Below, piece after piece: positions 1 through 64,000 of a DNA stretch of 64,000 nt. A program made the position numbers and the translations under genes. Origin of the DNA: Sphaerolaimus hirsutus (taxonomy: Eukaryota; Nematoda; Chromadorea; Monhysterida; Sphaerolaimidae); NCBI GenBank assembly GCA_964036195.1, contig OZ038456.1, positions 27,591,188 through 27,655,187 of the forward strand, read 5' to 3'. Within the stretch, counting starts at the first letter, position 1; each line of letters begins with the position of its first letter. The notes beneath the pieces were generated by a model that saw only the letters and a list, made by a program, of their open reading frames with translations, ran no database searches and was not told the origin of the DNA.

Positions 1-555
1 CGTTTGAACGATATCACAAGGTGGTGGAAAAGTGACAATTACGCGTTCGCATAATTAACTTGTGAACGAGTGGAGCTTTCGCAGCCATATTTTCAGGGAT
101 CCTTTCCTATTTAGTTGTGAATGTTGACCTACAATTTGACGTTGATCCGACTACCCAGTGACAAGTTATTCAAAACGTTATGCGGTCCGTCTAAATTGCC
201 GCACCCTGTACAGTGTATTCTTGATTTAGCAACCACTTGAATAAAATCCACGGCTGGAAAATGACATTCTGTCGAAAATTATACAAAAAATTTGCGTAGA
301 AGCACCATGCCAGGCATGTTGCCAAGCGCCACAGGAAAATGGCGCCAGGCACCAAAAATGCGCCATGGCTTTTCTGCTCATGCCGGACGCCAGCATCTTG
401 GCGCTCTTGATAAATTGCAACACAATGTGATTTTTTGCACTTCAAATGCACAAAAACAATTTGTTAGTGGGTACGTATCTATGTGATGTTAATTTTTTGC
501 AATTGAGCGCAGTTTCATTGTTCTTTCTAGGTGTACCATTTCAGGCTGCTGTAAA

Positions 556-1199
556 TGAGGCGTCCAATTCTAAAAGTCAACAAGTCCAAAATATGAAAAT
601 TTCGAGTTAGGCCCGGAAACGTCATCTGGGGCTACTTCTGCACATTTTTCATCATTTTCCATAAATTTTTTGACCTCACATGCCCATATGGCAAAGTGCC
701 AAATTCGACATTTTTGGGGAAAAATGCAAAAATTTTGGGCAAGAAGTCGTCAAGTCCACTTAGTTTTGGGCTAAAAAGCGACAAGTCCATCCTCCGATTC
801 TTTTTTTGATGGGAAAAAAACGCAAGAAATGTGATAAGTCCACTATGGGTACCGATTTCTAAAAGGCGACAAGTGCATAATTTTCCCATAAGGCAGCCCA
901 TATTTTCCCATGAACAAAACTGTTCTCGCGTGCAAGAAGGCGACAAGTCCATTTCCCTCCCAAAAACAGTTTTGCTCTGACCGAATGGAATTTTATGGAC
1001 ACCCCATTTTTCACATATACGTTGAGATTAGGGGCTGAAAATTTGACACTTTATTGTCAACATATGGAACTTTATGAAAAGCATGAGAGAGCCAAATTGG
1101 ACATGCACCACGGGCCTGGAATTGGCTCGGAAACTTAAAATGCGATTTACTCGAAATCACATTTTGTGGACTTGTCGACTTTTAGAATTAGACGCCTCA
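556..1199. mobile_element. GAGGCGTC-family palindromic MITE, copy 1
   Basis: Starts TGAGGCGTCCAATTCTAAAA and ends in its reverse complement (TTTTAGAATTAGACGCCTCA). The ends carry about 40 bases of inverted repeat with the word GTCGACAAGTCC, which recurs through the interior. No transposase. Related copies are at 30906, 53225 and (fragment) 50440. Confidence 0.85.
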
Positions 1200-1701
1200 A
1201 ATATTGTTGGGACAAAAATATAGCGTTATTTTTAAAGATCAAATAAATTATTATACAAAAACCTTAAAAACAGAAAAAAACATAAAATTTAACATTTGCA
1301 TTCACACAAAAATAACACCTGCCCCAGTGAAGTGACACATCACAATACAATACAAACACGCGATTATAATTTTTCTGTATCCAACATGAATGGAAGCATG
1401 GAATTATCTGGTTTCCATGACAACAGATTTGTGCAGGTGTGTTGAAAGCGTGTTTGCATGCTATATGCTCACAATGCCATTTACCTATTTATATCAATTT
1501 ACAGGTAATAAGAAAGTGCTTTTGTCAGTGGCTGCAGTAAGTGTTAAGTGTCTCTAATTACCTATTTGTCACCTTTTCAAGTGTCATTGAAGTTTTTTTT
1601 GTCAGCGAGATTGTTACCATATTTTGATGAATAGAGTTGCACGATAGAGTTTGCGCCAGACTATTTTTTATAAATGAGTGAGGTACACGGCAGTAATGGC
1701 A

Positions 1702-2110
1702 GCCCAGACACTAGTTGACACACGTGTGTCAACTGGGGGCAGTCCCAAGCCCTGTAAAGTGTAAAGTAAAGTGTCACATGTAAAGTCAAATGCAAAGTAA
1801 AGTGTCAATCAAAACAAAAAAGAAAAGATTTTATTACTGAACTTTGCATGACAATTGACAGTTTACTTTGCATTTGACTTTACAATTGACACTTTACTTT
1901 ACACTTTACAGGGCTTGGGATTGTCAACTGGTCTGTGTCAACTCAGATTTTGGCGTCACCTGTTGGAGAACGATGTTCCAATGCACTTGCTGTAATATTC
2001 ATGTTTCAACATTGCCAAATATACATTTGAACATTGCCCTGCGACCCATGAAGCTGAAACCTGAGTTGACACAGACCAGTTGACAAATGTGTGTCAACCA
2101 GTGTGTGGAG
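1702..2110. mobile_element. CTAG-family MITE, with a GTCCC-family insert
   Basis: The outer ends are CACTAGTTGACACACGTGTG and its complement (GTGTCAACCAGTGTGTGG). The CTAG family is defined by CACACTAGTT at each end, followed by a variable inverted repeat. The interior holds a second palindrome at 1740-1923. Confidence 0.75.
1740..1923. mobile_element. GTCCC-family palindromic MITE
   Basis: CAGTCCCAAGCCCTGTAAAG at the left mirrors CTTTACAGGGCTTGGGATTG at the right. The arms are AAAGTGTAAAGTAAAGTGTC-like. Nested in the preceding element. Near-identical ends recur at 51005-51203. Confidence 0.8.
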
Positions 2111-2245
2111 CAACAAACAATGGAGAGAGAAATCTATCTAGGTAAATATTTTTAGTTTCTCTTCTGAGATGGGATTTAGTAGATTTCAGTAGAAAGTGTG
2201 CGACTAATGACTGCGCAAAGAGGATCACTACTTACCTACTATTTG

Positions 2246-2933
2246 AAGGGTGTGCTTCTAAAAGTACCGATCTGCAAATTTGTCAAATTTGAGTTAGGAC
2301 CATTTTTGGGGTCCCCATAAAAATGCGCTTCAAAAAATATATAATATGTGGGGGGTGCGAAATTCAATTTTGAGATATGGGGGGTTGAAAAAAGCAAAAA
2401 AAAATCGCAAAATACAGTTTTTGAAATTTTTAAAGTACCGATCTACAAGCTTTCTCAGCTTTTGTATTTTTAAATGTACCGATCTACCCATATTTTTAAA
2501 AATTGTACTTCTAAATGTACCGATCTGCACAAGATTTTTTGTGCTTCTAAAAGTACCGATGTCAGCTCGGCATCATTAGCAGCAAAAACTCAATTTGTGC
2601 TTTTTTACTATGGGTAAAAGTTCCGATCTACCTACATCTATCTGATTTTGTGCTTTAAAAGGTACCGATCTACATGCTATTACCAATTTGTTCCTTCAAA
2701 ATGTACTGTACTACAAAAAATACGATTCACTTAATGTTATATAGCTAGTGTGATGTTTTAAAACAACGATTATACCCATGCATGTGGATACCCAACAATA
2801 TGGCCGAAATACTCATTCCCAAAATTCCCATAATCAATACCCATGTATGGGTATTGCATACTCCAAACTTTCAATTGCGATTATTTCAAAATCGATTTTT
2901 TTTGTAGATCGGTACATTTAGAAGCACACCCTT
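2246..2933. mobile_element. Palindromic MITE with internal TACCGATCT repeats
   Basis: AAGGGTGTGCTTCTAAAAGT at the left and its complement at the right. The phrase 'cttctaaaagtaccgatct' recurs about seven times inside at irregular spacing. The two short ORFs across it are not genes. Confidence 0.8.
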
Positions 2934-3312
2934 CATTTATACTGTGTGGAAATGGTTTCGCATGCGCAAATGTCTGTGTTGTCTGCTTAAACTGTTATTC
3001 AGTGCCTGCACACACTAAATAACTTAGCGTCAATTGATGTCAGTTAATGTCAACTGTATTTTTATTTAAAAGCTTCATAAATTAAAGATTCAGTTGAAGG
3101 ACTTTACAATTCATATTTAAACACTTTGAATTTAAAATTTAATCGACTACAATTGACGTTCCATTAACTATTTTACCTTGCGCGGGTCATAAATAGTAAA
3201 AAAAAACTTTTTAAAGTGGTTTATGGTTGATGTAATGCTTTTAAATCACTCTATTCATTTTTGGACCCACGGCCACGGCATACATTTTCAACCCACTGGA
3301 TTTCATCACATT

Positions 3313-3325
3313 TTTACTTTTACAG
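3313..3325 (+). promoter_or_regulatory. Acceptor-like site upstream of the start codon
   Basis: TTTTACTTTTACAG|GAAAA ends 35 bases before the ATG. It could end a 5'-UTR intron or accept a spliced leader. I see no promoter motif I can defend. Confidence 0.3.
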
Positions 3326-3359
3326 GAAAAAATTATTTTTATTTATTACTAATTAAAAA

Positions 3360-3539
3360 ATGACATCAGCAATGCGAACTTTTTCCGCCGCAAAAAGTCC
3401 ATACGTACATTTTACTTCGAACTACAGTAATTTCGCGAAAATAGACCCCAGAAAAAGTTTTGAAGATGAAATTGTAGAATCTTTGCAATCGAATGATGTG
3501 GATAAAAAAGTGCAGGCACTTAATAGACTAAAAGCACAG
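3360..3539 (+). CDS. TOGARAM1: TOGARAM1/crescerin-like, exon 1 (start codon, TOG1 N-terminus)
   Basis: First coding exon of a ciliary TOG-array protein. In known animals this family binds tubulin through TOG (HEAT-repeat) domains and controls axonemal microtubules in the cilium. The exon gives 60 codons from the ATG at 3360 and ends in phase 0 at CAG|GTAAAA. The end of the peptide (DKKVQALNRLKAQ) resembles a first TOG helix. No in-frame coding extension is seen upstream; a TTTTACAG acceptor lies 35 bases before the ATG and could belong to a 5'-UTR intron or a spliced leader. The assignment to TOGARAM1 comes from later exons (9-11), which align closely with the vertebrate protein as I remember it. 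Vertebrate proteins have a longer N-terminus. Confidence 0.75.
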
Positions 3540-4028
3540 GTAAAATATGTATTTTATACCTAGTATATACCGGTAATGAGTTGACATTTTTGGCGTGAAA
3601 AAAGCTTTGCGTACTGGAAAATCCTGTTGACGGAGATCAAAAACGATCATTCCGGTAAACACGTTTGCGTTTCAACTGACTACCTGTTTCAGGAATTCTG
3701 GCCGTAACCTACCGTATTTGATTGATTAATTCCCCCGCATTGTATAATTCCGCGTGTTTGATGAGTGAGAAAAACACCTGATTGATTCCCCTTGATCGAA
3801 TAATGTTTTACGCCTATGTGATAAAACCCCGCCTATAATTCCACCCCTTGAAAAGTACCGCCTGAATAATTCCGCCCCTTGAAAAGTACCGCCTCAACAA
3901 AGTCTTGCGACAAATAATCCCCTAAGAGAATTATTCGTGTAAATACGGTAGATTGTGTGGCCAAAATTCAGATAAATTTATAACTTTCCTTCATAAAAAT
4001 AGGTAATATTTTTATTCATTTCACTCAG

Positions 4029-4175
4029 GCGCAATCAGATTCACAATGGTTGTCCAGCTTCAGCAGAAAATCGGACATTTTCCGGAACTTGAACAACATT
4101 CTTTTCGACGCAAACTGGCAACTGCAGTACGCGGCCGTTAGATTCATTGCCGACACGGTACATACTTATGGAAAG
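4029..4175 (+). CDS. TOGARAM1: TOGARAM1-like exon 2 (TOG1)
   Basis: An acceptor CACTCAG|GCG and a donor GGAAAG|GTGTGC frame 49 open codons, phase 0 at both ends. The peptide has the amphipathic pattern of HEAT helices (IFRNLNNILFDANWQLQYAA, then VRFIADTVHTYGK). It corresponds to the part of vertebrate TOG1 that reads roughly as a helix followed by 'LCLQLLSDVL'. An in-frame alternative donor at ACG|GTACAT would shorten it by 18 bases. Confidence 0.75.
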
Positions 4176-4614
4176 GTGTGCGCAATTTTTAGATACTTTT
4201 TATTTTTCTAAAAAAAATCTTTTCTAAAAAACATGTATATTGATGCATTTTTCGACGTCTGCGTACTTTACAAACAACAAATTTATAATGGAAGTGTAAA
4301 AAAATTCTGGCGAAATAATAAGCCACCCTCGTTTAACCCCCCCCCCCTCAAAATTCTCACTCTGAAACAATCACCCCCGGGGCCGGGGGATATTTCGAGG
4401 AAATACGGTAGTCAATTTCATTGTGAATAGTGCGGGCAGTCTACTCATGGAAAAGCGCCAGCGCCAGTAAAATATGGCGCCATTGCCAAAATGGCGTTGG
4501 ACACACACCAAAACGTTGGGAGTCAAACGTACCATAACAAAAAGCAAAAAACAACGGCCATCCAAAACGGAAATAGCGCATTAGTGATGAGAAAATCGCC
4601 ATATGACACCAAGG

Positions 4615-5208
4615 CACTTCTCTGCACCCCAGCGCCAAGCGCCATGGCACTTCTCTGCACCCCAGCGCCAAGCGCCATGGCACTTCTCTGCACCCCAGCG
4701 CCAAGCGCCATGGCACTTCTCTGCACCCCAGCGCCAAGCGCCATGGCACTTCTCTGCACCCCAGCGCCAAGCGCCATGGCACTTCTCTGCACCCCAGCGC
4801 CAAGCGCCATGGCACTTCTCTGCACCCCAGCGCCAAGCGCCATGGCACTTCTCTGCACCCCAGCGCCAAGCGCCATGGCACTTCTCTGCACCCCAGCGCC
4901 AAGCGCCATGGCACTTCTCTGCACCCCAGCGCCAAGCGCCATGGCACTTCTCTGCACCCCAGCGCCAAGCGCCATGGCACTTCTCTGCACCCCAGCGCCA
5001 AGCGCCATGGCACTTCTCTGCACCCCAGCGCCAAGCGCCATGGCACTTCTCTGCACCCCAGCGCCAAGCGCCATGGCACTTCTCTGCACCCCAGCGCCAA
5101 GCGCCATGGCACTTCTCTGCACCCCAGCGCCAAGCGCCATGGCACTTCTCTGCACCCCAGCGCCAAGCGCCATGGCACTTATCTGCACCCCAGCGCCAAG
5201 CGCTATGG
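4615..5208. repeat. 33-bp tandem array, 18 units
   Basis: Unit begins CACTTCTCTGCACCCCAGCG and contains AGCGCCAAGCGCCATGG. The first 17 units are identical; the last has two changes. Because 33 is a multiple of 3 and the unit has no stops, several frames on both strands stay open for about 240 codons; none is a gene. The flanks (4441-4510, 5209-5275) are GGCGCC-rich imperfect palindromes. Confidence 0.97.
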
Positions 5209-5282
5209 CGCTTTTACATCGCTGAGGCGCATCATGGCGCAGCTCCATTTGGCGCTCTCAAATGGCGCCACTCCACCACTAC

Positions 5283-6154
5283 CAGAGTTGGAAAAACGTA
5301 TTTACGTTTACCCGAAATTCCCCTGTTATTCGGGTATTTATACTTACGTTTACATTTACGTTTTCCAAAAATACCATTACGTTTTGTTACGTTTTCCTGA
5401 CCAAAATACCCGGGTACTAGGGAAAACGTAAAAAACTTGTGATCGTTCACACGTCACATGTTCAAATGGGCTGCACCACCTGCAGCCAACAATATTCTTA
5501 TGTTTTTGCATAAATGTAACATGCATACATACAAACAAAAAAGCGGTATATGAAAAAGTGACTGCACGCTTGCACTTACACATGGAATACTGGGTACATA
5601 TTCATAAATGTGTTCAAATGCTGAACACAGAAACCTTATTGTTTATTTGTGGAGCCTTGTGTTAATAATTTTTTTGTGATGAATTCCGACAACACCAGTT
5701 GCAACAACTGTGAGTAGCACACATTTTGAAAACTGGCAGGGCGAGTGCAACCTCTGGTGCCAGCCAATCCCAGACTCTGTAGGATGCCCTGTAAAATGTT
5801 AAATTTCATCCAAATGTCAAAACTCATGTAAAATGACCAGCAAAATGGCAAAGATTTGCCACCTGCCAGAGCATTTTGCATGACTTTAGACACTTTGCAT
5901 GATATTTGACATTTTACAGGGCATTTTATATGGTCTGGGAGTGACGCCAGTCATGATGTGTGAAAATAATGGTATTTTCCAAAGCACAATGGCAAATACT
6001 GTGTGTAAAAAAATTTTTACATTTACGTTTTATTTTACGTATTCCTTGGTATTTTAAAAATACCTTACGTTTTAGTATTGATACTTTTGATTTGAAAAAG
6101 GTATTTACGTTTACGTTTACGTTTTCCAAAAATACCAGTATTTGCACAACTCTG
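5283..6154. mobile_element. hAT-like element with 8-bp target duplication
   Basis: Terminal CAGAGTTG/CAACTCTG, flanked by ACCACTAC at 5275-5282 and 6155-6162. The interior is rich in ACGTTTACGTTTTCC words and contains a GTCCC-type palindrome around 5745-5945. An 8-bp duplication and CAG-start are typical of hAT transposons. Confidence 0.85.
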
Positions 6155-6219
6155 ACCACTACTGAACTCCCAAAATCCATCGACAAAAAAACAAAAACTG
6201 AAAAATCGACCCTTCTCAG

Positions 6220-6396
6220 GACACAGACTGGTGCATGGCTTTGGTCCTACCCAATTTATCCGCTCGCCTATCATCGTCAAAAATCACTGTTCGTAAAGCG
6301 GCCGCTCAGGCACTTAGAGGCTATATAGTCTGTTCCAAAAGTACTGGGACAGTTCAGAGGAATATTATGAGGCATGGAGTGTGCGCTTTTGATGAG
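6220..6396 (+). CDS. TOGARAM1: TOGARAM1-like exon 3 (TOG1 HEAT repeats)
   Basis: Acceptor CCTTCTCAG|GAC, donor GATGAG|GTGGGT, 59 codons, phase 0 in and out. The peptide includes MALVLPNLSARLSSSK and VRKAAAQALRGYIVCSKST. This parallels the vertebrate order 'LLPQLVVSLREENPALRKDALQILHICLKRS', so the family call is good. A hAT-like element ends only 65 bases upstream of the acceptor. The next TOG1 stretch (about 25-30 residues in vertebrates) is not on this exon or on the next one found. Confidence 0.85.
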
Positions 6397-6624
6397 GTGG
6401 GTGCAAGATTTTTGGAACCTTGTGTTTTGGGCCTGTTTTATGTAGTGATGGAATGCAGAGTTGTTATAAATACTGAACTGTTTTCAAATTACATATAGGT
6501 ATGTATTATGTAAATTACTTTTTACGCACCCCGAATACAGAAAATGTAAAATACATTATCTAAATTGTTTTAGTCTTCTTCAATCATTTTATTCAATGTG
6601 ATTTTGATACTCTACATAAGAAAC

Positions 6625-6875
6625 ACCGTATTTCCTCGAAATACCCCCCCCCCTCAAAATGGGCACTATGAATTTGTGGTCCGGGAAATGCATAACAGAC
6701 GTTCAAAACACTTACTGTGTTACGTTAGAACATCGTTTATACCATCTACATCCTTATATAAGGCTGTAAAAACTTATAAATGGTGGTTATTGTTGCATTT
6801 TTCACGTTTTTCTCTCAAAATTGTCACTCTGAAAAAATAAACCCCCGGGGGGGGGGTAATTCGAGGAAATACGGT
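6625..6875. mobile_element. TA-palindrome MITE (ACCGTATTTCCTCGAAATA), copy 1
   Basis: ACCGTATTTCCTCGAAATAC at the left and its complement at the right, with C-runs next to them; the interior has GGGCACTATGAATTTGTGG. This family duplicates TA at the target (see 36950 and 63309). It lies in the intron after exon 3. Confidence 0.92.
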
Positions 6876-7432
6876 AAGTAATATTGGTGGCATTTTGGTC
6901 CGCCGAGTATACCTAATTCTTTTCCAATGTCAAAATGTCCCACTTGAAACAAAAAAATCTAATTGATTATGGCTTACCGGAAAGCACTTCTAACAAAAAA
7001 AATTTGACTCAAGCTATTTTTCTATTCTAATTTCTTTATTGAATTTTCATTTTTCATTCTACCTACCGGTAATCTGAAAATATTGGAACTAGTAGCATAT
7101 AAACCAGTAAACAAACTTTAAACAAGAATTTTCCTATAACCACATGACCTGGCAATGGAACGTGAAAAGAAAGGGACCTTATGTGACAGATTTTGTGGGT
7201 GTGAGTGCCAGATTAAAGGCAGGAGAGTTTGAGACAGCTATACTCGGATGACATTACACCGTACATTTTTCCGGAGGAAACACTCCATCATGACGTCATC
7301 ACTTTCGTAGCCATCACGTCTTCCATAAGTTCTCAGCTGGCCGTCTGCCAGCCGAAGACACAACTCCTATCTGTTTGTAGAGTATCGTGTCTGCTGAGTG
7401 TACCTCAGAATTCGAATAAGTATTTTTTGCAT
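6876..7432. other. Intronic stretch between two MITEs
   Basis: AT-rich and without clear repeats. Around 7141-7250 a short open frame (DFVGVSARLKAGEFETAIL) faintly recalls the missing TOG1 segment, but no donor follows it, so I do not call it an exon. Confidence 0.4.
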
Positions 7433-7692
7433 ACCGTATTTCCTCGAAATACCCCCAGGGGGTTTATTTTTTCAGAGTGACAATTTTGAGAGAAAAACGT
7501 GAAAAATGCAACAATAACCACCATTATAAGTTTTTACAGCCTTATATAAGGATGTAGATGGTATAAACGATGTTCTAACGTAACACAGTAAGTGTTTTGA
7601 ACGTCTGTTATGCCTTTCTTGGACCAAAAATTCATAGTGCCCATTTTGAGAGGGGTATTTCGAGGGGGGGGGGTATTTCGAGGAAATACGGT
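7433..7692. mobile_element. TA-palindrome MITE, inverted orientation
   Basis: Interior is the reverse complement of the copy at 6625 (AACACAGTAAGTGTTTTGAA). Flanked by TA on the left and ends ACGGTA. Confidence 0.92.
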
Positions 7693-8484
7693 ATTTTCAG
7701 ATTTTGAGAAGTTTGGTAATGAACAAATAACTGCTATAGCTAAAGCTTTATGCAGACCTTTTTCCTAGTTGTGGTCATAATTTTTCCGACATTTCTACAT
7801 GTAGGTATTTTTTATTTTTTGAATACTTCTAAAACAATTTCATTCTTTTTCAAAAGGAAGTGTTTCACTCTAAAAAGATAAAATATGAGGTGTTTTTCTG
7901 TCCTCTTGTTGCTTATGATTCTGAATATTTATCATTTTCAACAGAATTTGCATTGATGATGTAGAGAACAAATGTGAATCGTGTTGCTGCACCACTTTCT
8001 AACTGTATGACAATAATTTTTTAATCATTTTGGAACTGTTTTTACCTATGTAAACATGTACCAATTATTGATAAGTCATCTAATTATCCACAGGCAATTC
8101 TCCCAGCCACTATATTTCTTGATTCAAGGATAATTTAAGACGTCTCATTTTCTCCTCTCACCCAAAGTATGCATGCTTCCTGATTTGCATACCTGTGCAT
8201 TGAGCATGTAATTATTCAAGGTTCCATTGCCAGCTTTTACCTGCTTTGCCTCCGTTTTGTTATGCATGAATAGGTCATGAAGCAAAATCAATACACTCTG
8301 CTAGGAAATTTGCATGAGCTATGGTGCATATTTGCACAGATTGTTTATTATTATAGCCATTATAACAGTTTTCCCTCTTTTAACTTTTTAACGAGAACTT
8401 TATAGTTTTTAGATGCACTGTTGATGTGACTGTTGCAAGCTTTTTGTCCAAGAGAATGAATAGAAATCAAGAGCGACCTATTGT
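7693..8484. other. Unannotated intron sequence
   Basis: AT-rich; I see no exon or repeat that I can support. It must be searched for the missing TOG1 exon. Confidence 0.4.
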
Positions 8485-8488
8485 TATA

Positions 8489-8521
<33 letters not shown>

Positions 8522-8560
8522 ATATATATTTATATATATTTATATATATATATATATATC
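8485..8560. repeat. AT microsatellite
   Basis: Nearly pure (AT)n with three TTT interruptions. Confidence 0.98.
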
Positions 8561-8597
8561 AATATACCTAATTCTGCGGAATGACACGGCGCCGTCC

Positions 8598-8955
8598 TTA
8601 AAGCCAGAATTACAGCTCAGCGGCGTTTGACGTGAAATGATGACGTCGTAAAATTGATTACATCAAAATAGACATAGGTACAGCGTTGAAATTTCAGAAT
8701 TAGATAGTTCTAGTAATTGTGTGTTATGTCCCAAAAATTTTTTCTTAAATAATCATTATTAAGTAGTGATTAATTCAATGTCAACATTTTTTGGTGACGT
8801 AAAATGTTTGACGTGAAATGTTGACGTAGAATATGTAAATTTTGACGTAAAATTAATAACTTATTAAATAATAATTATTTTCTTAATTTTTTTTAGGACA
8901 TTTTACGACGTCATCATTTCACGTCAAACGCCGCTGAGCTGTAATTCCGGCTTAA
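8598..8955. mobile_element. TTAA-flanked palindromic MITE
   Basis: TTAA at both ends encloses AGCCAGAATTACAGCTCAGC and its near-complement (GCTGTAATTCCGGC). The arms extend about 60 bases (CGGCGTTTGACGTGAAATGA). A TTAA target fits piggyBac-like elements; that class is inference. A partial relative lies at 61305-61580. Confidence 0.8.
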
Positions 8956-9288
8956 CACGCGCCCAAGTCAATTGCGCAATGCGCAATTGGCACTAATCCA
9001 ACCAAATGTAACAAGGTTTAATTTCGTTAAAATTATTGTAATGAATCACATTAATTATGAAAATTCACAATTTATATCCGTACAGTGATAATTTATCATT
9101 TATCATAAGTAATAAATAATCTCAGAAACATATAATTTAACTCATATTTACCCAAATCACAGGAACACGAGCGCTTATGCACTGCCCTGCGCGAACTTCC
9201 CACGGTATACTCAATACTCAATACCCAAGATACCCCCGATACTCAAATCGATGAAAATGATACCCAAAGCCAAAATACCATTGACTAG

Positions 9289-9446
9289 CATCCATTGGTT
9301 GACGAATTAACTGCACTTTTGGTGAAATTATCAGGGGATATTTCTAGGGATGTTGATTTGAATGGCAAAACTGAAAATTCCAATATTGGTGATAAAAATA
9401 GAGCTGTGGAATTGATTTTGTTGGCTTTGGAGAAGTTGTTGGCTAG
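9289..9446 (+). CDS. TOGARAM1: TOGARAM1-like exon 4 (end of TOG1)
   Basis: The exon follows TTGACTAG| and ends GGCTAG|GTGAGG; 52 codons plus two bases. The peptide begins HPLVDELTALLVKLSGD and ends AVELILLALEKLLAR. This matches the vertebrate TOG1 block with 'VIISLARKLGD' followed by 'AFSALQQIGERL'. The middle (DVDLNGKTENSNIGDK) is a polar loop. The stop TAG immediately upstream in frame means the start must be a splice acceptor. The preceding bases are a run of ATACCC/ATACTC-like words, an unusual acceptor context. Confidence 0.8.
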
Positions 9447-9769
9447 GTGAGGAAATTTTGCTTATAATTTATGTATAAGAAATGATAATTGAGGGTAATT
9501 GGTTAAAATTTAGTGAGGATAATTTACTCTAATAAATTTAATTAATTAAAATTTGTTTTTAGTATTGCATGACGTAACAGAATGTGATGTAAATTTTTGC
9601 TCAATGCAATAAAATGTTAAACAGGTTTGGCAGGATCTAGAATATGGTATAAATGCAGCTTATAGTGTCATGTTTTCCAATTTTTACAACCATTCACAAT
9701 TTTTTTATTCCAAGTTTGTGGGGGGGGGGGTCTTATTCAGACAGATCATAAAACATTTTCTATGTGCAG

Positions 9770-9899
9770 GTGTGGTCAAAAACAGTTCAACAAGTGGATT
9801 TCACTCGTGCCCCAGGCACACAGGTTGAAGTATGAGTATTTGTTGATGGATAGACAGGCTAAAACATATCTTCCTGGTGCTGGAAATTTGCCAGATATG
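9770..9899 (+). CDS. TOGARAM1: TOGARAM1-like exon 5 (TOG1-TOG2 junction)
   Basis: Acceptor TATGTGCAG|GTG, donor GATATG|GTAAGT. The first base completes an Arg codon split with exon 4. The peptide starts CGQKQFNKWISLVPQAHRLK and ends LLMDRQAKTYLPG...LPDM. It aligns with the vertebrate stretch 'FQSYISRLPSALRRHYNRRLES', the last TOG1 helix and following linker. Confidence 0.85.
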
Positions 9900-10087
9900 G
9901 TAAGTGGAGAATTGGTGGACTTGTACTGTGTGTCACTGTACTGTATTATAACTTGTATTGTGTGGAAAAAAAGTCACGTAAATAAAAAAAATTAGAGAGT
10001 TACCAATTCCTCAAAAAAATATTTTTAATGGAATGTACAATACGTTCATCTCACTTGTTCTTTTTTCAATTCTTTGTAAAAATGGGT

Positions 10088-10550
10088 ACCGTATTTCCTC
10101 GAAATCCCCGCCTTCTCGTTTAACCTCCCCCCTCTCGAGACCACTATGAAACAAACAATCACACCCCGCTCGAAATACCCCCCCAAATTGAGTGTAAAGA
10201 GAACGTACATGACAAATACTGCAGTTTATGTTCTGCGTAGTGCATAACACACGTTAAAACAATGTCGGAATCACGTTAGAACAGTGTTTATACCATCTAC
10301 GTACTAATATTAGTCTACAAGAGTCTTTACATGTCAGTTATTGATGCATTTTTCTACCCCAGCGCACATCACAAACAACGATTTTGTACTAGGATTTCAA
10401 AAAAGTTTTTGTGAAATAATAACCCCCCTTCGAAATACCCCCCTTGTTTAACCCCCCCCCCTCGAAATACCCCCCCCCCTCGTTTACCCCCCCCCCTCTC
10501 GGGAGCACTATGAAACAATCACCCCCGGGGGTATTTCGAGGAAATGCGGT
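10088..10550. mobile_element. TA-palindrome MITE, long form
   Basis: Standard ends; the interior carries the variant GAGTGTAAAGAGAACGTACA and a CGCACATCACAAACAACG block shared with copies at 33324, 36950 and 47170. Lies in the intron after exon 5. Confidence 0.9.
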
Positions 10551-10713
10551 ATATAGAAAGTATGCACGGCCACATCCAAAAAGCAGCCTGATTTTGTAAA
10601 ATATGAATATTTTTAAATGATTCTAGTATAAGATTATAGTAATGTGGTGGCTGGCGCCTACAGCGCCAGGGAAAATTGGCGCCTATAATTTACTGTATAA
10701 CTTTGCTACATAG

Positions 10714-10963
10714 TATACTCGGCGGACATGATGCTCTGCCCTCGCACTCATTTATGTTTCACGTTGGAAGCGTGCCAATGATGATAAAGCATACGATTTT
10801 TTATAAAATATGAAAAAAATCATCGCTGTGAATAAGTTAACGTTTAGCATAAAAACAATGATTACATTTTTCAACTTTCTATGAAAATTGCATACGTAAA
10901 AAAAACCGTTGGCACGCTTCCAGCGGGAACCACGCGTGCAGGGTGTAAAGTAACTGGGGTATA
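10714..10963. mobile_element. TATACTC-family palindromic MITE, copy 1
   Basis: TATACTCGGCGGACATGATG at the left; ACCACGCGTGCAGGGTGTAA and GGGGTATA at the right. Both arms contain a GTTGGAAGCGTGCCAATG-like block. Copies at 23014, 25260, 32732 and 38641. Confidence 0.88.
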
Positions 10964-11248
10964 CCTTGGGCTGTGCCAGAAAGAATGGCGCCAACCATTC
11001 AGACGCTGTTTAAAAGGAATGGCGTTGGGCCACAATCGATGATTTAATTTGAGATAATTTGTCTGGATAATTTGAAACACGATCAGAATTTTTTTCGTGA
11101 TGCGGTATTTTTTCATTTCTGCGGACTCGGCAACTCGGCGCAACGTCTTTAATCGCTATTACAATACATCCGGTGTTTTATAATAACATCACATCACAAG
11201 CCCCGCCCACTTTTTCCTTTTTTTCAAAAAAAGAAAAAATTACTTCAG

Positions 11249-11385
11249 CGCTCCCGCATCGCTTCGGAAACTGGTCAAGTGAAACTTGGCTTCATTCCAT
11301 TGGCGACATGGGACCAATTGAATACGGACAATCAACCGAAAATCAGATGCAGTGGCTTGGAACAATTGAGAAATATTTTGCCCAG
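11249..11385 (+). CDS. TOGARAM1: TOGARAM1-like exon 6 (start of TOG2)
   Basis: Acceptor ATTACTTCAG|CGC, donor TTGCCCAG|GTTATT; 45 codons plus two bases. The peptide contains GQVKLGFIPLATWDQL and KIRCSGLEQLRNILPR. This matches the conserved vertebrate start of TOG2 ('LKFGIIPQELHSRL', then 'RTQAVEELKQVL'). The frame differs from the longer overlapping open frame, which I treat as chance. Confidence 0.85.
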
Positions 11386-11476
11386 GTTATTGATCTGTTT
11401 TTTATTATTTTTTTGCGTTTGGAAGAGAGCCAATATTTTGTGATTTGTACGGTTGTTTGACGTATTGACATATTGT

Positions 11477-11718
11477 GCCTACACACACTAGTTTTCACCG
11501 TGACTTCGTGTGAAAACTGAAATTATTTCAAATGCAAATTAAAAATCACGGTTGAATGATTTGATTTTATTTAAATTTGAGTTTAAATAAATGATAGCTA
11601 AACTTTGAAAATTTGAAAACTAAAACACATAAAGCATACAAAATGAGTAGGCTGAATGTCGCCATGTGGCCATTTCAGTTTTCACATCGGTCACGGTGAA
11701 AACTAGTGTGTGTAGGGC
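11477..11718. mobile_element. CTAG-family MITE, 'TTTTCACCGTGAC' type
   Basis: GCCTACACACACTAGTTTTC and its complement, with long arms around GTGAAAACTGAAAT. TATTG is present at both flanks (11471-11475 and 11719-11723), a possible target duplication. Same type at 51724 and 57383. Confidence 0.88.
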
Positions 11719-11766
11719 TATTGAATTTCATTGGATGAACTATACCTTCGCGTTGGAAAATCGCAG

Positions 11767-11932
11767 ATTATCAAACAGTGAGAAACAGGCGCTGGTGCAA
11801 CACCTGGGCGCATATGTAAAGTTATTGGACACCATTCTAGATGATCTAGACCCCAAAGTTACCGTGCTGGGTTTAGATGTCCTGCGGGCCAGTGTGGATG
11901 TCTTGCAGGACAAAGTTGAAACTCATGCACAG
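11767..11932 (+). CDS. TOGARAM1: TOGARAM1-like exon 7 (TOG2)
   Basis: Acceptor AAATCGCAG|A, donor GCACAG|GTTTGT. The first base completes Arg with exon 6, then 55 codons. Key motif: LVQHLGAYVKLLDTILDDLD, then PKVTVLGLDVLRASVDVLQ, matching vertebrate 'LVGFISLLYNLLDDSNFKVVHGTLEVLHLL'. The exon is sandwiched between transposons: one ends 48 bases before its acceptor and another begins 14 bases after its donor. Confidence 0.88.
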
Positions 11933-11946
11933 GTTTGTAAATATTT

Positions 11947-12515
11947 CGGCTATTTACACAGGTCCCGGCCGGGGACCGGGACCCGGCAAAAAATAATTTT
12001 TTTCAAAAGTGAATAATTGGCGTGTATGGGTTGTTTGCATGTTAATTAGGTGAATTATCACCAAATTAGCATGCACAAATGTGTTTTGAGATGCTTACAT
12101 GCGCTGATGCATTTTCTTTGGGGGAGTGTATAATTTTTTTTGGATTTGTCTGAATTTTGGCATGTGAGTACTCCTTTGTTTAGTGAGTACGCATGCCATG
12201 CCAAATTTCAGCTCAGCGCGGTTACTGGTAGTTATTTTATTTATACTTCAATTTTTTTTGATCACTGTATTTTTGTATAGTGATTGAAATCCTGCCGGGG
12301 ACGGGTCCCCAGCAACGTCGAAATGGCCCCAACCAGGGTCAAACGTCCCCGGTGAGAATTTTTTTTCAGTAAACAAAGAAGTTTGGTCCCTGACCTTAAC
12401 CTGACCTGACCTGAAAGAAGTTTGGTGATAATTCACCTTATTAACATGCAAACAACCCATACACGCCAATTATTCATATTTAAAAAAAATATTTTTTGCT
12501 GGGGCCTGTGTAGCC
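11947..12515. mobile_element. Palindromic element with 8-bp target duplication
   Basis: AAATATTT occurs at 11939-11946 and 12516-12523. Ends GGCTATTTACACAGG and CCTGTGTAGCC; long arms share TGGCGTGTATGGGTTGTTTG. Starts 14 bases after the donor of exon 7. Probably hAT-like. Confidence 0.8.
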
Positions 12516-12784
12516 AAATATTTCTATATTTTATAAATATTTAGGTAAAATTATTTTTTGGGTAAATGAGTCAGAATATTTCATCTGGACTGGATTGTAT
12601 TGTTGTTTTTTAGAAATATTGATAGCGATGTTATGCAAGCTGGTGATATTGTTTTAATCATATTTTGTTGAAAAGATGTGTAATCACATAAAGTGACAAA
12701 ATAGAGGCATCAAGATAGAAAAGGTTTAAAAAAGAACACGTGGGGTCGACATTTTGTGATAACTGCTTTTTTATATCTTTGCAG

Positions 12785-12881
12785 GCGATTTTCAACGCTG
12801 CATCGAAACACTTCGGCAACCAGAAAACAGTAGTGAAGCAGTGCGTCATGCTCACGCTGCTCTCCCTCATGCAGTATGCAG
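12785..12881 (+). CDS. TOGARAM1: TOGARAM1-like exon 8 (TOG2)
   Basis: Acceptor TCTTTGCAG|GCG, donor TATGCAG|GTTATT; 32 codons plus one base. The peptide AIFNAASKHFGNQKTVVKQC continues VMLTLLSLMQYA. It matches the vertebrate helices 'VIAASVKVLADNKLVIKQEYMKIFLKLMKEVG'. Confidence 0.87.
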
Positions 12882-13178
12882 GTTATTTACTGCATTTGAA
12901 TATATTCAAATATGAAACACCGTATTTCTTCTAATATAATGGCACACCTGCAATAGAAGGGCAGGTATAAATTATGCTGGGAAAGTACCAGAACACGTAA
13001 ACGTACTTTTTACCTTTCCATTTGTCCGTTTTCTGACATGTGAACAATTTTTACATTTCCGTTTTCCGGCAGCCAAATTTTTCCGTTTTTCGTAAAAAAA
13101 ACTGTTTTGACACAATAAATATATTTCTGCGGGGCGCCTTACTTGCGCCTTAAATTCCAATAAAACGCGCCCCAGGAG

Positions 13179-13627
13179 TAGGGTGTCAACTTTCCGTTTT
13201 CCGTTTCCGCTTTCCAAAGCCAAATTTTTTTCCGTTTCCGTTTTCCGGCCGCCAAATTTTTTTTTCCGTTTCCGTTTTTCCGGCTCATTTGCCGTTTTCC
13301 GGCTAAATTTTGAGTTTTTCCGCCTTCTTTCCGTTTTCCGGCTCAATTGTCAGTTTTTCCAACTTTTTTCATTTTCAGAATAAATTTTCTTTTTTCTGTT
13401 TCAGCCACACTGATCAACACGCATGGATGTTCTCAATTATGTGAATTTCTTCTGTTTCCGGCAAAATTTCAGCAAATTGTTTTCCGTTTCCGGCAGATGT
13501 TCAGCAAATTTTTCTGTTTCCGTTTTCCGGCAGGTGCAAAAAAATTTCCGTTTCCGTTTTCTGGCAAGTGCAGAAATTTTTCCGTTTCCGTTTCCGTTTT
13601 CCGTAAAAAGTTTTCGTTGACACCCTA
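13179..13627. mobile_element. hAT-like MITE (TTCCGTTTTCCG type) on a splice acceptor
   Basis: Terminal TAGGGTGTCAAC/GTTGACACCCTA, flanked by CCCAGGAG at 13171-13178 and 13628-13635. The interior is a degenerate TTTCCGTTTTCCGG simple sequence. The right duplication copy contains the acceptor of exon 9, and the element's pyrimidine-rich end now serves as its polypyrimidine tract. Confidence 0.95.
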
Positions 13628-13632
13628 CCCAG

Positions 13633-13786
13633 GAGTGAAACCGACGGTCACTTGGATGGCCGCGTGCGCGATGCACCGCAACAGCCGAGTTCGCGAGGAA
13701 ATGCTCAACGTGTTGACCGCCGCCGTGCTCAAGTTTCCGTCAACTCAATTCAATTTACCAGCGCTCGCGTTTGTGGTCGCGCCGAG
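13633..13786 (+). CDS. TOGARAM1: TOGARAM1-like exon 9 (TOG2)
   Basis: Strongest family match in the window: NSRVREEMLNVLTAAVLKFP, then PALAFVVAP. Vertebrate TOGARAM1 has 'HSRVREEVVNICICSLLTYPS...LPKLSFDLAPAL' here. The start is fixed by phase: G from exon 8 plus GA gives Gly, then VKPTVTW. The acceptor ACCCAG|GAG lies inside the right target-site duplication of a hAT-like MITE, whose other copy sits at 13171-13178. The original acceptor was therefore duplicated by the insertion. Donor CCGAG|GTGACT. Confidence 0.93.
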
Positions 13787-14404
13787 GTGACTTTTTATAT
13801 TATTTTTATTCTTTTTGGGTATGTGCCGGAAATAAATGGGTATTTGGTATTTTTGGGGTGTTTGTAGATGTGAAGAGAATGTAGGCTAGGAGCCATTTCG
13901 CGAGTCGAGCGACATGAAAGGTGATAAAGTCAGTGATAACTTAATTTTTAGTGATATTTATGTCAAGTGACATAAAAATTTGCCAATTGTCAAGCAAAGT
14001 GTCATACATGATTTGCAAGTGTGTAATTGCAAAGTGTGTAATATTTCGCGCAATTTGAATGCGAGCCGCTTTTTTACGATTCAAAAGCGTTGCTTTCTTC
14101 AGATTTTGATTTCAGCGTTTGTAGTTCAGCGTGCAAAAACGTGTTCCCACCATCATTTTGAGTTTTTGCGCTGCATTAGTGAAGTATGAAACGAGAGCGT
14201 GTGAATTGCAAAAAAGAGTGTGATCCACACAATATTGAGCAATATGTAAATATCTGTCATGAAATTGGAGTATCTTGTAAATGTCTTCACATCTGTCGAA
14301 ATAATACAGTACCATGCTCGAATTGAGTGCCACTGTAATGACGTTGTGAAAAAATACAGTGCCCGGGGTTCAAAACAAGCCAATACGGTATTTGCATTGT
14401 GCAG

Positions 14405-14481
14405 ACTGGCGGACAGCTGCCGACGCGTGAGATTGGCCGCATTCGAGACTGTGGCCGTGCTGGCGCAGACCATGGGCGCAG
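14405..14481 (+). CDS. TOGARAM1: TOGARAM1-like exon 10 (TOG2)
   Basis: Acceptor TTGTGCAG|A, donor GGCGCAG|GTGACA. It encodes LADSCRRVRLAAFETVAVLA followed by QTMGAG. Vertebrate counterpart: 'LVDSKRRVRQAALEAFAVLASSMGSG'. Phase agrees on both sides (AG+A = Arg; G+GC = Gly). Confidence 0.93.
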
Positions 14482-14534
14482 GTGACATTATCAGGGCCCA
14501 CTTTCAATTTGGGCGTAGGGCGCCCCCCCACACG

Positions 14535-14982
14535 CAGGGGTCTCCTAGGGGGGGGGGCTGCCCCCCCAAATCGGCCAGCAAATTTTTTGGCTACTACCCC
14601 CAAAGACCCCCCTCCCCAAATCGCTCAGCTATCTATCTATCTGGAGTGGTTTTTGAGAAATTTTGCCCCAATTTTTGCTCAAATTCACTAATTTTCGCAC
14701 CTTTTTATAGTTTTTCACCTTCAAAATCGTGCTTTCCGGCTAAATACATGGTTATATACCTATTTTGAGCCATTTTAAAGCTACTTTTGGCTACTTTTAA
14801 CTGATTATTAGCGATTTTTTCCCCTTTCTGCCTTCTTAAGCTTGAAAAAGCCTGTATATTGTGCCCCCGCCAGCCCCCCCCCCAGCCCCCCCCCAGAAAA
14901 TTTTTTCAGCTATCTATCCCTCCGGAGGAGCGATTTGCTATCTATTTAGCCCCCGCGAGGGGAAAAATCTTGGAGACCCCTG
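14535..14982. mobile_element. hAT-like MITE (CAGGGGTCTCC type), copy 1
   Basis: Terminal CAGGGGTCTCC/GGAGACCCCTG, flanked by CCCACACG (14527-14534, 14983-14990). The interior contains CAGCTATCTATCTATC words and G/C runs. Lies in the intron after exon 10. Confidence 0.95.
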
Positions 14983-15133
14983 CCCACACGCCACTGAGCG
15001 CTTCAGTGTTGGCCCGCTTCTGTTCTAATGCAAACGTCGCAGGTTTAGTGCCGCACCCGTTTAGTTTTGTCAAATGTAAAACGGGTATTTTACTATTTTA
15101 CTATTTACATTTCACGGGGTGCATTTCATTTCA

Positions 15134-15458
15134 CTTATAAACACCTTCCCGGTCACGTGGAGTGGTGTTGGTAACACATCCCCAAAATTTTAGACTCATA
15201 CCCCTCCCACAGCTCAGAAATCAGCGGGTGCCGGACCTGCTGTGGGACACCAAAAAAGCCACACAAAAATTTGCACTTAGGGCGACCCACCCCTGAGAGG
15301 GGTTGCCGCGACCCCCCCAATTCATGCGAAGTAGAGGGGGGTTGCGACAATATCTCCCCCCAAGTTTCAGCCTCGGGGGCGCCGTAGAACTGGGGATAGG
15401 ATATAAGAAGTAAAATCAAAAAATGGCTGCCGGACGTGACCGGGAAGGTGTTTACTAA
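15134..15458. mobile_element. Palindromic MITE, AACACCTTCCCGGTCACGT ends
   Basis: TTATAAACACCTTCCCGGTC at the left mirrors GACCGGGAAGGTGTTTACTA at the right. Only copy in the window. No clear target duplication. Confidence 0.7.
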
Positions 15459-15622
15459 GGTGACCTAGGGTCGTTGAATTGTGTAAAGTTCTGGATCTTC
15501 ACTTGCGATTAATTTATTTTCCGAGCGATCACAGAGTATATCGTAACCTAATTCCCGCGCGTTTCATTCACTATCCCATCATTACTAAAGCCACAAGCTA
15601 CCGTAACCCTACCATAACCCAG

Positions 15623-15853
15623 GCAAATTAGAGCCCCTCTACAAGTGCATCCGCGACGTGGAACAGAGTCAACGTGCAGCCGGTTTAATGAACGCCGTTC
15701 AAGCGCGCCTGGCTAGACATCAACTGCCCAAAATCAAATATGACGGTCTGATCGAATACGCCCCGCCCCCCAATGTGGGCGAGAAAAAGGGGTCCCCGGG
15801 GGTGCAAGATTTGGCTGATGTGCAGTGGATTTTGAATGCGGCCGCTGGTCCAG
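15623..15853 (+). CDS. TOGARAM1: TOGARAM1-like exon 11 (end of TOG2)
   Basis: Acceptor TAACCCAG|GC, donor GGTCCAG|GTGGGT. The signature MNAVQARLAR is identical to vertebrate TOGARAM1 and is followed by HQLPKIKYDGLIEYAPPP; the vertebrate sequence reads 'KTLPRLTEQGFVEYAVLMP'. Near the end, DVQWILNAAAG parallels 'DTDWLLAGN'. This closes the N-terminal pair of TOG domains; the following exons are linker. Confidence 0.95.
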
Positions 15854-15954
15854 GTGGGTTATGGTAGTTTTTTGAGGGTTTTTTTTGTAGCCCTTTTCTA
15901 GCCCTTTTTCTCTTTTTTCATATGCCCCGCGGACAGCACAGTATGCATCCTCAC

Positions 15955-16467
15955 TAGGGTGTCAACAAAAACTTTTTTGCAGAAAACGGAAACGGAAACA
16001 ATTTTGAACTTGCCAGAAAACGGAAACGGAAAAAAATTTGCACTTGCCGGAAAACAGAAAAATGAAAGGCCGGAAAACGGAAACGGAAAAATTTGCTGCA
16101 ATTATACCGGAAACGGAAAAAACCTGCTGAAATTTTGCCGGAAATGGGAAAAAATTTGCAGAAATTTATCTGTAAATAAAAAAATTGGCTGAAATCTTGC
16201 TAGAAATATAAAAAATTCACATAATAATGAGCCTTCATGCGTGTTTACCAGTTCGGCAACAGAAAATTGAGCTGGAAAATGAAAAAAGTTGAAAAACAGA
16301 CAATTGAGCCGGAAAACGGAAAAAACGGAAAAACTGAAAATTTAGCCGGAAAACGGAAAATGGGCCGGAAAAACGGAAACGGAAAAAAAAATTAGCAGCC
16401 GGAAAACGGAAACGGATAAAAATTTGCCTGCGGAAAGCGGAAACGGAAAACGGAAAGTTGACACCCT
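15955..16467. mobile_element. hAT-like MITE (TTCCGTTTTCCG type), copy 2
   Basis: TAGGGTGTCAAC/GTTGACACCCTA, flanked by ATCCTCAC (15947-15954, 16468-16475). The interior is in the opposite orientation to the copy at 13179. Confidence 0.95.
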
Positions 16468-16475
16468 AATCCTCA

Positions 16476-16860
16476 CATACCTTTATGTCTTACACCCCAA
16501 ACACACCAACGTCATCGGTATGCGCGCACTTTCACAGAAAAGAAAACATTAAAGAGAAAAAGGCGGAGTCCACTACATACGACACACAACATAAATATAC
16601 CTCTTGCCTGAAATTTTTTTACTTTTCTGACCAATTTTTATTTTAACAATGGTGACATCATGATGGAGTGTTTATCCATTCATCTGTTTTTTGACACGAA
16701 CACGGTAAAATGTGCGTTGAAAGGCATTTAAAACAATCAGATCTCTTCACCAATCTTTTATAAAATCTAGGCTCCGCCCTCTCACGAGATGTAACGCTCA
16801 GCGATGCGCAAATAGCCAATCAGCAAGTGGGGGGAAATCTGCCAGCCAATCAGCATACAG
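16476..16860. other. Unannotated intron sequence
   Basis: No repeat or gene recognised; ends with the acceptor of exon 12. Two CCAATCAGC words occur near 16837 and 16855. Confidence 0.4.
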
Positions 16861-16912
16861 TTAAAAATGATGGAAAAAGCACTGAAGCTGTGACGCCCCG
16901 GAAAAGCGGCAG
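16861..16912 (+). CDS. TOGARAM1: TOGARAM1-like exon 12 (linker)
   Basis: A 52-base exon: acceptor GCATACAG|TT, donor GGCAG|GTATGG. With the G left from exon 11 it reads VKNDGKSTEAVTPRKSG and ends two bases into a codon. No homology can be recognised, but codon phase fits both neighbours and the composition suits a disordered linker. Confidence 0.7.
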
Positions 16913-17220
16913 GTATGGTTTTTTGGTCGGTTCTGGCTAGGAATTTATCAACTGGTTTTATTTTTAAACCTGATCAATATCCATTTTTTTCTAAAAACAG
17001 GGATGGTGATTATACCAATTATCTCTAATAATACACTTACAAAAAGAGCCAGGGGCCTTTTGTAAATTTCTTGAAAATACAGAATTTTTACACTTCACAT
17101 TAAATTCAGTAAAATCCTTTCTATTCAGGAAGCAAATATCGATCTCTCCTTTCTGGATACATAAATCTCAATTAAGATTCTGCAAAATTTGATTTAAAAA
17201 AACCTTTTCCCAAATCACAG

Positions 17221-17433
17221 ACAATCTCGTTCGGCACATTCGCACCGCCTTGGCGCGTTGCCAAATTCAGTCATCCAATCAACACAGAGCCCTGACTCCG
17301 CCTCCAAACTTGCGCCAGCGAATAAGGATACAAATTTAAAGTTGAGACAAGCGCAGAGTAATAGCGAGTTAAGTGTTTCTAGTGCGAAGCCTATGAGAAG
17401 CGTTACTCATTTGAGACCACTTAATAATGCCAG
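17221..17433 (+). CDS. TOGARAM1: TOGARAM1-like exon 13 (linker)
   Basis: Acceptor AATCACAG|A, strong donor GCCAG|GTGAGT. AG+A gives Arg, then 70 open codons rich in Ser, Ala, Asn and Gln, for example SAHSHRLGALPNSVIQSTQ and later SVSSAKPMRSVTHLRPLNNA. It is disordered linker; no domain is visible. Confidence 0.78.
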
Positions 17434-17509
17434 GTGAGTATTTGGTGAAGTTGCAGATTTTCAAGATTTGGAGGACGGGAATTATACATTTTACGTATCT
17501 ACTCGAATG

Positions 17510-17711
17510 GCCCTGCGCACACTACCTAGTTCTCACATGAATTTTCGAAAACTCATAAATAAACTTTGAACATGCTTGAGTTTTCTACAATGAGTTATTT
17601 TTAATCTCCGTCAACTGTAGTTGACGGCCACCTCATTGTAGAAAACTCAAATGCGTTCTGAGCTGATTTGTGAGTTTTCGAAATTTCATGTGAGAACTAG
17701 TGTGCGCAGGC
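17510..17711. mobile_element. CTAG-family MITE, 'TTCTCACATGAA' type
   Basis: CCCTGCGCACACTACCTAGT at the left; ACTAGTGTGCGCAGGCA at the right; arms with CGAAAACTCA. The interior has TCCGTCAACTGTAGTTGACG, itself palindromic. Confidence 0.82.
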
Positions 17712-18109
17712 ACAATAATTAACCTGTTAACGTACATTTTTCCGTCAGACTTTTGTAACGGATCATTCAAGGGGTGATTATCATTTCTTCAAAATTTTCG
17801 ATTATTTTTCTATCCACTCACCCTATTCACGAAATTCGCTTTATAAACAAACTAGGTAACAAGTTTTGTTTAAATGGACACAAAAATGTATTCTTTTTGT
17901 TAGATTTTTTTTGAGATTTTTAAACATCGGAAAATAAAACATATCGTCATTTACAGATATTTTTATCTTTCTCCGGAGAGATTTAATTGCATTTTCTTTG
18001 TGAGGGATTTTCTGAAATGACATTAGATAAGGTATTTAGGTATATTTTTTCAAAATCACTCATTTTTCAATGCATCAGATATAACCAATGATGGGGGGGC
18101 TGTTAACCT
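17712..18109. other. Unannotated intron sequence
   Basis: AT-rich; I see nothing I can name. Confidence 0.4.
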
Positions 18110-18441
18110 TAAGGCCGGGTTTACACGGATTTTTTGTGACGACTCAACATCACTAAAAAGTTCAATAAATTGAGTAAAAAAGTTCCAAATTCATGAGAAA
18201 AAGTGGCCAATTGTAGATTCAACCTAGGCGAATATACATGTCAAATCGCAGAATCGTGCTTGTAGCTAAGACCTATCTACGTTTGAAACCATTTTTCTGT
18301 TGTCGCTTGCTGTCGGGAGACTGTCCGACAACAGCAAATTCTTGCTAATTTATTATTTATTAAATTTATTAACTTGCTAAATTTATTGAACTTTTTGGTG
18401 ATGTTGAGTCGTCACAAAAAATCCGTGTAAACGCGGCCTTA
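18110..18441. mobile_element. TAAGGCC-family palindromic MITE, copy 1
   Basis: TAAGGCCGGGTTTACACGGA and its complement, with arms of about 60 bases containing TTTTTTGTGACGACTCAACA. Ends 35 bases before exon 14. Second copy at 54044. Confidence 0.9.
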
Positions 18442-18476
18442 CACTATGCAAAATGAATTTAACATTATTTCTGCAG

Positions 18477-18693
18477 ACCCGGCATGACCCCCGCAATGCG
18501 ACACACATCGACATTTCCTTCAACACCACATCACGATAATATTTTTGACCCGGCCTATGCTTCGAAACGGAACAGCACTTTTGAAATGAGCCAGAAAAAC
18601 GTTTTCCCGTGGATGCAAGGTAATGAGAATGATGAAGATTTGGATACGTCTGAAGGGAGAAATGAATTGTCGAGAAGCGCCCCGCTGCAAAAA
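18477..18693 (+). CDS. TOGARAM1: TOGARAM1-like exon 14 (linker)
   Basis: Acceptor TTTCTGCAG|A. It reads PGMTPAMRHTSTFPSTP, then VFPWMQGNENDEDLDTSEGR and ends SRSAPLQK. 'FPWMQ' recalls 'LPWENEQ' of the vertebrate linker, a weak resemblance. The preferred donor AAA|GTTGGT keeps phase 0 and joins exon 15. A second possible donor, CAAG|GTAATG at 18619/18620, is closer to consensus and would instead suit the candidate exon at 25706. Confidence 0.75.
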
Positions 18694-18795
18694 GTTGGTT
18701 TATTTCTTTTGATGGGAACTTTGATATTTTTGCCTTTTGTTTTGTTGCCTTGTTTTTATTTTTTGAGCTGCGGCTAATCCAATTGTCCTACTTAC

Positions 18796-19060
18796 CTACA
18801 CTAGTTGACAAGGATACAAAAGGTCTGCTGGTTCCCATCCCAATTCAAAGCTTGCCCACGAGTAACACTACGCATTTTTGTGTACACATATACTTCCTGC
18901 CGGCCTTATACCTATTAACGGCAATATTTATTGTTTTTAACGCTACATCTTCATCTACGGCATGATTCAACACTTTTGCATTTGCACGTGGTTCGTGAGC
19001 AAGCTCTGAATTGGAATGGGAACCAGTTGACATTCGGTGGCCTTGTCAACTGGTGTGTGT
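18796..19060. mobile_element. CTAG-family MITE, 'GGTTCCCATCCCAATTC' type
   Basis: ACACTAGTTGACAAGG at the left, CCTTGTCAACTGGTGTGTGT at the right. The inner arms GTTCCCATCCCAATTCAAAG and AATGGGAACCAGTTGACA recur at 23359, 43050, 47480 and 50818. Confidence 0.85.
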
Positions 19061-19799
19061 AATGTTGTTTCTGCAAGTAGAGAAGTGGCAAGTAAAGTGG
19101 TTATTGGTATGTCAAGTAACAAGTACGCTTATAAGTGGAAAGTATATTTATTTACTGGTGTAATTGTCATATTATATATCCCACTTATTTATAACTTAAC
19201 TTAGCCAGTGATTATGTACACATGTTATGGTTGGCAGCATTTCAACTTTTACTAATTGTCATTCAATCGTCTTACATTCATATTTAAGCGGCAAAAAACG
19301 TTTTCGCTATTTTATTAGGTGCCAGCAGCGTTTGGCATGATGCCAAAGCTAACTGCGAGTGCAAATTATCAGTCGCTTGAGTTGAATACGCCTTTCACTC
19401 ATTCGCTACATTTCATTTCTTATGCATATCCATTTATCTATACATCACTACATTTTCATGATGTAACTTCCCCCCTCCAATTGTCAATGCATCTTTAAAT
19501 TATGTTCTTTCTGTGCTAAAACATGTCATTTTTATGTGTTCAGTGTTTTATGGAGATATTTGATGCATTTACAAATATTTTGAAAAAGCATTTTTGTGTG
19601 TTGTTTTTTTGTATGAAAAATATTACTTGCCTAAAGTAGCAGGCATTTCCTAAATTTTTCTTTCTGCCTTGGAATAGTATTTATAGAATACAACAAATAT
19701 AGAACAGACATTAATTGTGTAGTGCTACCACTTGAGCATGAAAATTCTGTACTATATGTATAATAAAAAAGAAAACATGTGCATTTCATGCATTAAGCA

Positions 19800-20293
19800 C
19801 ACGGGTCTCCTAGGGGGGGCTGGGGGGCTGCCCCCCCCCAAATCGGCCAGTTATCTATCTAGGTATCTCGGAGGCCGCTCAGTTATCTGTCTATCCCGAG
19901 GCAAATTTTTTGGCTACAACCCCCAAAGCCCCCCCCCCCCCAAATCGCTCAGCTATTTATTTATCTGGAGTGGTTTTTGAGAAATTTTGCTCCAATTTTC
20001 GCTCAAAATAACCAATTTTCGCACCTTTTTATAGTTTTTCACCTTCAAAATCGTGCTTTCCAGCCATATACATGGTTATATACCTGTTTTAAGCCATTTT
20101 AAACCTACTTTTGGCTACTTTTAACTGATTATTAGCGATTTTTTCCCCTTTCTGCCGTCTTAACCTTGAAAAAGCCTATATATTGTGCCCCCCCCCACCC
20201 CCCCCCAGAAAAATTTTCAGCTATCTATCCCTCCGGAGGAGCGAATTGTTATCTATCCAGCCCCCGCGAGGGCCAAAATCTTGGAGACCCCTG
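19800..20293. mobile_element. hAT-like MITE (CAGGGGTCTCC type), copy 2
   Basis: Flanked by ATTAAGCA (19792-19799, 20294-20301). Left end CACGGGTCTCC carries one change; right end GGAGACCCCTG. Interior as at 14535. Confidence 0.95.
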
Positions 20294-20566
20294 ATTAAGC
20301 AGAGTGCGTGTTGTTTTCTGCCTGGCAAAAGTCAGCTGGTTTACTCTTCTTTTGACACTCAGACTTGTTTAGGAAATGTGCCAGGGGTAAAATAAATCTT
20401 TTTCACATCCGAGTTAGTAGATGCAGAAGTTTGTGTTCCTTGGAAATTTGCCATACAGTTTGTCTTCATTTATATTCCCTGCGGCCAATCCCAGACCCCG
20501 TAAATTACGCAATTCCTGGAAAACGCCCTGAAAAATGTCAACACTCAAAATGTCAATGTTAAACAC

Positions 20567-20757
20567 TAGTTGACACATCTGTGTCAACTGGTCCGTGTCA
20601 ACTCAGATTTCGGCTTCACGTGTCCTAGAGCGATTTTCTAATACACTTACGTAATGTTTTTTTTTCAATTTGCCGCATGTGATCGCTTTGCGACACGTGA
20701 ACTGAAATCTGGAGTTGACACAGACCAGTTGACACACGTGTTTCAACTAGTGTGTAG
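20567..20757. mobile_element. CTAG-family MITE next to the satellite
   Basis: ACTAGTTGACACATCTGTGT and its complement (ACACGTGTTTCAACTAGTGT). A GTCCC-family terminus (GCCAATCCCAGACCCCGTAA) lies just upstream at 20482, so this element interrupts a GTCCC-type element whose interior resembles the satellite unit. Confidence 0.75.
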
Positions 20758-20767
20758 CCCGCCATTA

Positions 20768-22637
20768 TGCCCCGTAAAATGTCAAATGTCATGCAAAATG
20801 ACCATAAAATGTCAAATGTCATACAAAGTATCAAAGGTGGTGTAAAATGCCCCGTAAAATGTCAAATGTCATGCAAAATGACCATAAAATGTCAAATGTC
20901 ATGCAAAGTATCAAAGGTGGTGTAAAATGTCCCGTAAAATGTCAAATGTCATGCAAAATGACCATAAAATGTCAAATGTCATGCAAAGTATCAACGGTGG
21001 TGTAAAATGCCCCGTAAAATGTCAAATGTCATGCAAAATGACCATAAAATGTCAAATGTCATGCAAAGTATCAAAGGTGGTGTAAAATGTCCCGTAAAAT
21101 GTCAAATGTCATGCAAAATGACCATAAAATGTCAAATGTCATGCAAAGTATCAACGGTGGTGTAAAATGCCCCGTAAAATGTCAAATGACATGCAAAATG
21201 ACCATAAAATGTCAAATGTCATGCAAAGTATCAAAGGTGGTGTAAAATGCCCCTTAAAATGTCAAATGTCATGCAAAATGACCATAAAATGTCAAATGTC
21301 ATGCAAAGTATCAAAGGTGGTGTAAAATGCCCCGTAAAATGTCAAATGTCATGCAAAATGACCATCAAATGTCAAATGTCATGCAAAGTATCAAAGGTGG
21401 TGTAAAATGCCCCGTAAAATGTCAAATGTCATGCAAAATGACCATAAAATGTCAAATGTCATGCAAAGTATCAAAGGTGGTGTAAAATGCCCCGTAAAAT
21501 GTCAAATGTCATGCAAAATGACCATAAAATGTCAAATGTCATGCAAAGTATCAACGGTGGTGTAAAATGCCCCGTAAAATGTCAAATGTCATGCAAAATG
21601 ACCATAAAATGTCAAATGTCATTCAAAGTATCAAAGGTGGTGTAAAATGTCCCGTAAAATGTCAAATGTCATGCAAAATGACCATAAAATGTCAAATGTC
21701 ATGCAAAGTATCAACGGTGGTGTAAAATGCCCCGTAAAATGTCAAATGTCATGCAAAATGACCATAAAATGTCAAATGTCATGCAAAGTATCAAAGGTGG
21801 TGTAAAATGTCCCGTAAAATGTCAAATGTCATGCAAAATGACCATAAAATGTCAAATGTCATGCAAAGTATCAACGGTGGTGTAAAATGCCCCGTAAAAT
21901 GTCAAATGACATGCAAAATGACCATAAAATGTCAAATGTCATGCAAAGTATCAAAGGTGGTGTAAAATGCCCCTTAAAATGTCAAATGTCATGCAAAATG
22001 ACCATAAAATGTCAAATGTCATGCAAAGTATCAAAGGTGGTGTAAAATGCCCCGTAAAATGTCAAATGTCATGCAAAATGACCATAAAATGTCAAATGTC
22101 ATGCAAAGTATCAAAGGTGGTGTAAAATGCCCCGTAAAATGTCAAATGTCATGCAAAATGACCATAAAATGTCAAATGTCATGCAAAGTATCAAAGGTGG
22201 TGTAAAATGCCCCGTAAAATGTCAAATGTCATGCAAAATGACCATAAAATGTCAAATGTCATGCAAAGTATCAACGGTGGTGTAAAATGCCCCGTAAAAT
22301 GTCAAATGTCATGCAAAATGACCATAAAATGTCAAATGTCATTCAAAGTATCAAAGGTGGTGTAAAATGCCCCTTAAAATGTCAAATGTCATGCAAAATG
22401 ACCATAAAATGTCAAATGTCATGCAAAGTATCAAAGGTGGTGTAAAATGCCCCGTAAAATGTCAAATGTCATGCAAAATGACCATAAAATGTCAAATGTC
22501 ATGCAAAGTATCAAAGGTGGTCTAAAATGCCCCGTAAAATGTCAAATGTCATGCAAAATGACCATAAAATGTCAAATGTCATGCAAAGTATCAAAGGTGG
22601 TGTAAAATGCCCCGTAAAATGTCAAATGACATGCAAA
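20768..22637. repeat. 80-bp satellite with 720-bp higher-order repeat
   Basis: About 23 units of TGTAAAATGCCCCGTAAAAT plus GTCAAATGTCATGCAAAATG, ACCATAAAAT and AAGTATCAAAGGTGG. Variant positions (TGT/TGC-CCC, CCCTT, AATGAC, ATTCAAAG, CAACGG) recur in the same order in 20921-21640 and 21641-22360, giving a nine-unit, 720-bp higher-order repeat that differs at one base seen (21366). Units at 22361-22600 begin a third, partial round. Confidence 0.95.
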
Positions 22638-23013
22638 GTGACCCGTAAATTTGACCGGTAAATAAACCGGAATTGAACGCTGTTCGATTAATCTTAACGT
22701 ACTTAAATGACTAAAAGCACGTAAAAGGTTGTGCTTGTTCACCTGATTCACACGCAGTGCGAGTTATGTAATGCGATGTTAAATAGAATTTTTGTTTTGA
22801 TTCGCATTGGATGTGGTAGATAACATTGTAGAGTGTGCCGTCGGCTAATTATACCAGTGGGGTTATTTCCGGTATACGGTACAGATTACCGTTCCTTTTT
22901 TACCGAAGATACCTACCGTTTCCCCATCTATCGGTAAATTACATAACTTTGCACATTTTCTTTGTTCCGTGCGTTATTTTTACGTGCAAATCACGCCAAC
23001 AAATACACTCTGG

Positions 23014-23300
23014 TATACTCCAGTGAATTTACACCTTGGACGCGTGGTTCACGTTTGTAGTATTTGATTGAATTACTACAATAAATAAATAATTGCGTTG
23101 GAAGCGTGCCAATGCTATATAACGCATGAAATTATCATAAAACGTTGAAAAATGCATTGCTGTTATAACGTTAATACGCTAACATATTCACAACAATGAA
23201 TTTTTTATCTGTTTTACAAAGATCGCATCCACTAATTTCAATTGGCACGCTTTCAATGTAAGACATAAATCAGCACGAGTGCAGAGTATCAAGTCTGCAG
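23014..23300. mobile_element. TATACTC-family MITE, copy 2
   Basis: TATACTCCAGTGAATTTACA at the left; both arms have the GGAAGCGTGCCAATG/CATTGGCACGC block. The right end is degenerate. Confidence 0.75.
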
Positions 23301-23358
23301 ACGCTACTCACTGCAGAGTGGTGCAATTTTCAGTGAATTATACCTTTTCTCGGTATGT

Positions 23359-23640
23359 GGCCACACAGACTAGTTTTCATGGTTCCAAAATGAAAACTGG
23401 TTCCCATCCCAATTCAAAGCTTGCTCACGAGCCGACGAACGACGTTCAAATCCAAAAGTGTTGAATCATGTTGCTAATAAAGTTAGTGTTGAAAAAATAG
23501 TGCGGTATGCGCAGCACCATGTACAAAGCTGGTATGAAATATATGTGTACAATTATACGTAGTGTTACTCGTCAGCCAGCTTTGAATTGGGATGGGAACC
23601 AGTTTTCATTTTGGAACCATGAAAACTAGTCTGTGTGGCC
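23359..23640. mobile_element. CTAG-family MITE, 'TTTTCATGGTTCC' type
   Basis: GGCCACACAGACTAGTTTTC and its exact complement at the right; arms about 90 bases including GGTTCCCATCCCAATTCAAA. Well-preserved palindrome, probably young. Confidence 0.92.
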
Positions 23641-23876
23641 CCTTTTTTGCAGGTGTGGTATTTTAAATACCTACCTAGGTATAAAAAGCGTAGATATAAA
23701 TTCATCGTGGGGCTTGTGCGGGTGTTGGTTAAATGTTTTCACGTGGCTCTAGATACACTTATTGCTAAATGTAATGTCGCATTAGCACATTTCTAGAGAC
23801 ATATTTACCTATGGGTATTGTTGAACGGTTTTACCAGTGGCTATTTCTACGCCATGTGAAGATTTGAAACAGATCT

Positions 23877-24177
23877 ACCGTATTTGCTTGAATAATCCCC
23901 CTTGGGGATTATTATTTCGTCAGACATTTTTGAGGGGGGAACTATTCGAGGGGGGGAATTATTATTTCGTCAAAATATTCAAGCATGTTTCCATCAACTC
24001 ATTTCACGAAATATGCTTCATAAACACAATAACGTGCCATTTTTGTTAAAATTAGGTATAACAAATTAATCAAATCGTTAAAGGGGGGGATTATTCGAGG
24101 GGGGGAATATTATTACCTCACTCGTCTTACAGGGAGGGGGGATTATTCAAGGGGGGAACTATTCAAGCAAATACGGT
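23877..24177. mobile_element. TA-palindrome MITE, 'TTGCTCGAATAATCCCC' subfamily
   Basis: ACCGTATTTGCTTGAATAAT at the left, TTCAAGCAAATACGGT at the right; GGGGATTATT blocks inside. Also at 42107, 52196 and 56212, and degenerate at 36311. Confidence 0.9.
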
Positions 24178-24259
24178 ATGTACCATGTATAATGTAAGAA
24201 AGTCCGGTAAAATTTTCTGTTGTTCAGATGATTTTACATTCACTACTATGACATTTTGG

Positions 24260-24478
24260 CGGCCGGCACTTTAGTCAACACAACACAAGTATGTCAACTG
24301 GTCTGTGTCAACTCAGATTTCGAGTTCGTGTCGCAGGGCGACCTTCAAATGCACATGCGGCAATGTTGAAACATAAATATTAGGGCAAAGGCATTGGATG
24401 ATCGCTCTGGGACACGAAATCTGAGTTGACTGACGCAGACCAGTTGACACACTTGTGTTGACTAGTGTGCCGGCCGCA
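24260..24478. mobile_element. CTAG-related MITE, GGCCGGCAC ends
   Basis: GCGGCCGGCACTTTAGTCAA and GTTGACTAGTGTGCCGGCCG. Arms contain CTGGTCTGTGTCAACTCAGA. Confidence 0.8.
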
Positions 24479-24488
24479 GTTGACACTT

Positions 24489-24895
24489 AGGCGCTCCACA
24501 CGCTGAAATGTCAACTGGTTTCAGTGTCAACTCGATTTTTAGCTCAATTTTGGTTGCATGACAATTTCAAGTGCACATGCGGCAATGTCGAAACGGAATC
24601 AATATTGCCATGTGCATTTGAACATGGTTTCGCAACCCATTAACTGAAATCTTGATGAAAACCGGTTGGTGCAGTTGACATCAGTTGACATCCCAATGTC
24701 AACTGGTCGAATGGTTTTCATCAAGATTGAAGTTTATGGGTCTCGAAAACTTGTTCAAATGCACATGGCAATATTAATTCCTTTTCGACATTGCCACATA
24801 TGCACTTGAAAATAATCCTGCTACCTAGATTCAGCTAAAATGAGTTGACTCCAAACCAGTTGACATTCCAGAATTTCCAGCGTGTGGAGCGCCTA
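24489..24895. mobile_element. CTAG-related MITE, TAGGCGCTCCACAC ends
   Basis: TAGGCGCTCCACACGCTGAA mirrors CAGCGTGTGGAGCGCCTA. Lies about 10 bases from the preceding element. Confidence 0.82.
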
Positions 24896-25259
24896 ACAAG
24901 CACGTGCACGTGTAACAGTTTGGTTAATACACGAGTTACCCAAACAACATCTCGCGTTTTTAAACCGTTTTTAAAGGAATTTTTCAAAAATATTGCCGCA
25001 GTTCAACCAGTTTAAAGATAGTATGGTCGGTGGCACGGTTTTTGTGAGCAATTACTGTGATTTTGCCAGAACCTGGCAAAATTGTAATTAAAAAACTTTT
25101 TTAATCATTACTACAAAAAATGCCTTGGTGCCTGCACAAGCTTATTCTGTAAACCGATTTTTTTGGAAACTGAACATTTTTTGAACAAATAACATTTTTA
25201 TGTCGTTCTTGACATTTTGACATCCACATTCTTGAAATTGTAGTGTACGTAAACATGAG

Positions 25260-25509
25260 TATACTCCGGTTACTTTACACCTTGCACGCGTGGTTCCCGC
25301 TGGAAGTGTGCCAACTATGGTTAGCGCGTGCGAGTTTCATAAAAAGATGACAAAATTGATGGTTGTTATAATGTTATTCATAAACATATTCACATCGATG
25401 AATTTTTTCATCTTTTTACGGAAATCGCATGACTTAACAATCATTGGCACGCTTCCAACACGAGACATAAATCAGTGCGACGGCAGAGTATCACGTACGT
25501 CGAGTATAC
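25260..25509. mobile_element. TATACTC-family MITE, copy 3
   Basis: TATACTCCGGTTACTTTACA at the left, CACGTACGTCGAGTATA at the right; central ATTCATAAACATATTCACAT. Confidence 0.9.
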
Positions 25510-25705
25510 CAAAAAATGACATCATTCTATCCAGAATCCAAAAATGTTTAGTTTCAAGGAAAAATCAGTTTACAGAGTGAATTTGCACAGGCACACCACA
25601 TATTAAATGATAAATTCGCAACTATATTTCATATTTAACTCCATTTTATGTGCAACACATTGAACATTAATTCCAAAATTGTTAACAACTACATTTTCTT
25701 TTCAG

Positions 25706-25911
25706 TGCCTTCATATATAAACTTTTGCGGTCTATTACTCGATTCGACAGTCTCTGCAATTACACCGAAATTAAAAATTTTAAAAACCTATTTAAAATAT
25801 TATAAAAATTGTACAATGCGAAAATCTCGATCACATTCCAAATCCAAGCACAAATCTCGATTTAAATCCGCAGTTACAGCCACAGTTACAGCTGGCGCAC
25901 TTCAACAGGGT
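25706..25911 (+). CDS. Candidate alternative linker exon
   Basis: A strong pyrimidine tract and acceptor (TTTTCTTTTCAG|TG) precede an open frame ending in CTTCAACAGG|GTGCAG. Its second half is rich in Arg, Ser and Lys (MRKSRSHSKSKHKSRFKSAV), like other linker exons; its first half is AT-rich and unconvincing. The phase fits only if exon 14 ends at 18619 and exon 15 starts at 27620. It may be an alternative exon or chance. Confidence 0.3.
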
Positions 25912-26127
25912 GCAGTTTCTTTTTTCTTCCTTTTTTTGTGAAATCGATGCCATTTGTTTCCTTGATGAAATATTAGCATTTGTTTTTAAAATAAATATTT
26001 AAAAATAAATATGTGTTTATGATAGATCCTTCAGAGGGACGGATAAATAGATAAAACTTTTTATGACTTTTTGATGTTTTTTAGTGGCGAAGTTTCCAAA
26101 TCTAAAACAGCTGAATTTTAATACTAT

Positions 26128-26427
26128 ACCGTATTTCCTCGAAATACCCCCCCCCCCTCGAAATACCCCCCCCCCTCGAAATACCCCCCTCGAAATACCC
26201 CCCCCCCTCGAAATACCCCCCTCAAAATGGGCACTATGAATTTCTGGTCCGGGAAATGCATAACAAACGTTCAAAACACTTACTGTGTTACGTTTCTGAG
26301 AATAAAAATTATTTTTATAAAATTGTATGCTTTAAAATTGTAACAAAATTGCATTTTTCACGTTTTTCTCTCAAAATTTTCACTCTGAAAAAATAAACCC
26401 CCGGGGGGTAATTCGAGGAAATACGGT
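26128..26427. mobile_element. TA-palindrome MITE with reiterated left end
   Basis: The left end repeats CTCGAAATACCCCCC five times before the usual GGGCACTATGAATTTC interior. Confidence 0.9.
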
Positions 26428-26497
26428 ATATTCAATATACCGATTCACTATGATGTATCGTCGCAACCCCGATGTCTTCTGGATTTTTCAAGCCAAG

Positions 26498-26671
26498 GGC
26501 CAGTCCCGCATCCTGTAAAACTTTTTTAAATGTAATGTCCTGTCAAGTAGTGTACATAAAGCTTGGTGAAACAAACAAAGGAAATATTACTGGGTATTTT
26601 ACATATTTCATGACACTTGACATATTTATGTGACACCTTTAGTGCCATTTTAGAGGATGCATGACTGATCC
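26498..26671. mobile_element. GTCCC-family MITE, abutting an introner-type element
   Basis: GGCCAGTCCCGCATCCTGTA and GAGGATGCATGACTGATCC. It touches the element that starts at 26672, with no spacer. Confidence 0.7.
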
Positions 26672-27127
26672 CAGGTGCTAATTACGCATGTGGACAAGTG
26701 ATATGGAAAGTGTTAAGTTGTCAGTAAATTGAATTGGGGTCAGGGGTTTTGTAGATTTGGACCCCCGCGGGGGTTCATATAGATAGTGTAAATCGCTCCT
26801 CCGGAGGGATAGATAGCTGAAGAAAAAAAACTTTTTTTTTTGGGGGGGGGGTCGCGGGGGTTCAATATATAGGCTTTTCCGAGGTATTTATACAGGAAAA
26901 TATATTTATTTATAGAAAAGTGAAAAAGATAGCTTGCGGATTTGGGGGGGGGGTAACCCCTCCCCCAACCCCCCCCCCTACTAAACCCCTGATTGGGGTA
27001 GTGACAAGGTAACTTTTAAAAGTCAAATTTGTTTTACACTTATTTTTGTACTTGTCGCTTGATTTAACACTGACAACATTACTTCCAAATTATTCTTGTC
27101 AATTGTCACATGCGGAATTGGCCCCAG
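26672..27127. mobile_element. Introner-type MITE (CAGGTGC...GGCCCCAG), intronic copy
   Basis: Left CAGGTGCTAATTACGCATGT with GGACAAGTGA; right CACATGCGGAATTGGCCCCAG. Same terminal design as the two element-introns (27696, 44323). Carries a nested hAT-like element. Confidence 0.85.
26741..26991. mobile_element. hAT-like MITE (CAGGGGT type), shortened copy
   Basis: Terminal CAGGGGTTTTG/AAACCCCTG, flanked by ATTGGGGT (26733-26740, 26992-26999). Interior in opposite orientation to 14535. Nested in the preceding element. Confidence 0.92.
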
Positions 27128-27134
27128 TAGACAT

Positions 27135-27554
27135 ACCGTAGTACCTCGAAATACCCCCATGGGGGTTTATTATTTCGCCAGCAAAATTTGAGGGGGGGTT
27201 AATTCGAGGGGGGTTTTATTATTTCGTCAGAAATTTTCGTAAGGATCGTAGTAAACAGTAGGCATTTGCATACCCAAAACAGGTAATAAATGTGTCCAAA
27301 CAGGATATATTTGGACATAAAAACGTAGATAGCTACACAAACTACTCTATGTGTAGCTGCAATGCAAATTAACAGTAATATACATCATGTACATTGCATA
27401 CATGACGTATTCATAATGTACATGACGTACATCATTCCGAAGGGGGGGGTATTTCGAGGGGGGGGTTATTATTTCCCCAGCCCATTTTGAGGGGGGGTTA
27501 ATTCGAGGGGGGGGGGTTTATTCAAGGGGGGGGGTTAATTCGAGGTAATACGGT
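27135..27554. mobile_element. TA-palindrome MITE, 'TTACCTCGAAATACC' subfamily
   Basis: ACCGTAGTACCTCGAAATAC and GGTTAATTCGAGGTAATACGG. It contains the uninterrupted site AGCTACACAAACTACTCTAT, useful as an empty-site comparison for 63309. Confidence 0.9.
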
Positions 27555-27630
27555 AAATACATTTTTGTAAGTTTCCTATTTGAATAAAAGTATATTTGGA
27601 AACATTTTCTACCTCAAAGGTTGCGGTCAG

Positions 27631-27695
27631 CAATTCACCGAACTTTCAAGAAAAGCCAGGGATTCCCTCATAGTCAACAAGACCAAACACACCAG
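27631..27695 (+). CDS. TOGARAM1: TOGARAM1-like exon 15 (linker)
   Basis: Acceptor GCGGTCAG|CAA, donor CACACCAG|GTACTA. It encodes QFTELSRKARDSLIVNKTKH plus T and two bases of an Arg codon. The donor lies in the left terminal repeat of the element that forms the whole next intron. An alternative acceptor at 27619/27620 adds 11 bases in a different phase. Confidence 0.72.
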
Positions 27696-27920
27696 GTACT
27701 AATTTTGCGAGTGAACAAGTGAAAAGGAAAGTTATAAATATAATAAAACAGTTATATTTAAGTTGCAAGTCAAAAGTGATGGATAAACTTGTTAAGTGAT
27801 GGTGTAATTGCCAGTGATACACTTTGCCACTTAGAAGCTTACTTTTCATTCTAATTACAACTTTTTAACTTTACTTACCACTTTTTCTAGTCACTTGTCC
27901 ACTTTTGAAATTGGTCCCAG
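27696..27920 (+). mobile_element. Introner: MITE forming the complete intron 15
   Basis: The intron begins GTACTAATTTTGCGAGTGAA and ends AAATTGGTCCCAG. The outermost 35 bases are imperfect inverted repeats (ACAAGTGAAAAG against CACTTGTCC), and the ends match the family at 26672, 44323 and 37754. Frame and phase continue across it between exons 15 and 16. An element whose termini are the donor and the acceptor fits the definition of an introner. No target duplication is now clear. Confidence 0.85.
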
Positions 27921-28083
27921 ATCAAGATCTTACGAACTCGGCCCAATTTATGAGTGTGACTTCGATTTGGATGAACAAAATGATGCTTTTTTGGCACCGA
28001 AAATCGCCGAAGTCGATCCAGTTAGAAAAATTAGAGATGTTAGAGGTTCGGAGGATACGGAGTTTTGGCTGGATTTGTTTCAG
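27921..28083 (+). CDS. TOGARAM1: TOGARAM1-like exon 16 (acidic linker)
   Basis: The acceptor GGTCCCAG|A lies in the right terminal repeat of the element-intron 27696-27920. AG+A restores Arg, followed by SRSYELGPIYECDFDLDEQN and DAFLAPKIAEVDPVRK, ending WLDLFQ. Donor TTTCAG|GTATTT, phase 0. Acidic and unlike repeat-derived sequence; no domain recognised. Confidence 0.8.
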
Positions 28084-28135
28084 GTATTTTAAAAGATGAG
28101 TCCCAGCGAAAATGATAAAGTAAAAGGGGCTGGAC

Positions 28136-28278
28136 TAGTGATGTAAAGGCACCGGTGCTGGTGCGGTGCCATTGCAATCTTCGGGGGTGCCCTGCCGGTG
28201 CCGGTGACATGTTTTTCAGAATAGCACCGGTGCCGGTGCTGTGCGGTGCCATTTTTCCCGGTGCCTTTAACATCACTA
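28136..28278. mobile_element. hAT-like mini-element (GGTGCCG type)
   Basis: 143 bases. Terminal TAGTGATGTAAAGGCACCGG / GGTGCCTTTAACATCACTA, flanked by GGCTGGAC (28128-28135, 28279-28286). The interior is a run of CACCGGTGC/GCCGGTGC words. Confidence 0.93.
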
Positions 28279-28410
28279 GGCTGGACTGGTCCCTTTACAA
28301 AGATATTACCGTATTTGTGTGAATTAAGTCAGGTGGAAAATTCGGCACCAAAGTCAACCCATAATGCTGACAGTGTAGGGTGAGGAGAAAAATACAATTT
28401 TTATTTTTTG

Positions 28411-28685
28411 GCCGTATTACCTCGAAATACCGCCCCCCTCGAAATACCCCCCCTCGAAATACCCCCCTCAAAATGGGCACTATGAATTTGTGGTCCGGGA
28501 AATGCATGACAGACGTTCAAAACACTTACTGTGTTACGTTAGAACATCGTTTATACCATCTACATCCTTATATAAGGCTGTAAAAACTTATAAATGGTGG
28601 TTATTGTTGCATTTTTCACGTTTTTCTCTCAAAATTTTCACTCTGAAAAAATAAACCCCTGGGGGATAATTCGAGGAAATACGGT
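28411..28685. mobile_element. TA-palindrome MITE
   Basis: GCCGTATTACCTCGAAATAC left, GGATAATTCGAGGAAATACGG right; interior as at 6625. Confidence 0.9.
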
Positions 28686-29206
28686 AGATGGGATATGGTA
28701 GATTTCATAGTAAAGTTTGCTGTCAGTGGACTATCTGTGGAAGTAGAAGTTTGCATAGCCCTTGGACTGCGCGCTATGCATTTTTCTGAACGAAACACTA
28801 CATCATGACGTCTTTGTCAATCGAAAAAAAATTGTTCCAAAAAGAAAAAATGATTTGGAATGCGAAACTTTTTATTGTATGTACACGACTCGACTCCGCC
28901 CTTTTTCTTCCTTAAAATATGTTTCTTTTTGTGGACATGCGTGCATAAGTATCCTGCTGGCTCGTTATCAACTAAAACATAAGTAATTTTGGGTGCATAC
29001 TTTGCTGTCAGCCGAGTAAATGAAAGAATTAGGGCTAGAGTCCAGCACATAGTAAGATATTATGTAAAAAAGATATTTTTAATTATCACATGATTGGTTT
29101 ACACATTCTAATATATTTAGACAGTCTAAATAAAAAAATGTTAAGTCTATTTATCGACATCATTATTTACCGTTTATGTTATTACATTATTGTTGTTATT
29201 ACCGCT

Positions 29207-30180
29207 ACCGTTGCCGACCCCCAGTACCATGTGTAATGAGTATACCCTCTATGTGTAATGAGTATACCTCTATGTGTAATGAGTATACCTCTATGTGTAA
29301 TGAGTATACCTCTATGTGTAATGAGTATACCATCACACATAAGCCGACAACTCAACACACTGTATGAATTGATTGTCGGAAAGTTTATGCAAAGGTTCAT
29401 AAGTTCATCGATTGCAATTTTCATTGCACAATATCATGTTTCTAATGTGAAATTATTTAAATTTACAAAGTGCTGACGTGCAGATAATGTCATAAACAAT
29501 TCTTAAAGAAGCAAGAAAGTATTTTTCTACCAAATCGCAAATCTACCAAAAAATATTTCGATTTCTTGTAAAGCATGCATATGTTGCACAATTTGTCATT
29601 TTCCATGAGTGCCAATGGATTATCTGCCATTTTGCTTTGTCTCCCATTTTCTCCCATTAAGACAACAGTCTTTAATGCTACAAAAACGCTGTAGTGTTTG
29701 AAGATAGTTAAGTTCATGTGAAAGTTCATCGTGTCAATTCTATTTTAACTACTATACTTCCAGCCTAATCGCATCACCAAAAAGTGACAAAATCTATTTA
29801 TATTTTTATCATAATTATAAGTCTATTTATATTTTTCGACCTGGAACATGACATGACCCAGAACGTTTGTCTCAATGAGCATTTTTGTTCTATTAAAGCT
29901 ACTGTTGTCTTAAAGCCTTTTGTCTTAATGACGCACACCCGACGTCATGTGACTGCGTCTCAATATCCGCCAGAAGAATCTTTTGATGGTCCGCTTTTGC
30001 CGCATTATAGGCATGTTATTTGACTAAAAAGATAACCCATTACCACGCGAGTCAATGTGGAATGAGTATACCCTATGTGGAACTAATATACCACTTATTT
30101 TTCTAATGTTGAATGAGTATACTAATTGGTATACTCATTCCACGGTATACTTGTGTGGGGTATACTCATGCCATGCAGCC
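29207..30180. repeat. GAGTATACC repeat region, probable palindromic element
   Basis: A 21-bp unit (TGTGTAATGAGTATACCTCT) repeats five times at 29230-29333. Inverted relatives (GGTATACTCATTCCAC) close the region at 30138-30175. Between them, AAGACAACAGTCTTTAATGC (29661) mirrors 29895-29915. The short ORF at 29866-30023 ends YPPEESFDGPLLPHYR but lacks a donor. Confidence 0.6.
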
Positions 30181-30905
30181 GTAAATATTCCTTCATATTC
30201 TTCATTTTTATATTTTCCAATGACAACGTCATTTTTCCTCTTAATACAATTTAAACAAAGATAAAAATATTTATTTTATCGTGTCGAATCACTGGCACTC
30301 CCATCAAATTAACCCATTCTATTTGTGGTTAGCGTTCCAAAAATCTGGTGAGATTTATATATTTAAATATAAGAAAATAAATAAAAAATTAGATTCATTT
30401 ACATTTTAACCCGGTTTTTCCAGAGATTTTTTATTGTACTTTATAATATGAAAATAAAAGATACAATTTATACAAAACCGCATTTATATTTATTTATATT
30501 ATATCGCTTTTTTCTGAGAGATTAAATTATTGTGTATTCTATTTTAAGAGATTTTCTGAGATTATATTTAATTATAAATATTTAATTTCTGAATATATTT
30601 ATTTTCTGAAGATATTTATTTTCTGAAGATATTTATTTTCTGAAAAGCACCTATTTTTTCGAACGCTATCTGCGGTTCCATTTTCAATACTCTATAAACT
30701 TTCATTTCTGCCATATGCTGCCAATTGCTGCCAATTTCATTTTATGGAGCAATAAATATTTGTTATTGAAAATAAGATTTTATTTTTAGGAAATGAATTT
30801 TCATTTTTGCTGCTAAGGTTGTCAAGAACGCCTATTGAAAAACAAACAGTGTTTTTCTTCTACACAAAATGGAACTTTAATTTTGGAAAGCATGACACAT
30901 GAAAT

Positions 30906-31513
30906 TGAGGCGTCCGATTCTAAAAGTCGACAAGTCCAAAATATGAAACTTTTGAGTTAGGCGCGGAAACGTCATCTGGGGCTACTGCCGCACATTTTTC
31001 ATAATTTTCCATAAATTTTTTGACCTCACATGCCCATATGGCAAAGTGCCAAATTTGACATTTTTCAGAAAAATGCAAAAAAAATTGGGCAAGAGTCGAC
31101 AAGTTCACATAGTTTTGGGCTAAAAGTCGACAAGTCCACCTTCTGCAGCCTTTTTTATGGGAAAAAAACGCAAGAAATGTGATTAGTCATGGACACCGAA
31201 TTCTAAAAGTCGACAAGTCCATAAATTTCCCATAAGGCAGGCGCGATGCGGGCGGGAACAAAAATGTCGACAAGTACATTTTCCTCCCCAAAACAGTTTT
31301 GTTCTGTACGAGTAGAATTTTATAGACACCCCGTTTTTCACATATACGTTGAGAGCAGGGGCTGAAAATTTGACACTTTATTGTTAACATTTGGAACTTA
31401 ATGTTGAGCACGAGAGAGCCCCATTGGACCTGGAACTGGAAATGAAACTTAACATGCGATTTACTAAAAACCGCATTTTGTGGACTTGTCGACTTTTAGA
31501 ATTAGACGCCTCA
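30906..31513. mobile_element. GAGGCGTC-family MITE, copy 2
   Basis: TGAGGCGTCCGATTCTAAAA and its complement; same interior order as 556-1199. Confidence 0.9.
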
Positions 31514-32263
31514 ATTGTATATATGGATGAAACAAAAACATTTCACGCATGTGGTTTTACTTTTTATTTTTGCGAATTGAAAAAGGGCACATCTTGACAA
31601 ATGATCAAAACGTTGTATCAAAAAGTGATAAGTAAGTAAAGTGATGAAAATGTTCTTATTAAACTGGTCAGTAAAGTATACAAAATGTTCTAAGTGTTAC
31701 GTAAAGTTAGAAATGTAAATTTATTCTTGTCACTTGATTTGATACTTCCAAACTTTCTTATCTCTCATCAAGGGTTGGCACTTGATTTTTTAACTGATTT
31801 TTTTTTAAATCAAAGGGTGAAAACTGATTTTCATTTAAAAAAATCAAAATGCAAAATTTCTGGTAGACTTGCACTAGGTATTTTGCAATTTTTTGGCGCG
31901 CACACACGCAATTTCTCATACACATTACCATTGGTGGTGTTTTCGTGGGTTTTGGGGCATTTTTAGTGTAAAAGCTTCCATTTATTCATGTTACCGTGTA
32001 ATAATAAGCTGAAATATGCTAGTGTAGTATATAATATCCAGCCAAAATGCTCCCATATACTTCTATAGTGTGTAACATCACTGTCAATGTATGTGTCTTC
32101 TCTTACAATTTTATTTAAGCACTATTCCATGCTGAACTTCGCTTGAAGTCACGAACATTCGACAAAAGGCGACATACTTAATAAGTTGACATAAAATGGA
32201 TATTTTTGACAGAAATCACTGGTTTTAATGCTATCCCATGACTCCACAGTCATAATATGACCA

Positions 32264-32713
32264 CAGGGCCGTATCCAGGGGGGGGGGGGCGGGGGGGGCT
32301 GCAGCCCCCCCCCCCCTCCCGGGGTGAGACCTAAGAAGTCCCGGAAAAGGCAATTTTTCCTATACATTTTTCGTTGTCTCTTAAAAATTTTTGCGCGCAA
32401 GCGCGCAATTTCTTCCCCATACATTGTATTTTTAGCGGATCAGTCCTTGTAAACAAATATCCTTGAAAATGAACACATTTTTGCGACTTTCGCCGCATGT
32501 GTATGCATATTAAAATCTATATAAAGCGGTTCCTGGCGCTGGCGCCAACGCCAATAGCGCCATGGCGTGGCGCCATGGTATGGCGCCAGCGCCAAAACGC
32601 TTTTCCGTCCCTATATAGGGAAAAAATTAAGGGGGGGGGCTGAGCCCCCCCCGCTCGCCGGCCCCCGTAAACAAGCAGCCCCCCCCCGCTCAAAAATCCT
32701 GGATACGTCCCTG
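32264..32713. mobile_element. hAT-like MITE (CAGGGCCGTATCCAGG)
   Basis: Flanked by TATGACCA (32256-32263, 32714-32721). Ends CAGGGCCGTATCC / GGATACGTCCCTG; G/C runs, and a GGCGCC-rich centre at 32532-32590. Confidence 0.95.
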
Positions 32714-32731
32714 TATGACCACAATAGACGT

Positions 32732-32982
32732 ATACTCCGGTTACTTTACACCTTGCACGTGTGGTTCCCGCTGGAAGTGTGCCAACGATGGTTAACGCGT
32801 CCGAGTTTCATAAAAAGATGAAAAAATTGATTGTTGTTATAATGTTATTCATTAACATATTCAAATCGATGAATTTTTTTTCATATTTTCACAGAAATCG
32901 CATGATTTAATAACCATTGGCACGCTTCCAACACGAGACATAAAACAGTGCGAAGGCAGAGTATCACGTACGCCGAGTACAA
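32732..32982. mobile_element. TATACTC-family MITE, copy 4
   Basis: TATACTCCGGTTACTTTACA left, CACGTACGCCGAGTA right; very close to the copy at 25260. Confidence 0.9.
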
Positions 32983-33323
32983 CAATACATTGTCTGACAC
33001 TTAACATACACATATTTTGTCTTTACCACCATTTTGGACGATTTGCAAAAAAATCAATTTTTGAAAGTGATTTTTTTTTAAAGTCAAATCGTTTAAAAAT
33101 TTTTTTTTCAAACCCTACTCTCATCACTTTTGTGTAACTGTGAAAACTTTTTCAACTTTGTTCTGCTTCATATAAGCCAGGCATAAACTGATAAGTGTTT
33201 ACCAATCTATTTGTCACTTGACTCATTGCTCCTAACTGTACTGGTCACTTGAATTATCAAATTTAATTTTTCTCAGTTTAATCATCACTTTTCTTGTCAC
33301 TACTCCACTAGCGAAATTTGGTT

Positions 33324-33750
33324 ACCGTATTTCCTCGAAATACCCCCCATCGAAATACCCCCCTCGTTTGACCCCCCTCGTTTGACCCCCCCCCCCCTCT
33401 CGAGACCACTATGAAACAATCACCCCCCCTCGAAATACCCCCCCCCCAGATTGAGTGTAAAGAGAACGTACATGACAAAAACTGCAGTTTGTGTTCTGCG
33501 TAGTGCAGAACACACGTTAAAACAATGTCGGAATCACGTGAGAGCAGTGTTTATACCATCTACGTACTAATATTAGTGTACAGGTGTCTATACATGTCAG
33601 TTACTGATGCATTTTTCTACCCCAGCGCACATCACGAACAACGATTCTGTACTACCATTTCAAAAAATTTCTGGCGAAATAATAACCCCCCCTCCTCTTG
33701 GGAGCACTATGAAAAATCACCCCCCGGGGGGTATTTCGAGAAAATACGGT
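33324..33750. mobile_element. TA-palindrome MITE, long form
   Basis: Interior shares GAGTGTAAAGAGAACGTACA with 10088. Ends GTATTTCGAGAAAATACGGT. Confidence 0.92.
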
Positions 33751-34025
33751 AGATATCTCAAGTGTGTTTGAAAACAAATTTATCAGTTGTGGACATTTAG
33801 GCCCATGTAATGAGCTAATGTTAGCTGTGAGTGGCCACAATAACCTCAATTAAACCTCACAAACCCATAAAATTATAATATCCGTGTGACATCATTATTC
33901 CATACTTCTGAATTAAATATATTTGTGCATAAAGTGGAATACTTAATAATCATTCATGGTGCCACTTTGCCGGCTTGGTACCGTTGCTTAACAACAAAAA
34001 TATACAAAAATCTGGTATATGGAAC

Positions 34026-34471
34026 TAGGGTTCAAACGGGATTGACTTTTCGGGATCGGGATCGGGATTGGTGTTTTGACATTTTGGGATCGGGATCGGG
34101 ATTGGCCGGGATTGGGGTCACGAGATCGGGATTGGCACTTTTTCGGGATCGGGATTGGGGTCTTGGGATAGAGATTTTGGCCAATGTTCTGGCATCCACA
34201 GTTGTTCATAAAGGTCTCAAAACACTGTTGGATGCCAGAAAAGTGGCATAAAATGAACGCTGGGGATTTGCGTTCACATTTTTGCATGCAAAAATGTCAT
34301 TTTTTCACTTTTGATAATTTCCACTAATTTTTCCGGGATCGGGATCCCGGACTATGGAGTATCTCGCGATCGGGATCGGGATTTGAAAATTTTCGGGATC
34401 GGGATCGGTACTGCTAAATCCCGGAATTTCACGGGATCCGGGATCGGGATCGGGATCCCGTTTGAACCCTA
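34026..34471. mobile_element. hAT-like MITE (CGGGATCGGGAT type), copy 1
   Basis: Terminal TAGGGTTCAAACGGGAT / ATCCCGTTTGAACCCTA, flanked by TATGGAAC (34018-34025, 34472-34479). The interior is mostly GGGATC simple repeat, with a unique core near 34160-34320. Confidence 0.96.
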
Positions 34472-34596
34472 TATGGAACTGGGATATAGGCACAGATATG
34501 TCAGTGACAGGTGGCACACAAGGTTGTTTTTATTTTTTATTATTGTTTTCTGAAATGGACCAGGGGTGAAATTCATTTTGTTCGATTGAATTTTAG

Positions 34597-34629
34597 CTGG
34601 CAGATTTCCAAGGCGGTGATGTGGTTCCG
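34597..34629 (+). CDS. Candidate in-frame 33-base microexon
   Basis: Acceptor TTGAATTTTAG|CTG and donor GTTCCG|GTGGAA flank 11 codons (LADFQGGDVVP). Phase 0 on both sides fits between exons 16 and 17. A palindromic MITE begins immediately downstream. Length and phase are the only evidence, so it may be chance. Confidence 0.3.
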
Positions 34630-34633
34630 GTGG

Positions 34634-34821
34634 AAGTCCCGCACCCGCACCTTGTGAATTGAAAAGTAAAGTGCCGAATGTCATGTAAAATGTCATACAA
34701 ATTTGTCAAATGCAATGCAAAATGTCAAAAGTTCGTTATTAAAATCTTCTTTTTATTTCTATTTATGACATTTTACATGACATTTGAGACTTGACATTAC
34801 ACTTCACAGGGTGCGGCACTG
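34634..34821. mobile_element. GTCCC-family MITE
   Basis: GTCCCGCACCCGCACCTTGT left, CACAGGGTGCGGCACTGCC right; arms with AATGTCATGTAAAATGTCAT. Confidence 0.8.
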
Positions 34822-34891
34822 CCGCACTCAAATTGTCACCACTGGATAGGTATTATCGGTAGTGGTTGAGGGGGCTAACCCTCCCCCAGTG

Positions 34892-35185
34892 CAGGGGCGT
34901 AGCCGGGATTTTTGAGCGGGGGGGCGATTGTATACGGAGCCCGGCGAACGGGGGGGGGCGGCGCCCCCCCCCTAAAATTTGACCCCTGCGGTAAAGGAAT
35001 GGCGCCTTGGCGCCAGCGCCATTCGTAGGCGCCGCGCCATGGCGCCATTGGCGCTGGCAATGGCGCCAAATACCGATGTACATGTATGTATTTTACATGT
35101 ATATACAGTGACCGGGACAGATTTTGGGTGCTTTTTGTCCCAAACTATAGGTATCAAGTCCCCCGCCCCCCTGGCTACGTCCTTG
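34892..35185. mobile_element. hAT-like MITE (CAGGGGCGTAGCC)
   Basis: CAGGGGCGTAGCCGGGA left, CCCCTGGCTACGTCCTTG right. Flanks CCCCAGTG and CCCCAAAG match 6 of 8. Internal GGCGCC-rich palindrome. Confidence 0.85.
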
Positions 35186-35453
35186 CCCCAAAGTCTTAAT
35201 GCCTGTAAATACATACACTGTTTGTTATCTGATATTAGAGTTTAGTATGTCAACTTGATTTTGAGTTGACAAGAATAGTGAGTAGTTGACAAGAGGAAAG
35301 GACAAACATCGGTAACTAAAATGCATGATGTCAACTAAGGAAAAGCGCACGCAATCTCAGTTGACAAAATCACTCACAATGCTGTCAACTAGTCTGTGTC
35401 TGGTCAATTGGGGACCCCCGCAGACAACAAACAAATTAGCCATATCTGCCCCA
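35186..35453. other. CTAG-family fragment
   Basis: TGTCAACTTGATTTTGAGTT and CTGTCAACTAGTCTGTGTCT suggest remains of a CTAG-family element, without clear ends. Confidence 0.4.
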
Positions 35454-35883
35454 CAAGGACGTAGCCAGGGGGGGGGGCGGGGGGGTGGCCGCCCCCCCCT
35501 TCCCGGGCCGGACCAAAAAATGTGCCAGAAATGGCACTTTCAGACGATTTTGTCGACAGTTTGAAAAAAATTTGCGCGCAAGCGCGCATTTTCCCCTCAC
35601 AACATATATTTTCGGCTGACCGGTTGCCGCGGCCTCAAAGCCAGTGAAAATGGACTTAATTCCTGTCCATGTCGCTCTATATGTCTGTAAAATACAGACA
35701 TATACCGATGTTTTGGCGCCAATGCCAACGCCAGTGGCGCCATGGCGTGGCGCCTACGAATGGCGCCATTACCTTACTACAGGGGTAAAATTTTAGGGGG
35801 GGGGGGCGCCGCCCCCCCCGTTCGCCGGGCTCCGTATACAATCCGCCCCCCCCCCCCGCTCAAAAATCCTGGCTACGTCCGTG
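35454..35883. mobile_element. hAT-like MITE (CAAGGACGTAGCCAGG)
   Basis: Flanked by CTGCCCCA (35446-35453, 35884-35891). Interior is related in inverted orientation to 34892-35185 (CCGTATACAATC, GGCGCCTACGAATGGCGCC). Confidence 0.94.
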
Positions 35884-36310
35884 CTGCCCCAAATGTGTAC
35901 CGGTTTAGCTGTGTCATGTGAATCTAAAGGGCTGTTTTGATGACTGTGGGTTATGAGTGGTTTCATTGTTCCTCTTATGCATTCGCTTTGTTCACTGCCT
36001 TTGATAGTTTTTTTTGCCCAGCGATTGTGTTTTGGTGCCGTTTTTGCTAATTGAAAGTTCGTGTGGGATGTATAGAAAATTTTGGTTCCGCGTTCGAACT
36101 ATTTTTGGCAAAGTATAAACTCATGACTGGAACCCCAAAAAATCAAAACACAAACGAACGTTTCAAAATCACTCGAACGTTTCAAACATATGAATATGGC
36201 AGCCTTTTTTTTCGTAACCAGTGTTTAGTGATGAAAAAGAGACCGTCATACTGATTTTTGAACGATTTGTTGTTCGAACGCAGTTCTAGTTATGAGTTCA
36301 TATTTACTGT

Positions 36311-36565
36311 TGCTTGAATAATTTCCCCTTTGAAAAATTCCCCCTCTTGAATATTCCCCCTGTTCGAGCACATTTCGAAAATTTGTTTCGTCCAATTTGA
36401 ACAAAAATTCATGTTTTTTTTGTGAATAAAGCACATTTCGTGAAAGTTCTTGATGACAACAATTTTTGAAAATTGTGACGAAATAAAAAATGGCTCCCCT
36501 TGAATAATGCTCCCTCGACTAGTCCCTCTCTCAAAAAAAAATCTGACGAAATAACGATTCCACAG
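36311..36565. mobile_element. Degenerate TA-palindrome element
   Basis: TTGCTTGAATAATTTCCCCT left, blocks of CCCTCTTGAATATTCCCCC, and a right half with AATAACGATTCC. Ends no longer sharp. Confidence 0.5.
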
Positions 36566-36707
36566 GGGATATATTCTAGCAAGTAGGGTAATTTGGAAAA
36601 CTCATAAAAACGGTTTTTGAACGGATTTAAGTTCACCTGAATGAGGTGTCTGTCAACTAGTGTTTAGAGATAGAGACTTGTGGAGGAAAACATATATGCG
36701 TTCAAAG

Positions 36708-37585
36708 CAGGGGTCTCGAATGGGGGGGGGGTTACCCCCCCCCCCAAACCGCCCAGCTATCTATCTATCCCGGAGGCAAAATTTTGTGCTACTACCCCCT
36801 CAACCCCCCCCCCCCCCCCAATCGCTCAGCTATCTACCTATCTGGAGCGATTTTTGAGAAACTGTACCCCAATTTTCGCTCAGAATCGCTATTTTTCATA
36901 CTTTTTTTATAGATTTTCACCTACAAAATGCTAGTTTTTGTTCCTATTTACCGTATTTCCTCGAAATACCCCCCGGGGGGTGATTCTTTCATAGTGGTCC
37001 CGAGAGGGGGGGGGGGTAAACGAGGGGGGGGGGGTATTATTTCACAAGAAAATTTTTCAAATCCCAGTACGAAATTGTCGTCTGAAACGTACGCAGACGT
37101 CAAAAAATACAACAAAAACCGCCATTTATAAGGTTATGTATTTAGACTAATATTAGTGTGTAGATGGTATAAACACTGTTCTAACGTGATTATGACATTG
37201 TTTTAACGTGTGTTCTGCACTACGCAGAACACAAACTGCAGTATTTGTCATGTACGTTCTCTTTACACTCAATCTCGGGGGGTATTTCGAGGGGGGGGGG
37301 TGATTGGTTCATAGTGGTCTCGAGAGGGGGGGGGGGGGTATTTCGAGGAAATACGGTACCTATTTTTAGTACTATATGCTCTTGTATACCCATTTGGAGC
37401 CTTTTTTCACCTACTTTTAGCGATTTTTCTCCCTTTTCTTCCTTCTACAACCACCACAACCCCCCCCCCCCCAACCCCACCGAACCCCCCCCACTTTTTT
37501 TCCAGCTATCTATCTATCCCGAAGGCCGCTCAGCTATCTATCCAACCACTCGGAGGGTCAAAATTCAAGTTTTCCAAATTTTTCG
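36708..37585. mobile_element. hAT-like MITE (CAGGGGTCTC type), split copy
   Basis: Begins CAGGGGTCTCGAATGG; the body matches 55544-56006. Interrupted by a TA-palindrome at 36950. The right terminus after GGAGGGTCAAAATTCAAG is lost. Confidence 0.82.
36950..37357. mobile_element. TA-palindrome MITE with empty-site proof of TA duplication
   Basis: Sits in a copy of the hAT element whose intact relative reads TTCCTATTTACCTATTTT at 55779. Here it is TTCCTATTTA, then the element, then TACCTATTTTT: a TA dinucleotide duplicated. Confidence 0.93.
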
Positions 37586-37753
37586 AAATCTTAATAGAAA
37601 ACCTTTGTGTGTAGGCACTATATGTTTGTTACACCATTCAAAAATTATAGCGAACAATTACTAAATGACAAATCATCAAATTATGGTAACATTACCCGCA
37701 AAGCATGCCGTCTGCTGATTACGGTACCATTATTAGTAAATATGAATACAGAT

Positions 37754-37991
37754 CAGGTGCCAGTTCAGCAAAATATGAAGTGAAATGGCAAAGGCGAAGT
37801 GAAATGGCAAAGGCCACGTGAAATGGCAAAGGCGAAGTGAAATGGCAAGTGGATTGGCGAAAGCGAAGAGAAATTATTTTATTTTTTATTTTTTTACTTC
37901 GCTTTTGTCAATTCACTTGACGTTTCACTTCGCCTTTGCGCTTTTACTTTGCCTTTGCCATTTCATTTATCATTTTGCTGAACTGGCCTCA
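37754..37991. mobile_element. Introner-type MITE, CAGGTGCCAGTTCAGC copy
   Basis: CAGGTGCCAGTTCAGCAAAA left, TTTTGCTGAACTGGCCTCA right. Several GCGAAGTGAAATGGCAAAG units sit inside the left arm. Confidence 0.75.
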
Positions 37992-38108
37992 AGGCTCACG
38001 CTAAATAGTGTGATATTTATCATATTGTGATGAATAAAGTCACAAATTAAAGGTCAATTAAAGTTATCCTTAGTGATGTGGTCAGAAAAAATGAAATTTT
38101 CGGTATCT

Positions 38109-38381
38109 ACCGTATTTCCTCGAAATACCCCCCCCCCCCCTCAAAATACCCCCCCCCCCCCTCGAAATATCCCCCTCAAAATGGGCACTATGAATTTGTG
38201 GTCCGGGAAATGCATAACAGACGTTCAAAACACTTACTGTGTTACGTTAGAACATTTATACCATCTACATCCTTATAAAAAGCTGCAAAAACTTATAAAT
38301 GGTGGTTATTGTTGCATTTTTCTCTCATAATTGTTACTCTGAAAAAATAAACCCCCGGGGGGTAATTCGAGGAAATACGGT
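38109..38381. mobile_element. TA-palindrome MITE
   Basis: Left end repeated three times, interior as at 6625, ends GGTAATTCGAGGAAATACGGT. Confidence 0.92.
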
Positions 38382-38640
38382 ATTCAGATGGGATATGGTA
38401 GATTTCATTATTAATTGTGCGGTAACTAGAATATAAGCATATCATATCTATGCCCTAGTCACATGTTTGATGATAAACCATTAATAAACGTGATGAATTA
38501 ATCGGAACTGATAGCAGAACTTGTTTATTACAGTTTTAATTTCTGTTTTCATGTTGTCATTTGTATTTAGGATATCTGGATTAATAACCGAGAAATTAAG
38601 TGCTTACACTAATAGCTGTTATATTTATCTTATCGACTGA

Positions 38641-38881
38641 TATACTCGGCGTACGTGATACTCTGCCCTCGCACTGATTTATGTCTCGTGTTGGAAGCGT
38701 GCCAATGATTATTAAATCATGCGATTTCCGTAAAGATATGAAAAAAATTTATCGATGTGAATATGTTTGTGAATAACATTAATCAATCAATTTTGTCATC
38801 TTTTTATGAAACTCGGACGCGTTAACCATCGTTGGCACACTTCCAGCGGGAACCACGCGTGCAGGGTGTAAAGTAACCGGA
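38641..38881. mobile_element. TATACTC-family MITE, copy 5
   Basis: TATACTCGGCGTACGTGATA left; GTGTAAAGTAACCGGAG right. Inverted relative to the copy at 25260. Confidence 0.88.
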
Positions 38882-38980
38882 GTTTTTTTTTTATACATAA
38901 TTTGCTTAGCCGTGGAATTCGCCATATCCCAGCTAAATAAGATTTTTTTCAATTTTTATGCATTGCGGTAGCGTGAACCC

Positions 38981-39135
38981 TAGGGCTCGAACTCGACTCG
39001 ACTCGACTCGACTCGAGACTCGAGTTTTTTGCCTGACTCGACTCGAATTTTCACTGACTCGCCCGACTCGACCGAAAAAATTTTTGGGGTTGCGACTCGA
39101 ACTCGAGTTCCAAAAAAATCGAGTTTCGAGCCCTA
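38981..39135. mobile_element. hAT-like mini-element (CGACTCGACTCG type)
   Basis: 155 bases. TAGGGCTCGAACTCGACTCG left, CGAGTTTCGAGCCCTA right. Flanks GTGAACCC and GTGAAGCC match 7 of 8. Interior is ACTCG simple repeat. Confidence 0.9.
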
Positions 39136-39300
39136 GTGAAGCCACTTCACTGTGATTCCAGACAGTTGACACTCGCAGCGCTTCCCGAACCGTGAAAGTA
39201 TGCCGACATGTTTTTGTAAGCGCGCTTCACGAAAATTCATCGTGAAGTTGGTGAAGTGTGAGGCGGGAATTTCACCACACTTCACGGATTACTCCCATTT
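39136..39300. repeat. CACTTCACG-type palindromic repeat
   Basis: GTGAAGCCACTTCACTGTGA and CACTTCACGGATTACTCCCA; related words at 41760-42080, 49261-49490 and 58800-59160. Confidence 0.55.
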
Positions 39301-39831
39301 TGCTGTGTCTGATTTATTCCTATTTCGTGTAGGTTCTGTTTAAAGAGATTGGTAGTTAAATCACAAAGTGTTAAGAAGAAATTTTACTGGATTCGAAAGA
39401 TTATATTCATGCATCATTTTAACACACCACCAAAATGCCATGAATGAAGTGTCATGTATTTCTTCTAATAGAAGAGCCCCGTTCTTTTTTTCCGTCAATT
39501 TTTTTACCTGCCGTTCAATTTTTTTTTACAAATTTTCCACACATTTATCATTTGAACGTAGCTTCAGTTTTAACTAAACACGAGCAACACTTGAATATCA
39601 AGGCATCAATTGAGCATTTGGTATCAATATTTGATTGCTTTGAACGTTCTCGTGATATATAGTTTTTTATTGTTTGTGTTTTGGCAATATGCCAGCGAAA
39701 TTTCTATTATTTTCGTTAGTGCAAAAACGTGCCAAATCCGCCGTTCCATTGTAGGTGCCATTCTATTGGAAGAACTACCGTAGATGCGTTTATCGAAATA
39801 CACAAACTTCCATCCGTTACAGTAAACATTT

Positions 39832-41182
39832 ACTGTATTTCCTCGATTTACCCCCCCCCTTGAAGTACCCCCCCTCGAAATACCCCCCGTCTGGAATTAT
39901 GTACATCATGTATGCAATGTATTAGGTTGTAAACTAATGAAGTGTCTTTTTTCGATTTCATACAAATATACATTTGTGCATCCCACATTCTTTTGTACGT
40001 TGACCGATTTTGATGCCATTCGAGTATGTTGTGGTTTGGGGTCTGGGCTATGAAGAAATGTTTTTGTTTCCTCGAATAATCCCCCAGTCCCGAGATAAGG
40101 GGGGTCAATAAAAAATGGTCATTTTGCATGGCCGATCTACACATTCACTTTGAACCTTACTCACTCAGCCATTTCTGGGCCAATTTGGATCGTTCGACAC
40201 TTAAAATGATCAGCACAACCAGTAGATTCCATTAGATTCCATTCGGATTAGTTATGTCTAAATTACGTATGCCGATTTGACCCAGTTTTTAAACACCAAA
40301 AATAAATTTTTCTAAACATGCTATTATATACTTTAGACAATGGGGATTCATATACCAAAAAAATTATTTCAATATCCCTTTCCAATCAAAAGTAATAGAA
40401 CTTTAAACTTCCGCCTCGAATACATGTAAATAACTAATCAAGAACGATGAATACAGATAACCTGAGCATAAAAATGAAACTTACAGGTTTTTCTGATCAT
40501 TTTAAGTGTTCATTGGTGGAAATTGGCTGAGAAATGGCCGAGATATGGATTTCTGAAGTCACATGCATTTGCTCGTCATGCAGATTTTTCTATTTATTGT
40601 TGGGAGGCGAATGTTTAAAGTGATATAACTTTTGACTGGAGAGAGATATTGAAATAATTTTTGGGCCAGATTTATTCTTTTTGTCTATAGTATATGATAG
40701 CAACTTCAAAAAATCGTCTTGAAAAATCATAATTACGATTATTTTTCATGTTCAAAAACCGGGTCAAATCGGCATACGGAATTAAGACATCACTAACTCG
40801 ACCACAAAAATTGAATCTGCGGATTGTCCTGGTTATTTTAAGTGTTGAACGATCCGAATCGGCCCTGAAATGGCTGAGTTATTAAGCTTCAAAGTCAATG
40901 TGCATATTGGCCACGTAAAATGACCACCTTTTTATAGACCCCCCTTATCTCGGGACTGGGGGATTATTTGAGCAAACAAAAACATTTCAAAACAAAATCG
41001 GTCAACGTACAACACAATGGAAAGCACAAATGTATATTTGTATGAGATGGCGAAAAAAGACACTTCATTAGTTTACAACCTAATACATGACATTGGTCGC
41101 TGTTTGCAGTGTAATACCCCCCCCCTCAAAATTTCCACTCTGAAAAAATAAACCCCCTGGGGGTATTTCGAGGAAATACGGT
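39832..41182. mobile_element. Nested palindromes in a TA-palindrome element, about 1.35 kb
   Basis: Outer TA-palindrome ends at 39832 and 41182. Inside, TGTATTAGGTTGTAAACTAA (39919) mirrors 41070-41090, and TTTCCTCGAATAATCCCCCA (40067) mirrors 40950-40980. Within that, CATTTCTGGGCCAATTTGGA pairs with the 40500-40550 and 40850 regions. No coding capacity seen. Confidence 0.75.
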
Positions 41183-41800
41183 ATATATTCACATTGGGTG
41201 CGATGAAGTTTGCGTCACAAAATAAGCTGCTTAGCAACAATTTGCCCTTTTACCCATGATCGATTTCATACTTGAGTGCTTTTCGTCAAGTTTTCTTTCG
41301 ATTGTTTTCATCTAGACTTGTGGAAAAATTGTTATTGTATGTTATTGTAGGGATTTTTAGAAAAATTTACGGATGTGAAAGTGTGCCAATGTTTAATTTT
41401 TTTGTGTTTTAAATGTCTGGAAAGTTTATCTTATTTTATTTTGGTCATCTATTCAAACTGATTCGAAATTCACCTCTTTATTATTTTTTCAGCTTCCAGA
41501 ATTTTTATCTTATTTGCACATAAATTATTGCTCATTAAATTTATAAAAATATTTGTAATATATCTGGCACACCTGTTACCTCAACGATACCCAATACCTA
41601 AATACTTTTATCAAATAAAAATTCATTCCTATGGCTGCGTTAATTTCACCGCGGACTCCCATCAATATCAGGCAGACAAAGTGATGGAAAAAAGTGCGGA
41701 AAGTTATGGCGCTGACCATTTTGACACCACTCAATTTACCTATTACAGCAAATAATGTGCTCGTGAAGTGCACTGAACTGGTCTGAAGTGCCCCTTGTGC

Positions 41801-41940
41801 TCACACTTCAGAGCCTGATCACGCCTGATCACCAGGCACTTCACCACCCGTGATCACACTTCAGAGCCTGATCACGCCTGATCACCAGGCACTTCACCAC
41901 CCGTGATCACACTTCAGAGCCTGATCACGTCTGATCACCG
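41801..41940. repeat. 53-bp tandem repeat
   Basis: TCACACTTCAGAGCCTGATC starts at 41801, 41854 and 41907; the third unit is partial. Contains GATCACGCCTGATCACC. Confidence 0.93.
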
Positions 41941-42106
41941 TTTGAATGCACTTCACCGACACTTCACAGATTTGTTTACTAAATTGTTTACAGAAATAAA
42001 AAATCAGAAATTCGTGAAGTGCGTTGAAGTGCCTGCGAGCGTCTGCGTGAAGGCACTTCACGGCAGATCACCAGTGCATTTTTTGCTGTGTATTGATGTA
42101 CATGTT

Positions 42107-42444
42107 ACCGTATTTGCTCGAATAATCCCCCTGGGGGATTATTATTTCGTCAGACTATTTTGAGGGGGGACTAATCGAGGGGGGGAATTATTCGAGGGGG
42201 GGAATTATTATTTCGTCAACATTTTCAACCATGTTTCTATCAACTCATTTGATGAAATCTGCTTTATTCACACAAAAACGTGCCATTTTTGTTTAAATTG
42301 GGCACACTAAATTGAGCAAATTCTTTAAGGGGGGGGGATTATTCGAGGGGGGGAATTATTATTTTCCCACTTGTCTTACAGGGGGGGGGGGATTATTCGA
42401 GGGGGGGAATTATTCAAGGGGGGTACTATTCAAGCAAATACGGT
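42107..42444. mobile_element. TA-palindrome MITE, 'TTGCTCGAATAAT' subfamily
   Basis: Close to 23877-24177, including CATTTTTGTTTAAATTGGGC inside. Ends 44 bases before exon 17. Confidence 0.92.
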
Positions 42445-42488
42445 AAATATAAAATTTTCGAATTTGATAATATTTTTCATTTTTACAG

Positions 42489-42566
42489 AAATTATTTTCT
42501 GTCATCCAACGACAAACCACAAGAAAAAAAGAAACAATAGAGATATCAAATCCTTCGAAAATCCGA
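42489..42566 (+). CDS. TOGARAM1: TOGARAM1-like exon 17 (linker, 3' boundary unclear)
   Basis: Strong acceptor TTTTTACAG|AAA. In phase 0 (expected after exon 16) it gives KLFSVIQRQTTRKKETIEIS and NPSKIR, then a stop at 42567. No GT dinucleotide occurs between 42541 and 42630, so a normal donor is lacking. Joining after ATCCG (42565) to 42629 would restore the frame but needs an AT-AG or other non-canonical intron of 63 bases. Confidence 0.5.
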
Positions 42567-42628
42567 TAAATGGGGAAAAATGGCGCTCGCGACATAACTT
42601 TCCGCACTTTTTCCCACCGCTATTCCAG

Positions 42629-42836
42629 GCGCGTTCCCACGGGGCGGAAAAGTGCTCGCAGACCAAAATCTAAAACTCGCTTGTCTATAGTCAATGCACT
42701 TTTGACACCCGGGACGGCCCCCTTTCGGGGTAGCTCCAGTTTTCATGGTGGATTGGCGCCATTTTATGGCGCTGGCACCAGTGGCTATGGCGCCAAACAG
42801 TGGAATTATGGTAGATTTGTTACAGAAGTTACAGAA
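42629..42836 (+). CDS. TOGARAM1: TOGARAM1-like exon 18 (linker)
   Basis: Acceptor GCTATTCCAG|G. The frame reads RVPTGRKSARRPKSKTRLSI, then a Gly/Ser/Tyr-rich part with GYGAKQWNYGRFVTEVTE. Donor GAA|GTTTGA at 42837 leaves phase 0, as exon 19 needs; another in-phase donor is at 42828. The middle overlaps GGCGCC-type words found in repeats elsewhere, so part of the exon may be exapted repeat. Confidence 0.55.
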
Positions 42837-43049
42837 GTTTGATCGATTGAGATACCCTATTTTATTTTGATGAATAAAATGTCACGTAAATGTTGCAGCC
42901 ATAATGAGACAGTGGTAGCCATAATGAGACAATTTAACGGGATGAGAAAATATCAAACTTTGGTTTGCTATTCAAAGAGGATATGCGAAATTACATTTAA
43001 TGTAAAGTGACATTACTTACTGTCTCAATATTTACGAAATGAACCATAT

Positions 43050-43972
43050 TTACACTAGTTGACAAGTACATCAAATGTCAACTGGTTCCCATCCCAATTC
43101 AAAGCTTGCTCACGCACGAGCCGACGAACGACGTTCAAATGATAAAGTGTTGAATCATGTTGCAAATTAAGCTATAGTGTTGAAATAAATATTGTGGTAT
43201 GTGCAATGTACAAGTCAGCCATGAAGTATATACCGCATATCCTCGAATAAGGTCCCTCTTGAATAACTCACCCCAGGGGTCTCCAGGGGGCACAATATAT
43301 AGCCTTTTTCAATGTTAAGACGGCAGAAAGAGAAAAAAATCGCTAATAATCAGTTAAAAGTAGCCAAAAGTAGGTATAAAATGGCTGAAAATAGGTATAT
43401 AACCATGCATATAGCTGGAAAGCACAATTTTGAAGGTGAAAAACCATCAAAAGGTGCGAAAATTAGTGATTTTGAGCAAAAATTGGGGCAAAATTTTTCA
43501 AAAACCACTCCAGATAGATAGAATGTTGAGCGATGTGGGGGGGGGGGTCTTTGGGGGTAGTAGCCAAAAAATTTGCCTCGGGATAGATAGATAGCTGGCC
43601 GATTTGGGGGGGGCAGCCCCCCCCCCAGGAGACCCCTGACTCACCCTGTTGGACGAGTGATAAAAAATAACTCCCCTCTGGAATAACCTCACACTTGGAT
43701 AACTCTCCCTCTGTGAAGGTGGAAAAGATGTTGGGTAAATTTAAAGACAATCAATGAAGTCACACCAAATAAAGCTACGCCAGGGCTGCAAATATTTACA
43801 GTGGTGTGTGTGAAATGAAAAATACAAAATAATATTAGAATACGACAGCGACAACATATACCTAATGCAATTCTGAATCAAAGTACCACTCTTGAATAAT
43901 ACTCGTGAGCAAGCTTCGAATTGGGATGGGAACCAGTTGACATTTGGTGTTCTTGTCAACTAGTGTGTGCAG
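43050..43972. mobile_element. CTAG-family MITE that supplies the acceptor of exon 19
   Basis: ACACTAGTTGACAAGTACAT left, TTGTCAACTAGTGTGTGCAG right; arms contain CTGGTTCCCATCCCAATTCA. The intron ends exactly in the right terminus. It encloses a degenerate TA-palindrome (about 43235-43700) and a hAT-like element (43274). Confidence 0.82.
43274..43638. mobile_element. hAT-like MITE (CAGGGGTCTCC type), nested
   Basis: Flanked by ACTCACCC (43266-43273, 43639-43646). Inverted relative to 14535. Confidence 0.95.
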
Positions 43973-44322
43973 GGCCAATGTACCAAACCAAGTACCCAGT
44001 GCTTAAAAATTTCTCGAAATTCAGACGATCCAAGTGCCAGACCTACACCATACAAGAATCAAACGCAAAGTCAAAGGAAAAAGTCATTTCTGCAGAGCAC
44101 GTCGAAAAGTTTCGATAATTTCGACTACAACCGAAGAAAAGTTAAATCTATATCTAGTACGCCTACATACAACTCAAAATCGAGATCCCATACGCCTACT
44201 TTCAATGGAAAATCTAGATCCCATACGCCAATGCTGAATGTGAGACAAATTAGGAGCAGACAGGCAAGAAATGATTATAAGATTTATGCTGGCAAAAATG
44301 GTCTTTTGTCAACTGGCCCCAG
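43973..44322 (+). CDS. TOGARAM1: TOGARAM1-like exon 19 (longest linker exon)
   Basis: 350 bases, 116 open codons plus AG. The peptide is Ser/Thr/Lys/Arg/Gln-rich with short internal repeats: KSISSTPTYNSKSRSHTPTF then NGKSRSHTPMLN. The SRSHTP pair suggests proline-directed phosphorylation sites in a disordered linker. The acceptor GTGTGTGCAG|GGC is the right end of a CTAG-family MITE. The donor GGCCCCAG|GTGCCA abuts the element that forms the next intron. The frame is well supported by its length. Confidence 0.82.
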
Positions 44323-44651
44323 GTGCCATTTTCTGAAGTAAACAAGTGAAAATTCAAGTCAATTTAAGTGGAAAGTAAAATAATAAGTGGTAAGCGATAA
44401 GTGAATATGAAAGAAAATATTGTGCAAAATGTTCCTGGGAATATTTCCTGGAACGGTGCCATATCAACGATGATTTGCAACGTAACGTATCCAAAAAGAT
44501 CGCTCAAAAATAAAATTTACCAGCCTACTGTTTGTAAAGTGAATTATGTATGATCATAACTTATGGGTTGACTTGCCACTTAAATATGAACTTACTGACC
44601 ACTTTAAAATGACTTGTATTTTCACTTGTCCACTCGTGAAAATGGCCCCAG
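44323..44651 (+). mobile_element. Introner: MITE forming the complete intron 19
   Basis: Begins GTGCCATTTTCTGAAGTAAA and ends CACTCGTGAAAATGGCCCCAG. The termini are imperfect inverted repeats: CAGGTGCCATTTTC against CTGGGGCCATTTTC, then AACAAGTG/GACAAGTG. Exons 19 and 20 join in frame across it (AG+A). Both flanks read GGCCCCAG, so one repeat of that octamer may be a target duplication or part of the terminal repeat. Confidence 0.87.
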
Positions 44652-44733
44652 AGCTTATAGCGCAAGTTTCTCAAGAAGTCACCCGAATATTTCAAATGCC
44701 AGTGCTGCTAGTTATCCAGGATTTGATAGATGG
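44652..44733 (+). CDS. TOGARAM1: TOGARAM1-like exon 20 (linker)
   Basis: Acceptor TGGCCCCAG|A lies in the right terminal repeat of the element-intron 44323-44651. AG+A gives Arg, then AYSASFSRSHPNISNASAAS and YPGFDRW. Donor TGG|GTTTGT, phase 0. The continuity of frame and Ser-rich style across the element is the evidence that the element is spliced out. Confidence 0.78.
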
Positions 44734-44922
44734 GTTTGTTGACTCTTTTTTTGCAATATATTTATGTATTTTGTTAAAATATATATTTGTTTTTTTGAAA
44801 TGTATGTAAATATTATGTACCTCAAATGTTTACCTAATCCATTTATTTATTATATATTTACCATGTTTGCTTTAACAACTGATGAATGTTTTATATAGTT
44901 CTGGCGGTTTTCGAGGAGAGGG

Positions 44923-44995
44923 TAGGGTGGCAGAATTTACCATACCGTACCGAAATTTTTTATAAATTTACGGTACCGTACCGTCTGCCACCCTA
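44923..44995. mobile_element. Tiny hAT-like element (TACCGTACCG type)
   Basis: 73 bases. TAGGGTGGCAGA / TCTGCCACCCTA around TACCGTACCG repeats. Flanks GGAGAGGG and GGGGAGGA agree at 6 of 8. Confidence 0.75.
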
Positions 44996-45189
44996 GGGGA
45001 GGAATTCTTTTTTTCTGAATTAAAAAATGCGATTTTTCTGGCATTGTTTGGAAGAAAAAAATTTCAATTTAAATCCGTTTTTTGAAAAACCACGCCTAGC
45101 ATTAAAATCATTGAATATTTATATGCGTATTCCCTGGTTACACATTTTATTATATTTTTCTAACCCTTTCCCTTATTCTAATGTCGCAA

Positions 45190-45292
45190 TCAACTGGACA
45201 AGTGGCAAGAAATGTGCACTTACAAGTTCATTGTCACTTGATTTACCACTTGCACTTGACTGTTTTGTCACTTGTCCAATTTTGGCAACAGC
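45190..45292. mobile_element. Short introner-type palindrome
   Basis: AACTGGACAAGTGGCAAGAA left, CTTGTCCAATTTTGGCAACA right. Intronic, ahead of exon 21. Confidence 0.55.
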
Positions 45293-45423
45293 CCAACAGT
45301 CTTTTACACATTTTACACATTTTATATCGCACACCAAAAAACAACAACAAAAACGTTAATCTCCACACTTTACAGGCAAATATCATGGCACTTTAAACAC
45401 TTAAAACAACACTTTAAACGCAG

Positions 45424-45622
45424 GCAAAACATCGCTCCTCGACTCCATCGATTTCCCCTCCACCGGCGCCGATTCAAACGCAAAAATATGGCAACATCAA
45501 AATCACAAGGAAATGTGACGTTATTGGAGGTACCGTAACCCAAGGCAATAAAAGTTACGGTAACCATAACCAGGGTTACGGTAATTCTCGACCGCCCATG
45601 ACACCGGCGAATTTGAGAAGTT
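45424..45622 (+). CDS. TOGARAM1: TOGARAM1-like exon 21 (linker)
   Basis: Acceptor TAAACGCAG|GCA, strong donor GAGAAGTT|GTGAGT. It reads AKHRSSTPSISPPPAPIQTQ, then a Gly/Asn/Tyr repeat-like part (GNKSYGNHNQGYGNSRPPMT) and PANLRS. Phase 0 in, one base out, matching exon 22. A proline-rich SPPPAP motif could bind SH3-type domains; that is inference. Confidence 0.78.
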
Positions 45623-46050
45623 GTGAGTTGGGGCATTTTATAAATTTTTGCGTGCACTCCGCTTGATAGTGTGCACACGCAGTTGACGTTGGAAGCATGC
45701 CAACGAAAATTAACGCATATATGACCGTTCTGGTTTGTAAGTGTTTGGAAAATTGATATGGGGTATATGGAGAGAAAATAACTGTTGCTGTTAAAGTGCC
45801 TACACACTAGTTTGCAACGGAAATTTCGACAACTCATCATCCTAGTAAACTCAAACGTGTTCAATACTGATTCATGCGTTTTCAAAGTTTAGGTTGAAAA
45901 CTATCAAAATATGTGTTAGAACAAAGCGTTTTTTTACTCGCCGATACATAGGTAATCTATTTTTGTTAAAATTTTTACAATTGTTGGCTTTTGTTGGCAC
46001 GATGCCAAAAAAATACAAACAAAAAACAGCGTCAAGTTGCTGGGTGTGGT

Positions 46051-46670
46051 TAGGGTTCAAACGGGATCCCGATCCCGATCCCGGATCCCGTGAAATTCCG
46101 GGATTTAGCAGTCCCGATCCCGATCCCGATCCCGAAACCCCAATCCCGATCCCGATCCCGATCCCGAAATCCAAAAATACCAATCCCGATCCCGATCCCG
46201 ATCCCGAAAACTTTCAAATCCCGATCCCGATCCCGAGAATCTCCCAAGTCCGGGATCCCGATCCCGGAAAAAATAGTGAAAATTATAAAAAGTGAGAAAA
46301 TGACATTTTTGCGTGCACAAATGTGAACGCAAACCCCCAGTGTCGATTTTATGTCACTTTTCTGGCATCCAACAGTGTTTTGAGACCTTTATGAACAACT
46401 GTGAATGCCAGAACAGTGACGAAAATCTCTATCCCTAGACCCCAATCCCGATCCCGAAAAAATGCCAATCCCAATCCCGATCCCGATCCCGTGACCCCAA
46501 TCCCGGCCAATCCCGATCCCGATCCCGATCCCGAAATCTCAAAATACCAATCCCGATCCCGATCCCGATCCCGAAACCCCAATCCCGATCCCGATCCCGA
46601 TCCCGAAATCTCAAAAAGTGAATCCCGATCCCGATCCCGATCCCGAAAAGTCAATCCCGTTTGAACCCTA
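46051..46670. mobile_element. hAT-like MITE (GATCCC type), copy 2
   Basis: TAGGGTTCAAACGGGATCCC and TCCCGTTTGAACCCTA, flanked by GGTGTGGT (46043-46050, 46671-46678). The core 46290-46430 matches 34160-34320 inverted. Long ORFs through it come from the GATCCC repeat. Confidence 0.96.
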
Positions 46671-47169
46671 GGTGTGGTATAGTGTGGATAAAAAATGTGT
46701 GCCATTTGTATTTCTGGACTGGCGCCAATATGCCTGGGGCCACTCCCAAGCCCGGTTATCAAATATTGTAAGATGTTATGAAAAGTGCCAAAGTCATGTA
46801 AATTATCATGAAAAATATCAAAAAACCTGTAAAAAGAAAAACAGAAAATTTTACATTTTGCATAACTTTTGACACTTCCCATGACATTTGACGTATGTAT
46901 TACAAGGAATTTTACAGTGCCTGGAAAAATTTTTTTCCGGCGCCATTTTTCTGGTGTTCTTCTATCATTTTGGTAAACAACATAAAACGGAAAAATTTCG
47001 TGTTTTTGCGTCATGTACACTGTACCATGCCGATGACATTTCATGCACTCGAACGTAAATTTAGATTGTAAAAATTTGTCTTTAAACAATTCGGAAGTTT
47101 ACGATATGATAGTGTTAATTATATTTTAAACATTCAGAAATTGATTTCTAAGCGACTGCTCCCTGAGTT

Positions 47170-47354
47170 ATGAGTTGATGCATTTTTCTACCCCAGTGTA
47201 CATCACAAACGACAGTTTTGTACTAGGATTTCAAAAAATTTCTGGCGTAATAATACCCCCCACCCCCTCGAAATACCCCCCCTCGTTTAACCCCCCCCCC
47301 CTCTCGGGACCAATATGAAACAATCACCCCCGGGGGGTATTTCGAGGAAATACG
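47170..47354. mobile_element. TA-palindrome MITE, right part only
   Basis: TGATGCATTTTTCTACCCCA onward matches 10340-10550; the left half is missing. Confidence 0.75.
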
Positions 47355-47392
47355 GTAAACTGAATGTTTTATGTTATCGTAATGGTCCGGGC

Positions 47393-47715
47393 ACACTAGT
47401 TGTCACACGAAATTTCCACAATGAGTCATTTTTAATCTCAGGCAACTGCAGTTGACCCTTGACGGCTACCTCAATGGGCTCACACACGCTAGTTGACATC
47501 GACACCAAATGCCAACTGGTGCCGATCCCGATTCAAAGCTTGCTGACGAGCCGACGAATGACGTTCAAACGCAAGCTTTGAATTGGGAACGGAACCAGTT
47601 GACATTTGGTGTCGATGTCAACTAGCGTGTGGGGGGCCATTGTTGAAAATTCAAATGCGTTCTAAGCTGATTTGTGAGTTTTCGAAATTTCGTGTGAAAA
47701 CTTGTGTGCGCAGGC
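47393..47715. mobile_element. CTAG-family element with a nested CTAG-family element
   Basis: Outer arms CACGAAATTTCCACAATGAG and GAAATTTCGTGTGAAAACTT. Inner element 47480-47635: ACGCTAGTTGACATCGACAC and GTCGATGTCAACTAGCGTGT. Confidence 0.8.
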
Positions 47716-48212
47716 ACATGGAACTTAAAAGAATGGTACTGTATTTATCTTGTCGAATCAAGCCACGTGAACAATTAAGTATAAAAAATACCAATTTCAC
47801 TCAAAGCAAGAGTACCTAAGCTAATCTGCTGGAAAAAAAGTGTTCTGGTTCTTTATTCAGATGGAATATGGTATATTTCACTGTAGCATCAGTGAAATAT
47901 GGTGCTGCATTGCAATAATACATGCACAATAGTGTGTGCATTTTCTATGCATTCTTAATGAATTGTCAACCTTGATTGTTCAATTTATCTTGAATGAACA
48001 GTACACACGATTTCTTCGGTTTAAAATGCTGACGTACGTAAATATTTATGTAGCTTTGAAGAACAATGAACATTTGATTATAAAAACAGACAAAAAACTG
48101 CCGGTTTCAATGAAGTTTTTTCATAAATGCATTGTAGGATTCAAGTAAAATTTATATTTACTAATGTAAGTTGTAAATATTCAATTCAATTTTGCAGTAG
48201 GTTCAATCAACT

Positions 48213-48312
48213 ACCGTATTACCTCGAATTAACCCCCCCCTCGAATTAACCCCCCTCAAAATGGGCTGGGGAAATAGTAAACCCCCATGGGGGTATTTCG
48301 AGGTAATACGGT
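48213..48312. mobile_element. Minimal TA-palindrome MITE, 100 bases
   Basis: ACCGTATTACCTCGAATTAA left, CCATGGGGGTATTTCGAGGT right; essentially only the two ends. Nearly the same as 59693-59812. Confidence 0.93.
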
Positions 48313-49260
48313 ACTACATATATAGTAGTTGCAAAACCCAATGAAAATGTTGATGAAAAACTGCTGTTGTTGTTTTCAAATCAAGTTTGCAATATCCATA
48401 CATGTGCTTTGGAGACTGTATTAGCTGTAAAAAGATCTGTCTTAAATAAGTGTCTGGTTCAAGAGATTGTTTGATCATACTCCATTATAATCTGGTTTGT
48501 CTGATTGTCTGATTTGTCTAGTTTATTATATAGCTGAGAAGAACTTGGGTGTGCACAGGTTTAGGTATCATGAATACCTATATATAAGGGGTTTCTCAGC
48601 TTTTTCTATAATTGTACTTCTAATTTATGTGCTGCTAATTGAAGAATATAAAAAGGTGCCATTATATTTCCATAATTTTCCATATCTCCACTGAGGAAAA
48701 ACACCAAATCCACTGTTTTATAAGTTATAACTATACTAATATAAACAACTTTTTCCACTTTCAATAAACTATTTTCAGCATTTTCAGCAAAAAAATTATC
48801 TACCTATTTTGAGGACTATTTTATTTCCACTGTGTACCTAAAATCACTTGCTACTTAAAAGCTTAAATGCTACTTGCTATTTTATGCTTCTACATGCTTT
48901 ATGTTCAGAAACAAGTTATTGCTTGTTTGACTTTCACCTAGCAACCAATTGTGTGTACTGAAAAAACATGGTCTTCGTTTGTCTATGTATGTGTAACCTA
49001 TTTATGTATGTCAGATTTTTCCCAATTTTTTATTTATTTTGGCTACGTTTGATCGGATTTTTTGTTTCATTTAGGTGTAAACATGGAAATGTTTTTCACC
49101 AAAAATTGAGAAAAAAAACTCTGAAATGTTGTTCTTATCGATGCCATCACATTTCAAAGTTCTTTCCCAACATAAAAGATAGTATTTCCATAGCTAACAG
49201 TCTCCAAACCCCGCAAAAATGTCTATGTGATGCCTGCTGAAGTTTCTTAACATCACTCCC

Positions 49261-49490
49261 GTCACACTGGCATCATTAGGTATTTATTAATCTCACTTCA
49301 CGACACTTCGCGATGTGTAAAAGTATGTCATAGGTTTGTGAAGCGCACCTCAACAAAGTGGGAGTGATAATAGGTGAAGAGTGCAGAAAATTAAGATACT
49401 TCACCTCAAATTTCGTGAAGCGTGTGAATGTGCCTTCACAGAGGCCACTACAACCGCATCCAGCCCACCTCCACACACTTCACGAATCAA
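49261..49490. repeat. CACTTCACG-type palindromic repeat
   Basis: CATTAGGTATTTATTAATCT, then TCACTTCACGACACTTCGCG left and ACACACTTCACGAATC right, with AAGTGTGTGAA-like words between. Confidence 0.5.
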
Positions 49491-49746
49491 TTGTAAAAAT
49501 AGCCATTTTATAATTTTTTAAACATCATATTTTTAAGTTTATTTAGGTTCAAACATGAAGCATTATATTTATCACATGCAATATCACATGCAATGCTACT
49601 GAACTACATAGGTTGTGACTGTACTCAATTTCACCTGTGCATGTGCTCATGTACATGTGCCTTTTCTATGGCAACAATACCTGATCCATAATGAATTCAT
49701 GTATTTAGCTCAGCTTTCCTCTGTGCTCAGGTGTATTGATGTATTT

Positions 49747-50005
49747 ACCGTATTTCCTCGAAATACCCCCCCCTCGAAATACCCCCCTCAAAATGGGCAC
49801 TATGAATTTGTGGTCCGGGACGTTCGTTAACAGACGTTCAAAACACTTACTGTGTTACGTTAGAACATCGTTTATACCATCTACATCCTTATATAAGGCT
49901 GTAAAAACTTATAAATGGTGGTTATTGTTGCATTTTTCACGTTTTTCTCTCAAAATCTTCACTCTGAAAAAATAAACCCCCGGGGGTAATTCGAGGAAAT
50001 ACGGT
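49747..50005. mobile_element. TA-palindrome MITE
   Basis: Interior identical in plan to 6625; a local change GGACGTTCGTTAACAGACG. Confidence 0.93.
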
Positions 50006-50439
50006 ATATTGAATGGAATGGACTGCATTAAGTCTTACCATAATTTATTGAATAAAAATAGCCATGTGATAATTTGTGTACACAAATAGCCTTTAGTGAC
50101 AACAATTGTATTCTGACAACATTTTTTCAATTTTTTGTTTCATTATTCATATCAATTATGATCGTTTTTGGTACAAAGTGTGAATTCAATGGAGTATAAA
50201 TGCATGAAGCATAGGTACATTTCATTGAAAGTAGGACATGTGTCTGAGTAAATTGTGCGATATTTACCTGTCTATTTATGTACTTAGTCCGTGTTTTTCA
50301 AATTTAAATAAGTATGTGGCACTTTTTTAAATGAGACGCATTTAAATTGAAGAGTGCTTGTGGGGAAATTTTAAATAACTTTTCCAATTGTATTGTTTTT
50401 CGTGGTCATTTTCCGTTCATTTTTTGCTGTTTTTTTTAA

Positions 50440-50660
50440 ACAAAAACGATTGGACTTATCGACTTTTGCCGGATACAGCTTTGAGTTGTCAACATCTAGC
50501 TGGAGATTTTTTGAAAATTGTTTTCAAAAAGTGTCAAAATGTGACGCTGTAAAAAATGGTGAAAATGTGTGCTGCCAATTCTAAATGCCGTTTCCGTGTT
50601 CAATTCAATTTTCGTAAATATTTTTGGAGTTATCGACTTTGAAGCAGACGCCTCATTTTG
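50440..50660. mobile_element. GAGGCGTC-family fragment
   Basis: TTGGACTTATCGACTTTTGC and GCAGACGCCTCATTTTG; left end absent. Confidence 0.6.
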
Positions 50661-50817
50661 TATCTAGTTATACCCTCATTGTGTTTGTGTGCATGCAAAG
50701 TGCATTTTATGAAGCATGATACCTGTCTGATGCCCGGGGCCTGCCAGGGGTCACTTCCAATTTGGAAACTAAGGCACCCTACATTAAGCGAGTGGGGGCA
50801 TGAAATAGTCCTTAGGC

Positions 50818-51232
50818 CCTACACACAGAAGTTGACAAAGACGCCAAATGTCTACTGGTTTCCATCCTAAATCCAAGGCTTGCTCACGCACGAGCCGACG
50901 AACGATGTTCGAATGCAAAAGTATTGAATAGTGTTACAAATGAAGCAGTAATAATGTTACTCGTGACCGTGAGCAAGCTTTGAATTGGGATGGGAACCAC
51001 TAGACATCTGGTGGCAGTCCCAAGCCCTGTAAAGTGTAAAGTAAAGTGTCAAATGTATAGTCAAATGCAAAATAAACTGTCAAGTGTCATGCAAACTTCA
51101 GTAAAAAATCTTTTTTTTTTGTTTCGATTGACACTTTACTTTGCATTAAGCTTTACATTTGACGCTTTACTTTACACTTTACAGGGCTTGGGACTGCCCC
51201 CAGGTATCCTTGTCTACTAGTGTTTGTAGGTA
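50818..51232. mobile_element. CTAG-family MITE with nested GTCCC-family MITE
   Basis: GGCCCTACACACAGAAGTTG left, CTTGTCTACTAGTGTTTGTA right. The inner palindrome 51005-51203 (GGCAGTCCCAAGCCCTGTAA / CAGGGCTTGGGACTGCC) is almost the same as 1740-1923. Confidence 0.82.
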
Positions 51233-51554
51233 GAACCATACTCTCATGTAGGGCGCCGTAAATTTGCCCTACCTTCTAATTGAATCCGGCCCCAGATCGC
51301 TTTGCGCTCGCGCTTTTGCTGCCCCTGGATACAGCCTATTGGGGTATTCAAATTGATTGAAAGTGATTTGTACTGAGTTGTTTTCCGATAGCATTACGAG
51401 ACTGGGCCCTGTTCTGGCTACAATTTTCCGCAGTTATGGTTTTGCAATACGTTTTGCACATGCAAAATCCATCAATTTGTGACATTCCTTGTGTGTGTGT
51501 GTACTTTTTACGTGTGAACCTAAAAATTTTTTTACATAACCTTGTTCTTTGCAG

Positions 51555-51578
51555 TGCCTGAGTCTATTCCGTACAGCG
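51555..51578 (+). CDS. TOGARAM1: TOGARAM1-like microexon 22
   Basis: 24 bases between a strong acceptor (TTGTTCTTTGCAG|TG) and a near-perfect donor (CAGCG|GTAAGTG). With the T left by exon 21 it encodes LPESIPYS and leaves one G. Both splice sites are far better than chance, and the phase agrees upstream. The downstream partner with matching phase was not found. Confidence 0.45.
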
Positions 51579-51723
51579 GTAAGTGAAGTTATAACTTCAG
51601 TTGTAATTAAATTGTAGGAAAAATTGGAAGAAAACTGGTAAGCAACATGTAAATTTGCCGATGAATGTATTTATTTACTTGTCACTTTTCTTGTCACTTC
51701 TGCCCTTGCTGAATTTGCCACCA

Positions 51724-51964
51724 GCCCTACACACACTAGTTTTCACCGTGACCGATGTGAAAACTGAAATGGCCACATGGCCACATCCAGCCTACTCTTA
51801 TCGTATGCTATATGTGTTTTAGTTTTCAAATTTTCAAACTTTAACTTTCATTTATTTAAATTCAAATTTTATTAAAATTAAATCATTCAATCGAATTCAT
51901 TAATTTGCATTTGAAAAAATTTCAGTTTTCACACGAAGTCACGGGGAAAACTAGTGTGTGTAGG
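51724..51964. mobile_element. CTAG-family MITE, 'TTTTCACCGTGAC' type, copy 2
   Basis: GCCCTACACACACTAGTTTT and AAAACTAGTGTGTGTAGGC. It follows directly after an introner-like right end (TTGTCACTTCTGCCCTTGCT...CCACCAG at 51727). Confidence 0.88.
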
Positions 51965-52195
51965 CACACCGGAACCGAACACCATTCACATGCTTTGACA
52001 TGGGATAAAAGCAATTCATTCGTGTTTATTGGACTGTGGCTTTCATTTTCAATGACAAGTGCCTTTTTATCCGCCCACAAAGTTCAATGTTGTTTGCTTG
52101 AAGTGCCCGTGGAAAAAAGTGTTTTTCTCTATCAGAATAAGGATCTAGAATCTAGATAAAAAAATCGCTATTTTCCTCAGCTCATAAGGTAAATA

Positions 52196-52492
52196 TCGTA
52201 TTTACTCGAATAATGCCCCTAGGGAATTTTTCAGACTTTCTTGAGGGGGAATTATTCAAGTGGGGCTTATTATTTCATCAGGGGATAATTATTCCATCGA
52301 AATTGTCAAACATGCTTATATCAACTGATTTCGGTAAATATTTAAAAAATAACAGCCAAATAACAAAATAACATGTCATTTTTTTGTTCCAATTGGACAC
52401 AACAAATTGATGACACCCCTAAAAAAGGAATTTATTTTCCTCACTCATCCAACAGGGGGAATTATTCAGGGGATTATTCAAACAAATGCGGT
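52196..52492. mobile_element. TA-palindrome MITE, 'TTACTCGAATAAT' subfamily, diverged
   Basis: TATTTACTCGAATAATGCCC left, TTCAAACAAATGCGGTA right. Confidence 0.8.
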
Positions 52493-52659
52493 ATGTTTAT
52501 TTCAGTGAAATATGGTAATATGGACTCCTATCAGTATTCATAGCCTTTTATTTATCACATCTGACAATTTTCATCTAAGCTATTTCACTTGTTTACTTGT
52601 GACATTGTGCCAACTGGCACCCGCGCATAAAGCTGTATATCCCCCCCCCCGCTTAGTTG

Positions 52660-53010
52660 CCAAAACGTATAATTTTTATTACGAAGGTATTGAGGTATAC
52701 TCGAGTTAAATACAAAGTTGTTAAAAGTACTGTAAATACTTGTTTCAAAGGAACCGTCAACGTAAAGTATTTATTTTTACTCACACCTGAGTACATAAAA
52801 CGTAAAGTTATTTTCGTACTTTTACTCATGAGTAAACGTATTTACGTATTCTTCGAGTAAACGTAAATACGTTTTGACAACTATGGTCAAATACTTTTAC
52901 GCTGTAATACCTAGGTTGGTTTTTTTAAATAAAAAATGTCCTACTTTCACATTTAGTTAAAACATTTTCATTGTCCAGGTTACAAAAATACTCTACGTTT
53001 TACGTTTTTG
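52660..53010. mobile_element. ACGTAAATACG-rich element
   Basis: GTAAACGTAAATACGTTTTG and related words resemble the interior of 5283-6154. Ends not resolved. Confidence 0.45.
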
Positions 53011-53224
53011 CTAATTTGAAGTGAGTGAAATCGGACTACTTCTCCGTTCAAAATACTTTTAAAACGTTAATTACTTTTAACAACATTACCTCCCCCCGAT
53101 ATTTCATAAACAGGGAATTTCATGCCTGCTTAAATGATTGTGTTGTCATTTTAGGTGGTGTTTTAGAATGTGCTAATTTGTGCTAAATGCTTATTTGTTT
53201 ACGCATGAGTAAATTTATTTTAAT

Positions 53225-53863
53225 TGAGGCGTCCAATTCTAATAGTCGACAAGTCCAAAATATGAAAATTTTGAGTTAAGCCCGGAAACGTTATCTGGGG
53301 CTACTCCCGCACATTTTTCATCATTTTCCATAAATTTTTTGACCTCATGTGCCCATATGGCAAAGTGCCAAATTTGACATTTTCAGGGAAGAATGCAAAA
53401 AATTTGGGCAAGAAGTCGACAAGTCCACTTAGTTTTGGGCTAAAAGTCGACAAGTCCACCTGCCGCAGCTTTATTTTATGGGAAAAAAACGCAAGAAATG
53501 TGATTAGTCTATCATGGACACCGATTTCTAAAAGTCGACAAGTCCATAAATTTCCCATAAGGCAAGCGTTGCGCCAGCGGGAACAAAAATGTTCTCGATC
53601 GAGTGAAGAAGTCGACAAGTGCATTTTCCTCCCCACAACGGTTTTGTTCTGTCTGAGTAGAATTTTATAGACACCCCATTTTTCCATTATACGTTGAGAG
53701 CAGGAGCTGAAAATTTGACACTTTATTGTTAACATTTGGAACTTTATGTTGAGCATGAGAGAGCCCCATTGGACACGCACCACAGACCTGGAATTGGAAA
53801 TGAAACTTAAAATGCGATTTACTCAAAATCGCATTTTGTGGACTTGTCGACTTTTAGAATTCG
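53225..53863. mobile_element. GAGGCGTC-family MITE, copy 3
   Basis: TGAGGCGTCCAATTCTAATA left; the right end decays after CGACTTTTAGAATTCGAC. The 160-codon reverse ORF across it is repeat-derived. Confidence 0.85.
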
Positions 53864-53989
53864 ACTTTACTCTGTCAACTAATTCTTTCTGGAAACTGGA
53901 AATTCGCAAAGTGTTTTGAATAAAGTGATGTTATTCGGTGGCATCTACACACTTGTTTTTTTGCCATGTGTCTATAAGTTTATAGCGCC

Positions 53990-54490
53990 ACACACGCTAG
54001 TTGACGATGACATGAGGTGTCAACTGGGCCGACTGGTTTCCATTAGGCCGCGTTTACACGGATTTTTTGTGACGACTCGACAAAAATAAAACGTTCAATA
54101 AGTTGAGTAAAAATGTTCCATATTTATGAGAAAAAGTGGTCAATTATACATCTAACCTAGGCAAATACGCATGTCAAATTGCACAATCGTGCTTGTAGCT
54201 CATGAGTTAAAGGCGTTTGAAAACTTTTACTGTTGTCGGACAGTTGTCGGACTGTCCCCGACAGCCAGCAACAATAGCAAACTTTTTTCTAACGTTATAA
54301 ATCTTGAGCTACAAGCACGAGTCTGCAATTTGGCCTGCATATTCGCTTAGGTAGAAGGTATACTCGACCACTTTTTCCCATGAATATGGCACCTTTTTAC
54401 TCAACTTATTGAACTTTTTAGTGATTTTGAGTCGTCACAAAAAATCCGTGTAAACGCGGCCTTAGACTTGAGTTGACGGGAATGCACATT
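53990..54490. mobile_element. CTAG-type arm with a TAAGGCC-family MITE inside
   Basis: CGCCACACACGCTAGTTGAC precedes the TAAGGCC element at 54044-54464 (TAGGCCGCGTTTACACGGAT and its complement, 70-base arms). Confidence 0.75.
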
Positions 54491-54561
54491 CCAATATTAG
54501 ACAATCCCTTCTCGACATCGCCGCATGTGCGCTAAAATACTGTTCTGCGACCCGTTGATAA

Positions 54562-54763
54562 TGGCGCCACACAAGCTAGTTTTCAACCAAAATTTTGAAA
54601 ACTTGTAGATCTGCATTGAATGCATTTGAATTTTCTAGAATGAGGTGCCCGTCATCTACAGTTGACGGAGAGTAAAAATGCCTCATTCTAGAAAACTCAA
54701 CGCGTTCAATGCTGATTTAAGAGTTTTCAAAAAGGAACATTGAAAACTAGCTTGTGTGGGGCC
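54562..54763. mobile_element. CTAG-family MITE, 'GCTAGTTTTCAAC' type
   Basis: GGCGCCACACAAGCTAGTTT left, GAAAACTAGCTTGTGTGGGG right; the inner GTCATCTACAGTTGACGGAG is palindromic. Confidence 0.82.
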
Positions 54764-54798
54764 AATGCCGCTGAACTGAACATCTAACTGAAACTTAT

Positions 54799-55019
54799 TG
54801 ACGCTGCACACACTAGTTTACTGACGGTAATTTAAGAATTTGGTAAACTCATTTTTTAGTTTCCTAGCGCATCTAAGTTTACCACAATGTGTTATTTTCA
54901 ATCTCCGTCAACTGCAGTTGACGAACAGCTCATTTAGGTATAATCAGATGCGCTCAGAAGCCAAGAAATGAGTTTACCAAATTCTTAGTTTACCGTTAGT
55001 AAACTATTGTGTGCAGCGC
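54799..55019. mobile_element. CTAG-family MITE, 'TAGTTTACTGACGG' type
   Basis: GACGCTGCACACACTAGTTT left, GTTAGTAAACTATTGTGTGC right. Confidence 0.82.
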
Positions 55020-55543
55020 CAATAAGGTTCAGTTAGATGTGTAAAAATCCGTTCGATTGTGTATCGAATGTTGTATGACTTTTTCGAGTAAAAAATGTGT
55101 AAATAGTGTATTTTGACTGTTCTTCACGCCCACACAAGTTATGTCAATTAAGCATATTATGCTTCAGAGATTACCATGAACATCAACAGATTTAATTACA
55201 CGCTAACATTGATATGTCAATTATTTTTGATCAATTCACAATAAATACATAATTGAAATGTCATTTGCTTATCCAATGCACCTTTTTCTTTGACGGAGCG
55301 AGAAAATTTCATTTTGTGATACAGTGCTGAAGTCTTGAAGTGCTGAAGTCTGAATCGGACCGAACTCTATACAGGAACTAGCAGGGTTCTCTCCGAACCT
55401 TCGGTCCGGTTTCGCAGTATTTCTCTGCTTTGAAATACCACTTTGGAATAATTTAGTTAGCTCAGAATTTATCGAAACAGTATTTATCAAATTATAACGT
55501 TGTGTGCACGTGCAGAGCATCTCAGTAAAGTATGGAATCGGTG

Positions 55544-56006
55544 CAGGGGTCTCTGAATGTGGGGGGGTATACCCCCCCAAAAAACGGCCCAGCTATCTAT
55601 CTATCCCGGAGGCAAAATTTTGGGCTACTGCCCCCTAAACCCCCCCCCCCCTCCCCAAGCCGCTCAGCTATCTACCTATCTGGAGCGATTTTTGAGAAAC
55701 TATATCACAATTTTCACTCAAAATCGCTATTTTCCATACCTTTTTATAGATTTTCACCTCCAAAATACTAGTTTTTGTTCCTATTTACCTATTTTCAGCT
55801 ATTTTTAGTACTATATGCTCTTGTTTACTCATGTTGAGCTATTTTACACCTACTTTTAGCGATTTTTCTCCCTTCTACACCCTGAAATAGCCTATATATC
55901 AAACCACCACAACCCCCCCCCCATTTTTTCCAGCTATCTATATATCCCGAAGGCCGCTCAGCTATGTATCCAACCACTCGGAGGGTCAAAATTCAAGATA
56001 CCCCTG
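55544..56006. mobile_element. hAT-like MITE (CAGGGGTCTC type), intact relative of 36708
   Basis: Flanks AATCGGTG and AATCGATG match 7 of 8. Ends CAGGGGTCTCTG and AGATACCCCTG. Confidence 0.92.
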
Positions 56007-56211
56007 AATCGATGTATCTAGAAAAAACCCACCAATAATAAAGTGTTGAAGAATTTTCGTTTTTCTGGAATCTAGCATTGAAAAATGGGTGATTGATCCT
56101 GAGAAAATATAATTAAGTAAAATCTCAGAAAATCTCTCAAAACAGCCATACAATCAACTCTTACTTAGAAAAGCCAGAATAATGTAAATAAATACAAATG
56201 CGATATCTTCA

Positions 56212-56615
56212 TACCCTAAATCCTCGAATAAGACCCCAGGGGAGTTATTTTTTCGTCAGAGGTTTTGGAGGGGGGAGTTATTCAAAGGGGGGAGTTATTC
56301 GAGGGGGGGAGTTATTATTTCCTCAGGAAACTTGGACTTAATTCATTGTATGGATGCAGTATGTAAACTGGTGTAATTCAGGTATTTCACTGTCCAACAA
56401 CAACAAAACAATGTGCATAGACTGCACTGCATACACATTATGTATCTGCTGTCGCTGCCATACTATTATTTCATAGTTTTGTATTGTATCCTTTTCATCA
56501 GAGGGAGGAGTTATCTAAGAGGGGGGAGTTATTCAAGGGGGGGGAGTTATTTTTTCCTCACCCCGCCAGCAGGGCGGAGTTATTCGAGGGGGGGTCTTAT
56601 TCGAGGATTTGCGGT
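56212..56615. mobile_element. TA-palindrome MITE, diverged ends
   Basis: ATACCCTAAATCCTCGAATA left, TTCGAGGATTTGCGGT right; blocks of GGGGGGAGTTATT. Confidence 0.82.
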
Positions 56616-57382
56616 ATTTTCTTATTTTTTAATTCAAAAAGGAGATCGTGAATCGTGGAACATCTGGAAAGTCCTGGAACTAAAAATATATAAAAAATTT
56701 AAAATAATATATATATTTCACATTATCTGATGTTTTCTGGATATGAATCAACCATCATTTTTATGCTAATGTGGTCACTTTAGCACCTACCGACCTAATT
56801 ATATGATTGTAGTGAGTGAAAATCTATTTTTGCTTTTGCGGAATAGGGTAGAGATTTCATCGTAATTTTGTGCCATCGGTTCCAATCACCAAATCCAACA
56901 TGCAGTGAAAATTTAATTTGAAGACAAAAGTAAGACGCTTTTGATAGCACTATAAATTACTGAATACAGAAATCTACATCTGCATGTCACTTATCACATT
57001 TAACATTTAAAATCACATAAGTTTTGTGTAACTTATCTGATGACCCTGAAATGTTCATGTTCTGAATGTTATTTATGTCATTGAACTGCGGGGATTTTTG
57101 TTCTCAGATTGAAATTCGTTGATAAAATGGGAACCTTGCTGATTTATCAGTGGGTCTTTTGTAATTTCAGATATTTCATAAAGTTTTCAAATTTGAATAT
57201 AGTGATCGAGTATACATAATCTGCTGATTTCAGCAACTTTCCAAATTGAATCGCTCCATTAAGATTTTTAACGAAAATTTTATTATCTTCATTTCAAATT
57301 TAGTGAAAGTTGAATAGTTAAATACAAAATATTAGCTTTAATAGGTTTATTTTGTTATACAAAGTTCCTGTACAAATCGATT

Positions 57383-57623
57383 GCCTACACACACTAGTTT
57401 TCACCGTGACTTCGCGTGAAAAACTGAAATTTTTTTAAATGCAAATTTATGAACACGGTTGAATGATTTTTATTCAATTAATATTGAATTAAAATAAATA
57501 AAAGTTAAAATTTGAAAATTTGTAAACTAAAACACATAGCATACAAAAAGAGTAGGCTGGATGTGGCCATGTGGCCATTTCAGTTTTCACATCGGTCACG
57601 GTGAAAACTAGTGTGTGTAGGGC
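57383..57623. mobile_element. CTAG-family MITE, 'TTTTCACCGTGAC' type, copy 3
   Basis: GCCTACACACACTAGTTTTC and GTGAAAACTAGTGTGTGTAG; very like 11477-11718. Confidence 0.9.
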
Positions 57624-57750
57624 TAATGGTGTATAAATCGTCAACACATTGGCGCCAATCGCCCATGCGCCAGAGAAAAATGGCGCCAATCACCAAAAGC
57701 GTCTGCCAAATCTCCCATTTTTGATAAAAAGTAGTTCAACAGTTTAATTT

Positions 57751-57940
57751 ATCCACACTAGTTGACAAAATTCGTGTCATCTAAATTCAACTAAAGTGAT
57801 AGATCATAGTTATTTTATATTGTGACATTTAATTTTCATTGTTTCAGTTAAGCGTGATCCTTGAAAAAAATTTATGTGTCAAATTTAGTTGACATTCAGT
57901 TGACACGAATTTGCTATCTCCACTTGTGGTGGGGCCCAAT
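57751..57940. mobile_element. CTAG-family MITE
   Basis: CCACACTAGTTGACAAAATT left, AGTTGACACGAATTTGC and CACTTGTGGTGGGGCC right; the central part ATTTTATATTGTGACATTTA is unique. Confidence 0.7.
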
Positions 57941-58064
57941 TTATCTGGTTCTTAAACCGACAACAATGAATTTCGTTAGCAATTCCGACAATTCCATTAA
58001 TAAAAATTATAAATTAGTTTCTAGGCAAATAGGTATCTAATAAAAATCTACTCAATATTTATCT

Positions 58065-58335
58065 ATGCTATTCATTATGGGCTCGAGCAATACAAAGGCG
58101 ATTAACAAGGAGAAAAATCACTCAAAATCGACCAAAAAATTGTCGAAAAATTCGCAAATTTCTACCGTAAAACGTCGGAATAGCGCGCCCATCCCTACCG
58201 TAACCGAAGAACGATCGTATACGGTAGGAGATAAAAAATTTGACAGATTAACATTGAAACACAATGGCTTAAACGAGACGCATAGTGCGGATGCTCATGG
58301 AAAGAGACATCATCATGGAAAAAGGAAGAAATTTG
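58065..58335 (+). CDS. TOGARAM1: TOGARAM1-like exon 23 (basic linker, or alternative first exon)
   Basis: Open frame reading MLFIMGSSNTKAINKEK, later KRRNSAPIPTVTEERSYTVG and GKRHHHGKRKKF. Donor AAATTTG|GTGATT leaves G, which exon 24 completes. The 5' boundary is uncertain: two TAA codons lie in frame at 58038-58043, and no acceptor before the ATG keeps the frame. Either translation starts here (the second Met gives MGSSNTK, an N-myristoylation-like start) or the exon begins inside the ORF, for example at CAAAG|GCG (58098). Lys/Ser-rich composition matches the linker exons. Confidence 0.6.
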
Positions 58336-58549
58336 GTGATTTTTTAGTTATAAAATTTAGGTGGATTTTTGGTGCTTAAATGTGAATGTATGCAGTTTTA
58401 AAAAAAATTGCTTTTTTTCTCTCCATTTTTTGCCTAACGACGCAAAAGGGATAAGGTTAATAACTAAAACTTCGCTAAAGTAAGGCTGATTATTTATCAA
58501 ATTTATTGGTACATTTTCACCCTGTTTTACGAGTGCATCAAATGTCATC

Positions 58550-58750
58550 GAAGTAGGAAAACGTTGGCGCTGGGTGTCAACTGGTTTTCATGTCAATTCA
58601 GATTTTAGTTGACTGGTCGCTGACCCATACTCAAATATTTACGATATTTTTTATACGACAGCTGCAGTTGAACGAGCATATTCGAACATAATTCGGTGAC
58701 TCGTCAACTGAAACCTGAATTGACATTGCAACTAGTTGACTCCCGGCTTC
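58550..58750. mobile_element. CTAG-related palindrome
   Basis: GTCAACTGGTTTTCATGTCA left, TGACATTGCAACTAGTTGAC right. Confidence 0.55.
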
Positions 58751-58794
58751 AACGAGTACACGTACTGTCATCTCATCAGTCACAGCAAAAAATA

Positions 58795-59160
58795 GGTGTT
58801 TGGATGCGCGGTGAAGCGTCGTGATGTGTCTTCACGCCGACGCTTCCGACGCTTCACCAAGCTGCTCTGCACTTCCACACGCTTCACAAAAATTTTCGTG
58901 AAGACACTTCACGCTTTTTAATATGGTGCTGGCACGCAAACGTATGCGTGAAGCGTGTGGAAGCGCCAAGCAGCGTGAAGTGTCTTCCACATTTTTGGAA
59001 GCGTGTGAAGCGTTTGTGAATCTAGGTGAAGCGTGTGGAAGACACTTCACCACAAATTTCAGGATTCTTGGTGAAGCGTGTGGAAGCGTGTTGAAGCGCG
59101 CCGCTTCACGCGCATCCAGCCCGCTTCCCGACTCATCACACACGCATTTTTTGCTGTGAC
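58795..59160. repeat. GTGAAGCGTGTGGAAGCG repeat block
   Basis: Many direct and inverted copies of GTGAAGCGTGTGGAAG, bounded by CACAGCAAAAAATAGGTGTT and CACGCATTTTTTGCTGTGA, which are inverted relative to each other. Probably a palindromic element with internal reiteration. Confidence 0.7.
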
Positions 59161-59289
59161 TCCAAAATAAATACCCCCCACCCAAATCGCAGCATTGAAA
59201 TCGAGCACAACAACAGATTCGGGGGGCACGCGCAGAAGTGAACCCGTGCTACAACATTCTATCAAAGAGGTCAGTTCTCACCACGGCAC

Positions 59290-59430
59290 AGTCCCGAACC
59301 CTGTAAAGTGGAAATTCCAGTGTCAAATTCATGTGAAATGTCAATAAAAATAAATATTGAAGAAGTTTGTTACTTAAATTTTGACACTTCATGATAATTG
59401 ACAAATTTGTGTGACATTTGACACTTGACC
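59290..59430. mobile_element. GTCCC-family fragment
   Basis: CAGTCCCGAACCCTGTAAAG left; TTGTGTGACATTTGACACTT right; right terminus missing. Confidence 0.6.
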
Positions 59431-59574
59431 AGTTTTCTCAATAGGAAAGCTTAAATATATAAAAATCGAATACCCCCCCCCCGCAGAAAAGGCCCCCTGA
59501 ACACCAATACAACACAGTAAAAAGCTCAAAAACATACCAAAATCATAGCAATCAAAATGGACACCCCCTGGTAG

Positions 59575-59657
59575 TGAGGAGAGCTTCTTTGGGCAAGGCA
59601 AAATCTACAGAACATGAACAAAATGGCAGACCAAATGCGTTTAGCTTTCAGAGTCAG
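59575..59657 (+). CDS. TOGARAM1: TOGARAM1-like exon 24 (linker)
   Basis: Acceptor CCCCTGGTAG|TG, donor AGTCAG|GTGATT. G+TG gives Val, then RRASLGKAKSTEHEQNGRPN and AFSFQSQ. RRAS is a classic PKA-type phosphorylation site by sequence. Phase 0 out. Confidence 0.72.
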
Positions 59658-59692
59658 GTGATTTTTTTGATGATTTTTAAAGTAACTTAAGT

Positions 59693-59812
59693 ACCGTATT
59701 ACCTCGAATTATCCCCCCTTGAAGGAACCCCCCCTCGAATTAACCCCCCCCCCCCTCAAAATGGGCTGGGGAAGTAATAAACCCCCATGGGGGTATTTCA
59801 AGGTAATACGGT
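59693..59812. mobile_element. Minimal TA-palindrome MITE, 120 bases
   Basis: ACCGTATTACCTCGAATTAT left, TTTCAAGGTAATACGGT right; 36 bases after exon 24. Confidence 0.92.
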
Positions 59813-59824
59813 AGTAACTTTGTA

Positions 59825-60065
59825 GAAGTGAATTGCACCCAGTTGCAATTCCGCAACTGGACAAGTTTCAAAAAGTGCTAAGTGGTAAGTACACTTCAAG
59901 TCGTGTTACAGATGCTGCAATCATGTATGCTGCAAGATAGAAAGTCTAACAAACTTAAATATATGTTACAACTTACAAGTAAATTTGCAGTTGAAATGTA
60001 CTTCGTGACTTGATTTTCATTAAACTTGGCACTTTTGTTGTCACTTGTCTACGTGAAAAATGTGC
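59825..60065. mobile_element. Introner-type MITE, intronic copy
   Basis: Left GCAACTGGACAAGTTTCAAA, right TTGTCACTTGTCTACGTGAA; the arms share AAGTGGTAAGT words. Ends degenerate. Confidence 0.6.
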
Positions 60066-60247
60066 GCCTCCCCCCAGTTTTTTCTTGGGCAAACAGAAGT
60101 ATATTTGTACACAGATAAATAAACAATATTTTGATAACAGAAACAATTTGTAGAAAATTTTTTAATGGTGTGCGTTCAAAAAAATTTCAATTCTAAGAAT
60201 CGCGCATTAACAAAATAACAGTTTTAATAATTCTTTTTAATTCGCAG

Positions 60248-60293
60248 CCCGCGCGACGTCAATCGATAAAGCCGTCGAAATCCATGCAAAATG
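60248..60293 (+). CDS. TOGARAM1: TOGARAM1-like exon 25 (linker)
   Basis: 46 bases: acceptor TAATTCGCAG|CCC, donor AAAATG|GTTTGT. It reads PARRQSIKPSKSMQN plus G. Basic and Ser-rich; the phase fits exons 24 and 26. RRQS is another potential basophilic kinase site. Confidence 0.72.
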
Positions 60294-60330
60294 GTTTGTA
60301 GTTTGATAATTTCTAGGATTTGGGACAGGT

Positions 60331-60543
60331 GGCAGTCCCGCACCCTGTAAAGTGTAAAGTAAAGTGTCAAATGTCATGCAAAATGTCATGCAAATTTCTA
60401 ACATTCAATCTAAAATGTGAATCAAAATGAAAAAGGAAAAAACATTATTATTGAGCCTTTAACATTGTGACTGACATGTGAAAAATTTGTATTTCATTTT
60501 ATATGACATTTGGCAGTTTACTTTACACTTTACAAAACTGCCA
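60331..60543. mobile_element. GTCCC-family MITE
   Basis: GGCAGTCCCGCACCCTGTAA left, TTACTTTACACTTTACAAAACTGCC right. In the intron between exons 25 and 26. Confidence 0.85.
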
Positions 60544-60745
60544 CCTTATGTGCCACAAACTTTTCAATCCGTCAAAAACTCTAGTGACTTATTTATATGC
60601 ATTTCTGGAATGAAAGAGTGCGAAAAAGCCAGGTAAAGCGCGCCAGCTCAAATGTGCAACTCAAAGTTGGCACTGATCCAAACAAATGTAACGTAATATT
60701 TTATCAAAATTACAATATATCATATCTCCCTTTTTCAATTTCCAG

Positions 60746-60873
60746 GATTGCACAGATTTTCGTTGGATTCCGAAAACGATTTAGATGATTTTGCCGCGCC
60801 GCCGCCGCCCAGAAGGGGTGGAGTTAAGCAGTTTAATGGTACCGGGGGTAAAACGCTTAATCAGCCCAGCACT
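60746..60873 (+). CDS. TOGARAM1: TOGARAM1-like exon 26 (linker)
   Basis: Strong acceptor TTTCAATTTCCAG|GA, donor AGCACT|GTGAGT. It reads LHRFSLDSENDLDDFAAPPP, PRRGGVKQFNGTGG and KTLNQPST. Acidic then proline/Arg-rich. Vertebrate linkers also carry short acidic 'DLD' patches, a weak similarity. Phase 0 out. Confidence 0.8.
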
Positions 60874-60889
60874 GTGAGTTTGTTATTGT

Positions 60890-61650
60890 TGTTGTCAATT
60901 CTGATAGTGGGAAAGTGGTAAGAAAAGTAGTGGATTTTAAGTAAAGTTGTGTGGTTTGCTGACAAGAAGTCTAAAGTTAAGTAGGTGTATTTAGGTAGAT
61001 TGTGTAAACCCGCGATAATTATGTTTCAATGATTATTGACTAGGGCTCACTTTGGTTGTGTTGTTAGATCAGTTCAGTCTAATAAAGTCCTTGTATACAA
61101 CTTGGACCCGGGGTTGAGGGACCCCCTCCTAAGTCCCTCCAAACTCTAATGATAGGTAGATTTATAATTAGGAATACCTGTTATACTCGGCGGACATGAT
61201 ACTCTGCCATTGTACTCATTTATGTCTCATGTTGGAACCGTGCCAATGATGATAAAGCATGCGATTTTTGTTTAAAAGATGAATAAATCATTGTTGTGAA
61301 TAAAGCCGGAATTAGAGCTCAGCGTCGATTCGACGTGAAATGACGACGTGAAATGACGTCGTGAAATTAATTACACGAGTGTGGATCATGCTACGGGTCT
61401 ACAATTTTCTAAGGATAATATATGAATCAATACCTTAATCGTGTCCAATACTGAGTGTTATCAGCCACAACTAGAGCGAATTGAAAAATTCAATTTTTAT
61501 CATTCCACGTCATCATTTTACGTCAGGGAACAACTTGACATTTCACGTCAGACTATTGCTTGCAATACTTGCATTGCACCTCACCACCAATGTTACTTAT
61601 CATTTACCACTTTTCTTCTCACTTGTTTACTGTTGAACTGGCACCGGTTA
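60890..61650. mobile_element. Introner-type MITE with nested fragments
   Basis: Left TGTCAATTCTGATAGTGGGA with AAGTGGTAAGAAAAG, right CTTTTCTTCTCACTTGTTTACTG and TTGAACTGGCACC. Inside are half of a TATACTC element (from 61190) and a TTAA-palindrome relative (from 61305). Confidence 0.65.
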
Positions 61651-61814
61651 ATATTTTGTGCCTTTTGAGGTTATGTGCAGGGAGGCCTGGCGGGTTTTTT
61701 CCCCAAACTTTTGTGTAAAAACATGAACATAAAAAACTTTTTTCAAACTTTAGTAGACTGTTTCTGGAAGTAGTGTGGTGGGGGTTCGAGTTTTGTATTA
61801 GAAGTAGGTATTAG

Positions 61815-62218
61815 TAGGGTGTCAAATTTCCATTTTCCGTTTCCACTTTCCGCAGGCAATTTTTTCCGTTCCGTTTTCTGGCAAGTGCAAAAAAATTTCT
61901 GTTTCCGTTTTCTGGCAAGTGCAAAAAAATTTCTGTTTCCGTTTTCTGGCAAGTGCAAAAAAATTTCTGTTTCCGTTTTCTGGCAAGTGCAAAAAAATTT
62001 CTGTTTCCGTTTTCTGGCAAGTGCAAAAAAATTTCTGTTTCAGTTTTCTGGCAAGTGCAAATTTTTTTCCGTTTCCGCTTTTCTGCAGGCAAAATTCTTT
62101 CCGTTATCCGCTTTCCGCAGGCAAATTTTTTTCTGTATTCCATTCCGTTTTCCGGCAAGTGCAAATATTTTTCCGTTTCCATTTCCGTTCTCCGTAAAAA
62201 AAATTTGTTGACACCCTA
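61815..62218. mobile_element. hAT-like MITE (TTCCGTTTTCCG type), copy 3
   Basis: TAGGGTGTCAAAT left, GTTGACACCCTA right. Flanks GGTATTAG and GTTATTAG match 7 of 8. A 34-base unit (TTTCTGTTTCCGTTTTCTGG plus CAAGTGCAAAAAAA) repeats about six times inside. Confidence 0.95.
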
Positions 62219-62425
62219 GTTATTAGACTTACCGGAATTACTGGAACGAGTTGTTTTTTATATTCATTTACCGTAGTTGACAAACGCACCTAATTCCAGT
62301 GAACTCACACGACAAAGTTGAGTTTTCAAAAAAAATTAAGTTTACTGGCAATAAACGTTTTCTATGAAATGGACCCTAAGTCAATTACGCACAAATAAAA
62401 TATAGTCATAACTTGCCCCCCGCAG

Positions 62426-62571
62426 AGCACCCTCCCCTCCCTGCGTGGGATGCAAAATGGGGTCCGGGGGCCGCCGCAACAACAACACAGGTCCCTGCCC
62501 CCAAATGCTGGCGCCAAAAGGGCTGGCGCTGCTAAGCCCACTGGCGCTAATATAGTTCCCGCTGCTAAGGG
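62426..62571 (+). CDS. TOGARAM1: TOGARAM1-like exon 27 (linker, last seen in window)
   Basis: Acceptor TTGCCCCCCGCAG|AGC. It reads STLPSLRGMQNGVRGPPQQQ, HRSLPPNAGAKRAG and ends near NIVPAAKG. Proposed donor AAGGG|GTTAGT, leaving two bases; the frame stays open to about 62668 but soon enters a MITE. Its GC-rich codons differ from earlier exons, and its GGCGC words resemble local repeats. TOG3, TOG4 and the stop codon must lie beyond the window. Confidence 0.75.
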
Positions 62572-62601
62572 GTTAGTGAGGGGTGGTATAGGTTTTTATG
62601 T

Positions 62602-62997
62602 ACCGTATTTCCTCGAAATACCCCCGGGGGGTTATTTTTTCAGAGTGAGAATTTTGAGGGGGGGTTAAACGAGGGGGGGGTTACTATTTCGCCAGAAATT
62701 TTTTGAAATCCCAGTACTAAAATGTCGTCTGAAACGTACGCAGACGTCGAAAAAGGCAACAAAAATCGCCATTTATAAGACTCTAAAGACATTTATAAGT
62801 GTGTAGACGTACAAACACTGTTCTCACATAACAGAGTCATCGTTTTTAACGTGTGTTTTGCATTACCCAGATGACAAATCGCAGCCTTTGTCATTTACGT
62901 TCTCTATACACTAAATTTGGGGGGGTATTTCGAGGGGGGGGGGGGGTTATAAGTTCAAAGTGTCCATTTTGAGGGGGGTATTTCGAGGAAATACGGT
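62602..62997. mobile_element. TA-palindrome MITE, long form
   Basis: Interior shares GTCGTCTGAAACGTACGCAG with 37080. Begins 30 bases after the proposed donor of exon 27. Confidence 0.92.
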
Positions 62998-63112
62998 ATA
63001 CTCGGCGGACCGCAAAGTCCGGCCATAATTTTATGAATAAAAAAATGGTGTGATAAATTTCGCAATTATATATTCCATAGTAAAATGAAATATTATGATG
63101 AAAAAACTGTGT

Positions 63113-63925
63113 ACCGTATTTCCTCGAAATACCCCCAGGGGGTTAATATTTGAGGGAAATTCCAGAGTGGGATTTTTAGGGGGGTTTTTATTTCGCTAGA
63201 AATTTTCGTAAATATCGTAGTAAAGAATGGCCTTTTAAATACATACCCAGAACTGGTAATAAACGTCACCAAACGGGACGTATTAGAACATGCAAACGTA
63301 GATATCTACCATATTACCTCGAATTATCCCCCCTTGAATTAACCCCCCCTCGAAATACCCCCTAAAATTCGGCTGAGGAAATAATAAACCCCCCTCGAAA
63401 TACCCCCCCCCCTATAATTGACTGTAAAGGGAACGTACATGACAAATACTGCAGTTTGTGATCTGTACAATGCAGAACACACGTTAAAACTGATGATTGA
63501 GTGACGTTAGGGAAGGGTTTTATGTGTGTATACAGTTATATATGCCTATACACACATATACATCTATGTAACTGATGATTTTTCTACGTCTGACTATGTT
63601 GAATTTCCGAAAATTTCTGGCGAAATAATAGACCCCCCTCGAATACCCCCCCCCCCTCGAATTATCCCCCCCCCTCAAATTTTGCTGGCGAAAAAATAAA
63701 CCCCCTGGGGTATTTCGAGGTAATACGGTATACAAACTACTCTATGTATACCTTATGGTAGCTGCGATGCGATGAGATTTGACCCCAATAAATACATCGT
63801 GTACATTGTATACATGATGTACATCATTCAAGACGGGGGGGGGGGGGTTTCGAGGGGGAGGGGTATTTTTCCTCAACTCGAAAACACCATGGGGGTAATT
63901 CAAAAGGGTATTTACCATATAGTTA
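63113..63925. mobile_element. TA-palindrome MITE with another inside it
   Basis: The outer copy matches 27135-27554. The inner copy (63309-63729) interrupts it: 27135 reads AGATAGCTACACAAACTACT, here AGATATCTA, element, TACAAACTACT, which is a TA duplication. Confidence 0.85.
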
Positions 63926-64000
63926 ACACGGTAATCTTTGGTTCATTATTCAGATGGGTTATGCTAGGTTTCCATACTCGATGTGTGATGTCCGCTGATT

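Follow-up and report, generated by a model that had tools for sequence, protein, structure and literature searches.

How does a coding exon come to hold an intron that is made of little else than a transposon? The question was raised by the intron at 44323-44651 of the window, by which we mean the whole stretch of 64,000 nucleotides that was analysed. An original prediction had read this intron as a copy of a MITE family (introner B) and had described a second intron of the same gene, introner A, as having the same terminal design. Here we consider the boundaries of the element, its relatives in the assembly and the genes in which they lie.

The element and its host gene

The intron does begin with GTGCCATTTTC at 44323, which is also the start of the element, and it ends with GAAAATGGCCCCAG at 44638-44651, as had been claimed. 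Inverted repeats were found at both of its ends (46 nt, 83% identity by the repeat tool), and apart from the duplicated CAG there was no intron sequence outside the element. When many copies of the family were aligned, the 5′ terminus coincided exactly with the donor. The 3′ terminus lay 3 nt inside the acceptor, and these 3 nt were the duplicated CAG. With the family termini at the splice sites, the main reading of the original prediction, an intron made of a MITE family, was supported. The donor GTGCC presumably fits the usual donor consensus weakly beyond +3. Coordinates are given in Table 1.

Table 1. Features of the intron, its surroundings and two further family copies, in positions of the window.
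Feature	Position	Strand	Remark
Transposon-derived element, 326 bp, GTGCC...GGCCC	44323..44648	+	First two bases would be the GT donor
Predicted intron, 329 nt, GT-AG, phase 2; element plus right target CAG	44323..44651	+	
3-bp target duplication CAG, left copy	44320..44322	+	Would remain as the final three bases of the upstream exon
Target duplication CAG, right copy	44649..44651	+	Would supply the AG acceptor
5′ terminal inverted repeat	44323..44367	+	Arm 44322-44367 by the repeat tool
3′ terminal inverted repeat	44604..44648	-	Arm 44604-44649 by the repeat tool
CHE-12/TOGARAM1-like gene (part; outer limits approximate)	3360..44733	+	Protein homology of the approximate exon chain
Upstream coding exon	44096..44322	+	Start guessed from the acceptor TTTCTGCAG ending at 44095
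Downstream coding exon	44652..44733	+	End guessed from the donor GTTTGT at 44734
Introner A, a further family copy in the CHE-12-like gene	27696..27917	+	CAG at 27693-27695 and 27918-27920
Copy in apparently non-coding sequence	26675..27124	+	CAG at 26672-26674 and 27125-27127

The prediction had also proposed GGCCCCAG, present on both flanks, as the duplicated target. The motif is indeed there twice; as a target it did not hold, for only CAG is duplicated. As an 8-bp target duplication, GGCCCCAG was found before just one of 26 copies. The run of equal bases preceding CAG was 6 at the 44323 copy, against 0-3 in the other 25 copies. The repeat of GGCCCCAG thus appears peculiar to the 44323 copy and may have arisen by chance. 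In addition, AACTGGCCCCAG (44311-44322) and AAATGGCCCCAG (44640-44651) were equal at 11 of 12 bases, although the duplicated target is CAG alone; either chance or an older event could account for this likeness.

Judged by protein homology, the host gene is a CHE-12/TOGARAM1-like cilia gene. The approximate exon chain from the window matched 22 proteins, which include CHE-12 of C. brenneri and three TOGARAM1 proteins from frogs, and the best match was a TOG-domain protein of Plectus sambesii (E = 9.5e-89, 37% over 56% of the query). Because of this gene and of TTAGGC telomere repeats, the host was taken to be a nematode. The repeats were present at two of eight contig ends (C3 start and C9 end); five ends were without them and one reads N. 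For the exons flanking both introners, comparison with the 22 proteins detected no homology (best E = 2.8 and 0.08). These exons seem to encode a linker, and homology therefore cannot fix the junction of the 44323 copy.

Other evidence bears on this junction. Translation without splicing would run into a stop within a few codons of the intron. When every AG between -300 and +60 relative to the precise site was considered as acceptor, an open frame with both anchor peptides was kept by the CAG at 44651 alone. The second haplotype (contig C137, L002) has the same intron, with 28 differences in 319 aligned bases and a further 11 gap columns. Over 43979-44322, the haplotypes differed at 8 of 344 positions. 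Three of these differences lie in 44060-44322, and all three are synonymous and at the third codon position. In 44652-44732 there was a single difference, a synonymous AGA/AGG (both Arg) in the very codon that is split by the intron. Of the five differences at 44002-44058, one was at a third codon position. As the upstream differences are mostly off third positions, the exon start was placed near 44096 rather than farther upstream, which would leave 44002-44058 outside the exon; this start is a guess. We infer splicing of 44323-44651 from the open frame, the synonymous haplotype differences at the junction and the homology at other copies described below. No empty allele or sister locus of the site was found, the one alternative allele containing the intron. 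Similarly, the joined flanks of 26 copies revealed no paralogous empty site among the sampled loci.

Elsewhere in the window, a long tandem array with units of about 80 bp occupies 20640-22640 and is open in one frame as NVKCHAKYQRWCKM...; fragments like it are also present in other sampled loci. At 4600-5220 lies a minisatellite whose repeat unit is about 33 bp, or 11 residues; several of its frames are open. A search of the window against Rfam at gathering thresholds gave no match.

The transposon family and its targets

A 24-letter end pattern, with up to 3 mismatches, had 1,019 matches in the whole 348 Mb assembly (509 forward, 510 reverse), and its reversed control had none on either strand. 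By these matches, the intron at 44323-44651 is a copy of a large genome-wide family of inverted-repeat transposons. With up to 6 mismatches, 59 terminal-repeat instances were gathered in 35 loci. Removal of the allele L002, one twice-counted locus and one near-copy left 54 instances in 32 loci. The three bases just outside the repeat were CTG in 21 of them, CAG in 20 and others in 13. The repeat itself started with GT in 26, GG in 15 and others in 13.

A terminal-repeat profile was built from the 54 instances, leaving out the L002 allele, duplicate loci and flanking bases. In a search of the window it found both ends of the 44323 copy (E = 6e-4 and 8e-9) and both ends of introner A (9e-5 and 3e-8), which bears out the claim that the two introners have like ends. 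It also found both ends of a copy at 26675-27124 (1e-8 and 0.003), so that the non-exonic copy claimed at 26672 was confirmed with these limits. An earlier profile, which included the allele L002 and flanking bases, had given stronger E values. The other claimed copy, at 37754, reached E = 0.58 with the earlier profile and was without a match at E up to 1 with the later one. It was dropped as not significant.

The earlier profile was run over the window and the sampled loci (75 sequences with matches) and gave 52 paired copies. Besides the allele L002, 29 of the 52 had C[A/T]G on both sides; in 22 it was missing on at least one side. The middle base of the target was concordant in 26 of the 29 pairs (binomial P = 8e-6), and the flanking bases in this profile favour C.G at the ends, not agreement of the middle base. 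Two of the three discordant pairs (L053 and L054) look like one duplicated locus. Given this concordance, the duplicated target comprises three bases, CWG. When the 26 concordant copies, which we call TSD-complete, were oriented by CAG, the left end started with GT in 20; at the right end, GT would be read in 6.

The interiors were mostly not common among copies, as only 24 of 1,843 pairwise alignments touched both interiors. A subfamily with ends GGCAGTTCC or GCCAGTTCC (L015 1776-2020, L077 741-931 and L032 1016-1248) shares interior sequence at 78-88%, unlike most copies. Within about 80 kb of contig C14 (L059-L062, ~22.99-23.07 Mb) there were six end matches, five of them identical; the flanks are similar, and a local duplication is probable.

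The CWG target recalls the NuwaI group of the PHIS superfamily, related to PIF/Harbinger. According to the accessible text of PMC4482050, this group is defined by CWG target duplications, has inverted repeats of 12-61 bp that usually start with GGG, and is found in animals; the survey of Han et al. (2015) is described there as covering 16 species, none of them a nematode. Our family is like NuwaI in its CWG duplication (26 of 29 concordant) and in an inverted-repeat length within 12-61 bp. It differs in that the family end after CAG is mostly GTG, the other end being GGG. Most likely, it is a non-autonomous family of the NuwaI group, related to PIF/Harbinger. An autonomous relative would carry a DDE transposase and a Myb/SANT ORF between such ends.

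The genome had at least 163 DDE_Tnp_4 matches (150 of 306 candidates were scored). Two such loci, L087 and L088, were considered as the parent transposon and rejected, as their ends do not match the family. Inside the paired elements there was no convincing similarity to a transposase (best E = 0.15). Thus, no transposase with the family ends was found in L087, L088 or the paired elements. More than 100 DDE_Tnp_4 matches among those listed had nearly equal scores, mostly with 3-5 in-frame stops (one copy, L087, was read). The stops could reflect an intron inside the domain, and these loci perhaps belong to a different, young family of the PIF/Harbinger type.

Family copies in other genes

Flanks of family copies were joined through one CAG, and the joined protein was then searched in Pfam and PDB. 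With its copy removed, IFT122 matched PDB at E = 1e-21 with a gapless junction. The bestrophin copy (L038) gave a Pfam E of 7.8e-19 and a gapless PDB match from Met1 (E = 7e-5), and the FAT-domain copy (L010), presumably in a TOR-type kinase, a Pfam E of 3.6e-7. The KCNQ copy matched PDB at E = 0.0022, the alignment having a gap of two residues close to the junction; its Pfam E of 0.0044 was below the cut-off. Pfam values below the curated cut-off were also obtained for a kinase-domain copy, which we take to be CDK-like (2e-4), a ligand-gated-channel copy (2.3e-4) and a globin copy (6.5e-4). PDB searches with the ligand-gated-channel and globin fragments gave no match. In these seven CAG-target copies and in both CHE-12 introns, the element terminus and target duplication coincide with donor and acceptor. 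An eighth CAG-target copy lies in a C2H2 zinc finger gene (L013). Its best Pfam match was in the finger adjoining the junction finger, and the junction was placed by the motif spacing C-x2-C-x12-H-x4-H, which the junction finger keeps after removal. Sequence of this family therefore forms predicted introns at several unrelated sites: two lie in the CHE-12-like gene, and in other genes, too, copies appear to have become introns.

These genes were reached in two ways. The longest frame on the sense (CAG) strand of each of the 26 TSD-complete copies, or a part of it, was submitted to Pfam, and five of the 26 had accepted families (L013, L023, L040, L063 and L007). The bestrophin, Kv-type channel (L044) and GPCR (L024) copies were missed by the longest-frame rule and were chosen by eye. 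Their frames were among ten submitted to Pfam together, of which three had an accepted family. L010, L049 and L105 were also chosen by eye and were submitted to Pfam separately. Some weak Pfam matches below the cut-off were taken as chance, including one to Prion in L064 (E = 0.0034).

The strand was fixed by homology for 11 copies, eight reading CAG and three CTG, a biased ratio since a subset of frames was scanned and several copies were chosen by eye. Ten of the 11 bear GT at a single end, which in nine of the ten faces the 5′ side of the gene (P = 0.02). The exception is L010, in which the GT end is on the 3′ side of the gene. The L010 copy (1328-1529) begins with GCGCC within its FAT-domain gene and, from this start, is likely a GC-AG intron.

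At the three copies in conserved exons that read CTG on the coding strand, L024, L044 and a WD40 gene (L049), splice sites and termini do not coincide. There is no AG at a CTG duplication, and exact GT-AG removal is therefore impossible in all three. In all three, homology runs through the junction. After exact removal, the GPCR of L024 aligned without gaps to vasopressin receptors in the two alignments examined (E = 5e-6); its Pfam E of 4.9e-5 was below the cut-off. The channel of L044, which we take to be of the Kv type, matched Ion_trans (Pfam E = 1.4e-9). L049 matched WD40 at E = 6e-6, and its right target copy reads CCG. In all three, the end on the 5′ side of the gene is GT. An AG at -9 of the precise site in L044 would add three codons in frame, and one at -84 in L024 would add 28 codons; in L049, no such AG keeps both anchor peptides. 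A further CTG-strand copy, L056, was judged coding by eye and had no Pfam match. It shows six exon differences from a second insertion-bearing copy (L057), five of them synonymous by hand count; an AG located by eye 21 nt farther downstream would also leave its frame intact. L019 and L096 were set aside as CTG-strand cases, as an ordinary acceptor is possible 25 or 36 nt downstream.

The CTG copies may be damaged alleles, or may use other AGs or non-AG acceptors. We think it unlikely that introns also form at CTG targets through a non-AG 3′ site (GT-TG or similar), which would make the element spliceable in either target orientation. For 36 human genes, TG acceptors are reported as alternatives (PMC2374985). 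Such an acceptor would not account for L049, whose right copy is CCG.

Origin of the introns and comparison with known introners

Could the element have entered an intron that was already there, with its ends at the splice sites by chance? The copy at 26675-27124, in apparently non-coding sequence, shows that the family also inserts outside exons. However, such a coincidence would have to recur in both CHE-12 introns and in the seven homology-backed CAG copies, and nothing intronic lies beyond the element. We consider this origin very improbable. Still less credit is given to the idea that the intron spread through RNA, by reverse splicing or otherwise, which has been proposed for fungal introner-like elements. 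Such a route would suit copies that have common ends and mostly different interiors, but the inverted repeats, the 3-bp target duplication, the non-exonic copy and the use of both CAG and CTG targets are signs of a DNA transposon.

It is also conceivable that the insertion is unspliced or poorly spliced and lies within a damaged gene copy. Damaging insertions may well exist in this assembly, considering that L049 is without a protein-restoring AG and that L024 has a distant one. At the 44323 site, however, the insertion is kept in both haplotypes, and the four exon differences beyond 44060 are all at third positions. A damaged copy seems very improbable here.

The explanation that we prefer, at a probability of about 0.86, is that a non-autonomous inverted-repeat DNA transposon inserted at a CAG of a coding exon, duplicated this CAG and became an intron. 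A transposon with terminal inverted repeats would have landed in a CAG of the CHE-12/TOGARAM1-like gene, and the insertion would have left CAG on both sides of the element. In the pre-mRNA, the left junction would read CAG/GT and be used as donor. The right junction, ending in CAG, would be used as acceptor, its AG coming from the duplicated target. Splicing would then take out the element and one CAG, and the original coding sequence would be restored exactly. The identical arrangement at other copies would yield introns in several further genes. The donor would need GG to become GT at one end, and we suppose that the family originated by such a change.

In RNA folding, the intron at 44323-44651 gave a foldback of -105 kcal/mol (z = -6.3). 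For 22 of the 26 TSD-complete copies (up to 700 nt, the four longer ones being left out), z ranged from -2.6 to -12.3 with 20 shuffles each, and the outermost 60 nt at either end formed 23-49 pairs with each other. As modelled, the foldback would bring donor and acceptor together. Paired repeats in the RNA might therefore join the two splice sites spatially, and may help splicing.

In C. elegans, Tc1 insertions in exons are removed from mRNA through splicing at irregular sites near their ends. The present case is similar in that a nematode DNA transposon within an exon is removed from mRNA, here by prediction. It differs from the irregular sites of Tc1 in that terminus and duplication form a regular GT-AG pair.

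Introners, in the sections of Gozashti et al. (2022; PMC9860276) accessible to us, are described as non-autonomous transposons that have inverted repeats, duplicate their target and bring along one splice site, the other being furnished by the target. Some families carry the 5′ site and obtain the 3′ site from the duplication. Our element resembles these in having its own GT donor and an acceptor from the target duplication. In contrast, the example of this arrangement in the same source, from Chrysochromulina, has 4-bp duplications and lacks inverted repeats, whereas here we found a 3-bp CAG and repeats of ~45 nt. Within animals and land plants, that survey reports introners in two groups only, both of them animals, and the string 'nematod' is absent from its main text. 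Among the matches listed in a search of the open-access literature, no paper title concerned introners in nematodes. A paper on intron gain in nematodes (PMC9169325) mentions introners in just general terms in the text available. Introners with a carried 5′ site are thus an already known type; what would be new is a 3-bp CAG target with inverted repeats of ~45 nt in a nematode.

Introners are a leading explanation of bursts of new introns. If our reading is true, the mechanism is compact and testable: a change from GG to GT in the terminus, together with a CAG target, makes an intron. The 3-bp target CAG would supply the end of the exon and the acceptor alike. As the family inserts in coding exons at both CAG and CTG, its copies would allow the filter that splicing imposes on new insertions to be measured.
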